Positions 1 through 64,000 of a DNA stretch of 64,000 bases are shown here, piece after piece. How positions within the stretch are numbered: position 1 is the first letter of the stretch; every line of letters starts with the position of its first letter. The translations under genes were made by a program, and so were the position numbers. The notes beneath the pieces were generated by a model, which saw nothing but the letters and a program-made list of their open reading frames with translations, was not told the DNA's origin and did not search any database. Origin of the DNA: Lacinutrix sp. 5H-3-7-4 (GTDB lineage: Bacteria; Bacteroidota; Bacteroidia; Flavobacteriales; Flavobacteriaceae); NCBI RefSeq assembly GCF_000211855.2, contig NC_015638.1:2515001-2579000 (forward strand), read 5' to 3'.

Positions 1-182
1 TGATTCTCTACTTCATAAAGTGTTCCTTTAACTTTTGAATAAATAGGACTTAAGACATCAGGAATACCGTTGCCATTTAATTCTTCATCATCATTTATTT
101 CTAGACTATTACTATAATTATTTCTTAAAGAGTCTGAAAGCTCTAAAAATTTCTTAAACAGTTCTTTTATTTTCTTGCTCAT
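1..182 (-). CDS. Partial small protein, likely immunity partner of the orphan NucA/NucB-like tip
   Basis: The reading frame starts at the ATG complementary to 180-182 and stays open to the window edge, so only about 60 N-terminal residues are visible (MSKKIKELFKKFLELSDSLR and onwards). They are charged and helical with no signal peptide or membrane segment. It begins 5 bases after the stop of the orphan Rhs tip on the same strand, which is the usual place for the cognate immunity gene of a polymorphic toxin. I recognise no family, and immunity function is inferred from position only. The C-terminus lies outside the window. Confidence 0.5.
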   Translation of the reverse strand, partial: MSKKIKELFKKFLELSDSLRNNYSNSLEINDDEELNGNGIPDVLSPIYSKVKGTLYEVEN

Positions 183-187
183 TTGTT

Positions 188-688
188 TTAATCTATAATT
201 TCTATATCAAAGGTATCACCATGTTGTATATTATTCTCTCTGTAAAACTTTCCTAAATCTCTACCTGCACCTTGATTCACATCACTTAAGACTTCTTCAA
301 TATGAGCTCCTGAACCACCTTGTTCTGTTGATGCATAAGGGAATTCATCATAATCATGATCTTTTTTTGGACCTCCTTGTTTTTTACGAATTTCTTTCTG
401 AGAATGATATCTATTTTTCCTTGCTGCTTTAGTTCCTTTCCCTCTCTTTAATCCTTTTAAGGAATGCCCTTCTTTAACTGCATTTTCAACCATTGCAACA
501 TGTTCTGGGAATTTCTTTTTTGAGAGTTTATAAGTTTTTGTAAGACCTAATACATCTAAATAAGAATTAGAATCACCTACATATGCATATAAATTGTTTT
601 CACCACTAAATAATCCAATTGGATCTTTTTGGATAAAACGTCCATCCTCAGGATCATAATATCTAAATCTATTATAAGCCAGTTCAAT
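188..688 (-). pseudogene. Orphan Rhs core end with NucA/NucB-like toxin tip (no start region)
   Basis: This frame opens right after a TAA (689-691) and reads first through the end of an Rhs core: an IELAYNRFRYYDPEDG-type segment, then a DPIGL motif. It continues into a toxin domain of about 120 residues. The toxin contains DEFPYASTEQGG, which closely resembles the DEYPFAS-type active-site motif of the NucA/NucB DNase family. The N-terminal 1300-odd residues of an Rhs protein are missing, and the core fragment matches 2203-2251 of the intact rhs gene at 47 of 49 bases. It is therefore a displaced toxin tip that could be re-joined by recombination. An internal ATG at 493 could allow expression of the bare toxin. 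The DNase assignment rests on one motif. Confidence 0.75.
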
Positions 689-702
689 TTACTCACATAA
701 AT

Positions 703-948
703 CTATTGATTCCTTCCCGTCAGACCTTTTACTGTAGTTATATCACCAAAGTTTATAAATTCTCTAGCTACAGCTGTATGAAATAATATAGGTGTGTTTT
801 CTAAATCTACATTGTTCCAATCTTGATTAGTACTGAAAATGTTAAAGAAAACCAAATATGGATCTTTTATCATTTGCGCAAGAACATACAAACCTCTTCT
901 AGTTTCTATGCTTAACACTTTATTTTCTTTCCATTGAACTTTTGCCAT
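703..948 (-). CDS. Small protein, probably a 3'-truncated immunity gene
   Basis: It encodes 81 residues (MAKVQWKENKVLSIETRRGL at the start) with no signal peptide or membrane segment. It lies just after the end of a toxin fragment (954), as an immunity gene would. It stops 12 bases before the TAA that opens the orphan Rhs tip. The abrupt end at this recombination junction and the short length suggest that its original 3' part was lost when the tip was inserted. I do not recognise the family with confidence. Immunity role is inferred from position. Confidence 0.5.
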   Translation of the reverse strand: MAKVQWKENKVLSIETRRGLYVLAQMIKDPYLVFFNIFSTNQDWNNVDLENTPILFHTAVAREFINFGDITTVKGLTGRNQ

Positions 949-953
949 ATAAT

Positions 954-1187
954 TTATTTTTTATAACCATTCTTTTTTCTTAGATGTCTTTCTGCAGCTC
1001 TTCTATATTTATCCTTTTTAGGATTTCTATCTCCCACAGGTCTTTGTGCATTATCAAAACCATCGTCAGCTCCCATTTCTTCTAATCCTCTTGCTGTGTT
1101 TTTACCTCTTATGTTTTTTCCATGGTAATCAACATTAATGCTTTTTGGCTTATTTTTTTTACCACTAATCTTCTTGCAACAATCTGT
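954..1187 (-). pseudogene. C-terminal fragment of a second displaced toxin
   Basis: The frame is open from a TGA at 1188-1190 to a TAA at 954-956 (77 codons) and has no proper start. The last 50 residues are rich in Arg, Lys and Asp (for example VGDRNPKKDKYRRAAERHL), as in nuclease toxin C-termini of Rhs and related proteins. It is followed after 5 bases by the small gene at 703-948, which gives a toxin-then-immunity order. No catalytic motif is visible, so the activity is unknown. It looks like debris from an earlier tip of the neighbouring rhs gene. Confidence 0.5.
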
Positions 1188-1211
1188 TCAGGAGTCTACG
1201 CATACCTTAAA

Positions 1212-1252
1212 AATACAAAAAGCTACCTAAATGAATAGATAGCTTTTATTTT
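1212..1252 (-). terminator. Hairpin terminator after the rhs immunity gene
   Basis: An 8-base inverted repeat (AAAAGCTA at 1218-1225, TAGCTTTT at 1240-1247) has a 14-base loop and A/T tracts on both sides. It can therefore end transcription in either direction. It sits about 70 bases downstream of the stop of the gene at 1320-1733 and separates the live toxin/immunity pair from the displaced fragments. Confidence 0.55.
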
Positions 1253-1281
1253 TAATGCTTTTGTAGAACTTACTCGGTACG

Positions 1282-1302
1282 GCACTCGTTACAAACGAGC
1301 GC
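1282..1302. repeat. REP-like GC-rich hairpin
   Basis: GCACTCGTT, the 3-base loop ACA, then AACGAGCGC form a 9-base stem with a single A/C mismatch (a G-U pair in minus-strand RNA). It sits in a locally GC-rich patch of about 40 bases that stands out from the AT-rich surroundings. The shape recalls REP-type palindromes. No second copy was seen in this window. Confidence 0.4.
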
Positions 1303-1319
1303 TAGAGAAATATAAAACA

Positions 1320-1733
1320 TTATTGATTACTTAAGAAATCCTTAATTTCTAATTTTAAATCTTCATCTACATCTTTACGTTCTAAAAAAGAATTCATAAT
1401 TTTTTCATATTTCATAAATATATCACCTTCAGAATCATTCATAATTCTATTCAACATCCAAACTGTATGACTAGTTGGTTTTCTATTTAAGGATTCGATT
1501 AATTTTTCTTCATATCCTTTTTTATAAAAACCTTCTAAAAAATGAACAATGGACCCAGGCATACCAAAATCTTTATCTGGATTGTTTTCCAATATTGAAA
1601 ATAAAATATCCATAATCACAACTTTATGCTCATTTATATTACCATTTTCTTCAATAACTTCTATATCTTCATCTAATTTATCTAAATCAAATGAAGTTAT
1701 ATAATTTCTTAGTTTATTAATTATTTTATCCAT
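1320..1733 (-). CDS. Immunity protein for the Rhs toxin
   Basis: A 137-residue soluble helical protein (MDKIINKLRNYITSFDLDKL start) with no signal peptide or membrane segment. It begins 6 bases after the stop of the 1495-residue rhs gene, the standard position for the immunity protein that protects against the C-terminal toxin. The middle part (GMPGSIVHFLEGFYKKGYEE, then a PTSHTVWMLNRIMND stretch) resembles Imm-type proteins of polymorphic toxin loci. I am not certain which Imm family it belongs to. A hairpin terminator follows. Confidence 0.7.
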   Translation of the reverse strand: MDKIINKLRNYITSFDLDKLDEDIEVIEENGNINEHKVVIMDILFSILENNPDKDFGMPGSIVHFLEGFYKKGYEEKLIESLNRKPTSHTVWMLNRIMNDSEGDIFMKYEKIMNSFLERKDVDEDLKLEIKDFLSNQ

Positions 1734-1739
1734 AATATT

Positions 1740-4700
1740 TTAATAAATGTTTAAGTCTTTAGCATGCTGTATTGCATCTGTTTTTATTTTATCTACAGTT
1801 ACTTGTGGTATACCGTTATCTGATAAGATTTGTGAGTTTGCATCTATACTGTTTTTTACACTCATATCTTTTGTTCCTTGTTCGATTTGGGCTTTATTTA
1901 CTTTTTTATGAGTTCCTCTTTCAAGAGCAATAACAGGATTCTTTTTTGAAGCATCTGTATCTAATCTCTTTTTTGTTAAACCTTTCTGTTTAAGAATTGC
2001 ATTTTGTAAAACTTCGTGACCTTCTAAATTATCACCAACTTTTGATTTGTTTTTGAAATCATTATATGGTAAAACTTCATTTTTTTTAACATAAGTCTTT
2101 GCTAATCCAAATGGGTCAATATAAGTATTGGAATCTTCTACATAATTGTATAAACCATATTCTCCCGAGAGCAGTCCAATAGGATCCACAGAAATATACC
2201 TACCATCTTCAGGATCATAATATCTAAATCTATTATAAGCTAGTTCAATTTCTTGATCATAATACTGTCCTTGATACATAAAAGGACAACTATTATTATC
2301 TCCAGTAATTACTTTACCAAAGGTATCTAAAGAACGTTCCCAAACTTGTTCGCCTTCTGCATTATGCATGCTTGTTGGCGTACCCAAATGGTCTGCTAAA
2401 ATACTAAATTTCTTATTATTTTTTAGCTTTGCCGTTGGTATAAAACTGTTTTCTTCAAAAACCCAAGTTACAATGCCATTATCGCCAACTGTGCTGTTGC
2501 TTAAAATATCTCCGTTTTGGTTTTCTTTCCATTCGTGTAATGGTACGTTACCATCCCAAAGCCATTTTGTTGTTGTGCTTTTAAAGGTTTTGCTTAAACG
2601 TCTGCCTAAAGCATCGTACGTAAAATGTACTTGTTCTTTATCTGGACGTATTACGGTTTGTAGCATACCAGCTGCATTCCATACATATTGCCAATGGTCT
2701 TTTTTGGTTTTAAATAAACGTCCTGTGGTTTTATATTTTTCGGTTAAAAAACCGTCTGCATCGTATTTATAGTTCCAGCTTCCTTTTTTTTCTAATCTTC
2801 CGCCTTTGCTGTATTCTCTATCGTTATGGTTTGTGGTTTCAAATAGGTTACCTACATTATCTTGGTCGCGTACTTGTTCTGTTCCATCTTGAAAATGGGC
2901 TAACTCTAAATGTCCAGTAGGTGAGTAGCCGTATTTTGTTATGCCTTGTTTACTATCGTCGGTTTTTTGTAAGCGGTCGTTAATTCCCCAAGTATAGCGA
3001 CGTTTGTGTTTTTGTTGCTTTTTGGCTAATGTTTGTTGTGTGGTTAGCCTACCAATGTTATCGTAACTAAAATGTTGTTCTAGTTTTCCTGGCATTATTC
3101 GTTCCACCTCAAAACCTAAGCTATCGTGTTTGTATTGTGTTTGCCAGTTATTGGTGTCTTGATTTGCTGTTAAATTGGCTAGATTACCAAAGTTGTCGTG
3201 CTCGTAATTAATATGTGCCTCTAAGCTACTTTGTAACTGTGTACGAACGCCTAATTGGTTGTATTGGTTTGTTATGCTGTGTTCGCCAACCTGCTCGTTG
3301 GTTATTAAGCCAAGTGTGTTGCGTGTAAAAACAACTTCGGCATCGTTATTTATGGCATTTAATAATTGTCCTGCTGGATTGTAATTAAAGGCTTGCGTAT
3401 TGTTGTTACCATAATCTATTTCGGTAATTCTACTAGCAGCATCGTAAGTGTATTTTACTTTTTTACCACTGGCTTTTGTAAGTTGTAATACGCGACCTGC
3501 AAGATCGCGTTTAAAGTGTTTTGTAGCTTCGTCAAAACTTTGCTCTTTGGTAATATTACCAACACTGTCTAAGGTAAAGGTGTATGGATTACCTTTTTCG
3601 TTTATAATTTTGGTAAGCTGCTCCTCAGTATCGTAATAATAATAAGTTGTACCACGAGCATCGCTACGTCTGGTCATTTTCCACATACCAGAATAGCTGT
3701 AATTTACTTCTTGGTGTGTGTCTTGGTATTTTAATAGGTTGTCTATACCATCGTATTCTAAATGGATATTATTACCATCGAAATTAGAGACTTCTTTAAT
3801 ACGGTTTAATAAATCGAAACCTTTGGTTTGTATGGCTCCTTTTGGGTTTGTAATTTTGGTACAGTTTCCTAAAACATCGTATTTGTAAAGTGATGTATTG
3901 CCTAAACTGTCTCTTATTTCTTTAATATTGTATTTAGAGTCGTATTGTAAGTTTGTGGTATTGCCTAAAGCATCTGTAATAGTCTGTAGTAATCCATTGT
4001 CGTACTCCATTGTACTGCTTGCACCTAATGGATTGGTACGTTTAATTACATTACCATGATCATCGTAGTCCCATTTATAAATACCACCATTGGCATCTTT
4101 TACTTTTACAGGTAAATGTTGTTGGTTTGGTTCTAAACTGTATTCGGTTTCTACAATGGCTCCAGCAGGATCGATGCTTAAAATTACATTTCCAAAGTTA
4201 TCGTAGGTATATAATTCTTTATGTCCTAAAGGATCTGTGTAGGAGGTAAGTTGGTTATTCTCGTCGTACAACCATTGGTTAATGGCTCCATTAGGTTCTA
4301 CTTTTTTGTAAACTAAGCCTCCTTTATGGTAATACTCTGTTATGTGCCCAAGGCTGTTTTCAACTTTAGTTAAACCGTTAAAAAATTCTAGTTTGTGATT
4401 GTAAATATTATTATCTCCCCAAGTATGAATACAACGCGAACCAATGTCCTTTCCGTCGTATCTAAAAAACCAGTTTAAACCATTTCTCCAGGTTTCTTTA
4501 ACCATAAGATAGCCTTCATATTCAAAAAGCATGCTATCTCCAACGGCATTTTTTTGTTCAAGCATATTACCTTTAGCATCGTAAATGTATGTTGCTATAG
4601 TAAATGTTTGTCCAGGAAATTCTGGGTGTGGTGCGTTTATTTGAGTTATACGTCCTACAGCATCGTTTGTTACTTTAAGTACACGATGCGCACTATCTGT

Positions 4701-6227
4701 AATTTGAGTTAAATGGCCTTGCGTATTGTAGTTAAACTGTATGCTAAAACTATTAGCATTTACTACACTGCGTAATTTTTGTACGCCATTAAATTTTTCG
4801 GTTGTAAAATAATAGTAAAGGTCTTCGTTTATATCCCAAACATGGTATTCACCACTATCGTTTACACGAAGCTCCATTTGTTCACCTTTTCTAAAGGTTG
4901 GTGTAGCTGTTGTAGGTTTTCTAAAAGCTAATGGTCTACCATCTGGCATTCTTAGCGAGACGTTGTTTTCGGCTTGGTCTTCTACAATAGCAATATCGTA
5001 ACTGTGATGCCAACCGTTTCCTAGTGGACCTTTGTAATCGCTTTCGGCATACCAAGAACGTTCCCAAGATAATGGAATTGGTCCAGGAAGGTAGAAATCT
5101 TCTTCGTCTGTAAAAAACATTCCAGAGGCTACATCTACTGGGTGACCCGTTTTAGTACATAGTTTTTTATGTAGTTTATTTGCTAATTTACTATTGCCTA
5201 AAGTTTTATTAATAGCACCATGACCAACTTTAGCAGCTAATTTATTAAAATGCCTACCAAAAGCACCTTTAACGGCTTTTGCGGCTAAAGCCATAGGATT
5301 AAAAGGCGCAGGAACAGGACTTGTTACAATGGATTGTGCCATAGGAATAGGCATTACCATACTTGTAGGCAAGTACAAAGTCATTTTTTCTTTTGCGCCG
5401 CCAGACGTGTTTTTACTTTTTCTTGTGGCATGAACAGACGGCATACCAAAAGGAGGCGATTGGCAACTTAAGTGTAAGTGCATTCCTCCACCAGCAATAG
5501 GATCGTCATCTGCCAAAGCAAATAAACTACCAAGCATTGCGTGTCCTGTATTAGTTGGCGGTAAAGGCGCAAACGATGCACCCATAGGAAAATGCGGAAT
5601 ACTTTTGGTTGGTGTACCAGCTACAGTACGCGGAATAAAACCACCAATTTTTACTGTAGCACCAAGCATACCTACAACCATGCTAAAACCGGTGTTTGTT
5701 AACTCGGCCATTTTATGGTCGTTTGCGGCTTGTTGTTGCGCTTCTGTAGCCATTTCGCCTTCTGCTGGTCCAGCAGGTGCTGGTGGCGGTGGCGCAATAA
5801 AAGAAGCAAGTGCCGCAGCAATAAAATCTTCAGCCTTAAATAACATACCAATATAAGGATGAGGCATTGGTATTGGAGCAGGAGCAGGCGGTATCATTAC
5901 CGTATGCACGTCTATACCTACAACAGGATCCATTTGTTTGGTAATAGGAAAACTAGCAATACCTTTCATGCCTAAGGCAGCCATTGCTGGCAATAATACG
6001 GATTGTGCAATATTGTCTACCGTACCAGTAAGCGTACTAAAAGTTTGTATACCTGTATCTACAGCGTTTAATGCTTGTGCAGTATTAGCTGTACCATCAC
6101 TAAGGTTTTCGTTTTGAGAAATAGCATCACGTTCTTGATCGCCTTGTTTAAAGCCATCAATTTCCTCTCCAGTAGTAAGACTTATTTGCTCGCTTACATT
6201 ATCAAAATATGATTTATCTGTTGGCAT
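1740..6227 (-). CDS. Rhs effector with PAAR-like N-terminus and nuclease-like C-terminal toxin
   Basis: The 1495-residue protein has the layout of a T6SS-delivered Rhs effector. Residues of about 60-330 form a Pro/Met/Ala-rich PAAR-like region. A GHPVDVASGMFF motif (about 360) opens the DUF6531/Rhs shell, followed by many YD repeats of the YDxxGN type. The core ends at RYYDPEDGRYISVDPIG near residue 1350. The last ~118 residues are the variable toxin. Its LEGHEVLQNA, NPVIAL and THKKVN pieces resemble HNH/Endonuclease VII-type (AHH-like) nuclease toxins, a tentative reading. It is last in the hcp-vgrG-adaptor array, so VgrG probably carries it. Many antisense open frames inside it are shadows. 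Confidence 0.93.
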   Translation of the reverse strand: MPTDKSYFDNVSEQISLTTGEEIDGFKQGDQERDAISQNENLSDGTANTAQALNAVDTGIQTFSTLTGTVDNIAQSVLLPAMAALGMKGIASFPITKQMDPVVGIDVHTVMIPPAPAPIPMPHPYIGMLFKAEDFIAAALASFIAPPPPAPAGPAEGEMATEAQQQAANDHKMAELTNTGFSMVVGMLGATVKIGGFIPRTVAGTPTKSIPHFPMGASFAPLPPTNTGHAMLGSLFALADDDPIAGGGMHLHLSCQSPPFGMPSVHATRKSKNTSGGAKEKMTLYLPTSMVMPIPMAQSIVTSPVPAPFNPMALAAKAVKGAFGRHFNKLAAKVGHGAINKTLGNSKLANKLHKKLCTKTGHPVDVASGMFFTDEEDFYLPGPIPLSWERSWYAESDYKGPLGNGWHHSYDIAIVEDQAENNVSLRMPDGRPLAFRKPTTATPTFRKGEQMELRVNDSGEYHVWDINEDLYYYFTTEKFNGVQKLRSVVNANSFSIQFNYNTQGHLTQITDSAHRVLKVTNDAVGRITQINAPHPEFPGQTFTIATYIYDAKGNMLEQKNAVGDSMLFEYEGYLMVKETWRNGLNWFFRYDGKDIGSRCIHTWGDNNIYNHKLEFFNGLTKVENSLGHITEYYHKGGLVYKKVEPNGAINQWLYDENNQLTSYTDPLGHKELYTYDNFGNVILSIDPAGAIVETEYSLEPNQQHLPVKVKDANGGIYKWDYDDHGNVIKRTNPLGASSTMEYDNGLLQTITDALGNTTNLQYDSKYNIKEIRDSLGNTSLYKYDVLGNCTKITNPKGAIQTKGFDLLNRIKEVSNFDGNNIHLEYDGIDNLLKYQDTHQEVNYSYSGMWKMTRRSDARGTTYYYYDTEEQLTKIINEKGNPYTFTLDSVGNITKEQSFDEATKHFKRDLAGRVLQLTKASGKKVKYTYDAASRITEIDYGNNNTQAFNYNPAGQLLNAINNDAEVVFTRNTLGLITNEQVGEHSITNQYNQLGVRTQLQSSLEAHINYEHDNFGNLANLTANQDTNNWQTQYKHDSLGFEVERIMPGKLEQHFSYDNIGRLTTQQTLAKKQQKHKRRYTWGINDRLQKTDDSKQGITKYGYSPTGHLELAHFQDGTEQVRDQDNVGNLFETTNHNDREYSKGGRLEKKGSWNYKYDADGFLTEKYKTTGRLFKTKKDHWQYVWNAAGMLQTVIRPDKEQVHFTYDALGRRLSKTFKSTTTKWLWDGNVPLHEWKENQNGDILSNSTVGDNGIVTWVFEENSFIPTAKLKNNKKFSILADHLGTPTSMHNAEGEQVWERSLDTFGKVITGDNNSCPFMYQGQYYDQEIELAYNRFRYYDPEDGRYISVDPIGLLSGEYGLYNYVEDSNTYIDPFGLAKTYVKKNEVLPYNDFKNKSKVGDNLEGHEVLQNAILKQKGLTKKRLDTDASKKNPVIALERGTHKKVNKAQIEQGTKDMSVKNSIDANSQILSDNGIPQVTVDKIKTDAIQHAKDLNIY

Positions 6228-6257
6228 GGATAAGTGATATTATTTGTTATTTAACGA

Positions 6258-6500
6258 TTAATTTCTATAAATTATAAGTCCTATTCCTACAGCAATTAGT
6301 GCAATTGTAAAATAAATAATTGCCATTACTAATCTGCCGGACAGTTTGTTATTGGTTAAATTACTTAAGTTTTGTAAAGATTTTTTATCGGCTTTATCTA
6401 ACAAAAATCGTTCTTTAATAAAAGCATTAAATACTAGAGCTATTATAAAAATACTAGCTAAGATTTTTTTTATAGGTATGTTGCTAAAAAAGTCTTCCAC
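6258..6500 (-). CDS. Small two-helix membrane protein in the T6SS effector array
   Basis: An 80-residue protein with two hydrophobic helices (around residues 10-27 and 56-77) and a basic loop between them. It lies between the Imm17-like gene and rhs on the same strand. The neighbouring gene has a similar size and topology, so it may be a second membrane immunity protein or a duplicated relic of one. No family recognised. Confidence 0.6.
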   Translation of the reverse strand: MEDFFSNIPIKKILASIFIIALVFNAFIKERFLLDKADKKSLQNLSNLTNNKLSGRLVMAIIYFTIALIAVGIGLIIYRN

Positions 6501-6520
6501 TTTAGCTAATAAATTAGGTG

Positions 6521-6784
6521 CTAATTATATAATTCTGGGTTATAAGTAAAATAACCAAATAAGCATATTATAATACCAATAAGCATAATGAGGCCGTAAA
6601 CAATTCGTACAGTTTTTCTACCAAATGCATTAATAAAATAGGCGATATTAAAATAGCCACCACCAGGTTCTACAACCCAATCCCAATCTAATATTAAACC
6701 TATAATAATAAACAAAAAAACACCTGCGCCTAATAAGTAGCCGTATTGCGGATTAGATGTCATTATCTCTGTAATTTGTTCCAT
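6521..6784 (-). CDS. Imm17-like two-helix membrane immunity protein
   Basis: An 87-residue protein with two membrane helices (around residues 16-34 and 60-80). Between them it has a W-D-W motif and FGRKTVRIVYGLIMLIG, which closely fits the Imm17 family pattern of an aromatic patch and a GRK-x-x-R-I-x-YG segment. Imm17 proteins sit beside polymorphic toxins in Bacteroidota. It starts 1 base after the adaptor gene's stop, so the two are probably translationally coupled. Its cognate toxin is not obvious here. Confidence 0.6.
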   Translation of the reverse strand: MEQITEIMTSNPQYGYLLGAGVFLFIIIGLILDWDWVVEPGGGYFNIAYFINAFGRKTVRIVYGLIMLIGIIICLFGYFTYNPELYN

Positions 6785-6785
6785 A

Positions 6786-8129
6786 TTATTGTTTTATTTT
6801 TTTAGTTAGTTTTCCAGATTTTTCGATGTGCTCTTTCCATTGTTCTCCAAAAATGGGTTTCATATCCGTATCCATTTGCGCATCGCTTAAAAATGAGTTT
6901 CTATTATAATCTTTTAGTAATTGTAATACTATTAATGGATAGGTTGATGATTTTACTAAATCTGTACCTAAAGCTTCTTTTAAATTATAAGCTTGCAAAT
7001 GGTATTGTGTGGCTTCGTTTTTTAAACTCATTTTATTAGCCATGTAACCTGCTAATCTTAACGATTCGCATTGCATTAAATAGTCTTTAGCTATTGCGTA
7101 AGCTTTTGCAGCTTCTTCATAGTCGTTTAATGCGTTATTTTTTTGTTTTTTTAATTGGTATAGCGCACCTCTACCTAAGTGTGTTTGTCCCACAAGTCTA
7201 TACGCCATTTCTGGTTTTATTAAACCTTTAGATTTTACAGCTGTTTCTACCGCTTTATCTGCAAAATAGATAGCGTCGTCGTAATTTTTATAGCCTAACT
7301 GGTCGTTATATAAAATAGTATATACTGTTACTATTTGCATGAGCCAATTGGCATCTTTTTTAAGTGCTTTTACGGCAATATCTAAACACGCTTTTGCAGC
7401 GTATTGTACTTTTTTTTGGTCTCTTGCTTTTACACCATTTATTAATTTGGCAAGATTTGCTCTATATGGAGTCTCGGTAGCTGTTGGATCTCCTAAAGCA
7501 GACATTTGCTCTACAGCAGCATCCATATTAAATTCTGGTACAATAGTATAAACAGCTTTTGGGTATGCTTTTGCTAAATCGTTATATATAGGATATTGTG
7601 TAGTATCGTTAATAGCAAATATTAAATGCGGTTCCATATTGGTATTCAATACATTTGTGAACCAATTTATGGCATCTTTTTTTGAAATTTCGTTAATATT
7701 TAAAACAATACTAACTTTTATTTTTTTCTCTGGTTGAAGATAATTAGCAAAACTATTTAAGTTTTCAATTAATAAATGCGCTGGATTATCTACATTTTCT
7801 AGACTATAGTCTGCTTTCCAAGTTATGGTTTGAAATTTTATGCTTTCAGGAATTTTAGCATTGTTCCAATTATTTATTTCTTCTTCAAGTTCTTGTAATA
7901 ATGTTACGGCATATTCTTTTTGAGTTGAAAAAGGAGCGCTTAAAATAAGTACAAAGTCTTGTTGGTTGGTATCTATAGCCAACATATATTGATAATAAGC
8001 TTCAAGCATTTGCTTATCATCATTTTCGGCAAGAATTCTAACAATCTTAACATTAGGCGTGTTAATTGCTAATGTCCATTTTAGGAGCATTTGGTCCACA
8101 CGATCTTGTATAGGATTGTTTTGGCTCAT
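6786..8129 (-). CDS. Putative T6SS effector adaptor or chaperone with TPR-like C-terminus
   Basis: A 447-residue cytoplasmic protein between vgrG and the Rhs effector, separated by a single base from the genes on each side. The N-terminal half looks like an alpha/beta domain. The second half (about 230-410) is a run of helical pairs of TPR character. Proteins at this position in T6SS islands usually load an effector onto VgrG (for example the DUF4123, DUF2169 or Eag groups), but I see no match to those families. The adaptor role is inferred from position and tight coupling. Confidence 0.6.
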   Translation of the reverse strand: MSQNNPIQDRVDQMLLKWTLAINTPNVKIVRILAENDDKQMLEAYYQYMLAIDTNQQDFVLILSAPFSTQKEYAVTLLQELEEEINNWNNAKIPESIKFQTITWKADYSLENVDNPAHLLIENLNSFANYLQPEKKIKVSIVLNINEISKKDAINWFTNVLNTNMEPHLIFAINDTTQYPIYNDLAKAYPKAVYTIVPEFNMDAAVEQMSALGDPTATETPYRANLAKLINGVKARDQKKVQYAAKACLDIAVKALKKDANWLMQIVTVYTILYNDQLGYKNYDDAIYFADKAVETAVKSKGLIKPEMAYRLVGQTHLGRGALYQLKKQKNNALNDYEEAAKAYAIAKDYLMQCESLRLAGYMANKMSLKNEATQYHLQAYNLKEALGTDLVKSSTYPLIVLQLLKDYNRNSFLSDAQMDTDMKPIFGEQWKEHIEKSGKLTKKIKQ

Positions 8130-8130
8130 G

Positions 8131-9897
8131 CTAGTTAAGTTTAATAATAGTACCTTCTACTGCCGTAGTACCAGACGAACTTACTGTTGCTTTAGCTGTT
8201 CCTGTTATAGCAACATCTGTAGAGTCTACAGTAACTTGAGTTGCACCATTAACAGCCACTTTTTTTCCTGCTATTATACTGGCTTCTTCTCCACTAGAAA
8301 CAGAGTAAGTTTTACCGCTAGTTTGTGATATAGAAGTGCCAGCATCTGTAGATACTGCATCTGCACTTGTAGAAACAGATTCTGGTCCTGTTACAGATAC
8401 ATTGCTAACGGCAGTTATTTGAATATTCCCACTACCATCTAAAACTATAGAACTACCTGCTTTATCTTGTATGGTAATACTACCATCTTCATCGTTTAAT
8501 TTAAAAAATGAACCACTTCTTGTTTTAAGCATTTTAATGTGGTTATTTTCATTAGCGCTGCCGTCTGGCGGAATAGATTGTGAGTTATAAACGCCACCCA
8601 TTACAAAAGGCGCTTCGGCATTACCACCTTCAAAGTCTACAAGGACTTCGTCATCTACTTCTGGTATAAAGAAAAATCCTTGACCTTGTGATGCGCTTGG
8701 TGAAATACTTCTAATCCATGGTGTTGTTAAACCGTCTGGTTTTTGCCATGGAAATTGAACTTTTACGCGTCCCATGCCTTCTGGATCATGATTTTCTATA
8801 ACCTTTGCGGTTTGGCTGTGTGCCATTGGGAACGCGTTAATTTTTGTTTTTGGGTATACATCTACGTTTGTAGATGCGGCTTCAAAATAATTTTCGTATT
8901 CTCCATTGCTAGAGTAGGAGTGTATTACTTTGGTAACCCTATATGTGCTTTCTGATATTTTTATTGTTGATGCGAGCATAACACCAGGATTGTCTGATGT
9001 TCCTGATACTACTACTTGATTGCTCTGTAAAGATTGTTGTTGTAAATCGGCATATTTATCTAAACGGCTTTTTGATTTTGAATCGTCTGATATGTTTAGC
9101 CAAATTCTAGTTGGTTTTGTATAAATATCTTTAGAACTGTCGTTAACCACAGTAAAATGACCTTCGCTAGCGCTAGTTGTAGCAGAGGATTCTGCTTCAT
9201 GAATATCGTTAGCAATATAATCGTTGGTAAAATATTTAAAATTTTGTGCTACAGGTTTTAAAGAGGTACTATAGTCTTGTAAGTCTCTTCCTAGTTTAAG
9301 TTCTGTTTCTTCGGTATTGGTATCTATTCCAAAAACTAATTCTTCACCATTATAATACATCCATTCACCATTTCTAGCTGCCATACGTTGTGCAAAAGCA
9401 AAACAACTTTCATTGTATTGTACGGTATATATTAAAGGTTCTGTTAGTTTAGAATTTTTTGTATTTATTTTTAATTTTGAGGTGTCGTAACTACTAAAAT
9501 TATCTTCTATAATATCTACAAAACTCATATCATTAAAAGAGGTATGGTGTGGACCATCGTCTGATATTATGGTTGTACTTTTTGCTTCAATGGCAACTAA
9601 GTTACCATCTGTTCCATATAAGCCTTTGTTATGGTTTAAGCTTGTAATTATACCTTTAAATTTTAGTGTACCGTGAAAATCTATATCTGCAAAAGATTTA
9701 GTTTCTACAGTAATTATAGCAGCTAATAAATCGTGAATTTCTATATTGTTGTTGTTGCAAAAAAAATCGATAGTTTCTTGCAGGCAGGTTAAATTTAATA
9801 TGTGATGACCGCCAATTTCCTGATGTAAACTACAACTATTATAGTATGGAAGTTGATTTCCGTTTATGTGAATATAAGTTGTAGATAAAATTGCCAT
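8131..9897 (-). CDS. tssI: VgrG spike protein (first copy)
   Basis: This 588-residue protein is the trimeric tip of the T6SS needle. The N-terminal 350 residues match the gp27-like part of VgrG. Residues about 365-440 form the gp5-type OB fold, with GRVKVQFPWQKPDGLTTPW and a GFFFIPEVDDEVLVDFEGG stretch. The C-terminal 120 residues are Ser/Thr/Val repeats typical of the beta-helix needle. No extra effector domain is fused. It is about 600 residues like the second copy (19428-21233) and shares the gp27/OB part with it, but the C-termini differ, which fits carriage of different cargo. Confidence 0.95.
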   Translation of the reverse strand: MAILSTTYIHINGNQLPYYNSCSLHQEIGGHHILNLTCLQETIDFFCNNNNIEIHDLLAAIITVETKSFADIDFHGTLKFKGIITSLNHNKGLYGTDGNLVAIEAKSTTIISDDGPHHTSFNDMSFVDIIEDNFSSYDTSKLKINTKNSKLTEPLIYTVQYNESCFAFAQRMAARNGEWMYYNGEELVFGIDTNTEETELKLGRDLQDYSTSLKPVAQNFKYFTNDYIANDIHEAESSATTSASEGHFTVVNDSSKDIYTKPTRIWLNISDDSKSKSRLDKYADLQQQSLQSNQVVVSGTSDNPGVMLASTIKISESTYRVTKVIHSYSSNGEYENYFEAASTNVDVYPKTKINAFPMAHSQTAKVIENHDPEGMGRVKVQFPWQKPDGLTTPWIRSISPSASQGQGFFFIPEVDDEVLVDFEGGNAEAPFVMGGVYNSQSIPPDGSANENNHIKMLKTRSGSFFKLNDEDGSITIQDKAGSSIVLDGSGNIQITAVSNVSVTGPESVSTSADAVSTDAGTSISQTSGKTYSVSSGEEASIIAGKKVAVNGATQVTVDSTDVAITGTAKATVSSSGTTAVEGTIIKLN

Positions 9898-9917
9898 GAC
9901 TAGATAATTTTAATTTA

Positions 9918-10316
9918 TTATAAATTTTTTATAGATGGGTTTATATATAAAGTATCGTCTAATTCTAATGTTTCTACAGTTAGAACTAAATTAGTAATCA
10001 TTGGGTTTGCACTGTTACTTTGAAATACTTCATTATAATTAACACAAAAAGCACCAGTAAACTTTAAGGTTCTGGAGCTTGCCATAGCGTCTCTTTTATA
10101 AAACACAATTTCACCATCTTTTTGCTCGTAACTATTAACACTCCAGCCAAAAAAACCAGAATTTTCTGCAGATTCTATAGATATGTGAATATGATTTATT
10201 ATTGCTAAACCTGTAGGTCTTGCAGAGCCATGGTTAACTTGTTGGTTAACATCAAAAGAAAATGATAAGACATTAAATTCTTGATCATCTATGGTTAATT
10301 TTGCTAAAAAAGACAT
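9918..10316 (-). CDS. tssD: Divergent Hcp-like (TssD) paralogue
   Basis: A 132-residue protein with the Hcp/TssD pattern of Bacteroidota T6SS: MSFLAKLTIDDQEFNVLSFS start, then a RPTG turn and a FYKRDA segment equivalent to FLKRDTDAKA in the main copies. It is clearly more divergent than the two Hcps at 10420-10806 and 21493-21879, which resemble each other closely. It lies 20 bases upstream of vgrG. It may form a special ring next to VgrG or help load the Rhs effector. That role is inference. Confidence 0.8.
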   Translation of the reverse strand: MSFLAKLTIDDQEFNVLSFSFDVNQQVNHGSARPTGLAIINHIHISIESAENSGFFGWSVNSYEQKDGEIVFYKRDAMASSRTLKFTGAFCVNYNEVFQSNSANPMITNLVLTVETLELDDTLYINPSIKNL

Positions 10317-10355
10317 GATTATATAGAGTTAACTTTAATTAATAGAGAAGTAATA

Positions 10356-10389
10356 ATCTAAGGAGTGATTGGTTATACACTCCTTAGAT
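10356..10389 (-). terminator. Strong hairpin after the first hcp gene
   Basis: A perfect 12-base inverted repeat (ATCTAAGGAGTG at 10356-10367, CACTCCTTAGAT at 10378-10389) with a 10-base loop, just past the hcp stop. The second hcp gene is followed by a similar perfect stem. Such a hairpin would yield abundant hcp mRNA with limited read-through into vgrG. The U-tract is weak, so mRNA 3'-end protection is an alternative role. Confidence 0.65.
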
Positions 10390-10419
10390 ATATTATATAT
10401 TATAAAAAGGTTTAAAAAA

Positions 10420-10806
10420 TTAAACCCATTCGTTAACGTGCTCGCCGTTACCCATTTTTAAGGTTTTAGCAGAGATTACAATAGTTTCAGCCATTGGGTT
10501 GTCTCCTTTATGATCAAATTCTTCAGAATATTGTACAGCATAACCTTCTTTAAATTCTAATTCTTTGGCTTTAGCGTCTGTATCTCTTTTTAAGAATGTG
10601 ATAGTACCATCTTTACGCTCAAAGTTGTTAAACATCCAATCTGATAATGTAGTGTCTGCAGTAGACTCTACAGTAACTTCAAATTGTCCGCCTCTTGTGA
10701 TTGATGATGGACGTCCTGTTGCATCAACTTCTTGATGTAATTTGTAGCGGCAGTTTAATACGTTGTACTCTTTTCCTCCTACAGTTAATTTTGCTTTAAA
10801 TGACAT
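10420..10806 (-). CDS. tssD: Hcp tube protein (TssD), first main copy
   Basis: The 128-residue protein builds the hexameric inner tube of the T6SS. It has the typical Bacteroidota TssD sequence: LTVGGKEYNVLNCRYKLHQE, a GRPSSITRGG turn, WMFNNFERKDG and the ending GNGEHVNEWV. It is very close to the copy at 21493-21879. It begins about 150 bases downstream of tssN and is followed by a strong hairpin, so it likely has its own abundant transcript. Confidence 0.95.
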   Translation of the reverse strand: MSFKAKLTVGGKEYNVLNCRYKLHQEVDATGRPSSITRGGQFEVTVESTADTTLSDWMFNNFERKDGTITFLKRDTDAKAKELEFKEGYAVQYSEEFDHKGDNPMAETIVISAKTLKMGNGEHVNEWV

Positions 10807-10958
10807 AATAATTGAGATTTGATTAATTTTCGATTTTAAAAAATTAAAGATTTGACTTAATTTACTTTTTAATGTTATATAAAATTAAAGGTTAACATGT
10901 AACGCTTTATTGCTTTTAAACTATTGGGTTTTATTTGTCTTAAATTTGGTGCCTTTTT

Positions 10959-11834
10959 TTAGTCGTTTACTCTTTGGCAAACAATTACATCATTTTCTTT
11001 TACATTATTGTGGCTTACAGTTTTATTGTAATCTATATGTTTTAAATTACCTAACCAATTTGGTTTGAAAAAAAAGATCCACTGTTGAGGTTGCATTGTT
11101 GCAGGATTTAAATATTCTATTTTACTTTCTGGATGACGCTCATTATAATCGTTTATAAAGAAGTAGAATAGTTTACCAAAATCCATATTTTCTGGTGCTT
11201 TAATTCTAAAGTTTGTAATGTCTTTATCGTCGTTGTTTTTTTGAAATTCGAAACTAATAACAGCAGGATTGGTAAGCTCGTTTTTTGTAGGCTCTTTTAT
11301 ACTGTTATCTAAAGGGTATATCCATTTGTTATATACTGAAACAGGAATATTATATGCGAATTTGTATAGTTTATTGAATAAAAATGGAATTAAAAACACA
11401 ATACTTGCTCCAAGAAATGTGAAACTAAATGAAGGTCTAAAACGGTTTACAACATTTAAATAGACAATTAAACCTAAGCATAAAACTATTATAGTAAATA
11501 AAAGTTCGTGAAAAATACCTGATTTGTCTTTAGTTAGGTCTGGAAAGAATTTATCTATTACATATATATGTAAAATACCTAATATTAAAAATATAATTTG
11601 AATACCAATAAAACTATTTAACGGTGTATCGTTTAAAACAAAACTAGAACTAAGTAAACCTGTTAAAGCAAAAGTTACAATTATAAAAAGTAAATAAAGA
11701 ATTCCTGCTTTTTTGTTTTTTGCAAATACGGTTCTTATTTTTTTCATTAAGCCCATAATAATAGAGCTGATAAAAAATAAGCCTAAACTTACTTTAAACA
11801 TGTTTCCGTTCATTATGTTAGTTACTGTATTCAT
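10959..11834 (-). CDS. tssN: TssN, membrane component of Bacteroidota T6SS
   Basis: A 291-residue protein with about five hydrophobic helices in the first 170 residues, then a soluble C-terminal domain that includes FYFFINDYNERHPE and MQPQQWIFFFKPNW. This is the layout of TssN, which replaces the TssJ-L-M membrane complex subunits in subtype iii systems together with TssO, TssP, TssQ and TssR. It lies upstream of hcp on the same strand. The family is recognised from topology and the C-terminal aromatic motif. Confidence 0.85.
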   Translation of the reverse strand: MNTVTNIMNGNMFKVSLGLFFISSIIMGLMKKIRTVFAKNKKAGILYLLFIIVTFALTGLLSSSFVLNDTPLNSFIGIQIIFLILGILHIYVIDKFFPDLTKDKSGIFHELLFTIIVLCLGLIVYLNVVNRFRPSFSFTFLGASIVFLIPFLFNKLYKFAYNIPVSVYNKWIYPLDNSIKEPTKNELTNPAVISFEFQKNNDDKDITNFRIKAPENMDFGKLFYFFINDYNERHPESKIEYLNPATMQPQQWIFFFKPNWLGNLKHIDYNKTVSHNNVKENDVIVCQRVND

Positions 11835-12316
11835 TCTTCATATTTTATAAAAATTTAATAAATGACCGTTTTGTATTTAATATTAACAAAATTGAAAGGT
11901 TAACTTTTTATTTTGTTTTTTATTTAAAACAGGTTTTTATTCACTATAATAATATAGATACAAAAACTAGAATGCTAAAAAATTGACTTGACCAGAAATA
12001 AACTTACAGGAACAAACTTATAGGTTTAGAAAAAAGATGGTTTAGAGCAATATTGTGGTTAGCGTAAACTTGTTTTATTTGGTTTATATATTAAATACGT
12101 TCAATTTTACGTTTTGGATTTTTAAAATTTAATTTTTTTTTATGTTAATGTTTTATTTACAAATAATTGAAATACAGACTAAAGTTAAAAAAAAATGTGA
12201 ATTGGTACTTGTTATTTATATTAAGTTTTTGTGTTTTTTTTAACTTTATAATTCAAACTTGCTACATCATCAAGTATAGTAATACATTTGGTGAAATATT
12301 TTTTTTTAAACTAGTT
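11835..12316. other. AT-rich intergenic region between effector arrays
   Basis: About 480 bases of very AT-rich sequence upstream of tssN and downstream of the broken lipoprotein gene. A plus-strand frame from a TTG at 12167 runs into the downstream gene and is low-complexity, so I do not count it. It probably holds the tssN promoter, but I could not fix a box. Confidence 0.5.
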
Positions 12317-13324
12317 TTAACCTTCAAAATCTTTACAATCTGCAATCTTAAAATTAGACTTATCTAAAGTGAAATATTTATTTATACGTTGGCCAATAAA
12401 TTTTTTAGGGAAATTACCTGTTATACTAAATTTATATATAAATAAATCTTTATCTATTAAATTGAAAGCTAGTATTAGCTTTTTTTGATTTAATTGATTT
12501 TCTAAAATTAATTGGGTTTGGTTTTCAATTGCTTCAATATTTTTGATAGTATACTTATAAACATTTTCGATGTTAGAAGGATTATTGTTTTCGCTACAGT
12601 AATTATAAACATAGAAGGTGTTTGTTTTGCTATCTATATAAAATGAAGGCGCATTACACATGCATTGCGAAATATCATCTATAAAATAACTGTTTTCTGA
12701 AGCCGTTAGTCCTACAAGTGTTTTATTAAATAGATTATTTTGTTTAGTAGCTACAGTTTTAGTTGTTTCTTCTTTTTGTTTTAATACTTTATTTTTAAAC
12801 AAAATAAGAGAAGCTTTTTGTTCTATAATAAAATAATTATTGGCAATAATAGCTTTATTAAATAAAGGTTTTTAAATAGAAGTTTTTATGTGAGCGTTTT
12901 TATTTGTGATGGCAAGAATACTATCTGGAAAAGGAGTGTTTAATTTTTCTTTGAAAATAGCTTGATAATAATTTTTAAAATATTGCTGTTTAAAAAACTT
13001 ATTTGATGGAATCTTATTAATATAAAGTTCTTCTTTACCAAGATTATTAATAGTAATTGTATTATTTACTATTTTGAAAGATAGTTCTCGATAAATATTT
13101 TCTACAGTTTTTATGTTATCATCCTTTTGGCTTCCTATTGGGTAAACAGAAAAAAAGTGCCATGAATTATCATTGTTAGCATTTATTTTTTTTGTTTCTA
13201 TAATTTTTGACACCAAAATTGCTTCAGTAGTTTTTAAACTAGAGGTTTCAGTATTAGTCTTGTTTTTACATCCTGTAAAAAATAATACTAGAATTAATAT
13301 GTGTAATTTAAAGTGTTGATTCAT
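12317..13324 (-). pseudogene. Lipoprotein gene split by an in-frame stop
   Basis: The frame starts at 13324 with a lipoprotein signal (LILVLFFTGCKN) and meets a TAA at 12872-12874 after 150 residues. The same frame then stays open to 12317 with no ATG near its beginning; only a TTG at 12802 is available. Ignoring the stop gives 335 codons, almost the length of the neighbouring lipoprotein (333 residues). The simplest reading is one lipoprotein gene inactivated by a nonsense change. Two separate genes or a sequencing error are alternatives. It lies downstream of the peptidoglycan-hydrolase effector, so it may be a former immunity protein. Confidence 0.65.
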
Positions 13325-13355
13325 AATAATATTATCAAATCTTTAAAACCTCTAT

Positions 13356-14357
13356 TTAAAGTTCTTTTCTTTTAATTAGATATTTATCGTTTGGTGGATT
13401 TAACATATAAATATCGTGACCTGAGATATAAAAATTATTTTTTTTGTCTTTGGTTATATAGTATTTGTTTTTTTTACTTTCCAAGTTAAATATTAAACTG
13501 TCCTTTCCTGTTTTTAAAATTTGGCCGTGATTAAATATAGGTTGGTTATTGTCTAAAGTGGTAGTTAAAACTATATTATCTTCAACTTTTATATTAAAAA
13601 AAATAGAATGTACTTCGTCCATTTTTGCAATATTTTCGATACTAAAGGAGTATATTCCTTTCCATAAAGCATTAGTATTTGAAATAGTTTTAAGATTAAA
13701 ACTTTTCTCTATTTTAAGTATTTCTTTTGCAATATCTTCGTTGTCAACTGGTGTTTTATATTCATCATTAAGAATTAAATAATTTTTTCCTTCTAAAGCC
13801 ACAAAATAATCTTGATCAATTTTTAATAGTTGCTTATTATAACTTTTGTTTTTATCTATAAAATTATAATAATCATCAGTCGAAGTTGTTTTATACTCAC
13901 TAATATTCACTTTTTTATTTACTATTGAAATTGTATTTATTATTTCAGTTTCATCACTTATTGAAGGTAGTATAATTTTATAATTTTCATTATTCAACTT
14001 AAATACTTGAATCTGGTTAACATTAAAAAAATCTATTTGATGATTTGTAAAAAAAGTGTTTTTTAAGACTTCTTTGTTTTTAGAGACTATTGAATAGATA
14101 TTTAAATCTATAGCAAAAAACTCTATTTTAATATCTTCAAATTTTAAATTGTAATAGAATGGGAGTGAACTTGAATTGTTTTTTATTAAACTATGTTCAA
14201 TTTGCTTTAACCTTAAAGTGTCTTTAGCAGCAATAGGATTTGAAATAGAGGCGTTAGTATCTACTTCAATATTATTTTTTGATAAATTTTTAGTTTCATT
14301 CTTACAACTAAAAGCTACAAGAATTAATATAAGCACTATAATTTTTTTAATTAACAT
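13356..14357 (-). CDS. Lipoprotein of unknown function, candidate periplasmic immunity protein
   Basis: A 333-residue protein with a signal sequence and lipobox (LILVAFSCKN), which predicts lipid attachment at Cys18. The rest is soluble and rich in Asn, Lys and Ile without a recognised domain. It starts 5 bases after the stop of the effector at 14363-16594. An effector that cuts peptidoglycan must be neutralised in the periplasm, where a lipoprotein would sit, so immunity is a reasonable inference. The next gene encodes another lipoprotein but is broken. Confidence 0.65.
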   Translation of the reverse strand: MLIKKIIVLILILVAFSCKNETKNLSKNNIEVDTNASISNPIAAKDTLRLKQIEHSLIKNNSSSLPFYYNLKFEDIKIEFFAIDLNIYSIVSKNKEVLKNTFFTNHQIDFFNVNQIQVFKLNNENYKIILPSISDETEIINTISIVNKKVNISEYKTTSTDDYYNFIDKNKSYNKQLLKIDQDYFVALEGKNYLILNDEYKTPVDNEDIAKEILKIEKSFNLKTISNTNALWKGIYSFSIENIAKMDEVHSIFFNIKVEDNIVLTTTLDNNQPIFNHGQILKTGKDSLIFNLESKKNKYYITKDKKNNFYISGHDIYMLNPPNDKYLIKRKEL

Positions 14358-14362
14358 ATTAT

Positions 14363-16594
14363 TTATCCGGTTTGACTTGTTTGACTAGGTGTTTTATTAA
14401 TACTCGAACTTAGCTCTGTGATGGTATATGGGTCTATTCTCCCACCTGTTTTAGAATTACTTGTTCTTAATTCAAAATGTAAGTGTGCCATTTTTGCAAT
14501 TTGATTACTTGCATTACCAGTTTGTCCGGTTTGCCCAATTACATCTCCAGCTTTAACAAGATCTCCTTCATTTACAGATACTGATGATAAATGCGCGTAA
14601 AAGAAATAGTAAGTTGTTCCATTATAATCTGCTTTAATATTTAAACAATTACCATAACTACTTGAGGTATATTTTAGGGAAACCTCACCGTCTAAACAGG
14701 CAAAGGTGTCTGTGCCAACTGGAGCATAAAGGTCTAAGCCATCATGCAATTTTGTATTATTATTACGAACATATCCATAATCGCTGCTTGTTGGTGCCCA
14801 TCTTGTTGCAGAATACCAGCCTCTAAGATCCATAGTGCTTAATGGGTCTACCCAAGATTTATCGCAATCGCAATCATTTTTATGTGTTTTCCCATCTTCA
14901 TACCACTCATTTATTTCTCTCTCAATTTCCCAAATATAGGTTTTACCTGTTGTATTTGTTGCACTATCTGTATCTTCATGAAAAAAGGCAGGATTTTGCC
15001 TATAAGCACTTCGATTATAATTACTAGTTGAAGCAGCATCAAACACAATATAATTAGGGTTTGTACCATTGCCAGAAGCTGCTGGATATAATACAGATAA
15101 ATATACATCTGTAAGTGTTGTTAATCTAGACTTATATCTTAAAAAATAACTTTCTACATATTCTAATTGTTGTAAAACAGTCATTTCTCTTAGGCTTGTA
15201 GTTGTAGTCCCTAAATCTGAGGCTGCTGCATCTCCAAATTGTATTAAACCAGTATAACCTAAACTGTTAGTTATAGAAGGATCAAAAGTTCCGCCAGTTT
15301 CTAATGCCATTACAGCCATTAACCAATTTGCTCCCATAGCGCTATCGTCTCCTAATTCTAGATTTTCAGCCATTGAAACTACTTTTTTACGTTCTTCGCA
15401 ACTAAATTTATTTCCCCAAACTAGAATTGCACAATTTTCTATTTCAAAATAAGAGTTATCGTCTTCGTTTAAAAACTCTTCTTGATGGCATTCTTCATCA
15501 CCATCGCAAGATACTTTTAAATACAAATATTCTGTTTGTGCTCCTTTTTTGTATTTAGGTATATTCTCTAAAACAGCGTATGATGAGCCTACGGTTAAAA
15601 GTGCAATAATGTCATCTTTTTTTACAATGTGGTTTGGTGCTAAAGCAGTATTGCTTCTAGTTTCTATAGTGCTAGCAATAGTGGTTTTTTCTGCTTCGCT
15701 TTCCACAGTAAACTCATTTGTTGCTGTATAGGAATGTGTGCCATCTTGTACGCCTCCTTTTAATTTTTCTTCCCAAGTTTCCAAATCTTCGTTTTGTTTT
15801 GGTCTTAGTTTTATTTTTATTGCTGCAAAACCATCATCATTGAATGTGGTTTTAAGCTCTGTGAATTCTTGAGCATCATCATTATTTTCTTTTGCTTCAA
15901 TTACATTTAATGGAGCGTCTTTTTCAACCAATAATTCTTCTTTTTCATGTATGGTAATTGTTGCTTCTTTGCCTAACAAATTAAAAGATTTTGCTATAAC
16001 AAAAACTTCTGAGGATAAACCTGAAAATTCAATTTTCACGTAATCTTTTTTTAGTTTATGTAGCTCGAAAGTTATTACTTCATCTTTACTATATGAATCG
16101 TTTGTTAGAATAGATATTATACTTTCTTCTTTAGCATATTTTTTATCATTTTCTAATGTAGGATTTATATTAGTTACTATTATTGAAGCTATATTGGCTC
16201 TATTTTGATCGGTTATTGCGTTGTCGTTTTTAAAAGTATATTCTCCATTTCCAGCGCTATCGTTAGACTTAACATATTCTTCTTTTGCAAAATAAGCATC
16301 ATGAATACCGTCTTCTATAGCGTTATTTGCTGGGCTAGAATAGTTTTCTGGAGTTGGAGTTTCGGGTGTTGTTGGCTCAGCAGTGCCTTCTCCAGTTGCA
16401 CCTTCCATAACATCGTCTTGAGGTATTGGTGTAGTTTCTACAGGTTGTGTGCTAGGAGCTTGTGTAGGAGTAGAAGGAGCAGAAGTTGGTGCAGTAGGAG
16501 TTGATGCCGGTGGAGTTGGTGATAATGGTGACGAAGCCACTGTATATGCTACTACGGCGACTGCGACTATTGCTAAAACTACTAAAAATATCAT
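14363..16594 (-). CDS. T6SS peptidoglycan-degrading effector with lysozyme-like and M23 domains
   Basis: A 743-residue protein. An N-terminal hydrophobic helix (residues 1-22) leads into a Pro/Thr-rich linker (about 25-85). Uncharacterised regions fill about 85-400. A lytic-transglycosylase-like domain follows at about 415-520 (GANWLMAVMALETGG with Glu as candidate catalytic acid, then GLIQFG). A C-terminal M23 endopeptidase domain (about 600-735) has the zinc ligands of HDGLD and HLHFE plus a YAHLS histidine. Together they would cut both glycan strands and stem peptides. It sits in a VgrG/PAAR array with small membrane-anchored and lipoprotein neighbours, as an effector would. A structural role in T6SS passage through the host's own wall is the alternative. 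Confidence 0.8.
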   Translation of the reverse strand: MIFLVVLAIVAVAVVAYTVASSPLSPTPPASTPTAPTSAPSTPTQAPSTQPVETTPIPQDDVMEGATGEGTAEPTTPETPTPENYSSPANNAIEDGIHDAYFAKEEYVKSNDSAGNGEYTFKNDNAITDQNRANIASIIVTNINPTLENDKKYAKEESIISILTNDSYSKDEVITFELHKLKKDYVKIEFSGLSSEVFVIAKSFNLLGKEATITIHEKEELLVEKDAPLNVIEAKENNDDAQEFTELKTTFNDDGFAAIKIKLRPKQNEDLETWEEKLKGGVQDGTHSYTATNEFTVESEAEKTTIASTIETRSNTALAPNHIVKKDDIIALLTVGSSYAVLENIPKYKKGAQTEYLYLKVSCDGDEECHQEEFLNEDDNSYFEIENCAILVWGNKFSCEERKKVVSMAENLELGDDSAMGANWLMAVMALETGGTFDPSITNSLGYTGLIQFGDAAASDLGTTTTSLREMTVLQQLEYVESYFLRYKSRLTTLTDVYLSVLYPAASGNGTNPNYIVFDAASTSNYNRSAYRQNPAFFHEDTDSATNTTGKTYIWEIEREINEWYEDGKTHKNDCDCDKSWVDPLSTMDLRGWYSATRWAPTSSDYGYVRNNNTKLHDGLDLYAPVGTDTFACLDGEVSLKYTSSSYGNCLNIKADYNGTTYYFFYAHLSSVSVNEGDLVKAGDVIGQTGQTGNASNQIAKMAHLHFELRTSNSKTGGRIDPYTITELSSSINKTPSQTSQTG

Positions 16595-16613
16595 CTCTAT
16601 TTTATTTAATTAA

Positions 16614-16982
16614 TTATTGGCAACTGTAGGTTTTACTTTTTAAATTAATGCTATTAAATTTTGTAAAAAAGACTTTGTCATTTTCTAGCTCCCAGAATAC
16701 TTTTAAATCTCCAATTACAAATCGACATGGAGATATAATACTTGGTTTGGCTATAACTTCTTTTTTATTGTTTTTTAATACTACGTAAGCTTTTTTAAAG
16801 TTGTTTTGATTTGAAAATCCTGAGTGCTTAAAATCGCTTTGCACATAAACATCTAAAAAATACTCGTTATTTGGACTCGTAATAGTTTTTGAGAACTGGT
16901 ATTTAGGTTTTAATAAAAAGTAGGCTAAAATTCCAATTATTAAAAGGGTTGGTAGAATTATATATGTCATTTTAGATTTCAT
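16614..16982 (-). CDS. Membrane-anchored periplasmic small protein, candidate immunity
   Basis: A 122-residue protein with one N-terminal membrane anchor (about residues 6-25) and a predicted periplasmic beta-rich domain of about 95 residues containing two cysteines. It begins directly after the stop of the DUF6402 gene (TAA then ATG) and precedes the effector gene by 19 bases. Periplasmic location fits immunity against a wall-targeting effector. No family recognised. Confidence 0.6.
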   Translation of the reverse strand: MKSKMTYIILPTLLIIGILAYFLLKPKYQFSKTITSPNNEYFLDVYVQSDFKHSGFSNQNNFKKAYVVLKNNKKEVIAKPSIISPCRFVIGDLKVFWELENDKVFFTKFNSINLKSKTYSCQ

Positions 16983-18134
16983 TTAAGCGTCTTTTAATTT
17001 TACTTTATAATTTGTTGAAGACAGTTTTACTGTTGAATAAAGGTGATAATTATAACCCATTCCATGTGCATCTCTATACTCTCTATAGCTTTTATTAGTT
17101 ACTTCAAAATATTCACTGGTTTCATTGGTTTCACGTTCTACTTCTATAGTTTTGTCATCATTTATTTTCCAATATCCTAAAGGCTGTGAAGCTTCGGCTG
17201 GATTATCGTCTATAAAATCGAAACTATCTTTTATGTAAACTCCAAATTGTTTTACGTTAATATCTATCGTATCTCCTAACCAACTGGTATTGTATTCTAG
17301 TTCACCTGTAGCAAATAAGTGGTAATTAAAATTTGCTAAAGAGGCAATAAAATCGTCTAAACCATCAAAAGCAAAGTGAATACCTAAATCAAAAAAACCA
17401 CTAAATGGTTTACTTTCAAAATAATATTTTTCGTATTCTGGAATTTTTTCTCCTCTATACGTAATAATTTGAGCATTGGTAACACCAAATGGTTGGTTAT
17501 TGTTTTCTGTAGGAAGATTAACGATACCTTCATTTATCATTTTTTCGATTTCAGATTTTAAGCTGTCTCTAATTTTATTACCCAAAAGGTGATAATTATT
17601 ATTAAGTTTTGTTCCAGTTTCTATTAAAAATTGTCTGTATTCTGTATTTACTTGAGAAGATTCGGCTATTGCCCAATCAAAACTAACAGCATCAATGATT
17701 GGGTCTACAGTATCTTTATCTATATTATTTCCTTTAGTAAACCATATACGTTGCAATTTTTCAGCATTTGTAAAACCTAAAGTTGTAAGTAGTTTTGGAA
17801 TATACCTTACAAAATGAATAGAAAAGGTACTTGCAACTTCATTTTCTTCTTCATCAATTACAACTTTAAAAGAGAAGTCAATAATATTAGGCAGTGGTTT
17901 ACCTGAGGCTCCTATTTTTTTAGCGGCTTTACTATAAAAACTATAATCTATAACTATAAACCATTTGTTGTCATCTTGTTTTATGCCGTATGTTTTTGAA
18001 GTATAGACTAAGGTTGGGCTTCCACCATCTACAGCATTTGTAGCAAAAACTTTTATAAAGTATTCTTGTGCTTCTATACCTTCTTCGGGTACAAATGTTA
18101 CGTATGCTTTATCTTGTTCAAAGTCTAATATCAT
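16983..18134 (-). CDS. DUF6402-like T6SS-associated protein
   Basis: A 383-residue cytoplasmic protein. The C-terminal half has the pattern I associate with DUF6402: GIHFAFDGLDDFIASLANF, then GVYIKDSFDF and PLGYWK, ending in a YREYR...GMGYNY region. DUF6402 proteins occur next to PAAR and VgrG genes in T6SS clusters of several phyla. They may assist effector loading or be part of an effector complex; the role is not established to my knowledge. It follows the PAAR-like gene after 3 bases. Confidence 0.65.
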   Translation of the reverse strand: MILDFEQDKAYVTFVPEEGIEAQEYFIKVFATNAVDGGSPTLVYTSKTYGIKQDDNKWFIVIDYSFYSKAAKKIGASGKPLPNIIDFSFKVVIDEEENEVASTFSIHFVRYIPKLLTTLGFTNAEKLQRIWFTKGNNIDKDTVDPIIDAVSFDWAIAESSQVNTEYRQFLIETGTKLNNNYHLLGNKIRDSLKSEIEKMINEGIVNLPTENNNQPFGVTNAQIITYRGEKIPEYEKYYFESKPFSGFFDLGIHFAFDGLDDFIASLANFNYHLFATGELEYNTSWLGDTIDINVKQFGVYIKDSFDFIDDNPAEASQPLGYWKINDDKTIEVERETNETSEYFEVTNKSYREYRDAHGMGYNYHLYSTVKLSSTNYKVKLKDA

Positions 18135-18137
18135 AAT

Positions 18138-18569
18138 TTATTTAGATAATTCGGTTGAAACTATAGATTTTGAAATTTGCTCATCTGGAGTTACACTATC
18201 TACGTCTAGATTTTCCATTGGTGGTAACTCGGTAACTTGCAAATCATCTTTAATGGATATTGTTGCGCCTCCATAATTACATTTTATAGTAGAACAGTCT
18301 AAAAGTGCTTTATTATTTTGTATTAAAATATCTCCAGTATTTTTCCATTGGTCTGGAGCTATTAAAGATGCACAAGGCACAGAAGATTTATCACTTTTTT
18401 TACAATTACCTGTAAATTGAAGGTTTGGTTTTTTACCATCTTTTACTGTAGCCCAAGTTTTGTCTTGTAATTTTACGACATTAGAATTTACTATAAGTTT
18501 TCCCTCGGGTTTAGTACAAAGCGGACAAACTATCACAGCATTGTTACAAACATATTTTTTTGCGCTCAT
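18138..18569 (-). CDS. DUF4280 PAAR-like spike tip
   Basis: A 143-residue protein with the DUF4280 pattern: paired cysteines VCPLCTKPEGKLIV near the start, FTGNCKKSDKSSVPC in the middle, then LLDCSTIKCNYGGATISI. DUF4280 proteins are PAAR-like caps that sharpen the VgrG tip and carry effectors. Its start overlaps the previous gene's stop by four bases (ATGA), so the two are translated together. The ~30-residue C-terminal tail may be an adaptor contact. Confidence 0.85.
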   Translation of the reverse strand: MSAKKYVCNNAVIVCPLCTKPEGKLIVNSNVVKLQDKTWATVKDGKKPNLQFTGNCKKSDKSSVPCASLIAPDQWKNTGDILIQNNKALLDCSTIKCNYGGATISIKDDLQVTELPPMENLDVDSVTPDEQISKSIVSTELSK

Positions 18570-19423
18570 ATTTGTTGTTTGTTTACAGTGTTATATTGTA
18601 TACTTTTTCTAAAGTTTTCTCCACAACTAATAGTGATATTTAATTGAAATTCTTCTAATAGTCCATTTGTTTTATCTAAGGTGATATAACCTAAATATTC
18701 TTTTAGTTTAAGTGTATTTTCTTTTGAAATATTTTGTCTACTAAAATGGTTTTTTAATTTTCGAGGATATTTTTGATTTTCATGTAAAGTACCTGTAATT
18801 TCAAAAGTTGCCTGTGTGTTACTGCTTTGAGTTAATGTGAATTCTTCATCAATACACAAAGGTAATTTTGCAACCATGTTATCTATAGTACGCTTGTTTT
18901 TATAAATACGATTTAAATGATATAAATTAAACGGAAGCATAAAGAACGCACCAAAATTTCTAAGTTGTAATAAGTTGTTTAATAAGCTCTCTTGATTATT
19001 GAATCTTTTATTTAAACCAAAAAAATAGGTTTCGGCATGTTTACCTTTATAGTGTTTATTTAATTTTGTTTCAAGCGTTTGCCATTTTGAAATAACTTGA
19101 TTATGATTTTTTATTTTTAAAGGTTTATTTACATTACTTACTTCTAAATCTATAGTATCTATAACTTTAGCAATTTGCTTAGTTAAACCTTCTTGTTTTT
19201 TATATTTTGTAGCTAATTGTAATTTGTTTTCTTTTATTTTAAAGCTAATATCGTATGTGTTTTTTATATGAGATTGGCTTTTGTAATCAATAATTCTGTT
19301 TAATTTTTGTTTTTCGGTATTTCCATTTAATGTTGTTGTAGCAATAATACTTTGGTGGTATTGCTGCTCCATTTTAGAAACCGAAAGGTTATATAAAGTA
19401 TTTTTTGCTAACACTTTGTGCAT
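18566..19423 (-). CDS. Conserved-position T6SS protein between VgrG and PAAR, candidate adaptor
   Basis: A 285-residue cytoplasmic protein without signal peptide, rich in Lys and Asn, with helical N-terminal and beta-rich C-terminal parts. It begins 4 bases after the second vgrG and overlaps the PAAR-like gene by four bases. That position suggests a role in assembling PAAR and cargo on VgrG, parallel to the unrelated 447-residue protein behind the first vgrG. No known adaptor family was recognised. Confidence 0.55.
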   Translation of the reverse strand: MHKVLAKNTLYNLSVSKMEQQYHQSIIATTTLNGNTEKQKLNRIIDYKSQSHIKNTYDISFKIKENKLQLATKYKKQEGLTKQIAKVIDTIDLEVSNVNKPLKIKNHNQVISKWQTLETKLNKHYKGKHAETYFFGLNKRFNNQESLLNNLLQLRNFGAFFMLPFNLYHLNRIYKNKRTIDNMVAKLPLCIDEEFTLTQSSNTQATFEITGTLHENQKYPRKLKNHFSRQNISKENTLKLKEYLGYITLDKTNGLLEEFQLNITISCGENFRKSIQYNTVNKQQI

Positions 19424-19427
19424 ACGT

Positions 19428-21233
19428 TTAGCCTTTACTTATTTTAACATCTGCACTGCCTTGAAAAGTAGAAACACCACTTGCATGTATGGTTAAATCT
19501 CCTTTTGTGGCTAACATTTTAGCATTAGCTGAAGATTGGTTGTAATTTGAACCTGCCGTTAAGGTTTTATTGTTTGCTACTTGCTCTGTACTATTGTTAG
19601 AGTTTATATTGTGATTGCCTGTAATCTTTTCGGTTTTATCTTTTTGTATAATCTCTGTTTTAGTGTTACCAACATTTAAATCTAAGTTTTCCTGCACGTT
19701 TATTTGCATATTTTTAGAGTTTAATGTCATGTTTTCTAAAGCTGTAATTGTAATATTGTTATTAGCAGTATCAATATTAATTAGGTTTTTGTTTATGTCT
19801 GTAATTGTAATACTTTCTGTACCACCTGTATCGTTTAGTTCAATGGTATGTCCAGATCGTGTTCTAATAGCTTTTATATTATTAGAATTTGTTTTCCAGC
19901 TATCTGGCTTTGCTTGACTGTGATACAAGCTGCCAAGTACATAAGGTTTTTCGGCATAATCACCTTCAAAACCAATTAAAACTTCTTCGTCTTTTTCTGG
20001 TATAAAATGAAACCCTTTATCTTTTCCTGCATGCGGACTTACTATACGAATCCAAGGCGTTGTTAGTCCGTTTTCTTTTTGCCATGGAAACTGCACTTTA
20101 ATTCGGCCTAAATTTTCTGGATCTACATTATCTATAACAGTAGCCATTTGTGAGGGACTTTTAGCTATTGCAGTTATGTTAGTATATGGGTATGCTTCTA
20201 CATTTATTGAGACGGCTTCAAACGTATTATTATATTCTCCATTGCTTTTATAATCGTGTGTAACTTTGACTACTCGATATAAATTATTCAGAATTTTAAC
20301 TACAGATGTTAGTTTTATACCAGGATTATCACAAGAGGCATATATTTTTATTTGATTACTTTCTATAGCTTTTTGATGTTTTTCTACAGCAGAGTCTAAT
20401 TGGGTTTTGCTTGTTGTATCATTTTGAATGTTAGCCCAAATAGTTGTTTTTTTTGAAAAAAGATCTTTAGAGTTTCTATTAACTACATTAAAATAGCCAT
20501 TATTAGTTGATCCATTTTTAGCAGACTTTTTTTCGTGTGTAATATTCTCTATATAATTACTAGAAAAATAATTAAAATTTTGTGGTTTTGGTGCTAATTG
20601 AGTTGTAAAACTATTTAAGTCTCTACCAAACTTAAGCTCTATTTCTTTATTGCTGGACGGTAAACCAAAAACAAGTTCTTCGCCATTAAAAAACATCCAT
20701 TCGCCATATTTAGCAGCTAAACGTTGTGCAAATTCAAAACAACTTTCGTTAGACTGAACAGTGTAGAGTAGTGGTGAGTTTAAAGTAGCATTTTTTGTGT
20801 TTACAGAAAGTTTTGAAGCATCGTAGTCATTAAAATTTTTTTTAATAATTTCTACAAAACTCATCTCGCTATAAGAGGTATAGTGCGAACCGTCGTCTGA
20901 CAGGATTGTTGGACTTTGTATATTAAACTCTATATAATCGCCCTCATTATTATATAAACCTTTTTGGAAATTTATAGCTGTAATTAAGCCTTTAAATTTT
21001 AAGGCTCCTAAAAAGTCCATTTTAGCAAAAGAACTGGTTTCTATGGTAATTGGTGCGCCTAATAAATCGTCTATTTCTATATTATTATCTGCACAAAATG
21101 TTTCAATTGTTTCTATTAAACAATGCAAATGCATTGTATGATGTTTACCAATTTCCTGCTCTAAATTACAACTGTTATAGTAAGGAAGTTTATTACCGTT
21201 AATATTAATATTTGTAGTAGATAAAATAGCCAT
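19428..21233 (-). CDS. tssI: VgrG spike protein (second copy)
   Basis: The 601-residue protein has the same plan as the first VgrG: a gp27-like N-terminus, then the OB fold with GRIKVQFPWQKENGLTTPW and GFHFIPEKDEEVLIGFEGD. Its C-terminal repeats are Asn/Thr-rich beta-helix instead of Ser/Val-rich. No fused effector domain is visible. It heads the array adaptor-PAAR-DUF6402-effector, so it is the likely carrier of the peptidoglycan hydrolase. Confidence 0.95.
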   Translation of the reverse strand: MAILSTTNININGNKLPYYNSCNLEQEIGKHHTMHLHCLIETIETFCADNNIEIDDLLGAPITIETSSFAKMDFLGALKFKGLITAINFQKGLYNNEGDYIEFNIQSPTILSDDGSHYTSYSEMSFVEIIKKNFNDYDASKLSVNTKNATLNSPLLYTVQSNESCFEFAQRLAAKYGEWMFFNGEELVFGLPSSNKEIELKFGRDLNSFTTQLAPKPQNFNYFSSNYIENITHEKKSAKNGSTNNGYFNVVNRNSKDLFSKKTTIWANIQNDTTSKTQLDSAVEKHQKAIESNQIKIYASCDNPGIKLTSVVKILNNLYRVVKVTHDYKSNGEYNNTFEAVSINVEAYPYTNITAIAKSPSQMATVIDNVDPENLGRIKVQFPWQKENGLTTPWIRIVSPHAGKDKGFHFIPEKDEEVLIGFEGDYAEKPYVLGSLYHSQAKPDSWKTNSNNIKAIRTRSGHTIELNDTGGTESITITDINKNLINIDTANNNITITALENMTLNSKNMQINVQENLDLNVGNTKTEIIQKDKTEKITGNHNINSNNSTEQVANNKTLTAGSNYNQSSANAKMLATKGDLTIHASGVSTFQGSADVKISKG

Positions 21234-21255
21234 AGTTTAATTTTTTAGCTTTTAA

Positions 21256-21281
21256 AAAAAGCACTGGTAGAGCTGCTTTTT
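21256..21281 (-). terminator. Hairpin with U-tract in the vgrG leader
   Basis: AAAAAGCA (21256-21263) and TGCTTTTT (21274-21281) form an 8-base stem with a 10-base loop. On the minus strand it is followed by a run of T. It lies only 23 bases upstream of the second vgrG start, so read-through from hcp would be lowered twice. Either it ends a transcript from upstream, or it acts as an attenuator of vgrG. Confidence 0.5.
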
Positions 21282-21435
21282 ATTGTATTCTAATAAAAAA
21301 AAAAAGAATACTAATTCACTAAAAACCTATAGTATGTTTGCGCTATGCTTGTTCTATTAGAGTAGTATTAGGGTGTGATTTTTGAACAAAAAACATAATT
21401 ATTTAGATTTTTAACATGAATTTGTAACACAATAA

Positions 21436-21465
21436 AAATAAAGGAGTTTTATAACTCCTTTATTT
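21436..21465 (-). terminator. Strong terminator after the second hcp gene
   Basis: A perfect 13-base stem (AAATAAAGGAGTT at 21436-21448, its complement at 21453-21465) closes a TTAT loop. On the minus strand it is followed by a T-rich tract. It sits 28 bases past the hcp stop. The matching stem after the first hcp contains the same AAGGAGT core, so the two loci share this arrangement. Confidence 0.8.
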
Positions 21466-21492
21466 AAATTTAATATAATTGAGGTCTTATTA

Positions 21493-21879
21493 TTAAACCC
21501 ATTCGTTAACATGCTCACCATTACCAATACTTATGGATTTTGCAGATATAACTATAGTTTCTGTCATTGGGTCATCGCCTTTATGGTCGAAAACTTCTGT
21601 GTATTCAATCATGTAAGCTTCTGTAAAGTTTAATTCTTTTGCTTTGGCGTCTGTATCTCTTTTAAAGAATGTTAGAGAACCATCTTTACGTTCAAAATTA
21701 TTGAACATCCAGTCTGATAAAGAAGTGTCTGAAGTAGATTCAACCGAAATTTTAATTTGTCCACCTCTAGTTATAGAAGATGGTCTTCCTGTTGGATCTG
21801 TTTCTTGGTGAAGTTTGTAATCACAACTTAAAACGTTGTACTCTTTTCCACCAACATTTAATCTGGTTTTAAATGACAT
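21493..21879 (-). CDS. tssD: Hcp tube protein (TssD), second main copy
   Basis: A 128-residue Hcp that differs from the copy at 10420-10806 at roughly a quarter of positions and keeps the same ends (MSFK at the start, GNGEHVNEWV at the end) and the WMFNNFERKDG segment. It lies 53 bases downstream of tssG on the same strand and is closed by a strong terminator. It forms the needle tube and may be the effector carrier for the second array. Confidence 0.95.
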   Translation of the reverse strand: MSFKTRLNVGGKEYNVLSCDYKLHQETDPTGRPSSITRGGQIKISVESTSDTSLSDWMFNNFERKDGSLTFFKRDTDAKAKELNFTEAYMIEYTEVFDHKGDDPMTETIVISAKSISIGNGEHVNEWV

Positions 21880-21932
21880 AGTAATTTGGTTTTTTATTTA
21901 TTAATAGTTTATTTTTTTAATAATAACCCAAA

Positions 21933-22844
21933 TTAAATAACGGTTGTTAAACCTATAATGGGTTCATAATCTTTACGCAATAGAAATCCATTTTTATAAC
22001 TAACGTTAAGTTTCGTTTTAATTTGCACTTCTATTGGAAAAAAATAATCGTAAAAAACGTTTACAAATTTTAATACGCCATCTTCTTTAATATAGTCTTC
22101 TACATTTTCTTCGTCAATTGGTCCAATTTCTACATTATAATAAGGTTGCGAAATGTAATCTGTTTTTTTAGAAAGTGTAAAACTTGTTCCTAAACAATTA
22201 TCGTCCTTATTTAAGTTACGTAGCTCGACAGGATTTGGACTATATTTTTTTGTGATTTTAACATTTTTATCTAAAATTTCTTCTAGGCACTTTTTTGTAA
22301 GCTCTAAATCGCCTGCAATTTTGTAAGCAAATGGAAGTAATTTTATAAGTTTAGATAAATATTTTTTAGGTATTGTATCGTCAATTTTCCAAAAGTCTAT
22401 TAAAAATTTATCATCAAGATTTAAAAAATTATTAAATAAATCACGCTCATTATTTTCAATCTCAAGTTTCTGATTAAAAAATTCATTTTCTAAAGGAGAG
22501 AAAAAGTGTCTGGCTTCTTTTTCTTCCTTTTTGTAAGATTTTCTTAAATCTGGAAATGATACTCTACCTTTTGTTGTGTCCTTAGCATGAAATAAACCTT
22601 CTGGTAAATGGTCGTATAAACCATTTCTACTTAAATTTAAGTTTAGAATATTATCATCTATAGAGCCAATATTTATAATATCACGTCTATGCGATCTTCT
22701 AAAGGTGCTTTGGTTATTTATAATTATATCCTCTTGGCTAATATTTGTTGTTTTTTGCAGCTCTGCTACAATAACTTCGGCTTTTACATTGTCATAAACT
22801 TGTACAAGCTCTTCAAATATTTGTTCAAGTTGTGCGCTAGTCAT
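21933..22844 (-). CDS. tssG: TssG baseplate wedge protein
   Basis: A 303-residue cytoplasmic protein with the TssG/VasB-type motif SRNGLYDHLPEGLFH (about residue 75), the Bacteroidota form of the conserved G-x-LP patch. TssG joins TssF and TssE in the wedge of the T6SS baseplate. Its ATG follows the stop of the NlpC/P60 gene directly (TAG then ATG), so the two are coupled. The partners tssE and tssF are on the other strand of the same divergent region. Confidence 0.85.
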   Translation of the reverse strand: MTSAQLEQIFEELVQVYDNVKAEVIVAELQKTTNISQEDIIINNQSTFRRSHRRDIINIGSIDDNILNLNLSRNGLYDHLPEGLFHAKDTTKGRVSFPDLRKSYKKEEKEARHFFSPLENEFFNQKLEIENNERDLFNNFLNLDDKFLIDFWKIDDTIPKKYLSKLIKLLPFAYKIAGDLELTKKCLEEILDKNVKITKKYSPNPVELRNLNKDDNCLGTSFTLSKKTDYISQPYYNVEIGPIDEENVEDYIKEDGVLKFVNVFYDYFFPIEVQIKTKLNVSYKNGFLLRKDYEPIIGLTTVI

Positions 22845-23867
22845 CTAATCTGAACTTTTTTTTCTTCTTCCAGCAGCAACAAATTTTCTAGTCCAGTAAT
22901 TTGTATCAAGGTTACTTATTTTTACACCTTTACTTCCTGTGTCTTTAGTATAAGATGTTGCATGTACAAAACGGTTATTATTTAAATAAATACCTACATG
23001 TGTTATTAATTTTTCGCTATCTCCATTTTTATTAAAAAATAGTAAATCACCTTCTACTAAAAACTCTTTACCTAAAAACTTATCGGTTAATTTAGATCTA
23101 AATTGCTCTTCGGCAGTACGCTCAATATATCTATCGTATACGGTAGTGTATAATCTTTGTGTAAAAGATGAGCAATCTATACCTTCTTTTGTAGCGCCAC
23201 CCATTAAATATGTTGTGCCTTCCCATTCTTGAATAAATTCAAAAAGTTTTGTGTTAGTTATAGTTTCTGGTGTAACATCTAATAAAGCGCCATATTTAAC
23301 TTGTAAATCTGAAATATTACTAGAGTTAATAGGCTCTATATCGCTATAAGTAACGGCATCATTATCCTGGTCATCCACGTCATCTTTATTACGTTCTCTT
23401 TCTTTAAGTAATTTTCTTTTTCTTTTTTCTAGTTCTTTTTCTTCTCTTTCTTTATCTTTTTGTGCTTGTTCTAAAAGTTTTTCTCTTTCTTTAAGCAACT
23501 TTCTTTCTTCTTTAAGTTTAGCTCTTAAAACTTTTTCTCTTCTTTTTCTTTCTTTTTTATCAACTTCAATTTTAATATCATTCATGGTTATATTCTTACC
23601 ATCTATAGCTTCTATTAAAAAGTATTTATTAACGTAGTTTTCTTTTGTAATAGTAACAACGTGTTCTCCATTTGGGATTTTTTCAGTAAAGTTAAATTCG
23701 CCATTAGCACCAGTGTATTGAGAAATAGCAGTACCTTCTACAGTTACTATGGCATCACTTACAGGTGCAGAAGTATCTTCTTCTGTAACAATACCTTGAA
23801 AATAATTTTGGGCGTAGGTTTGTGAAAAAAAAGCAAATATTAATATTGGTAAAATTTTTTTAATCAT
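22845..23867 (-). CDS. Secreted NlpC/P60 peptidase with carboxypeptidase-regulatory-like domain
   Basis: A 340-residue protein. A signal peptide (cleavage after about residue 19) is followed by a CarboxypepD_reg-like beta-sandwich (about 22-95), then a highly charged coiled coil (about 100-170). The C-terminus is an NlpC/P60 domain (about 205-335) with GIDCSSFTQRLY carrying the catalytic Cys and HVGIYLNNNRFVHA carrying the His. It would cut stem peptides in the periplasm. Being inside the core T6SS genes and coupled to tssG, it may open the cell's own wall for the secretion apparatus, though an effector role cannot be excluded. Confidence 0.8.
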   Translation of the reverse strand: MIKKILPILIFAFFSQTYAQNYFQGIVTEEDTSAPVSDAIVTVEGTAISQYTGANGEFNFTEKIPNGEHVVTITKENYVNKYFLIEAIDGKNITMNDIKIEVDKKERKRREKVLRAKLKEERKLLKEREKLLEQAQKDKEREEKELEKRKRKLLKERERNKDDVDDQDNDAVTYSDIEPINSSNISDLQVKYGALLDVTPETITNTKLFEFIQEWEGTTYLMGGATKEGIDCSSFTQRLYTTVYDRYIERTAEEQFRSKLTDKFLGKEFLVEGDLLFFNKNGDSEKLITHVGIYLNNNRFVHATSYTKDTGSKGVKISNLDTNYWTRKFVAAGRRKKSSD

Positions 23868-24071
23868 CTCTTTGAGGGATTTTTATTTTAATGTTTATTT
23901 TTTATTGATGTTAACTTTTTCAAGAAATAAATATAAATAATTGTAGCAAATAAACAGTTAATAAATTGTTTTAATCTATAAGATGTTAATTAATACGATT
24001 ATATTTATAATCATCGATTAGAATTTTTAAATCAAAAAAAATATAACGTAATTTATGTTTTTATAAAAGTT

Positions 24072-24506
24072 ATGATTAAAAACTATTACGAATTACCTCT
24101 AAAACCAGCTAATTTTTTTACTAAAAAAGAGCACGATACTTGTGATATTAAACAATCGATAGCACATTATATTCACTTAATAAATACATCTCATTTTGGA
24201 GAATGTAGTTTTGATGAAACTTTTGGAAGCTCTATTTGGGAATTAGATTTCGATAATTTAAAGAGTTCTAATAAATTAAAATCTATAATTAAGCAGTCTC
24301 TAGAAGAGGCTATAAAAGAACACGAAAAAAGATTAGTTAATGTTATTGTAGAGGCTAAAATTAAGCAAGAAGAAATTTTAGATAATAACACATTAAATAG
24401 AATAAAAAAAAGAGTAGATCTGGTAATTAGGGCAAAAGTTAAAAAAACCAACGAGACTTTTAAATATGTTGAGTACTTTTACATAGGTCCATTATCTTAC
24501 CAATAA
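24072..24506 (+). CDS. tssE: TssE, GPW/gp25-like baseplate protein
   Basis: A 144-residue protein with the gp25 signature FGSSIWELDFDNL (about residue 50) and the helical region around it. TssE starts sheath assembly in the baseplate and binds TssF and TssG. It opens a plus-strand operon tssE-tssF-PKD gene-tssK-tssO, divergent from the NlpC/P60 gene, with a 204-base shared upstream region. Confidence 0.88.
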   Translation: MIKNYYELPLKPANFFTKKEHDTCDIKQSIAHYIHLINTSHFGECSFDETFGSSIWELDFDNLKSSNKLKSIIKQSLEEAIKEHEKRLVNVIVEAKIKQEEILDNNTLNRIKKRVDLVIRAKVKKTNETFKYVEYFYIGPLSYQ

Positions 24507-24514
24507 TATATTTT

Positions 24515-26344
24515 ATGAAGACAGAATCTTTTGAACATATAAAAAACCGTATGGTAAAAAAAGCAGCTTCTATTTGGGGAGTTGCAGAAAATGAAATAGA
24601 AACTTCTTTTGATCCTGTTGTATCTTTATTAATATCTGCTTGTGCTTCAGAAATTTTAAAAATTGAGGCAGATTTAAATGCATCACAAAATCGCGTAACA
24701 GAGAAATTAGTACAACTAATGACTCCAGAAACAGTTATTGGTTCTAAACCAGCACATGCTATTTTACATGCAAATACTTTAGATAATTATACTACCATAA
24801 AACCTGAATTTCAGTTTTATTACAAGAAAAAAACAGCCGATAAAAAAGCTTCACAGCGATTAAAAAATATATTCTTTACACCAATTCAAAACTTTAAATT
24901 AGTAAACGCAAATGTAAAGTATGTGGCAGCTGGAGACACTTGCTTACTGTTAGAAGGTAAAAAGCAAAAACAGGAAATAACACCTAAAATAAGTAAAACC
25001 GTTTTACCTGGATCAACATTATATTTAGGTGTAAAAAAAGACATAGATATTTTAAACTTAAACGATATATCATTTTATTTTGAATTAGATGATATTGAAA
25101 ACAGTAATTTATTTTACCATTATTTAAAACATGCAAAATGGTCTGTTGCAAATAAAAACTTAAATACAACAGACGGTTTTTATAATAGTGATAAATTAAG
25201 TGAAGTAAATTTAAAATCTATATTTAAAGATGTTTCAAAAAACATACAAAATATTAATGCACAAGCTTTAAATTTTTATAAAAAACATTTTGTAAGCGTT
25301 AAAGAGAATACACAAATAACAACATCAAAGCATGAAGAATTAGAAGCATTTATTGCAGAAAATGGTCTTGAAGTCGATGAAGATATCATTTGGATAAAAG
25401 TAGAATTTCCAAGAGTTATTAGTAATGCGATATTAAAAAAAGTATATAGCTCTTTAAATGCATTTCCAGTTTTAAATAGCGAAATAAATGCATTTACATA
25501 CCAAATAAGAAACTATATAAACATTTTGCCAATTAAAACAGAAGACTTCTTTTTAGATGTAAAATCTATAGTTAATACAAGTGGCGAAGTGTATTTGCCA
25601 AAGGTAAAAGATGTGTTAGGAACAGGCAAAGGTAATTATACGGTAAGAGGAAATAATGTTGGTAAACTAGACCAAAGAAGTGCAAAAGAATATTTAACAC
25701 ATTTAATAGAGTTGTTAAAAGACGAAAGCGCATCGTTTGCATTTTTAAATAACGATTTTTTACATGGAAATTTAAAAAACCTTAATCAATTAATTTCTTT
25801 ATTAGAAAAAAAAGTAGCTTCAGCAAATGATAATTTAATAGAAACCAATTACATTACTCTAGAACCTTATAATAAAAAAGAAAATTTACTTGTTGAGTAT
25901 TGGACCACAAATGGAGAAGAAGCTAATAATATTAAGTCTGGTAGCGATATAGAAGTCTATAAAGCAATAGGTATAAAACAAAAAGGAAGCTACCTATTAA
26001 CCACAACATTTGATGGGAAAAATAATTTAGATATGGACGAGCGTTTAAACTCATATAGACGCTCATTACTATCAAGAGATAGAATTGTAACTAAAGAAGA
26101 TATTAAAGCAGTTTGTTACGAATTATATGGCAATAAAATTGAAAAAATAAATATAAATAAAAGCTACACAAGCAATATCGATTTACATAAAGGTATTACC
26201 CAATGTATTGAAATAGAATTATACGCAAATAATAATGTAAGTGTAGACAACAAAGAATGGGAATCTTTAAACAGTAATTTATTATTGCTTTTAGAGAAAA
26301 AATCTTTAAATATATTCCCGTATAAAATAAAAATAGTCAATTAA
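24515..26344 (+). CDS. tssF: TssF baseplate wedge protein
   Basis: A 609-residue protein, the usual TssF/VasA size. The N-terminus has the family-type run of helices with RVTEKLVQLMTPE. The C-terminal third has an RRSLLSRDRIVTKEDIKAVC segment, typical of gp6/TssF-like wedge proteins. It follows tssE after 8 bases. Together with TssG and TssE it forms the wedge. Confidence 0.88.
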   Translation: MKTESFEHIKNRMVKKAASIWGVAENEIETSFDPVVSLLISACASEILKIEADLNASQNRVTEKLVQLMTPETVIGSKPAHAILHANTLDNYTTIKPEFQFYYKKKTADKKASQRLKNIFFTPIQNFKLVNANVKYVAAGDTCLLLEGKKQKQEITPKISKTVLPGSTLYLGVKKDIDILNLNDISFYFELDDIENSNLFYHYLKHAKWSVANKNLNTTDGFYNSDKLSEVNLKSIFKDVSKNIQNINAQALNFYKKHFVSVKENTQITTSKHEELEAFIAENGLEVDEDIIWIKVEFPRVISNAILKKVYSSLNAFPVLNSEINAFTYQIRNYINILPIKTEDFFLDVKSIVNTSGEVYLPKVKDVLGTGKGNYTVRGNNVGKLDQRSAKEYLTHLIELLKDESASFAFLNNDFLHGNLKNLNQLISLLEKKVASANDNLIETNYITLEPYNKKENLLVEYWTTNGEEANNIKSGSDIEVYKAIGIKQKGSYLLTTTFDGKNNLDMDERLNSYRRSLLSRDRIVTKEDIKAVCYELYGNKIEKININKSYTSNIDLHKGITQCIEIELYANNNVSVDNKEWESLNSNLLLLLEKKSLNIFPYKIKIVN

Positions 26345-26386
26345 ATTATTAATTTTATAGCATAGTAATGTATTAAAAATGAAATT

Positions 26387-27382
26387 ATGAGCAAGTATAA
26401 TAATTCATCAAGCCATATCGATAAAACTGTAATTTATGTTTTTTTGTTTGTTTTTTTTGCATCCATAAGTGTATTTGCTTATAGATATACTAAATATTCA
26501 CCTTGTGAAAATGTAACCTTTAATATCGATAAAGCCCAAAACACAGTTGGAGAACTAATAAAATTTAAGGATGTTACAGACACGGCAGAATCATGGTATT
26601 GGGATTTTGGTGATAACTCCATAGCATCAACACAAAAAGAACCATTACACGTTTACAAAACACCAGGAGATTACACAGTAAAACTAATAGTTAATGATAT
26701 TTGTGAAGCAACACAAACCGTTTCTATAGCAGAGAAAAAAGAAGTTTTAGACCCAACAAAGTTTCCAATATTCGAACTTCAAAAAACTATAAAAGTAGGT
26801 CAAAAACTAAGAGTAAATGACGAAACAGAAAACGCATCAACCTGGGAGTGGCGTTTTGGAGAAACAGCAAAAATAAACGCAAATACAAAACGTGCAAGTT
26901 ATGTATATACAGAGCCAGGGTTAAAAACAGTATCTTTAGTAGTAAATGGAGATTTAAAATACGTAACTAAAAAAACAATCGAAGTTTTACCACTAGCAGA
27001 AACAAAAAGAAAACCTATAGATATACCACAAGCACCATCTAAACCAAGTGTAGATATTAAGTACAAACCAGAATCTGCAATTAAAGATAAACCATCTACA
27101 CCAAAATTAGCCCCATATATAAGCGAAGCAGATTTTAAAGCAAAAATGATGAAAGTCTCTAAAGAAGAAATGAGTGCAAAACAATTTTCAGAATATTTTT
27201 GTGGAGATATTAATAAAAAAATAGTTGCTAATGGAAGAAATACAACATTTCTAGTATTCTGCGAAAAAATAAGCGACAAAAAAATAAGAATCAAAAAGTT
27301 AGAAATTTTTAGAGATAAAGGATCAAATTGTATAAATACTATTACAATAGATTGTAGAATACGAGGGCTTTTTAACGACTAG
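26387..27382 (+). CDS. tssP: PKD-domain membrane protein of the T6SS core, probably TssP
   Basis: A 331-residue protein with one N-terminal membrane helix (about residues 13-30) and then two PKD-like beta-sandwich domains, the first with WYWDFGDNS and YKTPGDYTVKLIVND, the second with WEWRFGE. A Pro/Lys-rich linker and a C-terminal domain with four cysteines follow. It lies between tssF and tssK, so it is very likely a structural membrane component of the subtype iii system. I assign TssP from topology and position, which is less certain than its membership in the system. Confidence 0.65.
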   Translation: MSKYNNSSSHIDKTVIYVFLFVFFASISVFAYRYTKYSPCENVTFNIDKAQNTVGELIKFKDVTDTAESWYWDFGDNSIASTQKEPLHVYKTPGDYTVKLIVNDICEATQTVSIAEKKEVLDPTKFPIFELQKTIKVGQKLRVNDETENASTWEWRFGETAKINANTKRASYVYTEPGLKTVSLVVNGDLKYVTKKTIEVLPLAETKRKPIDIPQAPSKPSVDIKYKPESAIKDKPSTPKLAPYISEADFKAKMMKVSKEEMSAKQFSEYFCGDINKKIVANGRNTTFLVFCEKISDKKIRIKKLEIFRDKGSNCINTITIDCRIRGLFND

Positions 27383-27388
27383 AATAAA

Positions 27389-28543
27389 ATGAAACCACAA
27401 GACAAACATAGAGTAAACTGGATAGATGGAATGAAAATTAATAAAGATCACTTTATTGATTTTGAAGAGTCTGTAATCCATGCAATAAAAAGTTCAGAAC
27501 AAAAGCAAGTAACACCAGTAAGTTATGGGTTACTTCCAGATTTTTCAGAACAAGGTAGCGCAATAGATTTGCTAATTTCTATAGATGGACAAAACACAAT
27601 AGAAGTTATATTAAATAAATGTCATGCAATAACACTTGGAGGATTTCAAATTAATATATCTGAAGAAACCAAGCCGCTTTTAGAACAATCAGGATACATA
27701 TTAAAGCAACAATATGCAATAGGAAATGAAGATAACGAGTTTTATGTTATTTTAACCGTAAACCCATACGAGAGAATTCCAGTAGGAAATGCGAACCCAA
27801 ACGAAGAGCCACCAAGGCATCCATACGTATTACCAGAATACAAACTAGATATTTTAACAAAAGCAGAAGTCTCTAAAAGAGAATTAGGTTTACATCATAT
27901 AACAATAGGTAAAGTTATAGTAAAAGACAATGTACCTAAATTAGTAGAAAACTTTATTCCACCTTGTAAATCAATTCAAAGTCATGCAGATTTAAAATTT
28001 ACATTTAATGAGATTGTTACTTTTTTTAATTTAATGGAATCTTACTCCATGCATGTAATTCAAAAAATATATCAAAAAAAGCAATCTAACGATTTGTCAC
28101 ATATGGTATTACATATATGCCAGCGTGTTTTAGAAAATTTAAATCGTAGTATTCCAGAATTTAGAATGCAAGATAAATATGAATCTCCAATAGTGATGAT
28201 TAATAAATTATCTGGATTAGCAAGAGTAATAAAAAGTAGCCTAGATGTATTTGTTGGTACAGGTAAAGAAGAGTTGCTAAATTATTTAACAGATTGGTGT
28301 GATTTAAACCAAGGAGCCTTTGAAAACGTATTAATAGATATGCTAGAAATAAAATACGAACATACAGATATTAATGCATCGCTACTTAAAGTATCTTCAT
28401 TCTCAAAGTTAATGTTATCCCTATTTAAAAAATTAAACGAGCTAGATTACATTGGTAAAAAAGAAGATTCAAATATTTTTGTAAAAGAAGAAGTAGTAGA
28501 TAATGTAGAAGTTAAAAACAGAAGAAGCTTTTTATTAGATTAA
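27389..28543 (+). CDS. tssK: TssK baseplate protein
   Basis: A 384-residue protein with the TssK N-terminal pattern VNWIDGMKINKDHF (the Bacteroidota form of the W-x-G-x-x-x-x-x-x-H motif) and the long shell-like beta region. TssK trimers link the baseplate to the membrane complex. It starts 6 bases after the PKD gene and precedes tssO by 17 bases. Confidence 0.9.
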   Translation: MKPQDKHRVNWIDGMKINKDHFIDFEESVIHAIKSSEQKQVTPVSYGLLPDFSEQGSAIDLLISIDGQNTIEVILNKCHAITLGGFQINISEETKPLLEQSGYILKQQYAIGNEDNEFYVILTVNPYERIPVGNANPNEEPPRHPYVLPEYKLDILTKAEVSKRELGLHHITIGKVIVKDNVPKLVENFIPPCKSIQSHADLKFTFNEIVTFFNLMESYSMHVIQKIYQKKQSNDLSHMVLHICQRVLENLNRSIPEFRMQDKYESPIVMINKLSGLARVIKSSLDVFVGTGKEELLNYLTDWCDLNQGAFENVLIDMLEIKYEHTDINASLLKVSSFSKLMLSLFKKLNELDYIGKKEDSNIFVKEEVVDNVEVKNRRSFLLD

Positions 28544-28560
28544 ATTAAATTTTTATAAAT

Positions 28561-29064
28561 ATGAAACCAAAAAATAGTAAAGAAAGACGAAGTGCATTTT
28601 TTAAGTTTTTAGCACTTTTTGTAATAACTATGTTAGCCATACTATTTGCAGTATACTTTAATTTTAAAGTGCCAAACCAAGAAAACACCTTACTTAAAGC
28701 TCAGGTAAAATCTGTAGAAAAAGAAATGGAGTTTCAAAATAACTTTTCTAAAGAAATGAGTGAAATAAAACGCATGATAGACTCTTTAGATGTACCAGGA
28801 CAAAATTTACCATATCAAAACTCAAAAATAAGTGAAAAATTAGTAGAGTTACAAAAAACAATACCAACAAAAGACTCTACGTTTAGGTACGATATGTATA
28901 GTAATATTGTAGCAACATATGTTAATTTACAACAATCTGAAGGCGAATTAATAGATTTAAACGATGCTAAAAGTACAATAGAAGAATATCAAACAGCATT
29001 AGAAAAATGTAGAAACGAATTAAAACAAGCCGAACGCGACTTATATATCGCCAGAGGAAGATAA
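28561..29064 (+). CDS. tssO: TssO, T6SS transmembrane component
   Basis: A 167-residue protein with one membrane helix (about residues 14-34) and a long predicted coiled coil with conserved Arg/Glu spacing up to the C-terminus. This matches TssO of Bacteroidota T6SS in size and topology. It is the last gene of the plus-strand T6SS operon and is followed by a hairpin terminator. Confidence 0.8.
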   Translation: MKPKNSKERRSAFFKFLALFVITMLAILFAVYFNFKVPNQENTLLKAQVKSVEKEMEFQNNFSKEMSEIKRMIDSLDVPGQNLPYQNSKISEKLVELQKTIPTKDSTFRYDMYSNIVATYVNLQQSEGELIDLNDAKSTIEEYQTALEKCRNELKQAERDLYIARGR

Positions 29065-29090
29065 ATAATTATCTAAAAACAAAACAAAAT

Positions 29091-29131
29091 AAAAGCCTTT
29101 CTGTAATTCAAATTACTTAAAGGTTTTTTTT
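29091..29131 (+). terminator. Terminator after tssO
   Basis: AAAGCCTTT (about 29092-29100) pairs with AAAGGTTTT (about 29119-29127, one G-U pair). An inner GTAATT/AATTAC stem strengthens it, and a run of T follows. It ends the tssE-tssO operon before comM. Confidence 0.75.
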
Positions 29132-29175
29132 ATTGTCTATCTTTTCCTACATTTAGTTTTTAAACTAAATAATTC

Positions 29176-30024
29176 ATGCTTAAAAAAGTATTTGGAAGCG
29201 CCGTTTTTGGTGTTGATGCCACAACCATTACTGTAGAAGTTAATGTAGACTCCGGCATTGGTTATCATCTGGTAGGCCTTCCAGATAATGCTATAAAAGA
29301 AAGTAATTATCGTATAGCTGCAGCATTACAAAATAATGGTTATAAAATTCCTGGAAAAAAAATAACTATAAATATGGCACCTGCAGATTTACGAAAAGAA
29401 GGTAGCGCGTACGATTTAACACTAGCTATAGGTATTTTAGCCGCATCAAAACAAATAAACGCACCAAATTTAGAACGCTACTTAATAATGGGAGAATTAT
29501 CTCTCGATGGTAGTTTACAACCTATTCGAGGTGCACTACCAATAGCAGTTAAAGCTTTAGCCGAAGGTTTTAAAGGTTTTATATTACCATCTCAAAACGC
29601 TAAAGAAGCAGCAATTGTAGAAGGTCTAGAAGTCTATGGAATAGATAATATTAAACAAGTAATAAACTTTTTTGATAAAGATGAAGCAATCCCACAAACC
29701 ATAATAAATACAAAAGAAGAATTTGAAAAAAGTTTAAACTACCCAGAGTTTGACTTTAGTGATGTTAAAGGTCAAGAATCTATAAAACGCTGTATGGAAA
29801 TTGCTGCTGCAGGAGGACATAACATTATTTTAATAGGACCGCCAGGTGCAGGTAAAACTATGCTAGCAAAGCGATTACCAAGTATACTACCACCAATGAC
29901 TTTAGACGAAGCATTAGAAACTACTAAAATACATTCTGTAGTAGGTCGCGTAAAAGCAGATACAGGTATTATGGCCCAACGTCCATTTAGAAGTCCTCAT
30001 CATACCATATCTAATGTAGCTTAA
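29176..30024 (+). pseudogene. comM: comM 5' part, cut by the mobile element
   Basis: The 282-residue open frame covers the N-terminal lon-protease-like (ChlI) half of a YifB/ComM-type Mg-chelatase-like ATPase and the Walker A region (GPPGAGKTMLAKRL, about residue 220). It then reaches HTISNVA and stops two bases into the mobile element. ComM is a hexameric branch-migration helicase used in natural transformation. The missing C-terminal half lies at 43654-44347. Without excision the protein lacks Walker B and the sensor regions and is presumably inactive. Confidence 0.92.
30016..30020. other. Left attachment core (attL)
   Basis: GTAGC at the left end is the only common block with the right end (43649-43653) apart from two nearby A bases. 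Joining comM through this core restores AAT-GTA-GCA-TTA (Asn-Val-Ala-Leu) in frame. A short shared core is normal for large serine recombinases, which exchange at a central dinucleotide. Confidence 0.85.
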
Positions 30025-30077
30025 ATAGTTGCGGGGGTTACCGTAAATTTATATATTTGACTAACAAATTCCACTCA

Positions 30078-31835
30078 ATGTTAGCAGTATATATAAGACT
30101 TTCAAAAGAAGATGATAGCTCTAATTCAATCAATAATCAATTGAGAGAGGCTAAGGAATACATCGAAACTAACTTAATTAAGAAGTATAAAATTTATAAT
30201 GAAGGAGAGGGGTTTTCTGGTACTCTTAGAGTTAAAGAAAGACCTCAACTTAGTAAATTAATGAAAGACATTGATTCTGGTGTTGTTACGTCTGTATGGA
30301 TGCGTAAACAAGACAGACTTGCAAGACTTGGTATGACTGTTTTACAATTCGCAGATTCCATAGTTAAAAATGATGTAAACCTTTATTTTGGAGATAAAGG
30401 AGAGGTTGATTTGACAGACCCAATTCAAATGTTTCATATAACTGTTATGGCTGGGGTTGATGCTTTGAAACCAGCTCAACAATCTAAAGCAACAAGAAAA
30501 GCAATTAAAGATAATTTTGCAGAGGGTTTATCACACGGTAAAAGTACTTATGGTTTTACTAAGGATGTTAACAGAAAGATTATAAAAGACGATGAAGAAA
30601 GTAAAATTATTGAGTTAATATATAGTTTATCTCTTGAAGGAAATGGAACTCAAAAAATCGCTAATATTTTAAATGAAAAAGGTATCAAAACGCAATACGC
30701 AAAAATTGCAGAAAGATTTGAAAAAGAAAATATTCCTTTAGAATTAAGCAGTATTAAGCCTACTTATAAAGTTATTAATAAATACACTGGTAAACATACG
30801 GAATTAAACAAAGCTAATAGTAAATGGAAAGCTGGTACTATATATTCTATTCTAGTAAATAAACAATATATGGGTGTTAGAACTAGGAAAGAAAAGAAAA
30901 AAAATGAAATGGTATTTATTGAATATAAAAACATTCCAGTAATTATACAACCTCACATTTGGGAAAAAGTTCAAGTAAACCTTAAAAAGAATCGTAGTAA
31001 GTCGGGAAAAAAAGAAACATATAATTATTTATTGAAAGGACTTATTATTTGTGGTAGGTGTGGTCGTAATTATTATGGTCGTCATAGACCACCAAAACAA
31101 GGTCAAGCATATAGTAAGGATAATTATTATATGTGTAGTTCTAAACGTAATAAAGAAACTAATTGCGGTAATAGGAGCATAGATATAACATTCATTCAGG
31201 ATTTTATTTGGTTACGTTTTTTTAGATACAAGGAGCTTAACGAACTAATTAATAAACATTTTCAAGAAACTGACACAAAAGACGTTTTAAGCGGTTTAGA
31301 GCAACGTTTAAAGAAACTTAATAATAAGTTATCAAAGTATGATAGAGAGCGTCAAAACACTATCAAATTAAACGCTAAGGAGTGGATAACAATTGAACAA
31401 GCTGAACTAGATTTAAAACGTGTTAATAAAGAAGAAAATCAAACTAAAAGTGAGATTAGAAACGTAAAAGAGCAAATCGCTAATTATGGCAATTCAATAA
31501 GATTAAAGGAACAACAAAATGAACTAAATAACATTCAAGATAAGATTAGCTTTTTAGATAAGAAAGAACTGGTTAACAAGTACATTAAAGAAATTGTTAT
31601 CAATCATATTGACGATAAGAAATATTATGAGATTGTTATTAAGTTCAATATTGATATTGTTTCAGAAAAATATATAGTTACAACGTTTAAAAAAGAAGTC
31701 TTTAGAGTGGTAGATGGATTCGGAATATTCACGCATAAAATGGACTTAGAAACTTTAGAAGGTAGACACTTTACAAATCTTGAAAAAACTACTGTTCCAA
31801 AACTCAATAAATTAATATCTAATAACAAGGCTTAA
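30078..31835 (+). CDS. Large serine recombinase (integrase of the comM element)
   Basis: The 585-residue protein starts MLAVYIRLSKEDDSS, where the Ser is the expected catalytic nucleophile. It has the resolvase-type catalytic domain (about 1-145, with an R-x-x-R pair in RKQDRLARLG), then the recombinase domain (about 150-270). A zinc ribbon (CGRCGRNYYG, later CSS and CG) and a C-terminal coiled coil (about 400-500) follow. I prefer the ATG at 30078 because the family normally starts a few residues before the YIRxS strand; a TTG at 30057 would add 7 residues. It sits at the very left end of the element, where an integrase is expected. Confidence 0.93.
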   Translation: MLAVYIRLSKEDDSSNSINNQLREAKEYIETNLIKKYKIYNEGEGFSGTLRVKERPQLSKLMKDIDSGVVTSVWMRKQDRLARLGMTVLQFADSIVKNDVNLYFGDKGEVDLTDPIQMFHITVMAGVDALKPAQQSKATRKAIKDNFAEGLSHGKSTYGFTKDVNRKIIKDDEESKIIELIYSLSLEGNGTQKIANILNEKGIKTQYAKIAERFEKENIPLELSSIKPTYKVINKYTGKHTELNKANSKWKAGTIYSILVNKQYMGVRTRKEKKKNEMVFIEYKNIPVIIQPHIWEKVQVNLKKNRSKSGKKETYNYLLKGLIICGRCGRNYYGRHRPPKQGQAYSKDNYYMCSSKRNKETNCGNRSIDITFIQDFIWLRFFRYKELNELINKHFQETDTKDVLSGLEQRLKKLNNKLSKYDRERQNTIKLNAKEWITIEQAELDLKRVNKEENQTKSEIRNVKEQIANYGNSIRLKEQQNELNNIQDKISFLDKKELVNKYIKEIVINHIDDKKYYEIVIKFNIDIVSEKYIVTTFKKEVFRVVDGFGIFTHKMDLETLEGRHFTNLEKTTVPKLNKLISNNKA

Positions 31836-31885
31836 TTAAAGTTCCCATTATGCAAAAAATAACAGAAAATTAGATAAGTTGTTTA

Positions 31886-31926
31886 AATAGTATCAGCAAA
31901 GCATACATAATGTAAATGATACTATT
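31886..31926. promoter_or_regulatory. Perfect inverted repeat ending at a start codon
   Basis: AATAGTATCA (31886-31895) and TGATACTATT (31917-31926) are exact complements with a 21-base gap. The second arm ends directly at the ATG of the small gene at 31927. It could be an operator or an mRNA hairpin that hides the start. It also follows the integrase gene by 50 bases. Confidence 0.5.
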
Positions 31927-32094
31927 ATGAGTAAGAATAAATACACAACGAAATTTAAAATCAACATATCTATACACTTATCTAAAGCAAAATGGGTGAT
32001 GCTAAGTCTTTGTTTTATGTTAATGCTATTTAGATTTGATGAAGAGACTATAATTTCAATTTTAAAAGCTATAAAGGATATTTTACATAATTAA
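31927..32094 (+). CDS. Small membrane protein of the element
   Basis: An open frame of 55 residues: MSKNKYTTKFKINISIHLSK, then one hydrophobic helix (about 25-37), then an acidic/basic helix to the end. It is too short to assign. Its ATG directly follows a perfect inverted repeat, which supports a regulated small gene. Confidence 0.45.
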   Translation: MSKNKYTTKFKINISIHLSKAKWVMLSLCFMLMLFRFDEETIISILKAIKDILHN

Positions 32095-32403
32095 TTAGTA
32101 AATACTTTAGTAGTTCCTAAACTTAATATTTTAACAAGACTTTTTCCGTATTGTTCAATATGAATTATTGAATAAGTTAATATCTAAAAATAGGTTTTTA
32201 TAAAATTATTTAAATAAGAGTTTACTTTTTTGAATTATTACGTATACCTAATATAGAATAGTCCAACTATATCTTATTAGTAGTGAAAATTCATATAAAA
32301 GAATAAACTTTTAAAATTCCTCTTCCCTTTTTGGTTGCTCTTAAAGGGTTGGTGTAGAGGATAAAAGACACCTTAATAATTTAATTAAAGCACCAATGAT
32401 ATT
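32095..32403. promoter_or_regulatory. Intergenic leader with a long-range hairpin before the primase-like gene
   Basis: About 310 bases without a gene. At 32319-32360 a structured segment is visible: CCTCT (32319-32323) pairs with AGAGG (32356-32360), and CCCTTT pairs with AAAGGG inside it. It lies 44 bases upstream of the VirE-N gene. It might be a regulatory leader or part of a replication origin recognised by the downstream protein. Confidence 0.4.
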
Positions 32404-33744
32404 ATGATTAACAAATTTAAAAATGTAAAAAATCCAGTAGTAATAAATTCAATTGATATAAATGATATTTTAAATATTATAAAAATTGGAGATAGTAATT
32501 TAAGTATTATTAATTCAATTAGAACTTTAGGGAAATCAAATGTTTTATATGATGAACTTAAAACTACCAAATTACCAACATTCAGATTTAACTTTAGATT
32601 TGAAGGTAAAGCCACTAACAAAAATATTATAGAACCAACTGGATATATTTATCTAGATGTAGATAATTGTAATAATATTCAATTAGATAGTAATTATGTA
32701 TTTGCTTTTTGGAAATCGATTAGTAATACTGGTTATAGTGTTTTAGTTAAAGTAAATAATTTAAATATTAATAATTTTAAAGAAACTTACATCGCAATTG
32801 GTAAAGAGTTGAATATTAACTTAGATGAAAATGCTGGTAAGCCTTCACAACAAACAGTATTAAGTTATGACAAAGATTTATATCATAATTCTGATTCTTT
32901 AGTATTTGATGCAATTGATAAAAAGGTATCAAACGCTATTATTAAGAAAAAAGGGAGAAGAGGAATAACTACGAATGATACTTTTTCAGAAAGTTCAAAG
33001 ATTAGATTTGATAATATCAATGATTACTTTATCAATGATGAGGTTGGATATATTTATTTTAAAGAGGAAAAAGAAAATATTGCACAGCCTTTTATTCCTA
33101 AGCGTGTTGAAGCTGGTAAAAGAAATTCTACTATGTTTTATGTCTTAGGTCAATATGCATTACTTAATCCTACTGCTGGAGAAAGCTATCTAATTAGTTG
33201 GGCTAATACTATAAATAAAAATGTTATGTACCCTAGATTAAATGATAACGAACTTAGAGGGATTGTTAAAAGTGTTATTAAAAAACGATTAGAAAAAACA
33301 TTAGAATTAAATTTAAATAAGCCCAGAAGAATATTATTTAATCCAAATAAGAAAATGGAACAGAAAGAGAAAATGAATATAACTAATAAACTTATTGGTA
33401 AAGCTAAAACAGAAGCTACAAAGCAAGAAATATATAATATTATTGAAGATTGGAATTTTCAATTTTTAGGTAAAATAACACAAAAGAAAGTATCAGTTGT
33501 TTCTAATAAAAGTATTGCTACTGTAAAGCGTTATTGGAGTGATTTTAAAGCCTATATAAGCGACTTAAATAGTAATGTTGTAAAAACAGTTCCAAGCGTC
33601 AAAACTATGTCTAATATCTACTGTATTTCTAAAAGTTGTGATGTTGAAAAGTTTGTTAGTTATGAAAATTTGTTCCCAGATTCAACTAAATATTTCTACA
33701 ATAAAAATAAATTACCGTTATTGGATTTGTCTAGAGTTGCATAG
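32404..33744 (+). CDS. VirE-N/BT4734-type primase-like replication protein
   Basis: A 446-residue protein. The N-terminal 180 residues resemble the BT4734/BF3469 (VirE N-terminal) domain common on Bacteroidota mobile elements: a TFRFNFRFEG strand, then TGYIYLDVDNC with acidic residues, SNTGYSVLVKV and the SQQTVLSYD motif. A PriCT-like helical domain (about 240-300, GKRNSTMFYVLGQY) follows. The C-terminal part could bind DNA. It likely primes or initiates replication of the excised circle. Its 3' end overlaps the convergent resolvase gene by 14 bases. Confidence 0.75.
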   Translation: MINKFKNVKNPVVINSIDINDILNIIKIGDSNLSIINSIRTLGKSNVLYDELKTTKLPTFRFNFRFEGKATNKNIIEPTGYIYLDVDNCNNIQLDSNYVFAFWKSISNTGYSVLVKVNNLNINNFKETYIAIGKELNINLDENAGKPSQQTVLSYDKDLYHNSDSLVFDAIDKKVSNAIIKKKGRRGITTNDTFSESSKIRFDNINDYFINDEVGYIYFKEEKENIAQPFIPKRVEAGKRNSTMFYVLGQYALLNPTAGESYLISWANTINKNVMYPRLNDNELRGIVKSVIKKRLEKTLELNLNKPRRILFNPNKKMEQKEKMNITNKLIGKAKTEATKQEIYNIIEDWNFQFLGKITQKKVSVVSNKSIATVKRYWSDFKAYISDLNSNVVKTVPSVKTMSNIYCISKSCDVEKFVSYENLFPDSTKYFYNKNKLPLLDLSRVA

Positions 33745-34324
33745 CCTTTTTTACTTTCTGTACAGTACCAAGACTAACACCGCTTAATTTAGCAGTATTT
33801 CTTAATGATTGATTAGCTTTTAAATACTTTACAACTTGCTTATGTTTAGTAAGCAGTTGTTGAGCTGTTTCCTTACTTCCTTTTACACGTCCTTTATAAG
33901 TTCCGTTTGCTTTAGCAATTGCAATTCCTTCTTTTTGACGTTCTAAAAGTGTTTCTCTTTCCATTTCGCTAACGTTAGACATTACACTAATGATAAGCTT
34001 AAATACTTGGTTTGGCTTTCCGTTGGTTAGGCTTTCAATTCCTAAATTATCAACTTTTAGAGTTACATTATAACTATGAAATAATTCAATAGTTTGTAAA
34101 ATGTCTATTGTGTTACGTCCTAATCTATCTATACTGGAAACACTTATGAAATTAATACTAGCATCTTTAACAGCTTCAATAAGTTTCCTTGCTTGTTCAC
34201 GCTCAATAAAAGGAATAGAACCCGAAACAACGTCACTAAATAATAACTCGCTAGAAGTTGCTTTTGTAGTTTGTCTATCTAGATTTTGAGTTACTGTTGA
34301 GATTCTGTTATAACGTGCTTTCAT
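33731..34324 (-). CDS. Small serine resolvase/invertase
   Basis: A 197-residue protein with the resolvase catalytic domain: YNRISTVTQNLDRQ with the nucleophilic Ser, ISVSSIDRLGRNTIDI, and an E-R-x-x-L-L-E-R-Q-K-E-G segment. It ends in a helix-turn-helix (SLRNTAKLSGVSLGTVQKV). It is the Tn3/Hin size class and distinct from the 585-residue integrase. It probably resolves dimers of the element or inverts DNA. The repeats just upstream (34327-34480) are a plausible res site. Confidence 0.9.
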   Translation of the reverse strand: MKARYNRISTVTQNLDRQTTKATSSELLFSDVVSGSIPFIEREQARKLIEAVKDASINFISVSSIDRLGRNTIDILQTIELFHSYNVTLKVDNLGIESLTNGKPNQVFKLIISVMSNVSEMERETLLERQKEGIAIAKANGTYKGRVKGSKETAQQLLTKHKQVVKYLKANQSLRNTAKLSGVSLGTVQKVKKAMQL

Positions 34325-34626
34325 AATGTACTATTTTAAAGTTAAGCAAATATACATTTTATTGAAATAGTGTACTAATTTTAGGGTGGTTATTTTTAAC
34401 ACACTTTAAAGCCAGTGTTTATGTTATAAATATAAATGTTGGTGTGTCACGTTTAAAGTATAGTTTAAAAATAGTACAATAAGATTTATTGGTATTATTT
34501 GTTCAACTTTCCGTGATTATTGTTTTCATATACTAAAATAGGGGTGTGGGGTGTATAAATTATGCGTGTTAGCTAATGTTCAGACCATATATAAGCTTTG
34601 GTTAGAATCCCTACCTATATAGTACC
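34325..34626. promoter_or_regulatory. Candidate res site and intergenic region upstream of the resolvase
   Basis: TGTACTATTT (34327-34336) recurs in inverted, slightly altered form as AAATAGTGTACTA (34365-34377), and AAAATAGTACAAT lies at 34468-34480. Three degenerate copies over about 150 bases next to a resolvase gene fit the three-subsite layout of res sites. An AACACAC/GTGTGTC pair lies between the second and third copies. No gene is seen in the rest of this 302-base stretch. Confidence 0.45.
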
Positions 34627-35343
34627 CTACCAATTTTGTTCGAAATCTGTAATAATTGGATTATGGTCACTTAATTTCAACCAATGACTGGAATTACCAA
34701 CTTCAATTTTATTTAAAGTTTTTATAAATTCAGTACTACCGAATATGTAATCTATATGATAGGGTTTTGTTAGTTTTCTTTGAAGAAAAAAAGTAGGTTT
34801 TGATTCTTTGCCTTGCTCTTCATTAAAATACATATGATATAAGCTTTCAATTCCCAATTCACTTAATTCCTCAAGAACATCTGAATGATTCCACCACCTA
34901 TCCCATTTATCCCATATCTTATTGCTATTAAAGTCACCAAGAATTATACATTTTTTGAGGTTTGATTTATTAATTTGAAGATATTTCCAAAATTGACCAA
35001 TATACCCAAATGTTGGTGAGTTATTACTATGATTCCAAAGAGCCAATAAATCGAAATTATTATTTATTTTACAAGGAAGGAAATATTTTACTCTGTGGTC
35101 ATTATAATTTTCAGACCAATCGAGTTTTTTTAAATCTATATTTGGTTTTGCAAATACACCAACACCTTTATTTTTATTGTCTCCAATCCATAAATAATTA
35201 TCTGCCCATAATTTATATTCTTTATGATTAGATTTTAGAGGGTCTTCACATTCTTGAATTACATAAACCTCAGCATTCAAAGATGAAATTTCTTTGAATT
35301 TTTTTCTAAAAGCACCATTACAATTCCAAGTTATTATCCTCAA
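34627..35343 (-). CDS. Endonuclease/exonuclease/phosphatase-fold nuclease, last gene of the four-gene operon
   Basis: A 238-residue protein with all the hallmarks of the EEP fold: TWNCNG at the start (Asn ligand), QECED (metal-binding Glu), LWNHSN, LGDFNSN (Asp and Asn of the active site), YHIDYIF and a C-terminal SDHNPI (His). The active site looks intact, so DNA or RNA cleavage is likely. It begins 11 bases after the ATPase gene stop on the same strand, as the effector-like last gene of the operon that starts at 39340. Confidence 0.88.
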   Translation of the reverse strand: MRIITWNCNGAFRKKFKEISSLNAEVYVIQECEDPLKSNHKEYKLWADNYLWIGDNKNKGVGVFAKPNIDLKKLDWSENYNDHRVKYFLPCKINNNFDLLALWNHSNNSPTFGYIGQFWKYLQINKSNLKKCIILGDFNSNKIWDKWDRWWNHSDVLEELSELGIESLYHMYFNEEQGKESKPTFFLQRKLTKPYHIDYIFGSTEFIKTLNKIEVGNSSHWLKLSDHNPIITDFEQNW

Positions 35344-35354
35344 TTTTTATGTGT

Positions 35355-37043
35355 TTAATGTGTTGGTATATATTTTTGAAAATACTCTCTTAAGTTGTCA
35401 TCACAGATATATAAATAAGTCCCTTCAATACCTCTATACATTAGAGTTTTATAAATATTTATTATATATTCTTTCAATACTTCAATATCAGTAATGCCGA
35501 CTTTCCCTTTTGCGTCAAAATAGTTGTCTTTATGTACTGTTATCTTGTTTAAGATTTTATTATATCGTATTTCGTTTCCTAAAATTACGCCTCCATAATT
35601 TAAGTCATATCCTTGAGTAGTATGAATACATCCGATTTCATTTAATTCTGTAGCGCTATTAATCCAGTCGTGAGGAACTCGATTCCAAGTTAAGCCAATA
35701 CCATCAATCATAGCATCTGGAATATTATTTTTCTTAGATACCCACTTCCAACCATAACCAGCCATCATTCTACATAAACCATACTTTTTTTCTTTAATTT
35801 TTAATTCTTTTAACATCGTTGGTAGATGTGTAAAAATTTTCAAATTATAATTAGGGTCGTGAAATAATTCTTTTGATTCATCTAGTTTATTATGCAACAA
35901 TTCATCAATGAATTTAATATAGTCTACACCTCCCTTTGCTCTTAATTGAGATGTTAATTTAATTTTTTGTGTGTTTTTTAATGATTTTAATTTAGAGAAA
36001 TCACTACTCAAAATGTCACTTGGTCTTACTGATTGAGCTTGGTCATAAAAGAATAATTGATGTTTACTTCTAAGCATTATCCAATCTAACTCAGTTCCAT
36101 CAATTCCAAGTCCTAAAGTTCTGTTATTGTTATCGTGACTACCAAAATTTGTTATTCCTTTTCGTCTTCTCAATCTATGAGCTTCATCTACAATTAATAC
36201 ATCATATTCTTTTTTCAAAACATCCGAAGCACCAATAACCATACTTGGTTTTAATCCTTTTACATTCTTAAAGACTTTTTTAAGTGTCTTTCTTAGAGAA
36301 GCCATTGGAATAACTAAACCAATAGATAACTCCTTTTTTTCTTGTATTCTTTGAACTAATTCTAATTCTTCAATAGAGTCATTTTCTAAGTCCTCATAGT
36401 CTTCTAAATCAAACTTAGTTAATAATAGTTTCATTAAGTAAACAGCTAATATAGTCTTTCCAGTACCAGCAGAACCATCAACAAAAACAGTACTAGTTTC
36501 ATTTGAAAAAAGCACTTTTAAGTATTCCTTAATGGCTTTGTGTTGGTCACTTGTTAATGACTTATAAGGTGAATATTTAAATAAATCTGAATTATCAATT
36601 TCAAGAATATTCTTAGTGACTACTTTTTGTAATTTTAGATTTTCCCAGATGTTTTCGAATACATTAAAATACTTATCTTTTTGATAATAATTGTGTCCAG
36701 ATATTCCAGCATTACCATTTAATAAAACAAAGGTTTCATCGGCTACCATATATTTAATTAAATTTGATTCAATGTCTAAAGCAGCTGACTTGTTAAAGTT
36801 TTTACTAGAGATTATATATAAATATTTGAGCTTCTTTTTATCTGGATGAGATAAATGATTTGTCATTCTACTTATTGCGTTAGTTGACTCTCCAACATAT
36901 GCAATAGAAGTATTTAAATCGTATAAAATATAAACTATTGGATAAGAATTTTTGGTATAGAAATCTTCTTCAATTCTATTAATATATAATTTATCAAAAA
37001 GATATTTATTTACCGTAAAGTCTGTAGGTAGAAATCCATCCAT
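35355..37043 (-). CDS. GIY-YIG nuclease fused to a DUF2075-type ATPase/helicase
   Basis: A 562-residue fusion. Residues about 34-115 form a GIY-YIG domain (YPIVYILYDL, then AYVGES, R in AISRM, and E in LDIESNLIKY). Residues about 160-550 form a DUF2075-type P-loop ATPase: Walker A VDGSAGTGKT (about 188-197), Walker B VLIVDEAHRLRRR, LTSQLRAKGG, and a helicase-like motif with HTTQGYDLNYGGVILG. It would use ATP to recognise or remodel nucleic acid and cut it with the nuclease domain. It follows the MazG-like gene after 2 bases. A second DUF2075-type ATPase with a different nuclease lies at 40792-42261. Confidence 0.88.
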   Translation of the reverse strand: MDGFLPTDFTVNKYLFDKLYINRIEEDFYTKNSYPIVYILYDLNTSIAYVGESTNAISRMTNHLSHPDKKKLKYLYIISSKNFNKSAALDIESNLIKYMVADETFVLLNGNAGISGHNYYQKDKYFNVFENIWENLKLQKVVTKNILEIDNSDLFKYSPYKSLTSDQHKAIKEYLKVLFSNETSTVFVDGSAGTGKTILAVYLMKLLLTKFDLEDYEDLENDSIEELELVQRIQEKKELSIGLVIPMASLRKTLKKVFKNVKGLKPSMVIGASDVLKKEYDVLIVDEAHRLRRRKGITNFGSHDNNNRTLGLGIDGTELDWIMLRSKHQLFFYDQAQSVRPSDILSSDFSKLKSLKNTQKIKLTSQLRAKGGVDYIKFIDELLHNKLDESKELFHDPNYNLKIFTHLPTMLKELKIKEKKYGLCRMMAGYGWKWVSKKNNIPDAMIDGIGLTWNRVPHDWINSATELNEIGCIHTTQGYDLNYGGVILGNEIRYNKILNKITVHKDNYFDAKGKVGITDIEVLKEYIINIYKTLMYRGIEGTYLYICDDNLREYFQKYIPTH

Positions 37044-37045
37044 AT

Positions 37046-37375
37046 TTATAATTCATTATATTTTTTCGCAGTTCCTTTAGCTTTATTAACTGGATATTTT
37101 TTTGAGTTCTTGTCTATTTTTTTATTTATGATTTCGGAGATGTTTAAATTATGTTTTTCCGCTAATAATAATCCATAAGAGAAAACGTCTGCTAATTCTT
37201 CTTCTAGCTTTTCTTTATCACATTCTTCATTATCTTTCCATAAGAATAATTCTAATAGTTCGCTTGCCTCAATAGAAAGGGCTAAGGCTAAATCTTTTGA
37301 ATTGTGAAACTGTTTCCAATCTCGTTGGTCTCTGAATTCTATTAGTTTTTCAATTGTTTTATTAAGCTTATCCAT
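37046..37375 (-). CDS. MazG-like nucleotide pyrophosphohydrolase (dCTPase type)
   Basis: A 109-residue all-alpha NTP pyrophosphatase. It has FRDQRDWKQFHNSKDLALAL followed by EASELLE (first metal-binding E-x-x-E pair) and EEELADVFSY (second E-x-x-D). The RDWxxFH start is the mark of the dCTPase/RS21-C6 branch of the MazG superfamily. It would hydrolyse dNTPs to dNMP and pyrophosphate. In this operon it could deplete nucleotides during infection or remove modified phage nucleotides, which is inference. It starts 3 bases after the TPR gene. Confidence 0.9.
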   Translation of the reverse strand: MDKLNKTIEKLIEFRDQRDWKQFHNSKDLALALSIEASELLELFLWKDNEECDKEKLEEELADVFSYGLLLAEKHNLNISEIINKKIDKNSKKYPVNKAKGTAKKYNEL

Positions 37376-37378
37376 TTG

Positions 37379-39340
37379 CTATAATTTTATCATTGTTTGG
37401 GCTAACTTATATTCTTTATCAAATGGCATTTGCAAACTTTTTAGCATTTCTGGAATAGCTAAAGCCCAACTAGTATAATAATATGCTAAAGTTTTATAAC
37501 CGCTAAAACTACTGTTTTTTATTGATGGTATTGAATATCCCTTTTTATTCGGGTCAATTCCACCCATTCCAACAGTTGCAAGTTCAAAAGCAACTTTTTT
37601 TATTTCTTCCTTAGAATAATTCTCAAAATAATTTAAAGCATCTATCATATACATTACAACAGCATTATTAATGTCATCATTAGAATGTTCTTCTAGAAAT
37701 TGCTTCATTTTTCTGTCATTAGATGAAGTATTATCATCTAATCCGAAAGGGTCTTTATTTATCTCATCAATAACACTATCAATAGTTTTTTTCTTGTGTT
37801 CTAATTCGGGAATTAAATTGAAATAAGAATCAAATTTCACGTCCTCACCCCAATGTTGAATTAATTCATATTCCTCTCCTTCTTTTTTATCTGAGCGGTA
37901 TTCTAAGTATTCATTATAAAATTTGTTTGCTTGTTTTAATTCAAAACTTGTCGATTTAAAATCATTAATTAAATCAATAGAAAAAAGCATTTTAAAGTGT
38001 AAAGCATTTACTAGATTGTAGATTTTAGATATTGAAATAATCCTTTTAGGAAAATTTTCAATTATATCTTTCCTCGTTGTTGCTTCAATTCCTTCTTTAA
38101 CAAATCTTAACAATGATAAAAACTGTATAGGTTTTATTTCTGCAAATCTATTGTATATTCTATCTTCAATAAATAAATCAATGGGAGTATTAAAAACTTG
38201 GTTATTGATGCCATTAAAAAGGGAATCTATAAAGTTTTTAATGTTAGAATCTGGAATTCCTTTTTTTTCTAAACTTTTTGAAAACTTATTTAAAGAATGG
38301 TGAAATTTAGATTTATTGGAATCGTTAGTAGTAAATAAGAAATTCTCTTCAATACTTCTGGCTTCAAGAACAAGTTCAAGATGCTCAAGTTCGTGCAGTA
38401 CTAAATGACTTATAGATTCAAAATTAGGTTTGTATTTTACTAAATGAAAATCTTTATTATATACTTCAGCAAATTCAATCTTTGCAGCTGTATTAATCGA
38501 TTCATCGCTTATTATCTTAATTTTCTTCTCAGATTTATATGCTAATTCTGAAACAAATTTATTTATAATTTCATCTGCATTAAATTCCTCTGAATAGGCT
38601 TGAGCAGTTTCTATTGCCAATCTAAAAGCATTATTATATACGTCATCCTTTTTAGAGCAAAGGGATATTGTTTTAATAGCTAAATTAAACGCTTCTAAAT
38701 ATTCGGATGCTTTTTCTTTTATTAGTCCTAAAGCCAAATAAGTGTTAGGATAACTCGGATTAACTTCCTGTGCCTTAGTAAAATAATTTATTGCTTCTTC
38801 AGTTTTATCTATCTGCATAAGAACCGAACCAATATTATTAAGAGTAATATGATTTGTTGGAGTATATTCTAGGATTTGATTGTAATAAACTAAAGCGGTT
38901 TCAATATCTTTTTTATCCTTAACAAAAATATTACCCATCATTAATAAAGCCCATTCATTTTTTGGATTCCATTTAAGAGCGTCAATTAAAACATTTATAG
39001 CCTCTTCTTGCTCATCTAATTCTGAATATATTTGACCTAATAATCTATAATATTCAGATTCTGTAGGATATTCAGAAACTAATTTCTTAGCAAGAATTAA
39101 AGCATCCTCAAACTTTCCATTTTCGCAAAGACGTAATAATTGGTTATGTTTTTTTTCTTCAATTTCAACTTTGTTAAAGTCTAATTCAATTATTAAATAT
39201 TCACCTTCATCTTTAATATGGGGAACTATCGCACCAATTTTATAAAACTGTTTGATTTTATTTATTAGTATTGATTTATCATTTTCTTCATTAGAAAATA
39301 GTGTGTTCGAAAAATTATTAAAAGGAATTATTATAGTCAT
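37379..39340 (-). CDS. TPR protein with HExxH metallopeptidase-like domain, first gene of the operon
   Basis: A 653-residue cytoplasmic protein. Residues 1-60 are a small N-terminal domain. Residues about 62-235 hold five or so TPR repeats (for example PKNEWALLMMGNIFVKDKKD). After about residue 300 comes LVLHELEHLELVLEAR, a clear HExxH zinc-peptidase motif. A possible third ligand is the Glu in LFIEDRIYNR about 95 residues later. The rest is helical. TPRs could sense a partner or phage protein and gate proteolysis. Protease activity is predicted only from the motif. Confidence 0.8.
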   Translation of the reverse strand: MTIIIPFNNFSNTLFSNEENDKSILINKIKQFYKIGAIVPHIKDEGEYLIIELDFNKVEIEEKKHNQLLRLCENGKFEDALILAKKLVSEYPTESEYYRLLGQIYSELDEQEEAINVLIDALKWNPKNEWALLMMGNIFVKDKKDIETALVYYNQILEYTPTNHITLNNIGSVLMQIDKTEEAINYFTKAQEVNPSYPNTYLALGLIKEKASEYLEAFNLAIKTISLCSKKDDVYNNAFRLAIETAQAYSEEFNADEIINKFVSELAYKSEKKIKIISDESINTAAKIEFAEVYNKDFHLVKYKPNFESISHLVLHELEHLELVLEARSIEENFLFTTNDSNKSKFHHSLNKFSKSLEKKGIPDSNIKNFIDSLFNGINNQVFNTPIDLFIEDRIYNRFAEIKPIQFLSLLRFVKEGIEATTRKDIIENFPKRIISISKIYNLVNALHFKMLFSIDLINDFKSTSFELKQANKFYNEYLEYRSDKKEGEEYELIQHWGEDVKFDSYFNLIPELEHKKKTIDSVIDEINKDPFGLDDNTSSNDRKMKQFLEEHSNDDINNAVVMYMIDALNYFENYSKEEIKKVAFELATVGMGGIDPNKKGYSIPSIKNSSFSGYKTLAYYYTSWALAIPEMLKSLQMPFDKEYKLAQTMIKL

Positions 39341-39365
39341 TAAATTGTATTAATTTAGTAAAAAT

Positions 39366-39373
39366 CAAAGTTA
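39366..39373 (-). promoter_or_regulatory. Possible -7 box of the four-gene operon
   Basis: On the minus strand TAACTTTG fits the Bacteroidota TAnnTTTG -7 element. It lies 25 bases upstream of the TPR gene start. No good -33 TTG is seen at the usual spacing, so this is tentative. Confidence 0.35.
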
Positions 39374-39405
39374 ATTAAAATATACGTTTATATATATTAA
39401 ATCTT

Positions 39406-39543
39406 ATGTTTGATGACTATAAGAAAAATGATAATAGGTTATGGATGTTTAGAAATAGATATTTTAAACTCTTAGTTGTTGTATTATTAATATTTTTGAT
39501 AATTACAATTATTCTAGAACAGTTTTTCGATATAAAAATATAA
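39406..39543 (+). CDS. Single-pass membrane micropeptide A
   Basis: A 45-residue peptide: a charged N-terminus (MFDDYKKNDNRLWMFRNRYF) followed by one hydrophobic helix and the ending ILEQFFDIKI. It ends 3 bases before the SRAP gene. A related 35-residue peptide (WMFR-like DNA context, LTIILDKVLDIK ending) lies before the nuclease-ATPase gene at 40659-40766. That the same layout occurs twice in one island supports both as real genes. Confidence 0.55.
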   Translation: MFDDYKKNDNRLWMFRNRYFKLLVVVLLIFLIITIILEQFFDIKI

Positions 39544-39546
39544 CCA

Positions 39547-40275
39547 ATGTGCTTTCATAAATCATTAACCAAGAAACAAGAAGAGTTTAAGGAACGTTTC
39601 GATGCCGCTATGAAAGAATTAGATGTCTACGAACCATATTTCCATCGTAGCGGTTTTGAAGATAATTATATATACATTATCAAAGCTAATGAACCATATG
39701 ACATAGTGCCATCATATTGGGGGATAATGCCAGAAAATTATAATATTTATCAGCGAAAAGGGTTTCTTACGAAAACCAATACACTAAATGCAAGAAGTGA
39801 AAACCTGTTTACTTCTCCCTTATTTAAGGAACATATTAAAACGCAAAGATGTTTAATCTTAGCTGACGGTTTTTTTGAGCCACATACAAGAAATAAGATT
39901 TCTTATCCTCATTACATAAAATATAGAGATTCTAATTTATTTGCTTTTGCTGGTATTTATTCTGAATTAGATGATGGTTTATATACTGCTTCAATCATTA
40001 CAACTATTGCCAATGATTTTATGAAAGGAATTCATAATAAACCTTCAAGACAAGGAGATTATCGAATGCCATTAATTTTAGATAAATCCAATGAGGATGA
40101 TTGGTTAAATGGAAATCTATCTATTGATAGTATAAGAGAATTACTTTTTACTTTTACATCAAATGATTTGGTATCTTATCCAGTTACTAAGAATGTAATG
40201 AATTCTAATGTAAATAGTAATATAATTAAATCACTTGAACCAGTGCATTATGATGCACTTAATACTTTATTTTAG
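39547..40275 (+). CDS. SRAP/YedK-HMCES family protein (abasic-site DNA crosslinking)
   Basis: A 242-residue protein. It begins Met-Cys, and Cys2 is the residue that forms a thiazolidine with abasic DNA after Met removal. Other conserved parts are LNARSE, the DGFFEPH glutamate region, and YRMPLIL (Bacteroidota form of the H-x-RMP motif; here the His lies earlier, in GIHNKPSRQGDYRMP). It protects single-stranded DNA with abasic sites. On a mobile element it may act during replication of the element. A decayed second copy of its 3' end is found at 42659-42715. Confidence 0.9.
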   Translation: MCFHKSLTKKQEEFKERFDAAMKELDVYEPYFHRSGFEDNYIYIIKANEPYDIVPSYWGIMPENYNIYQRKGFLTKTNTLNARSENLFTSPLFKEHIKTQRCLILADGFFEPHTRNKISYPHYIKYRDSNLFAFAGIYSELDDGLYTASIITTIANDFMKGIHNKPSRQGDYRMPLILDKSNEDDWLNGNLSIDSIRELLFTFTSNDLVSYPVTKNVMNSNVNSNIIKSLEPVHYDALNTLF

Positions 40276-40279
40276 TTTA

Positions 40280-40553
40280 ATGATGAAAAGCTAAATTTTA
40301 AATAAATATTCAATTGAACGTTTTTTAAGACCAGCACAACAAATAATTTTACAAACATTAGCTGGTAGTGTTAAGTTTATCAATAGTGGTGTATTAGGTG
40401 GTAAAAGAAGCATTTCAAAATCAATGATATGATATATTAGAAGAAAAAATGTTGTTAGCAAATCATAGTATGCCTTCAACAATTGCTTCTATAAGCGAAA
40501 TAAATATAAAAGGTAAGGTTGTAAGAGCTTTTAATGAAGCTTCGGTGTTCTAA
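40280..40553 (+). pseudogene. Decayed gene directly after the SRAP gene
   Basis: The ATG at 40280 gives four codons and then a TAA (92-94 of that block). The same frame then stays open for 47 codons (KYSIERFLRPAQQIILQTLA region) to a TGA. Another frame continues with YDILEEKMLLANHSMPSTIA to the stop at 40551-40553. This looks like one small gene with a nonsense change and a frameshift. A further short frame (40534-40689) may be its continuation. No family recognised. Confidence 0.45.
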
Positions 40554-40658
40554 ATACGATTATAAAATTTTAATTAAACCTTTAACTACAAGTGAGAATT
40601 TTATTTATAACTTAGATTTATATAAGAAGATTATAGAAAGAATGACAATTAGCTTTGG

Positions 40659-40766
40659 ATGTTTCGTAGGAAATATTCAAAACTTATAATTTGGATTCTT
40701 TTAATAATATTAATTTTAACTATAATCTTAGATAAAGTTTTAGATATTAAGCTAAAACCTATTTAA
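40659..40766 (+). CDS. Single-pass membrane micropeptide B
   Basis: A 35-residue peptide starting MFRRKYSKL, with one hydrophobic helix and the ending ILDKVLDIKLKPI. It resembles micropeptide A (39406-39543) both in protein and in the DNA around the ATG (TTTGGATGTTT compared with TATGGATGTTT). It ends 25 bases before the nuclease-ATPase gene. A different frame overlaps its 5' part, so expression is uncertain. Confidence 0.45.
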   Translation: MFRRKYSKLIIWILLIILILTIILDKVLDIKLKPI

Positions 40767-40791
40767 CAAAACTAATCAAAAGCTAACCATA

Positions 40792-42261
40792 TTGAAAAAA
40801 GTAAATTTAATTTCGCTTGTACAATCTTACAAAAATCTTTCCAAACCTCTTTACGAAAAATATTGTTCATATTTTGGTGTAAAACCAAAATCTACAGAAA
40901 TGGATGATTTGAGTGTTTTTGCACATAATTTATTTAATGTAGAGCCTAATATTGAAATCTTGAAAGATTATTATTTTGGTTTCAATATACCGCAAATAGG
41001 AAAGGAGTTTGACTTGTTAAGGTTTGGAGAAAACTATAATATTAATATCGAATTAAAGAGTAAGAATACTGGAATTAAAATCAATAATCAATTAAAAAGG
41101 AATATGTATTACTTAGGTTTTTTAGGAACTGAAACCCATTATTATACTTTTGTATCAAGCGAGGAAAAGCTTTATAAATTAGATGATAACGATATGTTGG
41201 TTGAAAGTGATTTGAGAGAATTAGTAAAACTTTTAGAAGGACAAGTTTTAAAACAAATACCCAATGTTGATAATTTATTTAATCCGTCAAACTACTTAGT
41301 ATCTCCATTTAATTCAACAAAGAAGTTTATCAAAAACAAATACTTTCTCACGAACCAGCAAGAACAGATAGAAACTGAAATTATGAAAGCTTTAAGTAAA
41401 GGAAAAACAGCTTTCATATCAATTAATGGAAAAGCAGGAACTGGAAAAACTTTAGTTACTTATCATATTGCTAAAAAACTAATTAATAATAAAGAGAAAG
41501 TTTTGGTCGTCCATTGCGGTAACTTGAATAATGGGCATAAAGTTTTAAATGACAAATACGGTTGGGGTATTAAACCAGCCAAATTTTTAAGACATAATGA
41601 AATAAAGAATTATGATGTTATTATTGTAGATGAAACTCAGAGGATTTACCCATCGCAATTAGAAAAAATAATAAAATACACTAAAACTAACAATACTGTT
41701 TGTCTTTTTTCTTATGATAAATCTCAATGTCTACAGCAATGGGAAATAGATAACGATATTGAACAAAAAATAGAAGACCAAACATCTTCCAAAATATTCA
41801 ACTTAACCAAGAAAATAAGGACTAATAAAGAGATAGCTGCATTCATAGTCTCTTTATTAGATAAAGATGTTAATTTTAAAAGTAAAACTTCTAATATCGA
41901 ATTAAACTATTTTAGCAAAACAAAAGATGCAACCGTTTATATCAACCAATTAGGACAGGAGGGGTGGAAATTAGTAAACTACACACCTTCAAAGTATAAA
42001 ATGCCTTACGATAGGTTTAAGATATTTGGAGAGGATAGTACTCACGACGTTGTTGGTCAAGAGTATGAAGCGGTTGTTGCAGTTATTGACTCTCATTTTT
42101 ATTATGATGCTGATAATAATTTAGGTACTAAAGGATATTCTTCCTATTATCATCCAACAAAAATGTTATCACAAATAATGACACGAACAAGAAAGAAGTT
42201 AAGCATAGTTGTCATTGATAATGAGGAAGTTATGGATAGGTGTTTAGATATATTAAACTAA
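40792..42261 (+). CDS. PD-(D/E)XK-like nuclease fused to a DUF2075-type ATPase
   Basis: A 489-residue protein starting at a TTG. The N-terminal domain (about 1-170) has EFDLL (Asp74) followed by INIELKSK (Glu87, Lys89), the D...E-x-K pattern of PD-(D/E)XK nucleases. The C-terminal part has Walker A INGKAGTGKTLV (213-220), Walker B VIIVDETQRI and LTKKIRTN, like DUF2075/SLFN-type ATPases. It thus pairs the same kind of motor as 35355-37043 with another nuclease. It may be a single-gene defence effector. An upstream ATG is absent, and the first internal Met (at residue 37) would cut the domain. Confidence 0.8.
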   Translation: MKKVNLISLVQSYKNLSKPLYEKYCSYFGVKPKSTEMDDLSVFAHNLFNVEPNIEILKDYYFGFNIPQIGKEFDLLRFGENYNINIELKSKNTGIKINNQLKRNMYYLGFLGTETHYYTFVSSEEKLYKLDDNDMLVESDLRELVKLLEGQVLKQIPNVDNLFNPSNYLVSPFNSTKKFIKNKYFLTNQQEQIETEIMKALSKGKTAFISINGKAGTGKTLVTYHIAKKLINNKEKVLVVHCGNLNNGHKVLNDKYGWGIKPAKFLRHNEIKNYDVIIVDETQRIYPSQLEKIIKYTKTNNTVCLFSYDKSQCLQQWEIDNDIEQKIEDQTSSKIFNLTKKIRTNKEIAAFIVSLLDKDVNFKSKTSNIELNYFSKTKDATVYINQLGQEGWKLVNYTPSKYKMPYDRFKIFGEDSTHDVVGQEYEAVVAVIDSHFYYDADNNLGTKGYSSYYHPTKMLSQIMTRTRKKLSIVVIDNEEVMDRCLDILN

Positions 42262-42301
42262 ATCTAATAACTATTTAATTAATAATTAATAACGTAAAAA
42301 A

Positions 42302-42433
42302 TTTTTTTGGATTAGGAATATTTCTGCTGTAATATTTATTTCTGTATTTATAACTGGTTTGAATAATTTTATACCAGTTTTTTTGTTAATTTTAAAAAGT
42401 GATTCTAATTTGAATGTAGTTTTATTTGGTTAA
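42302..42433 (+). pseudogene. Fragment of a membrane protein
   Basis: In the 530-base gap before the secreted protein gene, a frame reads through hydrophobic helices (WIRNISAVIFISVFITGL, then FIPVFLLIL) to a TAA at 42431-42433. Another frame carries more hydrophobic sequence after it (TFLIIPIFYSLFIFLL). It has no start and looks like a frameshifted relic. Confidence 0.4.
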
Positions 42434-42658
42434 CATCGACTTTTCTAATAATTCCAATATTTTATTCACTTTTTATATTTTTACTAAAAGTGAGAGTAAA
42501 CGGGATATTATAAAAGAAAATACAATAGAAATATTTCGTTATTTCAAAGTGAAAAATATATTTTTTGTCTTTATGAAAATCAATTATTAGAGATTGTAAC
42601 TGACAATAGTTTTAATAAAATTTTAATATGGTTGAAAATAAAAAAGAAATAAAATTCG

Positions 42659-42715
42659 AATATAATTAAATCACTTAACCCAATTTTATTTTATGCTTTA
42701 ATTACCTTGTTTTAA
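42659..42715 (+). pseudogene. 3' relic of a second SRAP gene
   Basis: The frame reads NIIKSLNPILFYALITLF and stops, compared with NIIKSLEPVHYDALNTLF at the end of the intact SRAP gene (39547-40275). About 13 of 18 residues match and the stop lies at the same place. The rest of the gene is gone. It shows that the SRAP gene was once duplicated in this island. Confidence 0.7.
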
Positions 42716-42794
42716 AAATACGTAATTGTAAGTATTTTATTATTAAATATATTTTATTACATTTATTAGCTACTAATCGACAAACTAAACCAAT

Positions 42795-43619
42795 ATGAAA
42801 AAGCTTACATATTTATTGCTTTTATTTTCAACTTTTTGTTTATCTCAAGGCAATATTTTAAATGGTTCAACACCAGAAGAAATTGGAATTGAAATAGAAG
42901 AAGATGGCTCTTCACTTGAAGAAATAGAAGGTGATAGAGGGTTTGAAAATAATTCTTTTTTTATAGCAAATGTTAATTTTGAAAAATTTAATAAAACATC
43001 GGAATTTAATAATGATAATAGTAATTCCAATAATTCATTAAGTTTTGAAGATAGGACTTACATTAAAGGAGTAGGTATTGAGGCTTTTAGTAATGATTTG
43101 GAAAAACTTATTGGTAAAATAATAATAGTAGATGAAGATAAATCAATTTTAAGTTTAAGGTCATTTAAATTGGATAGTGCAGTTTTAAAAACTAGTAAAC
43201 CAAAATTTCAAGAAATTGAAGCACTTAAATATACAACAACTGATGACAAGAAATTAGGTTTTTTTATAAAGGCAGAATTAAAAGAAGATGAAATATTAGA
43301 ATATACTAGAACTGATATTTCTAGAATGGTTATTGGAGATAATGATATTAATTTTGATAAACTAAAGTTATCTTATCAAACTTTAAAATCTACGAAACCG
43401 TCAGCTATAATTAAAGTTGTTACTGGTGTTACAGTTACAGAAATAACTACAAGAGAATTTAAAAAAAGTAGTAGAGTTTTAAAAGCAAGCGGTTTTTCAA
43501 TTGCAACAAATGCATTTTCTTATGGTGATTACTTTTATATTACTAATGATAAGTTTAAGAGATTTTACAGAATAGGTTTATCAACTTTTGAAATAACTCC
43601 ATTATCATTTATAGATTAA
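42795..43619 (+). CDS. Secreted protein of unknown function at the right end of the element
   Basis: A 274-residue protein with a signal peptide (about residues 1-18, YLLLLFSTFCLSQG). An acidic, Asn/Ser-rich segment (about 25-80) is followed by a beta-rich domain. No known domain recognised. It is the last gene of the element, 30 bases before the right core. Such end-of-element cargo can change the host's surface or defence, but there is no direct evidence. Confidence 0.7.
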   Translation: MKKLTYLLLLFSTFCLSQGNILNGSTPEEIGIEIEEDGSSLEEIEGDRGFENNSFFIANVNFEKFNKTSEFNNDNSNSNNSLSFEDRTYIKGVGIEAFSNDLEKLIGKIIIVDEDKSILSLRSFKLDSAVLKTSKPKFQEIEALKYTTTDDKKLGFFIKAELKEDEILEYTRTDISRMVIGDNDINFDKLKLSYQTLKSTKPSAIIKVVTGVTVTEITTREFKKSSRVLKASGFSIATNAFSYGDYFYITNDKFKRFYRIGLSTFEITPLSFID

Positions 43620-43648
43620 TAACCCCATCAACTAATAAAACTACAAAC

Positions 43649-43653
43649 GTAGC
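43649..43653. other. Right attachment core (attR)
   Basis: GTAGC identical to the left core, followed at once by the second half of comM (ATTAGTTGGTGG). The base before the core is C here and T on the left; A occupies positions -2 and -3 on both sides. Confidence 0.85.
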
Positions 43654-44347
43654 ATTAGTTGGTGGAGGTAGTTATCCTCAACCAGGAGAAATCTCATTAT
43701 GTCATAATGGTGTTTTGTTTTTAGACGAACTACCAGAATTTAAGCGCGAAGTTTTAGAAGTTATGCGACAACCACTTGAAGATAGAGAGGTTACTATATC
43801 TAGAGCAAAATTTACAGTAACTTATCCATCATCATTTATGTTAGTTGCCAGTATGAATCCAAGTCCTAGTGGGTACTTTAACGATCCAGATTCGCCAATA
43901 ACGTCAAGTCCTGCAGAAATGCAACGCTATTTAAGTAAAATTTCTGGACCCTTACTAGATAGAATAGATATACATATAGAAGTTACACCTGTACCGTTTA
44001 ACGAGTTAAGCGATACACGTAAAGGAGAATCTTCAGTCGATATAAGAAAACGAGTAACAAAAGCAAGAGTAGTACAAACTAAGCGTTTTAAAAATTCGGC
44101 AACAGTACACTACAATGCACAAATGAATACAAAGCAAATAAATGAATACTGTGTGTTAGATGAAACTTCAAAACAATTATTAAAAACAGCAATGGAAAGA
44201 TTAAATTTATCTGCTAGAGCCTACGACCGTATTTTAAAAGTATCTAGAACCATTGCAGATTTAGAAGGAATCGAAAATATAAACGGAAATCACATTAGCG
44301 AAGCCATACAATATAGAAGTATGGATAGAGAAGGTTGGCTTGGCTAA
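43654..44347 (+). pseudogene. comM: comM 3' part, cut by the mobile element
   Basis: It continues the ComM frame with ALVGGGSYPQPGEISL, then the Walker B region (VLFLDELPEF), the arginine-finger/sensor region (RYLSKISGPLLDRIDIH) and the C-terminal Mg_chelatase_C domain. Together with 29176-30020 it gives 1539 bases, 513 codons including the stop, which is the normal ComM length. An internal ATG at 43715 could start a truncated product, but that would lack the ATP-binding loop. Confidence 0.92.
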
Positions 44348-44424
44348 TAAAACATACAAACTTTCAATTAAAAATAATTTTTTAAATTTATTATAAATCA
44401 CGCTATTAACCAAAACTAAATATT

Positions 44425-44778
44425 ATGCCTAATCCAACAGGAATTATTACCGCTACAGAAGCACAAGAATTAAACGATAATTGGACAAACCTAAGAGCCA
44501 GTGCCAATAGAACAGCTGCAGGACAAGACGACAATAGGTCTTCTTGGTACTCATTAGAAGATATGGAAAATTTTCTACAACTAATTAAGGATGAAAACCC
44601 AACAGTAAATGGAGTTAGATTTTATCTTGGAGTTGAAACCACCAAACAAGATCCACAAGGTTTAACAACAATATTCATGGTTCCAACCGAAGAAAAAAAT
44701 GGAGAAAACGCAGATATAAGAGATGCAAACGGCATGGATAGAGGAAGTGTTGGTGGAGGTCGTTCTTATCCTCAATAA
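44425..44778 (+). CDS. NRSSW-motif protein A (unknown function)
   Basis: A 117-residue protein without signal peptide. It has DNRSSWYSLEDMENFLQLI, then GVRFYLGVE and TTIFMVPTEE, ending in SYPQ. The second copy at 45594-46100 has the same order of motifs (DNRSSWWSLQDIQDYI, GIRVYLGAYP, TMFIVPT, NYPQ at the end), although it adds an N-terminal membrane helix. Each copy is followed after 6 bases by a multi-pass membrane protein gene. The family is not one I can name. Confidence 0.75.
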   Translation: MPNPTGIITATEAQELNDNWTNLRASANRTAAGQDDNRSSWYSLEDMENFLQLIKDENPTVNGVRFYLGVETTKQDPQGLTTIFMVPTEEKNGENADIRDANGMDRGSVGGGRSYPQ

Positions 44779-44784
44779 ATTAAA

Positions 44785-45504
44785 ATGTTAGAGTTTTTAT
44801 TTAACAACAATAATTTAATAACACATAGTATACAATGTATAGCTGCAATAATTGGTATATTTAATTTAAAGAAATATAAAAACACAATAGGAAGTTTTTT
44901 TATAGGTATATTAATATATATATCTGCTGTAGATTTATTAGCAATGTATACATATTATTGTAATACAATACCTTTTTTAAATTTTATAGCAAACACTAAA
45001 TTTGAATCAAATTATTGGTGGTACACTATATTTTTTGACTGTATTGCAGTTTTACTCTTTGCAATTTTTTTTTATAAAATAGTAGTAAAAAATAAATATA
45101 AAAATGTAATAAAATATAGTGCTTTTTTATATTTAATTGTATTTGTATATATAATTTTTAGTGATTTAAAGCATTTGTTTATAGGTACTTATTCTGTAAT
45201 ATATACAGCTGAAGCCATACTAATAATGATTTGTACAACTACATATTTTATAGAAATATTAGAAAGTAATAAAGTGTTATATTTTTCAAAATCTTTATAC
45301 TTTTATGTAAGTGTAACTGTTTTTTTATGGTGGTTAATAGTTACTCCTGTAGTATTTTTTGACAAATATTTTATAACAGAAGATATTCACTTTATAAAAC
45401 TAAAACGATGTATCTATATATTTGCTAATATATTTATGTATACAACCTTTTCTTTTGGGCTAATTGTCTCAACACCAGATAAAAACAAGAAATTTATTAA
45501 ATAA
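44785..45504 (+). CDS. Multi-pass membrane protein A
   Basis: A 239-residue protein with about seven hydrophobic helices and few charged loops. It is paralogous to 46107-46829 and 46834-47562: all three share a NYWW or NYWL segment (after helix 2) and a C-terminal FMYTTF/FMYITF helix with FGLIVS/IGLIVS. It starts 6 bases after the NRSSW protein gene. Function unknown; the topology recalls 7-helix receptors or small membrane sensors. Confidence 0.75.
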   Translation: MLEFLFNNNNLITHSIQCIAAIIGIFNLKKYKNTIGSFFIGILIYISAVDLLAMYTYYCNTIPFLNFIANTKFESNYWWYTIFFDCIAVLLFAIFFYKIVVKNKYKNVIKYSAFLYLIVFVYIIFSDLKHLFIGTYSVIYTAEAILIMICTTTYFIEILESNKVLYFSKSLYFYVSVTVFLWWLIVTPVVFFDKYFITEDIHFIKLKRCIYIFANIFMYTTFSFGLIVSTPDKNKKFIK

Positions 45505-45593
45505 AAAGCGCTATTAACTAATTCTAATAAATAATGAAGTGAAAATCGCAATTTTTTTAAAAAAATTAAATAACCAATAAATTAACTAAACCA

Positions 45594-46100
45594 ATGAGAA
45601 ATTTTATTAGCCTAATTGTAGGCTTATTTATAGGAGCACTAATAATGTATTTTGTTTGTAATAAAAATACAGAAGAAGGTGCAATAGAAATTATAAAGCC
45701 AAATGGTGTTATATCTCCTCGAGAAGCAGAAATTTTAGACGAAAACTTTAATGCTAGACACCAATTAATAAGTGCCGAGATAGTTATGCGTCCAGATAAC
45801 CGTTCGTCGTGGTGGTCATTACAAGACATTCAAGATTATATAGTATATGCACAAAACCAAAGTAAAGAATTAGGTTACACCATGGATGGTATTCGAGTGT
45901 ATTTAGGAGCTTATCCAGATACAAAGGCAGGAGATAGTACAACTGTTGGCTATACCACAATGTTTATTGTGCCAACCTCTAGTGATATTACTGCTCGTGG
46001 TGGCGCTGCTGCAAAACCAAAAAATGGTGATATACCAGGTGTAAACCCTATAAATCAAGGAACTGGAGGCTATCCGCCAAGTGCTAATTACCCTCAATAA
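45594..46100 (+). CDS. NRSSW-motif protein B with N-terminal membrane helix
   Basis: A 168-residue protein with one membrane helix (about residues 5-24) and a presumably periplasmic domain. It shares DNRSSWWSLQDIQDYI, GIRVYLGAYP, and the NYPQ end with the 117-residue protein at 44425. It starts 89 bases after the first membrane protein gene and is followed after 6 bases by the second. The repeated pair suggests a working unit of NRSSW protein plus membrane protein. Confidence 0.75.
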   Translation: MRNFISLIVGLFIGALIMYFVCNKNTEEGAIEIIKPNGVISPREAEILDENFNARHQLISAEIVMRPDNRSSWWSLQDIQDYIVYAQNQSKELGYTMDGIRVYLGAYPDTKAGDSTTVGYTTMFIVPTSSDITARGGAAAKPKNGDIPGVNPINQGTGGYPPSANYPQ

Positions 46101-46106
46101 TAGATA

Positions 46107-46829
46107 ATGAAAGAATTTTTAAGGTCAAATTATCTTTTATTAATCTTTTCTTTCGAAATTTTAGCAGTTATAACTGGTTTATTATTTTATAAAAAATATA
46201 AACATATGGCTGCTAAATATTTTATATATTTTCTGTTTTATCTTTTTATATGTGAATTACTTTGCACATATACTTTATTTGTTAATAATGATGGCTTTTT
46301 AAATTTTCTGAAAGGAACTATTTTTGAAAAAAACTATTGGCTATCAACTATCACTTGGTCAATTGGAAGTATACTATTTTTTAGTTATTACTATTATAAA
46401 ATTATAGAAAGCACGACCTATAAAGTAATTATAAAATATAGCGGCATATTTTTTCTTATTATTTCAGTAGCTCAAATTATTATTAATTTTCAAGATTACT
46501 TTAATCGTTTTTTTCCATTAATAAATGTGTTAGGAGCAATTGTAGTATTAATTTGTACAATACTTTATTTTGTAGAAATTTTGCAAAGTGAAACAATATT
46601 AAAGTTTTACAAATCGATAAATTTTTATATCAGCTGTGCCATTTTAATTTGGTGGTTAATTATGACTCCATTAGTTTTTTATGATATATATTTTAATAAA
46701 ACAGATTGGAATTTTGTAATTCTAAAATGGCAAATTTATCTATTTGCTAATTTTTTTATGTACACCACTTTTACCATTGGTTTAATTGTTTCTAAACCAG
46801 AAAAGCAGATAAAGTTGAACAAAAAATGA
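46107..46829 (+). CDS. Multi-pass membrane protein B
   Basis: A 240-residue paralogue of the proteins at 44785 and 46834 with about seven hydrophobic helices. It has KNYWLSTITW, WWLIMTPLVFYDIYF and FMYTTFTIGLIVS in the same order. It starts 6 bases after NRSSW protein B and precedes the third copy by 4 bases. Unknown function. Confidence 0.75.
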   Translation: MKEFLRSNYLLLIFSFEILAVITGLLFYKKYKHMAAKYFIYFLFYLFICELLCTYTLFVNNDGFLNFLKGTIFEKNYWLSTITWSIGSILFFSYYYYKIIESTTYKVIIKYSGIFFLIISVAQIIINFQDYFNRFFPLINVLGAIVVLICTILYFVEILQSETILKFYKSINFYISCAILIWWLIMTPLVFYDIYFNKTDWNFVILKWQIYLFANFFMYTTFTIGLIVSKPEKQIKLNKK

Positions 46830-46833
46830 ACTT

Positions 46834-47562
46834 GTGAAAGACTTTTTAATAGCATATTATAGCATTACAATTAAAGGATTAGAAATTCTTGCTGCTATTA
46901 TTGGTATTATTTGCTATAAAAAGTTTAAAGTTTCTCACGAGCGATTTTTTATCTATTTTTTAATATATATACTATTTGTTGAAAATATTGGTTCCTACAC
47001 TATTTATATAAGTGAGAATAAGAGTTTAAATTGGATAAAAGAAGCTATTGCAGGAACAGTGTTTCAAAAAAACTATTGGTGGTTTCAAATATTTTGGGTA
47101 ATTAATTCTACACTATTTTTATGTTATTATTTTAGAAAGAATTTAAACAATATACAGTCAAAAAAACTATTTGCTTTTGTAGGTTATAGTTTTTTTATAG
47201 TCTCCTTTTTTTTAGTTGTTTTAAAATGGAAAACTTTAAAATATGGCTTAATTAAAATTTTAGAATTATTAAGTTTCCTAACAATATTTTTCTTAATCAG
47301 TAATTATTTTTTTCAAACATTAAAGTCTGAAAAAATCTTAAAATTCTATAATAATTTAACCTTTTATATAAGTTGTGCATTTATAGTATTTATAATATTA
47401 ATTACGCCATTAACATTTTTTGAAAGTTATTTTAATACATCAGATTGGAGTTATATAATACTAAAATGGCAAATTTTATTTTTAGCGAATGCTTTTATGT
47501 ACATCACTTTTATTATAGGGTTAATAGTGTCTAAACCAATAAAAAATATTAAAAAAAAATAA
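46834..47562 (+). CDS. Multi-pass membrane protein C
   Basis: A 242-residue third paralogue starting with GTG. It has KNYWWFQIFWV, LITPLTFFESYF, and FMYITFIIGLIVS at the end. It follows copy B after 4 bases and has no NRSSW partner of its own, so it probably arose by tandem duplication of copy B. Confidence 0.75.
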   Translation: MKDFLIAYYSITIKGLEILAAIIGIICYKKFKVSHERFFIYFLIYILFVENIGSYTIYISENKSLNWIKEAIAGTVFQKNYWWFQIFWVINSTLFLCYYFRKNLNNIQSKKLFAFVGYSFFIVSFFLVVLKWKTLKYGLIKILELLSFLTIFFLISNYFFQTLKSEKILKFYNNLTFYISCAFIVFIILITPLTFFESYFNTSDWSYIILKWQILFLANAFMYITFIIGLIVSKPIKNIKKK

Positions 47563-47693
47563 TATTAATGTAACAAAATATAAAACAAGATTAGATTTTT
47601 GTAATTAAAAACAAAGCCTTTTTGTTTTTGCCAATATCTTTATGTATTCTTGTTTTGCTATTAATATTATAGTATTTAAACCAAAACCAAAAA

Positions 47694-48524
47694 ATGAATA
47701 ACTTAATATTTATTACTACAATACTTCAAGACGTAAAAAAATCTACAGCGGCAGAACGCTATTTATTAATTTACATGATTGGTGTTTTGGTAATAGTTAC
47801 CTCATTGGTAATATTATTTTTTGTAGTATTCCAAAAAAGAAAAAATAAACTTTTAATAGATAAAATAAAGCAACAACAAGCTTTTGAGGAAGAGTTATCT
47901 AATGCACAAACCGAGATACAAGAGCAAACTTTAAAAAATATTGGTTGGGAATTACACGATAATGTAGGTCAATTATTGGCAGCGGCAAGTATGCAAATGA
48001 ATATTTTAAAAACTCAAATTAGTGATGATGTAAAAGAAAATTTTTCTGAAGCAGCAAGCACTGTAAAAGAAAGTTTAAAAGAAGTACGTATGCTATCACG
48101 ATCATTAAACAATGAAGTGATTTTAAATATTGGTTTTGAACAATCTATTACAAATGAGTTAAATAGACTTAAAAAAATGAAATTTGCATCGGCAGAACTT
48201 CAAGTTAAAGGAGATGTTATTCCGTTTGCAAATAAAAAACATGAAATTATTGTATTTAGAATTTTGCAAGAATTCTTTTCTAATACAGTAAAATATTCTG
48301 AAGCTAAAAACCTGAGTGTAATTTTAAATTATAAACCAGAAAAGCTAATTATTACTGCTAGTGACGATGGTAAAGGTTTTGATATGGCTACGGTAAATAA
48401 GGGTTCAGGATTGCTAAACATGAAAAGTCGTGCAGAACTTATAAATACATCTTATAATTTAAGTTCTAACATTGGTAAAGGCACACAATTAGAATTACAA
48501 TATCCATATATTCACAAAGCGTAA
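47694..48524 (+). CDS. Orphan sensor histidine kinase (HisKA_3/LuxR-type)
   Basis: A 276-residue kinase with a single membrane helix (about residues 26-46), a coiled coil, then the HisKA_3 phosphorylation site GWELHDNVGQLL. The HATPase domain has EFFSNTVKYSEA (N box), DDGKGFD and GSGLLNMKSRAEL (G boxes). It has no sensor domain of its own, so it may read a signal through a partner such as the membrane proteins upstream (inference). No response regulator gene is next to it; the next gene is convergent. Confidence 0.88.
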   Translation: MNNLIFITTILQDVKKSTAAERYLLIYMIGVLVIVTSLVILFFVVFQKRKNKLLIDKIKQQQAFEEELSNAQTEIQEQTLKNIGWELHDNVGQLLAAASMQMNILKTQISDDVKENFSEAASTVKESLKEVRMLSRSLNNEVILNIGFEQSITNELNRLKKMKFASAELQVKGDVIPFANKKHEIIVFRILQEFFSNTVKYSEAKNLSVILNYKPEKLIITASDDGKGFDMATVNKGSGLLNMKSRAELINTSYNLSSNIGKGTQLELQYPYIHKA

Positions 48525-48525
48525 T

Positions 48526-49896
48526 TTATAACCATTTTAGTAAGCTTTTAATTTTATTTAGTTTTCCATTATATGGTGCGTAACGTAAGGGTAAATCTAG
48601 CCAATTTCCTTTATTTACAACAGGTTTTTTATGTGAAAAGGTATCAAAAGATAGTTTACCATGATAAGCACCAATACCACTATTACCAACACCTCCAAAA
48701 GGTAACCTGTGATTTGCAAAATGTACAACAGTGTCGTTAATACAACCGCCACCAAATGAGAATTTTTCAATTAATTTTTTAGCAGCATTTGTTTGTGTAG
48801 TAAATATATACAGCGATAATGGTTTATTGTAACTAGTAATTATAGTTTCAATTTTGGTTTTATCCTTAAAAGAAATTACAGGTAAAATAGGACCAAATAT
48901 TTCATCTTTCATAACTTCACTATCAAGATTTGGCTCATCTATTACTGTTGGAGAAATGTAAAGGGATTTTTCATTTATATCACCTCCAACAATGCAGTTT
49001 TCATTTTCTAACATTTTAGTTAAACGCTTAAAGTTTTTAGTATTTACAATACGACAAAAATCTTTAGAGTTTTCTGGATTTTTTGAATATGCATTTTCAA
49101 TTTCAATTTTAATTGCTTTATAGAACGATGCTTTTATACTGTCGTGAATTAGTATATAATCTGGAGCAATACAAGTTTGTCCTGCATTTAAAAATTTACC
49201 CCAAACAATACGTTTAGCTGTAAGGTTAATGTTTGCTGTTTGATCTATTATACATGGATTTTTTCCGCCTAATTCTAAAGTAACCGGTGTAAGATTCTTG
49301 GCAGCAGCTTTGGCTACAATTTTTCCTACGTTAACGCTTCCTGTAAAAAAAATATAATCCCAACGTTGTTTTAATAATGTTGTAGAAACATCAACGCCAC
49401 CTTCTACAACGGTAACATGTTCTGGTTTAAATACGTGAGATATTATTTGTTTTAATAGAGCAGAAGTATGCGGAGTCAATTCGCTTGGTTTTAAAATAGC
49501 AGTATTTCCAGCTGCTATAGCGGCAATTAATGGCGCCATTGCTAATTGGTAAGGGTAATTCCATGGTGCTATAATTAAAGTTTGTCCATAAGGCTCTGAG
49601 TATAAAATATCTGTTGAAGGGAAATTAATTAAACTAGGAAGCACCCATTTTGGTTTAGACCATTTTTCTAGATTTTTAATCATATGGTCCAACTCTGATA
49701 GTACTACAGATGTTTCTGTTAAAACTGTCTCAAAAGCAGGTTTATTAAAGTCTTTGGCTAAAGCTTCAATAATTTTACTTTCTTGGTTTACAAGTTCAGC
49801 CTTTAATTGTTTTAAAGATTTTTTTCTAAAGGCTACATTTTTGGTTTCTTCAGTTTTAAAATAGCTTTTTTGAGATTGGAGTAGTTCAGGAATCAT
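48526..49896 (-). CDS. Aldehyde dehydrogenase (ALDH3-like)
   Basis: A 456-residue NAD(P)-dependent enzyme that oxidises aldehydes to acids. Conserved parts are IIAPWNYPYQLAMAPLIAA, TGSVNVGKIVAKAAAKNL, LELGGKNPC (general-base Glu) and NAGQTCIAPDYIL (catalytic Cys), then the ASG-like PFGGVGNSGIGAYHG. The short N-terminus and length of about 456 put it in the ALDH3/coniferyl-aldehyde group. Substrate unknown. It converges on the histidine kinase gene with one base between the stops. Confidence 0.92.
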   Translation of the reverse strand: MIPELLQSQKSYFKTEETKNVAFRKKSLKQLKAELVNQESKIIEALAKDFNKPAFETVLTETSVVLSELDHMIKNLEKWSKPKWVLPSLINFPSTDILYSEPYGQTLIIAPWNYPYQLAMAPLIAAIAAGNTAILKPSELTPHTSALLKQIISHVFKPEHVTVVEGGVDVSTTLLKQRWDYIFFTGSVNVGKIVAKAAAKNLTPVTLELGGKNPCIIDQTANINLTAKRIVWGKFLNAGQTCIAPDYILIHDSIKASFYKAIKIEIENAYSKNPENSKDFCRIVNTKNFKRLTKMLENENCIVGGDINEKSLYISPTVIDEPNLDSEVMKDEIFGPILPVISFKDKTKIETIITSYNKPLSLYIFTTQTNAAKKLIEKFSFGGGCINDTVVHFANHRLPFGGVGNSGIGAYHGKLSFDTFSHKKPVVNKGNWLDLPLRYAPYNGKLNKIKSLLKWL

Positions 49897-49955
49897 AAAA
49901 AATAATTAGTACTCCTAAGTTAGTAAATATTTTATAAGATGTAAATTATATAGTA

Positions 49956-50666
49956 CTAATCTATACAAGCATTCCAAATTGCATTGTTAGGTAATGGAGC
50001 AGTTATATCTAATTCAATTTTAGAAACAGGATGTATAAACTTTATGTTTCTAGCATGTAAACTTATACTAGCATCTTTATTACTGCGGTCAAAACCATAT
50101 TTTAAATCACCTTTAATTGGTGAGCCAATACTTGAAAGTTGCGCACGTATTTGGTGATGGCGTCCAGTTTCTAAGTTAACTTCAAGTAAAATATAGTTAT
50201 CTAAAACCTTAATGGTTTTATAGTGTAAAATTGCTTTTTTACTGTCTGGAACTTCTTTTATATGTGCTCTAGACTTATTGTTTTTAGGATTTTTTTTAAG
50301 CCAATGTATTAAAGTATCCTTTTCCTTTTTTGGTTTGTTTTTTACTAAAGCCCAATAGGTTTTTGAGATATCTTTTGATACAAACAATTTGTTTAAGCGT
50401 GGTAAAGCCTTACTGGTTTTAGAGAATATTACTAATCCTGTTGTTGGTCTATCTAGCCTATGTACAGTTCCTAAATAGACATTTCCTGGTTTATTATATT
50501 TTTCTGCAAGATATTCTTTAACAACGTCGCTTAAAGGCTTATCTCCAGTTTTATCACCTTGTACAATATCGCCTGCACGTTTATTAACCACAATTATGTG
50601 GTTGTCTTCGTAAATAACTTGAAGGTTATTTTTATTTGATAGTACTTTTTCTAAAAATTTAGTCAC
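49956..50666 (-). CDS. RluA-family pseudouridine synthase
   Basis: A 236-residue RNA-modifying enzyme. The catalytic Asp lies in VHRLDRPTTGLVIFSKT, followed by the LETGRHHQIRAQL motif. No S4 domain is seen. The target could be rRNA or tRNA and is not decided by the sequence. It is downstream of panB on the same strand with a 29-base gap. Confidence 0.92.
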   Translation of the reverse strand: MTKFLEKVLSNKNNLQVIYEDNHIIVVNKRAGDIVQGDKTGDKPLSDVVKEYLAEKYNKPGNVYLGTVHRLDRPTTGLVIFSKTSKALPRLNKLFVSKDISKTYWALVKNKPKKEKDTLIHWLKKNPKNNKSRAHIKEVPDSKKAILHYKTIKVLDNYILLEVNLETGRHHQIRAQLSSIGSPIKGDLKYGFDRSNKDASISLHARNIKFIHPVSKIELDITAPLPNNAIWNACID

Positions 50667-50695
50667 AAATACAAGAATAATAATTTGCTAACTGC

Positions 50696-51514
50696 TTAAT
50701 ATTGCTCAGTATCATTAGGGAAATCACCAGATTTTACATCTTCACCATATTGTGTAAATGCGTTGGTCATTTCTTCATATAAATTCATGTAACGACGTAA
50801 AAAACGCGGATTAAATTCATGCGTCATTCCTACCATATCATGTGTTACTAATACTTGGCCATCTACACCAGCACCAGCACCAATACCAATTACAGGTATA
50901 GAAACACTTTGGGCAACTTCTTGTGCTAATTTTGCAGGAATTTTTTCTAAAACAATAGCAAAACATCCTGCTTTTTCAAGCATTAAGGCATCTTCTTTAA
51001 GGCGTTGAGCTTCTTGCTCTTCTTTTGCTCTAACGGTATAAGTTCCAAATTTATAAATAGATTGTGGCGTTAAACCTAAATGTCCCATTACAGGAATTCC
51101 AGCATGAAGAATACGTTTTATAGATTCTTTTACTTCTTTTCCTCCTTCCATTTTTACGGCATGTCCACCAGACTCTTTCATGATTCTAATGGCAGAACGT
51201 AAAGCTTCTTTAGGGTCACTTTGGTAGCTACCAAAAGGTAAATCTACAACAACAAGTGCACGTTCTATAGCACGAATAACAGAAGATGCATGGTAAATCA
51301 TTTGATCTAATGTTATAGGTAAAGTGGTTTCGTGTCCTGCCATAACATTACTGGCAGAATCTCCTACTAATATAACATCAATACCAGCGCCATCAACAAT
51401 TTTGGCCATGGTATAATCGTATGCTGTTAACATGGAAATTTTCTCTCCACGTTTTTTCATATCGATTAAAGATTTAACGGTAACTCTTTTGTATTCTTTT
51501 TTTGCTACAGACAT
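50696..51514 (-). CDS. panB: 3-methyl-2-oxobutanoate hydroxymethyltransferase
   Basis: A 272-residue enzyme of pantothenate synthesis that makes ketopantoate from 2-oxoisovalerate and methylene-THF. Typical parts: [61 protein letters not shown] and the [19 protein letters not shown] region. The length is normal for PanB. It is followed by the pseudouridine synthase gene. Confidence 0.96.
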
Positions 51515-51620
51515 TTAATTTAAATTAAGATAGACTGTAAAAATAGTAAATTTACGATATATAGCGCTATTTTTATTTAATTCTGAAAAACAGTACATTG
51601 CATTTATATATTTAATAATT

Positions 51621-52091
51621 ATGAAATATCTACCTATAGTTTTAGCTTTTTTTTTAATAACCAGTAGTAAGGCTCAATCTAAAACAGAGTCCAATTCAAA
51701 TTTAGAAGTAAAACAAGTAATAGAACGTTTTTTTGAAGGTTTTCATAAGCAGGACACTACAATATTAAAATCTGTAATTTATAAACAGTTACAGTTGCAA
51801 ACTATAAATAAAGATAATAATGGAATCGTACAGTTGTCTACAACAAAATACTCTAATTTTTTAAAGTCAATAATTTCAATACCAGAATTTCAGGAGTTTA
51901 ATGAGAAAATTTTAAACTATACCATAAAAATTGATGGTAATATGGCAAATGTTTGGACAGATTATGAGTTTTGGTTTAATGGCCAACTTAGTCATTGCGG
52001 TGTAAACTCATTTCAATTAATAAAAACAAGTGATGGTTGGAAAATATTTTATATAGTAGATACTCGCCGACAAAACGGATGTAATGACTAA
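51621..52091 (+). CDS. Secreted NTF2-like (SnoaL/DUF4440-type) protein
   Basis: A 156-residue protein with a signal peptide (about residues 1-18). The mature part has the NTF2-like fold pattern: VKQVIERFFEGFHKQDTTIL, a central ANVWTDYEFWFNG strand pair, and a NSFQLIKTSDGWKIFYIVDTR end. Ligand or activity unknown. It is divergent from panB. Confidence 0.8.
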   Translation: MKYLPIVLAFFLITSSKAQSKTESNSNLEVKQVIERFFEGFHKQDTTILKSVIYKQLQLQTINKDNNGIVQLSTTKYSNFLKSIISIPEFQEFNEKILNYTIKIDGNMANVWTDYEFWFNGQLSHCGVNSFQLIKTSDGWKIFYIVDTRRQNGCND

Positions 52092-52123
52092 TACTTAAAA
52101 ATTTATTTCAAAAAATATAATTT

Positions 52124-52165
52124 TCACTACTCACTACTCACTACTCACTACTCACTACTCACTAC
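52124..52165. repeat. Six tandem copies of a 7-base unit
   Basis: TCACTAC is repeated six times without a mismatch (52124-52165). The last base is the first base of the stop codon complement of the serine dehydratase gene. Copy number may vary between strains. It is far too short in period to be CRISPR-like. Confidence 0.9.
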
Positions 52166-53589
52166 TAACAATCTGCCATATTCACACGTATAGCCAAGCC
52201 ACCTTCACTAGTTTCTTTGTATTTGTTATTCATGTCTTTTGCGGTTTCCCACATAGTATCTACTACTTTGTCTAAAGGTACTTTAACGTTTTTAGGATCG
52301 GTTTCTAGAGCTAATTCTGCAGCATTAATAGCTTTTATTGCTCCCATGGAATTTCTTTCTATACATGGTATTTGAACCAAACCACCAATAGGGTCACAAG
52401 TTAAACCTAAGTGGTGTTCCATTGCAATTTCTGCAGCAATCATTACTTGTTCTGGAGTACCACCAAGTACTTCTGTTAAAGCTCCAGCTGCCATGGCGCT
52501 AGATACACCAATCTCTGCTTGGCAGCCACCCATGGCGGCAGATATTGTGGCACCTTTTTTAAAGATACTTCCTATTTCTCCAGCAACTAATAAAAATTGT
52601 TTAATATGTTTAAAATCGGCATCATGGTTTTCAATAACCATATAGTACATTAATACAGCTGGAATTACTCCAGCACTTCCATTTGTAGGCGCAGTAACTA
52701 CACGACCAAGAGAAGCATTAACTTCGTTTACAGATAAAGCAAAGCAGCTAACCCATTTTAAAATTTGGCGAAACTTAACTTCACTTTGTCTAATAGATTG
52801 TAACCAATCTTTAGAGGTAACGTAAGGCACTTCAATATTTAATTTTTTATGCATATCAAAAGCGCGACGGCGCACGTTTAATCCGCCAGGTAAAGTACCT
52901 TCAGTATGGCAACCAATAAACATACAGTCTAACATAGTTTGCCAGATGCGTTGTAGCTCATGATCTATAGTTTCATCATCTCTAAGAGAGCGTTCATTTT
53001 CTAAAACAATTTCAGATATAGATTTGTTTTCGGTGTTACAAAAGTTTAAAAGCTGTGTTGCGGTGTGACTTGGAAAAGGAAATTCTTTTATTAATTCTTT
53101 ATTTTCGGCATCAACAGTACGTTCTTCTTTTATAACAAAACCGCCACCAATAGAATAGAACGTAGATTGATGAATTTCGGTATTTAAGCTAAACGCAGTA
53201 AATGTAATGGCATTAGAGTGAAACGGAAGAAACACACGGTTAAAAATAATTTCAGAGTTTTTATCGAAATCTATTATCTTTTCATTTCCTAAAACCAGTT
53301 TTTCTGTATTTTCTATAGAGGCAATAATAATATCTATAGTGTCTGTAGGTATATATTCTGGATCGCTTCCGCTTAAACCTAACATTACTGCTAAGTCTGT
53401 GGCATGACCTTTACCGGTTAATGATAGAGAGCCATATAAATCTACCTGAATTCGTGTAATATCCTTAAAAACATCATCTTGTTTTAATTCGTGCAACCAT
53501 CTCTCTGCAGCACGCCACGGTCCTAAAGTGTGAGAACTCGATGGTCCAACACCAATTTTAAGCATATCAAAAACCGAAATACATTCCAT
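52165..53589 (-). CDS. sdaA: L-serine ammonia-lyase, iron-sulfur type
   Basis: A 474-residue single-chain enzyme that converts L-serine to pyruvate and ammonia. The N-terminal beta part has [14 protein letters not shown]. The alpha part has [44 protein letters not shown] and [19 protein letters not shown], with the cysteines that bind the 4Fe-4S cluster. The length fits the fused (single-chain) form. The stop codon touches a 7-base tandem repeat. Confidence 0.95.
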
Positions 53590-53674
53590 AATTTATGTTC
53601 CTTTTTATAATCCCGCAAATATAGGTTTTTGCTTTCTATCGTATTTTAAAATACTTCACAATTTTTTTAATTTC

Positions 53675-53715
53675 TGACAACCTGTCATATTTTTTTCAAT
53701 GGCATAATCATTGAC
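53675..53715 (+). promoter_or_regulatory. Palindrome and sigma54-like box upstream of dnaK
   Basis: TGACA-ACC-TGTCA (53675-53687) is a perfect 5+5 palindrome. Twelve bases further, TGGCATAATCATTGAC (53700-53715) resembles a sigma54 promoter (TGGCA-N6-TTG, with GA where GC is expected). Either could drive stress control of dnaK. No direct test is possible here. Confidence 0.4.
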
Positions 53716-53748
53716 TTAATGCTACCGTAAATAATTAATAAAATTAAG

Positions 53749-53788
53749 TTTCGCTTTTAAATTGAAAACATTCAGCATTAAAGCGAAA
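53749..53788 (+). promoter_or_regulatory. Long hairpin in the dnaK leader
   Basis: TTTCGCTTT (53749-53757) and AAAGCGAAA (53780-53788) are perfectly complementary with 22 bases between them. The stem lies 25 bases before the dnaK ATG, inside the probable 5' leader. A weak, AT-rich stem at this place could act as an RNA thermosensor or stabilise the mRNA. Confidence 0.5.
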
Positions 53789-53813
53789 AAACATAAAAAC
53801 AAAACATAAAACT

Positions 53814-55733
53814 ATGAGTAAGATTATTGGAATCGATTTAGGAACTACCAACTCTTGCGTTTCTGTAATGGAAGGTAACGAGCCAGTAGTTATCCCAAAT
53901 GCTGAAGGTAAAAGAACAACACCATCAGTAATCGCCTTTGTTGAAGGTGGAGAAATTAAAGTTGGAGATCCAGCTAAAAGACAAGCAGTAACAAACCCTA
54001 CAAAAACAGTTTATTCTATTAAACGTTTTATGGGTAACAAATACTCTGAGTCTAAAAATGAAGCAGAACGTGTACCATATAAAGTTGTAAAAGGAGATAA
54101 CGACACACCACGTGTTGATGTTGATGGACGTTTATATACGCCACAAGAGTTATCTGCAATGGTATTACAAAAAATGAAAAAAACAGCTGAAGATTACTTA
54201 GGAACTTCAGTAGGAGAAGCAGTTATTACTGTACCAGCATATTTTAACGATGCACAACGTCAAGCTACAAAAGAAGCTGGTGAAATTGCAGGTTTAAAAG
54301 TACGTCGTATTATCAACGAGCCAACAGCAGCAGCTTTAGCTTATGGTATGGACAAAAAAGGAACAGACCAAAAAATAGTAGTATTTGATTTTGGTGGAGG
54401 AACACATGATGTTTCTATATTAGAGTTAGGTGATGGTGTTTTTGAAGTATTATCTACAGATGGTGATACACACTTAGGTGGTGATGATGTTGATGAAAAA
54501 ATCATTAACTGGTTAGCAGATGAGTTTAACGCTGAAGAGTCTATGGATTTACGTAATGATCCAATGTCTCTACAACGTTTAAAAGAAGCAGCAGAAAAAG
54601 CTAAGATTGAATTATCATCTTCTGAGCAAACAGAAATTAATTTACCATATATTACTGCTACTGCAAGCGGACCAAAACACTTAGTACGTACATTAACACG
54701 TTCTAAATTTGAGCAATTAATCGATGATTTAGTAAAAAGAACGATCGAGCCTTGCCAAACAGCATTAAAATCTGCAGGATTATCAAAATCTGATATCGAC
54801 GAAATTATATTAGTTGGTGGATCTACACGTATTCCAGCAGTTCAACAAGCAGTAGAAAAATTCTTTGGAAAAACACCAAGTAAAGGTGTAAATCCAGACG
54901 AAGTTGTTTCTTTAGGAGCAGCAATTCAAGGAGGAGTTTTAACTGGAGATGTTAAAGATGTATTACTTTTAGATGTAACACCTTTATCACTAGGTATTGA
55001 AACAATGGGTAATGTAATGACAAAACTTATTGAGGCAAATACTACAATTCCTACTAAAAAGTCACAAGTATTCTCTACAGCTGCAGATAATCAACCTTCT
55101 GTAGAAATTCACGTATTACAAGGTGAACGTGCAATGGCTGGAGATAACAAAACAATTGGACGTTTTCACTTAGATGGTATTCCACCAGCACAAAGAGGTG
55201 TACCACAAATTGAAGTAACGTTTGATATTGATGCTAACGGAATTATAAAAGTATCGGCTACAGATAAAGCAACAAATAAATCTCAAGATATTCGTATCGA
55301 GGCATCTTCTGGTTTAACTGAAGAAGAAATCCAGAAAATGAAAGCAGATGCTGAAGCAAATGCAGAAGCAGATGCAAAAGCAGCAGAAAATGCTAAAAAA
55401 TTAAATGAAGCAGATTCTATGATTTTCCAAACGGAAAAACAATTAGAAGAGTTTGGTGATAAATTATCTGCAGATAAAAAAGCACCAATAGAAGAAGCTT
55501 TAACAGAATTAAAAGCTGCTTACGAAACTAAAGATATAGCTGTAATCGAGCCAGCGTTAGATAAAATTAACGAAGCTTGGAAAGTAGCTAGTGAAGAAAT
55601 GTATAAAGCACAGCAAGAAGCTCAAGGTGGAGCACCAAATGGTGGATCAACAGATGCAGGCGCTGGAGCAAAAGGTCAAGCAGCAGACTCTACAGATGAT
55701 GTAGAAGATGTAGATTTTGAAGAAGTAAAGTAA
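53814..55733 (+). CDS. dnaK: Chaperone DnaK (Hsp70)
   Basis: A 639-residue ATP-dependent chaperone. Signatures: [17 protein letters not shown] at the start, [32 protein letters not shown], and the substrate-binding domain [16 protein letters not shown]. It ends in the acidic [12 protein letters not shown] tail. Length is normal. Monocistronic, since no dnaJ or grpE is next to it, and it is followed by three hairpins. Confidence 0.98.
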
Positions 55734-55742
55734 GCAGAGAAC

Positions 55743-55857
55743 CAATTTTGTAAAACAAAATTGTGTGAATCGCTTATTCCAAATTTATTTTGGAATCTCT
55801 TTAAGATTGAACACAAATAAAAAAAAACGCAATCATTAATTTGGTTGCGTTTTTTTG
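55743..55857 (+). terminator. Three consecutive hairpins after dnaK, the last a terminator
   Basis: First stem CAATTTTGT/ACAAAATTG (55743-55763), second ATTCCAAA/TTTGGAAT (55776-55796), third AACGCAA/TTGCGTT (55826-55851) with a T-run after it. The third is a canonical intrinsic terminator. The first two may protect the mRNA 3' end. Confidence 0.75.
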
Positions 55858-55952
55858 TTAAAATCAATATTTTGTTTAATCGTTAATGTTTGTAAAAAAC
55901 TATGCATGCATAATAAATTATTGATTATATTTGTTCAAATAAAATCAACAAA

Positions 55953-56900
55953 ATGCAAACTAAACTTACACAACTTTTAAATATAAAATACCCAATAATT
56001 CAAGCGCCAATGTTCTTAGTTTCTAATGTAGCAATGGTTACAGAAGCTATGAAAGGTGGTATTGCAGGCTGTATTCCAGCTCTTAATTATAGAACTTTAG
56101 ATGAGTTACGTGCAGCAATTAGAGAATTAAAAGCAAATAAAGTTGAAGGTGGCTCTTTTGGGTTTAACCTTATTGTAAATAAATCTAACATTAAATATAA
56201 AGGACAATTAGAAGTTTTATGCGAAGAAGGTTGCGATTTTATTATTACTTCTCTTGGTAGTCCAGAAGAAACTATAAAACAAGCACACAAAGTAGGTATT
56301 AAAGTTATTTGTGATGTAACCGATTTACGTTTTGCACAAAAGGTAGAAAGTTTAGGTGCAGATGCAGCAATTGCTGTAAATAACGAAGCTGGTGGTCATA
56401 GAGGGAATTTATCTCCACAACAATTAACAAATCAATTAAGTGAAGCATTAACTATTCCAGTAATTTCTGCTGGTGGAGTAGGTTGCAAAGCAGATATAGA
56501 TAAAATGCTAAGTTATGGAGCAGAAGGCGTTAGTGTTGGAAGTCCGTTTATAGCATCAATAGAAGCAGGAGTTACAGACGAGTACAAACAAGCCTGTGTA
56601 GATTATGGCGCTAAAGATATTGTAATGACTCAACGTATTTCTGGTACACCATGTACAGTAATAAATACACCTTATGTTCAAAAAATAGGAACAAAAGAAT
56701 CTTGGCTTGAATCTATTTTAAACAAAAATAAAAAATTGAAAAAATGGGTTAAAATGATTCGTTTTTCAATAGGTATGAAAGCTACCGAAAACGCTGCTAA
56801 AAAAGCAACTTATAAAACGGTTTGGGTTGCAGGACCAAGTATAGAACATACCAATGAAATTTTACCAGTAAAAGCTATTATTGATAACTTGGTAAAATAA
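55953..56900 (+). CDS. Nitronate monooxygenase-like flavoprotein
   Basis: A 315-residue FMN-dependent TIM-barrel protein of the 2-nitropropane dioxygenase/NMO family. Visible: YPIIQAPMFLVSN at the start, GFNLIVNK, the EAGGHRG histidine-containing stretch, ISAGGVG, and GAEGVSVGSPF (phosphate binding). It may detoxify nitronates or act as an enoyl-reductase-like flavoenzyme. The substrate is not decided by sequence. Confidence 0.88.
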   Translation: MQTKLTQLLNIKYPIIQAPMFLVSNVAMVTEAMKGGIAGCIPALNYRTLDELRAAIRELKANKVEGGSFGFNLIVNKSNIKYKGQLEVLCEEGCDFIITSLGSPEETIKQAHKVGIKVICDVTDLRFAQKVESLGADAAIAVNNEAGGHRGNLSPQQLTNQLSEALTIPVISAGGVGCKADIDKMLSYGAEGVSVGSPFIASIEAGVTDEYKQACVDYGAKDIVMTQRISGTPCTVINTPYVQKIGTKESWLESILNKNKKLKKWVKMIRFSIGMKATENAAKKATYKTVWVAGPSIEHTNEILPVKAIIDNLVK

Positions 56901-57006
56901 CACCCATTTTAATTAATCTTGTTTTAAATAAGCTAAAAACTCTTTAAATAGAACAATCATTTCTCAATCAAAGTTTTTATTTTTAGCCTAGCGATTAAAA
57001 TAGACA

Positions 57007-58278
57007 ATGAAAAAAATAGGAATGTTTTTTATAGTATTATTGGTAGTATTTATACTACTAGTATATTGGTCGTTGTCTAGTACAGATAAAGTTTTTGAAA
57101 AAGCCGAAATATTAAATATAGATAATATAGACACTTTTAATTTTAAATCTATAGACTCTGTAGTTATTAGCGCTAGTACATTATATAAAACAAATACTGT
57201 AAAAACACTCATGCAAGGCGAGCAATATCGTAAGGCATGGGAAACACCAATAAAAGTACCAGTTGTATTTCTAGACTCTTTAAAAGGAGGAATGGAAGTA
57301 ATAAAAAAAGGTGGAGGAAAACAAACACACTCTTTAAAATTACAATGTGAAAATGGCGTAAAATATACTTTAAGAAGTATAAATAAAGATCCAAAAGCAC
57401 TAATTCCAGACTTTGCTCGTACTTTAGGTTTAGAAAATATTGTTGTTGATGGTATTTCGGCACAACATCCATATGGTGCTGTATTAGCTTCAGAAATTGC
57501 AAAATCTGCAAATATTTTAAGTACTCAGCCTAAAATTGTATTTGTACCAAAACAAAAAGTATTAAAAAAATACAATAAGAAATTTGGTAACAGATTATAC
57601 TTATTAGAATATGAGACCGATAGCCATAAAAACTGGACAGATTATAGCAGTGTAACAGAAATTGTTGAAACAGACGATTTACAAAAGCTAAAACTTAAAA
57701 AAGAAAATAAAGTTGCAATAGATAAATCTGCATTAATAAGAGTGCGCTTGTTTGATTTTCTTATTGGCGATTGGGATAGGCATGCCAAACAATACGGTTG
57801 GGTTATTAAAAAAGTAGAAAATAATTATACAGCAATACCATTAGCAGGTGATCGTGATAATGCTTTTTTTAAAACCGAAGGTATAATACCAAGCATTTTA
57901 GCAAACAAGCACATTGTTCCAGAGTTACAATCGTTTGAAAAAGAAATTAACTTCATGCCAGGTTTAGTTTATCCGTTTGATCGTTATTTTTTACTTAATA
58001 CCAAAGAATCGCTTTTTATAACCGAAGCAAAATTTCTTCAAAATCAAATTACAGATAGCGTTTTAAACAATGCTTTAAAGATTTGGCCTAAAGAAATCAC
58101 TGCTATAGATGGTAATGAAATTATTGAAAAAATAAAAGCCAGAAGAACAAATTTAGTAGCTTATGCTAAAGAATTAAAAAAAGTAATAGACGAAAAAGGT
58201 GTGGTAACAGAAGCTTTAAAAGGCTCTGAAAAATTAAATTTACCAGAAAACTTATTGCATTGTTTTGAATGTAAATAA
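57007..58278 (+). CDS. Membrane-anchored kinase-like protein (GDWDRH/DRDNAFF type)
   Basis: A 423-residue protein with one N-terminal membrane helix (about residues 5-24) and a periplasmic domain. Around residue 250 it has FLIGDWDRHAKQYGW and about 30 residues later AGDRDNAFF. These recall the active-site H-R-D and metal-binding D of atypical protein kinases such as HipA and Fam20, and occur in middle domains of some Bacteroidota D15-type proteins. I therefore predict an extracytoplasmic kinase-like fold. Activity is not shown and a catalytically dead version is possible. Confidence 0.6.
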   Translation: MKKIGMFFIVLLVVFILLVYWSLSSTDKVFEKAEILNIDNIDTFNFKSIDSVVISASTLYKTNTVKTLMQGEQYRKAWETPIKVPVVFLDSLKGGMEVIKKGGGKQTHSLKLQCENGVKYTLRSINKDPKALIPDFARTLGLENIVVDGISAQHPYGAVLASEIAKSANILSTQPKIVFVPKQKVLKKYNKKFGNRLYLLEYETDSHKNWTDYSSVTEIVETDDLQKLKLKKENKVAIDKSALIRVRLFDFLIGDWDRHAKQYGWVIKKVENNYTAIPLAGDRDNAFFKTEGIIPSILANKHIVPELQSFEKEINFMPGLVYPFDRYFLLNTKESLFITEAKFLQNQITDSVLNNALKIWPKEITAIDGNEIIEKIKARRTNLVAYAKELKKVIDEKGVVTEALKGSEKLNLPENLLHCFECK

Positions 58279-58353
58279 ACTTTTTTTTGTAAATTAGAAT
58301 ACACTTAGTTTTATATACTATAGCATATAAGTGAGTTTTTAAATATTTTGTTT

Positions 58354-58578
58354 ATGGATAATCTTTGGATGGCAATAACAGCATTATTAATTTTTGTGAC
58401 GTTTATTTTTCTGTATTGGAAACTCACTCGAGAATATGGCAAAAATGAATTTGGCTCAAAATTATGGAAACATTGGCCAACACGACTTTCTTATTGGCAA
58501 GGCGCTATTTTATATAGTGTAGGTTTTACTTTTATAACTGTATCTGTATTAAAATGGATAAACGTTTTACCTTATTAA
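58354..58578 (+). CDS. Small two-helix membrane protein
   Basis: A 74-residue protein (ATG at 58354; a TTG two codons earlier is possible) with two hydrophobic helices (about 6-23 and 48-67) joined by a basic, Trp-rich loop (KLWKHWPTRLSYWQG). Unknown function. It lies 75 bases after the kinase-like gene and is convergent with the GNAT gene. Confidence 0.65.
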   Translation: MDNLWMAITALLIFVTFIFLYWKLTREYGKNEFGSKLWKHWPTRLSYWQGAILYSVGFTFITVSVLKWINVLPY

Positions 58579-58585
58579 TAATTAT

Positions 58586-59152
58586 CTAATTACAGTTTAA
58601 AAATAAATCGTTTTTAAGCGAATGCCATTCTCTTTTTAAAATACCATAGCAACAAGTACTGCGTCTAAAACCATCACTCATAATTTTATTTTCACGCAAA
58701 ACACCTTCAAAAACACCTCCAATTTTTTCTACAGCTTTTCTAGATTTTAAATTTCGTTCGTCTATTCTAAACTCTACTTTTTCAAAATTCATGTTTTCAA
58801 AAGCATACTTTAACATTAAATATTTAATATTTTTATTTAATCCTGTGCCTTGAAATTCTGTGCCTAACCATGTCCAGCCAATATGTAAAACTTTATCTGT
58901 ATAATTTATTAAACCAAAACGAGTTGAGCCTGCATAAGTTTTAAATTTTTTATCGTAAATAATAAATGGTATCGCTTTTTTATTTTCATATTCTGCAAGA
59001 GCAATTTCTACATATGCTTTGTACTTTTCAGGAGTAGAAATATCGCTTGGAGAATAAAAAATAATATGCTCTTGGTTTGCAATGCTTGTAAGTTCTTTAA
59101 AATTATTTAAAGTAATTAAAGTAAGTTTTGCTCTATTGTTTTCTAAAATCAT
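58586..59152 (-). CDS. GNAT acetyltransferase (RimJ/RimL-type)
   Basis: A 188-residue enzyme of the Acetyltransf_3 type with AGSTRFGLINY, WTWLGTEFQGTGLNKNIKYLML (acetyl-CoA P-loop), VEFRIDERNLKSRKAVEKIG and GVFEGVLRENKI. Such enzymes acetylate N-terminal amines of proteins or small molecules. Substrate unknown. Confidence 0.9.
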   Translation of the reverse strand: MILENNRAKLTLITLNNFKELTSIANQEHIIFYSPSDISTPEKYKAYVEIALAEYENKKAIPFIIYDKKFKTYAGSTRFGLINYTDKVLHIGWTWLGTEFQGTGLNKNIKYLMLKYAFENMNFEKVEFRIDERNLKSRKAVEKIGGVFEGVLRENKIMSDGFRRSTCCYGILKREWHSLKNDLFLNCN

Positions 59153-59183
59153 AGAATAAAAAAGTTTCTATAAAGCTAAAAAA

Positions 59184-59816
59184 TTAAACAAGACTATTAA
59201 TAATTTCTACATTAACAACATGTTTACCTTTAAAAGGAATAATATTTAAGTTGCTTTTAAATAGTGTTTTAGCGAATTTAGTTTCTTGAGCAATTCGTTC
59301 TTCATTTAAATATTCGTCTTCAGTACCATAAATTAAAGATACTTTAGCAGTTAAATGTTTAAAGTCTTCAGCAATTAATTCTTTAGGTATACCACCAGAA
59401 TGTAAAACCAATTGCGCACAATTAAATTCACGATTTTTCACATATCTAGTTGCAACACTTACACCTTGAGAATACCCAAAAACAATAATATTTTTATCGC
59501 TAGGTATATTTTCTTCAGCTAAAATAGCATCAAAATATTCCATTATATTTTCAGTTTCGGCTAAAGTATTTTCTTTTGTTAGCCAGCTTGCACCAACATG
59601 CTTAAAACCTTTTTGGTAGTATAAACTAGGAGCTTGTGGAGCAATAATATAATTTTCTTTTTCATTTAATCCATTAAAATAACGAATAAAGTATTTACTT
59701 AAATAACCCATACCGTGGCAAACAAACCACACATTTTTAGTAGAATTAGTTAATGTATTTAAAGTAGCGTATGGTTTTTTTGTAGTGTAAATTATTTCCT
59801 TTTGGGTAGATTGCAT
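59184..59816 (-). CDS. Alpha/beta hydrolase (carboxylesterase-like)
   Basis: A 210-residue hydrolase. The nucleophile elbow is VFGYSQGVSVA, and IYGTEDEYLNEE supplies the Asp and KGKHVVNVEI the His. The start has VWFVCHGMGYLSKYF, the oxyanion region. It is small and cytoplasmic; the substrate is unknown. Its 5' end overlaps the promoter region of the divergent thioesterase gene. Confidence 0.85.
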   Translation of the reverse strand: MQSTQKEIIYTTKKPYATLNTLTNSTKNVWFVCHGMGYLSKYFIRYFNGLNEKENYIIAPQAPSLYYQKGFKHVGASWLTKENTLAETENIMEYFDAILAEENIPSDKNIIVFGYSQGVSVATRYVKNREFNCAQLVLHSGGIPKELIAEDFKHLTAKVSLIYGTEDEYLNEERIAQETKFAKTLFKSNLNIIPFKGKHVVNVEIINSLV

Positions 59817-59839
59817 TGTGCTTATGTTTCGTATTTTTG
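59811..59839 (+). promoter_or_regulatory. Bacteroidota-type promoter of the thioesterase-menF genes
   Basis: TTG (59811-59813), an 18-base spacer and TATTTTTG (59832-59839) fit the TTG-N19-TAnnTTTG consensus closely. The start codon is 25 bases downstream. It lies partly over the divergent hydrolase start. Confidence 0.6.
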
Positions 59840-59863
59840 GAGTTGTAAAAATACAGTAAATAG

Positions 59864-60289
59864 ATGAACTTATCTAAAGACGAAATACTAGCAAAAGCAA
59901 ACATTGCCAGCAAAAATACCTTAATGGAAACTTTAAGCATTGAAATGGTAGATTTTGGAGATAACTTTTTAATAGCAAGAATGCCAGTAACACCACGAGT
60001 ACATCAACCAGACGGCGTATTACACGGTGGAGCAACAGCAGCTTTAGCAGAAAGTGTTGGTAGTTTTGCGTCGCATATTTTTATAGATACAGAAAAAATG
60101 TTTGTACGTGGTTTAGAAATCACTGCAAATCATTTAAAAAGTATAAAAGAAGGTTTTGTTTATGCAAAAGCAACCTTTTTACATAAAGGGCGCACAACAC
60201 AATTGTTAGATATTCGTGTAACAGATGAAGCCGATAATTTAATCTCTATTTGTAGATTATCAACAATATCATTGCCTAAAAAAAAGTAG
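59864..60289 (+). CDS. Hotdog-fold thioesterase (PaaI/MenI-like)
   Basis: A 141-residue protein with the hotdog pattern: MPVTPRVHQPDGVLHGGATAAL, where the Asp/Glu-His-Gly region is catalytic, and SVGSFASHIF. It hydrolyses acyl-CoA. Directly followed by the isochorismate synthase and menD genes, it could be the DHNA-CoA thioesterase (MenI) of menaquinone synthesis, which is inferred from context. Confidence 0.85.
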   Translation: MNLSKDEILAKANIASKNTLMETLSIEMVDFGDNFLIARMPVTPRVHQPDGVLHGGATAALAESVGSFASHIFIDTEKMFVRGLEITANHLKSIKEGFVYAKATFLHKGRTTQLLDIRVTDEADNLISICRLSTISLPKKK

Positions 60290-60309
60290 ATTTTCGCTTT
60301 CGCGGAAAT
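60290..60309. repeat. Hairpin between thioesterase and menF
   Basis: ATTTTCGC (60290-60297), TTTC loop, GCGGAAAT (60302-60309): an 8-base stem with one G-U type mismatch, starting right after the stop codon. GC-rich TTTCGC palindromes of this kind recur in flavobacterial intergenic regions. It could trim mRNA between the two genes. Confidence 0.5.
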
Positions 60310-60325
60310 ATAAAAACTCTTGAAA

Positions 60326-61441
60326 ATGTTAGACAAAGATTTTTTTGAAATTGCCCAAAATCATTTTAATGAAGCCTTACCATTTGTATTATACAAAAAG
60401 CCTAATGCAGCAATAGTAAAAGGGCTTTTTCAAGAAGATGATGCTATTTATAAGTCTATAGATCTAATAGAAAGTGGTTTTGTGTTTTCTCCTTTTGATA
60501 GTGAAAAGGAAACTATTTTAATTCCTGAAAGCAAGTCTCAAACCTTAGAAACAAATTTTAAAACAAAGGAAGAAGACGTTAGTAATAAAGACTTAGAGAA
60601 TACTATAGATCATGAAGCAAAAAACAATCATGAAAATTTAGTTTTTAAAAGTCTGCAAAGTATAGAATCTGGTATTTTAAAAAAAGTTGTAGTTTCAAGA
60701 AAAAAAATAATTCCACTTAAAGAAAAAAATGCAATTACATTATTTTCAAGATTATTAAACACATATCCAAAAGCTTTTGTTTACTGTTGGTATCATCCTA
60801 AAATAGGGTTGTGGCTTGGTGCAACACCAGAAACATTGTTAACAGTAACAGGAAATAGATTTACAACAATGGCTTTAGCAGGAACACAAAAATTTAAAGG
60901 CGATAAAAACCCAAAATGGGAAGCTAAAGAAATTGAAGAACAGCAATTAGTAACAAATTTTATAGTAGAAAATTTAAAAACTTCTGTAACTAATTTTAGC
61001 GTAGCTAATGTAGAAACAATTAAGGCAGGAAATTTATTACATTTAAGAACTAAAATTTCCGGTATTTTAAATTCAAACTTAAAAACAATATTAAGCGCAT
61101 TACATCCTACTCCTGCAGTTTGTGGTTTACCAAAAGAACCAGCAAAGCAATTTATTTTGCAGCATGAAAACTACAATCGAGAATTTTATACTGGTTTTTT
61201 AGGAGAATTAAATACAACCGAAAAAAAATCAAGAAATAACAATAGGCGTAACGTAGAAAATAATGCTTATACCTCTATAAAAAAAGTTTCTAACTTGTTT
61301 GTAAACTTACGTTGTATGCAACTTACAGATGTAAATGCTACTATTTATGTTGGTGGCGGAATTACCAAAGACTCTATTCCAGAAAAAGAATGGGAAGAAA
61401 CAGTTAACAAAACTCAAACCATGAAAAAGGTGCTGTTTTAA
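60326..61441 (+). CDS. menF: Isochorismate synthase
   Basis: A 371-residue chorismate-utilising enzyme (ATG at 60326 preferred; an upstream TTG would add two residues). Conserved parts: VVSRKKIIPL, WLGATPETLLTV (the ATPE motif), MALAGTQKF, HPTPAVCGLPKEPA and the FVNLRCMQL and VGGGIT segments near the end. It turns chorismate into isochorismate as the first step of menaquinone synthesis, consistent with menD directly downstream. Confidence 0.93.
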   Translation: MLDKDFFEIAQNHFNEALPFVLYKKPNAAIVKGLFQEDDAIYKSIDLIESGFVFSPFDSEKETILIPESKSQTLETNFKTKEEDVSNKDLENTIDHEAKNNHENLVFKSLQSIESGILKKVVVSRKKIIPLKEKNAITLFSRLLNTYPKAFVYCWYHPKIGLWLGATPETLLTVTGNRFTTMALAGTQKFKGDKNPKWEAKEIEEQQLVTNFIVENLKTSVTNFSVANVETIKAGNLLHLRTKISGILNSNLKTILSALHPTPAVCGLPKEPAKQFILQHENYNREFYTGFLGELNTTEKKSRNNNRRNVENNAYTSIKKVSNLFVNLRCMQLTDVNATIYVGGGITKDSIPEKEWEETVNKTQTMKKVLF

Positions 61442-61465
61442 TATGGTTTAAAATAGTGAATATTG

Positions 61466-61473
61466 TATTTTTG
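61466..61473 (+). promoter_or_regulatory. -7 box before menD
   Basis: TATTTTTG matches TAnnTTTG and lies only 7 bases before the menD ATG, so a transcript from it would be nearly leaderless. The -33 element is weak. Confidence 0.45.
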
Positions 61474-61480
61474 TAGTTAG

Positions 61481-63229
61481 ATGAAATACCCAAAAATACC
61501 ACTCGCACAAACCGTTGTTCAGCTTTTAAAAGCTAAAAACATACAACATATTGTATTATCTCCAGGTAGCCGTAATGCACCATTAACTATTGGTTTTACT
61601 TACCACACATTTTTTAAATGTTATAGTGTTGTAGATGAGCGTTGTGCCGCTTTTTTTGCTATGGGTATTGCACAGCAAATACAACAGCCTGTTGCAGTTG
61701 TATGTACATCTGGTAGTGCACTTTTAAATTATTATCCTGCCGTTGCAGAAGCTTTTTATAGTAATATTCCTTTAGTCGTTTTAAGTGCCGATAGACCTAA
61801 ACATTTAATAGGCATTGGTGATGGACAAACTATAAATCAAGAACATGTTTTTAAAAATCATATTTTATATTCGGCAAATTTAAAGCAGGATTTAAATGAA
61901 GAAAACAAGCTTGAAAAAGATAACTTACCAATAATTAAAAGTATTGAAAATAAAATAGAAAAATATCTAGAATTACAGGAGACCATTCAAAATTATAATG
62001 AAAAGGAGATTAATACAGCATTAAATATATCTATATCTAAAAATGGCCCAGTACATGTAAATATCCCGTTTAATGAGCCATTATACGATATTGTAGAAGA
62101 GCTAACTGTGTCACCACAGCTAATGCCTATTAAAGAAAGTAATTTAGAAATAGAAAATTTAGAAGCTTTCAAAACAATTTGGAAAGCTTCTAAACGAAAA
62201 TTAGTTTTGGTAGGTGTAAATCAGCCAGACAGTGTAGCGCAAAAACACCTTGATAATTTAGCAGAAGATGATAGTGTTTTGGTACTTACAGAAACGACTT
62301 CAAACATTCATCACGATAAGTTTATTCCAGGAATAGATAAGTTAATAGGAGCTTTTAATCAAGATGATTTTAAAAAATTACAACCAGAAATAGTACTTAC
62401 TTTTGGAGGTTTAGTAGTCTCAAAAAAAATAAAAAAACTTTTAAGAGAATTTAAACCCAAACACCATTGGCATGTAGGAGAACACAATGCAAACGATACT
62501 TTTTTTGTACTTGACAAAGTATTTAAAACTTCGGTAAATAGATTTTTTTCTAAGTTTTTAGAGAATACAACCACAGTTAAAAGTGACTACAATCCATATT
62601 GGTTAGCACAATTTAATAACCGAAGAAAAAAACATAAAACATATATGGAAGCAATTCCATTTTCAGATTTTCAGGTTTTTAATCAATTATTAAGTACAAT
62701 TCCAGATAATTCAATTTTACAAGTTGGTAACAGCTCAGCAATTAGGTACACGCAGCTTTTCGACTTAAATAAGACCATAAAAGTATTTTGTAATAGAGGA
62801 ACCAGTGGTATAGATGGTAGTACAAGTACTGCAATAGGTACAGCAGCCATAGCACAAGAACAAACAGTATTTATAACAGGAGATTTAAGTTTTTTTTACG
62901 ATAGTAATGCACTGTGGAATAAATATATACCTAAAAATTTTAGAATTATTGTAATTAATAATAGTGGTGGCGGTATTTTTAGAATACTACCAGGACATAA
63001 AAACACCAGTAATTTTGATGAATTTTTTGAAACCAAACATAATCTAACAGCTAAGCAATTATGTAGCATGTATGATTTTGAATATGTACAAGCTAATAGT
63101 GAAATAGAATTAACTCAAAATTTAACTCAATTTTATTTAAAAAGTAATAAGCCTAAGTTACTAGAAGTCTTTACTCCAAGTAAAATTAATGATACGATAC
63201 TACTTAATTATTTTAATGAAATAAAGTAA
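61481..63229 (+). CDS. menD: 2-succinyl-5-enolpyruvyl-6-hydroxy-3-cyclohexene-1-carboxylate synthase
   Basis: A 582-residue ThDP-dependent enzyme that joins isochorismate and 2-oxoglutarate. It has HIVLSPGSRNAPLTI, VVDERCAAFFAMGIAQ (Glu of the ThDP activation), CTSGSALLNYYPAVAEA, LSADRPKHLIGIGDGQTI, GTSGIDGSTSTAIG and the ThDP-binding region ITGDLSFFYDSNALW. The length is normal. It follows menF after 39 bases. Confidence 0.97.
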   Translation: MKYPKIPLAQTVVQLLKAKNIQHIVLSPGSRNAPLTIGFTYHTFFKCYSVVDERCAAFFAMGIAQQIQQPVAVVCTSGSALLNYYPAVAEAFYSNIPLVVLSADRPKHLIGIGDGQTINQEHVFKNHILYSANLKQDLNEENKLEKDNLPIIKSIENKIEKYLELQETIQNYNEKEINTALNISISKNGPVHVNIPFNEPLYDIVEELTVSPQLMPIKESNLEIENLEAFKTIWKASKRKLVLVGVNQPDSVAQKHLDNLAEDDSVLVLTETTSNIHHDKFIPGIDKLIGAFNQDDFKKLQPEIVLTFGGLVVSKKIKKLLREFKPKHHWHVGEHNANDTFFVLDKVFKTSVNRFFSKFLENTTTVKSDYNPYWLAQFNNRRKKHKTYMEAIPFSDFQVFNQLLSTIPDNSILQVGNSSAIRYTQLFDLNKTIKVFCNRGTSGIDGSTSTAIGTAAIAQEQTVFITGDLSFFYDSNALWNKYIPKNFRIIVINNSGGGIFRILPGHKNTSNFDEFFETKHNLTAKQLCSMYDFEYVQANSEIELTQNLTQFYLKSNKPKLLEVFTPSKINDTILLNYFNEIK

Positions 63230-63348
63230 GTTAGCGAAAGTTTTTTCCTTTTATCGATATATGGTCGATAATTTATTCTTGCGTTAAAAATTTTGGTTTA
63301 AAAAAATTGTATATTTAAAGGAATTTAAAACAACTTAAAACTAAAATT

Positions 63349-63690
63349 ATGAGTAAAAGAGACGACCTTATTACTAAATATGCTGCAGATCTTAAAGACA
63401 AATGTGGTGTAAATCCCGATATGGATTTTTTAACTAAAGTTACAATTGGTTGTGGTCCTTCAATTTATAACAGAGATGCTGCAACAGTTTCTGGGTCTGA
63501 TGAAAAAGAATTAGCTACTGTTAAAAATAATTTTCTAATAAAAAAATTAGGCTTAAGTGATAGTGATGATTTAGATAAAGCTATAGATTCTGTAATAGAA
63601 ACTTACGGTCGATCTAACAAGACTAAGTATAGAGCTGTAATTTATTATTTACTAGCTAAGCATTTTAAAAAAGAGTCTGTTTACAAATAG
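63349..63690 (+). CDS. DUF2853 family protein
   Basis: A 113-residue helical cytoplasmic protein. It has YAADLKDKCGVNPDMDFLTKV and a C-terminal KYRAVIYYLLAKHFKKE, typical of DUF2853, a small family of unknown function common in Flavobacteriia. It is followed by a hairpin terminator at 63711-63748. Confidence 0.85.
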   Translation: MSKRDDLITKYAADLKDKCGVNPDMDFLTKVTIGCGPSIYNRDAATVSGSDEKELATVKNNFLIKKLGLSDSDDLDKAIDSVIETYGRSNKTKYRAVIYYLLAKHFKKESVYK

Positions 63691-63710
63691 AATTATCTTT
63701 ATAAAATATT

Positions 63711-63748
63711 AAAAACGCTGTAACTCATATTATAGCGTTTTTTTTATA
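63711..63748 (+). terminator. Terminator after the DUF2853 gene
   Basis: AAAAACGCT (63711-63719) and AGCGTTTTT (63734-63742) form a perfect 9-base stem with a T-run to follow. Confidence 0.85.
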
Positions 63749-63803
63749 TTTAAATTTCAAATTTTATAGATTAAAAAAAATCTAATTTGATTTTTAATAT
63801 TAG

Positions 63804-63811
63804 TACTTTTG
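63804..63811 (+). promoter_or_regulatory. -7 box of the S1-domain gene, nearly leaderless
   Basis: TACTTTTG fits TAnnTTTG and ends 4 bases before the ATG at 63816. Transcription would start at or next to the start codon, giving a leaderless mRNA. A -33 TTG is not clear. Confidence 0.45.
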
Positions 63812-63815
63812 CAAA

Positions 63816-64000
63816 ATGATTAATATAGGAGAATACAATACTTTAGAAGTTTTAAGAGATACAGAGCCAGGATTATTTCTTGGAGACGAAGATGGTAACG
63901 AGGTGTTACTGCCTAATCGTTATGTGGAAGATGTTTTTAAAGTTGGAGATGATGTAGAAGTATTTATTTACTTAGATAATGATGAACGTTTAGTAGCAGT
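63816..64000 (+). CDS. S1-domain RNA-binding protein (CvfB-like), N-terminal part
   Basis: About 61 residues are visible before the window ends. They have the CvfB/YitL start: INIGEYNTLEVLRDTEPGLF, then GNEVLLPNRYV and VGDDVEVFIYLDNDERLVA. That is the first S1-like OB fold of this family. The rest lies outside the window. Confidence 0.85.
   Translation, partial: MINIGEYNTLEVLRDTEPGLFLGDEDGNEVLLPNRYVEDVFKVGDDVEVFIYLDNDERLVA

Follow-up and report, generated by a model that had tools for sequence, protein, structure and literature searches.

A putative anti-phage operon on an integrative element of Lacinutrix sp. 5H-3-7-4, with a MazG-like protein and a nuclease–Schlafen-group-3 helicase as its core

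Closest described systems and the window operon

According to the accessible text of two reports, Nhi is triggered by phage SSB and nicks and unwinds DNA (PMC12904381; PMC10732053). Nuclease–protease pairs have been gained repeatedly by unrelated defence systems at Hachiman, AVAST and canu loci, and in the accessible part of that study an MBL-type nuclease is paired with a protease that is trypsin-like or of the caspase family (PMC12799240). DefensePredictor lists the NTP pyrophosphohydrolase (MazG) domain as a predicted, unvalidated defence domain; in the accessible main text of that report GIY-YIG, DUF2075, S24 and Schlafen do not occur, and its figure content may overlap with the present module (PMC13092281). 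Our literature search found no paper pairing MazG, GIY-YIG–helicase, TPR-HExxH and EEP domains, and no name for such a set.

In the window, by which we mean the whole stretch of 64,000 nucleotides that was analysed, four genes lie on the minus strand and are transcribed in the order TPR, MazG, GIY-YIG–helicase and EEP with spacing of 3, 2 and 11 bases. The ORF coordinates thus agree with the compact one-strand layout described in an earlier, sequence-only reading, and Pfam recovered the same product identities (TPR, MazG-like, GIY-YIG plus helicase fusion, EEP fold). That reading had also proposed a four-gene defence operon inside a mobile element, of which the defence-type operon and its mobile setting stood up and the four genes as a single unit did not: the conserved unit is MazG plus the nuclease–Schlafen-group-3 helicase.

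The MazG-like core gene (37046–37375, minus strand, 109 aa) matches PF12643 (E 2.3e-17), and a 15-row MazG profile matched human dCTP pyrophosphatase 1 (E 7e-26) and, nearly as strongly, the bacterial-type pyrophosphatase 4qgp (9.9e-26). Its E..E / EE..D motifs, presumably metal-binding, are intact at 36 and 59. By sequence match and motifs the protein belongs with the nucleotide pyrophosphohydrolases of dCTPP1/RS21-C6 type, with dCTP or a 5-modified dCTP as the predicted substrate, and that it depletes nucleotides is a guess.

The second core gene (35355–37043, minus strand, 562 aa) joins an N-terminal GIY-YIG domain (PF01541, E 6.9e-05; its 23.5 bits lie just above the cut-off, 22.6) to an SF1 helicase domain of the Schlafen-group-3 type (PF09848, E 1e-59), a family which we take to be the former DUF2075. 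In an alignment of 29 rows, one of them the window protein, neither the GIY-YIG residues Y49, G51, R59 and E92 nor those of Walker A and B vary. Foldseek matched the helicase fold to SF1 helicases, namely Upf1, human Schlafen 11 (SLFN11) and RecD2. SLFN11, the third-ranked match (E 1.7e-08, TMq 0.33), has the same type of Schlafen-group-3 helicase domain and likewise joins a helicase to a nuclease, but it is an animal protein with another nuclease domain and, to our knowledge, has neither MazG nor S24.

Among the closest described systems is AbiO/Nhi, which has an SLFN-g3/DUF2075-type helicase in common with this protein and for which nicking and unwinding of phage DNA have been proposed. Setting the Nhi nuclease family aside, the fusion protein has the same arrangement, a helicase of this type behind an N-terminal nuclease, and it weakly matches the AbiO model (E 9.8e-11), as does a relative at L022 (AbiO 1.5e-10, Nhi 2.4e-09). 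However, these matches cover part of the models only, the N-terminal domain is GIY-YIG, MazG accompanies the helicase in 95 of 97 loci, and 92 of the 97 have an S24 domain. A full-length match to either model was not obtained for the fusion protein, whereas a neighbour at 40792–42261 gave one. In PADLOC-DB 2.0.0 (2023) neither core gene had a specific match, in agreement with the earlier reader's remark of knowing no named system with exactly this set: MazG from the window and from L022 matched nothing, and the helicase protein gave partial matches, the best being that of the window to AbiO and one of 7.8e-11 at L030. With the Hachiman, AVAST and canu pairs the module would have in common a nuclease coupled to a protease part, here predicted from sequence, but its parts are different, namely a GIY-YIG or an ELKQW-motif domain together with S24 or HExxH parts.

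The conserved core and its neighbours

A tblastn scan of one genome per species (84,980 species) found at least 585 stretches that encode helicase relatives, a number that counts stretches with a match rather than loci with the full architecture, and the best 80 of these were kept and examined. Of the 97 loci examined, 95 have MazG as the gene immediately before that of the helicase, and in 51 of those the two ORFs, as called, overlap by 4 bases. The helicase protein carries a C-terminal LexA/UmuD-like S24 peptidase domain in 92 of the 97, and the serine motif G-x-S-M was present in all 90 C-termini longer than 120 aa. The S24 domain is absent from the window protein and from that of L021, and a six-frame check of the whole element found no S24 remnant. 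Scans of genome contigs and viral contigs with the window helicase alone gave no confirmed close relative.

Given this conserved pairing and the intact active sites, we lean, with modest confidence, towards an anti-phage role for the operon, which would be cargo of an integrative element; its core, a closely coupled MazG and nuclease–Schlafen-group-3 helicase, would be under proteolytic gating. Our best reading is a nuclease–helicase defence module that resembles Nhi, is linked to a protease and has not been described before; its defence activity we infer. The proposed division of labour is that the helicase would load on phage replication intermediates, by analogy with the proposal for the related Nhi, and its GIY-YIG domain would cut phage DNA, while MazG would remove dCTP or 5-modified dCTP and so slow phage synthesis. 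Proteolysis would gate this activity, in most relatives through the LexA/UmuD-like domain of the helicase protein, which would cleave itself, and in the window, where S24 is absent, perhaps through the TPR-HExxH protein, with its TPR arm sensing a partner. The EEP nuclease would be an exchangeable extra effector.

What follows the core is highly diverse (46 clusters among 54). The next gene lies on the same strand in 63 of 88 loci, within 100 bases of the core in 25 of the 88, and on the opposite strand in the other 25, so that the core often stands alone. Of the 63 same-strand genes, 17 were chosen for Pfam analysis (seven from order loci, ten closer and longer ones), and 13 had a match, including C5 methylase, MrcB_N-AAA, GmrSD, YhcG, HNH and three AAA_21; two matches were below Pfam's cut-off (PLD at L026, AAA at L027), and the four genes at L030, L041, L050 and L062 had none. 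PADLOC named a UG5-nitrilase RT (8.9e-210) and DndC (1.4e-143) among the downstream genes. The contrast with control regions, taken from the 14 genomes that supplied the neighbours, is weak: a sample of 100 out of 146 neighbour proteins gave matches to 114 PADLOC families and one of 100 out of 222 control proteins to 75, families rather than proteins being counted, and the controls also included strong methylase matches (best 6.2e-115). The comparison omitted L028 and L036, which lie on short contigs, as well as ORFs below 120 aa, end-cut ORFs and the module genes themselves.

These neighbours bear most directly on the strongest alternative, in which MazG with the GIY-YIG–helicase–S24 protein would not defend by itself but act as companion or regulator of other defence systems, standing in front of them as a back-up or SOS-like switch that controls or guards them. 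The diversity of the downstream genes, the occurrence among them of parts of known systems (DndC, UG5 RT, GmrSD, C5 methylase), the close same-strand genes and the presence of S24, a domain typical of damage-responsive switches, all speak for it. Nevertheless, we regard it as unlikely, as Pfam found no helix-turn-helix or other DNA-binding model in the helicase protein, the opposite-strand loci do not fit, and intact nuclease and helicase residues would be unneeded in a pure switch.

Judging from the number of tblastn stretches, the module may be common yet nameless. A nuclease–helicase that carries a LexA-like domain able to cleave itself, and that nearly always has a dCTPase-type enzyme next to it, would newly couple DNA-damage-type signals to the destruction of phage DNA. 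More tentatively, we speculate that MazG with GIY-YIG–Schlafen helicase–S24 might be a widespread undescribed immune module that is switched by a protease (S24 autocleavage, or TPR-HExxH in trans in the branch of the window) and plugs in ahead of many unrelated defence systems. On that view a cassette of two or three genes would bring together control of the nucleotide pool, the cutting of DNA and damage-type sensing by proteolysis. As the core sits ahead of DndC, UG5 RT, McrB-like, GmrSD and further genes in sampled loci, such plug-in immunity is directly testable.

The host element

The operon lies in an integrated element of about 13.6 kb (approximately 30017–43653) inserted at N-V-A codons of a gene which we take to be comM/yifB, whose fragments remain at 29176–30024 and 43715–44347. 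The interrupted translation reads HHTISNVA on one side and NVALVGGG on the other, and the boundaries were placed by eye around GTAGC, which is common to both sides. Together with a large serine recombinase (30057–31835, plus strand; Pfam Resolvase, Recombinase and Zn_ribbon_recom), the split gene and matching junctions bear out the mobile setting. The element also encodes a primase-like protein (32404–33744, plus strand; BT4734-like_N/PriCT_1 in Pfam, RTasVirE-PriCT2 in PADLOC, E 2e-21), a small serine recombinase or invertase-like protein (33731–34324, minus strand; PF00239, E 2.9e-22) and, divergent from the operon, an SRAP (SOS response associated peptidase) protein (39547–40275, plus strand; PF02586, E 5e-45). 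Its second, separate SLFN-type helicase protein is the single-gene defence protein AbiO/Nhi (40792–42261, plus strand; AbiO E 1.7e-181, Nhi E 3.5e-177), of which residues 1–489 align to positions 1–468 of the AbiO model in PADLOC; no AbiO/Nhi gene was seen beside the core in the other 96 loci.

Flanked by recombinase, primase-like and SRAP genes, the operon might instead serve the element in replication, repair or competition between elements, any effect on phage being a by-product, and a nuclease–helicase with a nucleotide hydrolase could have a role in DNA repair. We give this little credence, given the AbiO/Nhi gene on the same element and the varied defence genes among sampled neighbours of the core elsewhere.

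The EEP and TPR-HExxH genes

The EEP-fold nuclease gene (34627–35343, minus strand, 238 aa, TTG start) matches Exo_endo_phos PF03372 (E 4.2e-09), and the intact active site described earlier is borne out by the motifs WNCN, QECED, GDFN, HIDY and SDHNP, presumably the catalytic EEP motifs. A sequence search of solved structures gave no relative of the protein. Of the 296 order genomes, 15 have an EEP homologue, and among the 97 core loci the window alone has the gene, so that it is a variable downstream add-on. Six EEP loci, read from the 14 other genomes with an EEP match, had no MazG or TPR profile match and a single marginal helicase match (L143, 18 bits); on these counts we reject EEP as a part of the core.

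The TPR gene (37379–39340, minus strand, 653 aa) encodes the predicted zinc-metallopeptidase-like partner. The HExxH motif noted earlier is HELEH at residue 316, with H316, E317 and H320 invariant in five of five homologues, and an AF2 model (4 sequences, mean pLDDT 78.4) has strands within 273–303 followed by a helix at 310–329 that holds the motif. Pfam matched TPR repeats and no peptidase family, and the 50 fold-search matches listed were mainly TPR structures. Profile scans of viral contigs with the TPR and helicase alignments gave no confirmed match.

TPR-HExxH precedes MazG in the window and at three other GIY-YIG loci (L021, L047, L114), and also at L134 and L180, where the protein begins not with GIY-YIG but with a different domain, marked by an ELKQW motif common to both. 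At L134 this domain is a candidate D/ExK-type nuclease by a motif spotted by eye; a sequence search of solved structures with it gave nothing convincing. A TPR gene lies directly before MazG at L021, L047, L134, L166 and L180, -8 to +9 bases away; at L114 the choice of MazG start puts the distance at either 3 or about 258 bases. On the helicase tree the trait needs four changes for five rows, this being a quick tree that omits rows below 540 aa (2 of 97) and on which two long branches, those of the window and L021, come together. The recurrence of TPR followed by MazG exceeds chance. Another possibility is that the four genes of the window came together by chance as cargo, TPR-HExxH and EEP having no relation to the real MazG–helicase pair beside them. 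This would suit the absence of an adjoining EEP gene in the other 96 core loci and of MazG in 20 of 26 loci from TPR-first searches (at least three of the 20 cut by a contig end). It is quite improbable, since TPR-HExxH is the gene immediately before MazG in a number of separate lineages, even with a differing nuclease domain.

We also considered that TPR-HExxH strictly replaces S24, an idea ruled out by L047 and L114, which carry both; their co-occurrence weakens the notion of a swap. In the TPR-first set MazG adjoins TPR-HExxH in six of the 26 loci and in none of the 14 that come from a single genus. Elsewhere, TPR-HExxH precedes a helicase and a type IIG gene (PADLOC E 0) at L141, and at L167 it heads a BREX operon, before BrxA and BrxC.

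Domains of the four-gene operon

The operon lies on the minus strand of the window (39340-34627), within a source genome of 3.3 Mb on a single contig, and encodes, in order, a TPR protein with an HExxH motif, a MazG protein, a GIY-YIG–Schlafen-group-3 helicase and an EEP nuclease, separated by gaps of 3, 2 and 11 bases according to ORF calls. The sequence-only reading had described four same-strand genes with this spacing inside a mobile element, which is borne out by the ORF calls and by the split comM/yifB gene; the domains it had assigned agree with our domain matches, and the protein motifs are intact by sequence inspection and alignment. The closest solved structure to the MazG profile is human dCTP pyrophosphatase 1, with pyrophosphatase 4qgp a close second. 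An AlphaFold2 model of the helicase protein (mean pLDDT 82.3) retrieved SF1 helicases in a fold search, with Upf1 at rank 1 and human SLFN11 at rank 3, at low whole-chain TM-scores.

A MazG–helicase core across genomes

At E 1e-30, the helicase gene matched in 17 of the 296 genomes of the order, the window's own included, and scanning one genome per species with a profile yielded at least 585 confirmed stretches. We analyzed 97 core loci, namely 16 from the order search, the best 80 of the scan stretches and the window. MazG is directly upstream of the helicase in 88 of these by ORF calls; a three-frame search adds 7, in which MazG ends at most 8 bases from the helicase start or overlaps the helicase. 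The two loci without a seen MazG are L068, which offers only 55 upstream bases, and L111, with none within 700 bases. A 4-base overlap of the two genes is the commonest arrangement (51/97, ORF calls). Being chosen by their likeness to the helicase profile, the 97 loci represent its nearer relatives; for GIY-helicase genes further removed, on Bacillota plasmids (L002-L004), the MazG profile had no match in the stretches analysed. The pair is also present on a faecal scaffold labelled 'Bacteriophage sp.' (MT836409.1, 6469-8713), which gave no S24 or TPR profile match.

An additional C-terminal Peptidase_S24 domain is part of the helicase protein in 92 of the 97 loci. The G-x-S-M serine motif is found in all 90 C-termini over 120 aa, and in most alignment rows A-A-G stands upstream of it, which we take to be a LexA/UmuD-type cleavage site. 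Five loci are S24-negative by profile: the window, L021, L024 (gene split in two ORFs), L059 (ORF of 420 aa) and L096 (contig ends where the match stops). No S24 remnant was detected in six frames of the window element or of L021, and these two pair on a quick helicase tree, which warns of long branches.

Variable partners of the core

EEP homologues occur in 15 of the 296 order genomes and, among the 97 core loci, in the window only (BLAST, E 1e-5). Six EEP loci gave no MazG or TPR profile match and one marginal helicase match (L143, 18 bits). The four genes as one unit are not supported, and we treat the EEP gene as exchangeable cargo.

TPR-HExxH precedes MazG in four core loci: the window, L021, L047 (Flavipsychrobacter MAG) and L114 (Flavobacteriia MAG, at 3 or ~258 bases, according to which MazG start is taken). 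It lies beside the module, convergent, in L093; on the helicase tree the trait requires 4 changes for 5 rows. Both TPR-HExxH and S24 are present in L047 and L114. Searches starting from the TPR gene matched 4/296 genomes of the order, 22/395 of the phylum, two plasmid records, and one full-length phage record plus one weak partial. MazG adjoins TPR-HExxH in 6 of the 26 loci read out (the window, L021, L134, L180, the Hymenobacter plasmid L166 and the Marivirga plasmid L165, whose TPR and helicase ORFs are fragmented), a count that leaves out three fragmentary phylum-search places and includes L171, L177 and L184, whose sequences run for at most 200 bases past the TPR gene. One genus supplies 14 of the 26, with MazG beside TPR in none of them. 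TPR-HExxH, MazG and a Schlafen-type helicase are consecutive in L134; the nuclease part of the helicase protein seems exchangeable, since the L134 and L180 helicases bear a different N-terminal domain with a common ELKQW motif. The L134 record (PP438423.1) is labelled Microcystis phage Mwe-JY31, yet has a plasmid-like appearance, with Rep3, ParA and TraD-like genes. Elsewhere, TPR-HExxH stands before BrxA and BrxC in a BREX operon (L167), before a helicase and a type IIG gene (L141), and ahead of a 108-aa ORF and a DNA methylase gene (L169).

The next downstream gene of the core (at least 120 aa, 88 loci) has the core's orientation in 63 cases, 25 of them within 100 bases, and the 54 same-strand genes within 500 bases form 46 BLAST clusters. 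In a chosen sample of 17, Pfam identified C5 methylase, MrcB_N-AAA_5, GmrSD, reverse transcriptase, AAA_21 (three), HNH_2, PAPS reductase, YhcG and KAP NTPase, together with PLD and AAA_22 matches under its cut-off; four genes had no Pfam match. PADLOC, applied to nine of the sampled genes plus one linked to TPR, named a UG5-nitrilase reverse transcriptase (8.9e-210; L031, 5179-8538) and DndC (1.4e-143, the PAPS reductase gene; L070, 11272-12642), both directly downstream of the module, as well as a type II methylase, PDC-M62A and PDC-M01A; the L062 gene had no PADLOC match. In a matched comparison at E 1e-15, core neighbours hit 114 PADLOC families versus 75 for control regions, counting families rather than proteins, with many models being generic and strong methylase matches in the control too.

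Novelty, possible mechanism and genomic setting

The earlier suggestion that no named system matches this set stands within PADLOC-DB 2023, which contains no specific model for the core. The searchable full-text literature, which takes in bioRxiv at most in part and a minority of subscription papers, yielded no paper joining a DUF2075/Schlafen helicase with MazG or GIY-YIG, apart from one Schlafen–MazG paper unrelated by its listing, and none combining GIY-YIG with COG3410 or DUF2075 with defense. In the broader literature, no title or abstract start among the matches listed describes the module, and the available portions of PMC12839542 and PMC12458937 mention neither MazG nor GIY-YIG. DefensePredictor lists MazG as a predicted, unvalidated defence domain (PMC13092281), a prediction that may overlap with this module.

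Beyond the gene pairing, intact motifs and domain presence or absence observed directly, we propose that the nuclease–helicase would target phage DNA, by analogy with Nhi, which is described as SSB-triggered (PMC12904381, PMC10732053), while MazG would reduce dCTP or modified dCTP. The activity might be gated by proteolysis, in analogy to the nuclease–protease pairs of other systems (PMC12799240). The role of TPR-HExxH, a putative peptidase whose model retrieved mainly TPR structures among the 50 fold-search matches listed, is the weakest link of this mechanism.

The mobile element interrupts comM/yifB, whose parts (29176-30024 and 43715-44347) join at N-V-A codons. Besides the operon, the element has genes for a large serine recombinase and a small resolvase, for primase-like and SRAP proteins, and for a full-length AbiO/Nhi (40792-42261; PADLOC E 1.7e-181 over residues 1-489), and thus encodes two different Schlafen-type helicase proteins. 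Left of comM, two ORFs (27389-29064) presumably resemble Bacteroidota genes for type VI secretion (TssK-like). Just beyond the comM 3' part, two similar small ORFs (44425-44778 and 45594-46100) have a common motif around RSSWxSLxD.
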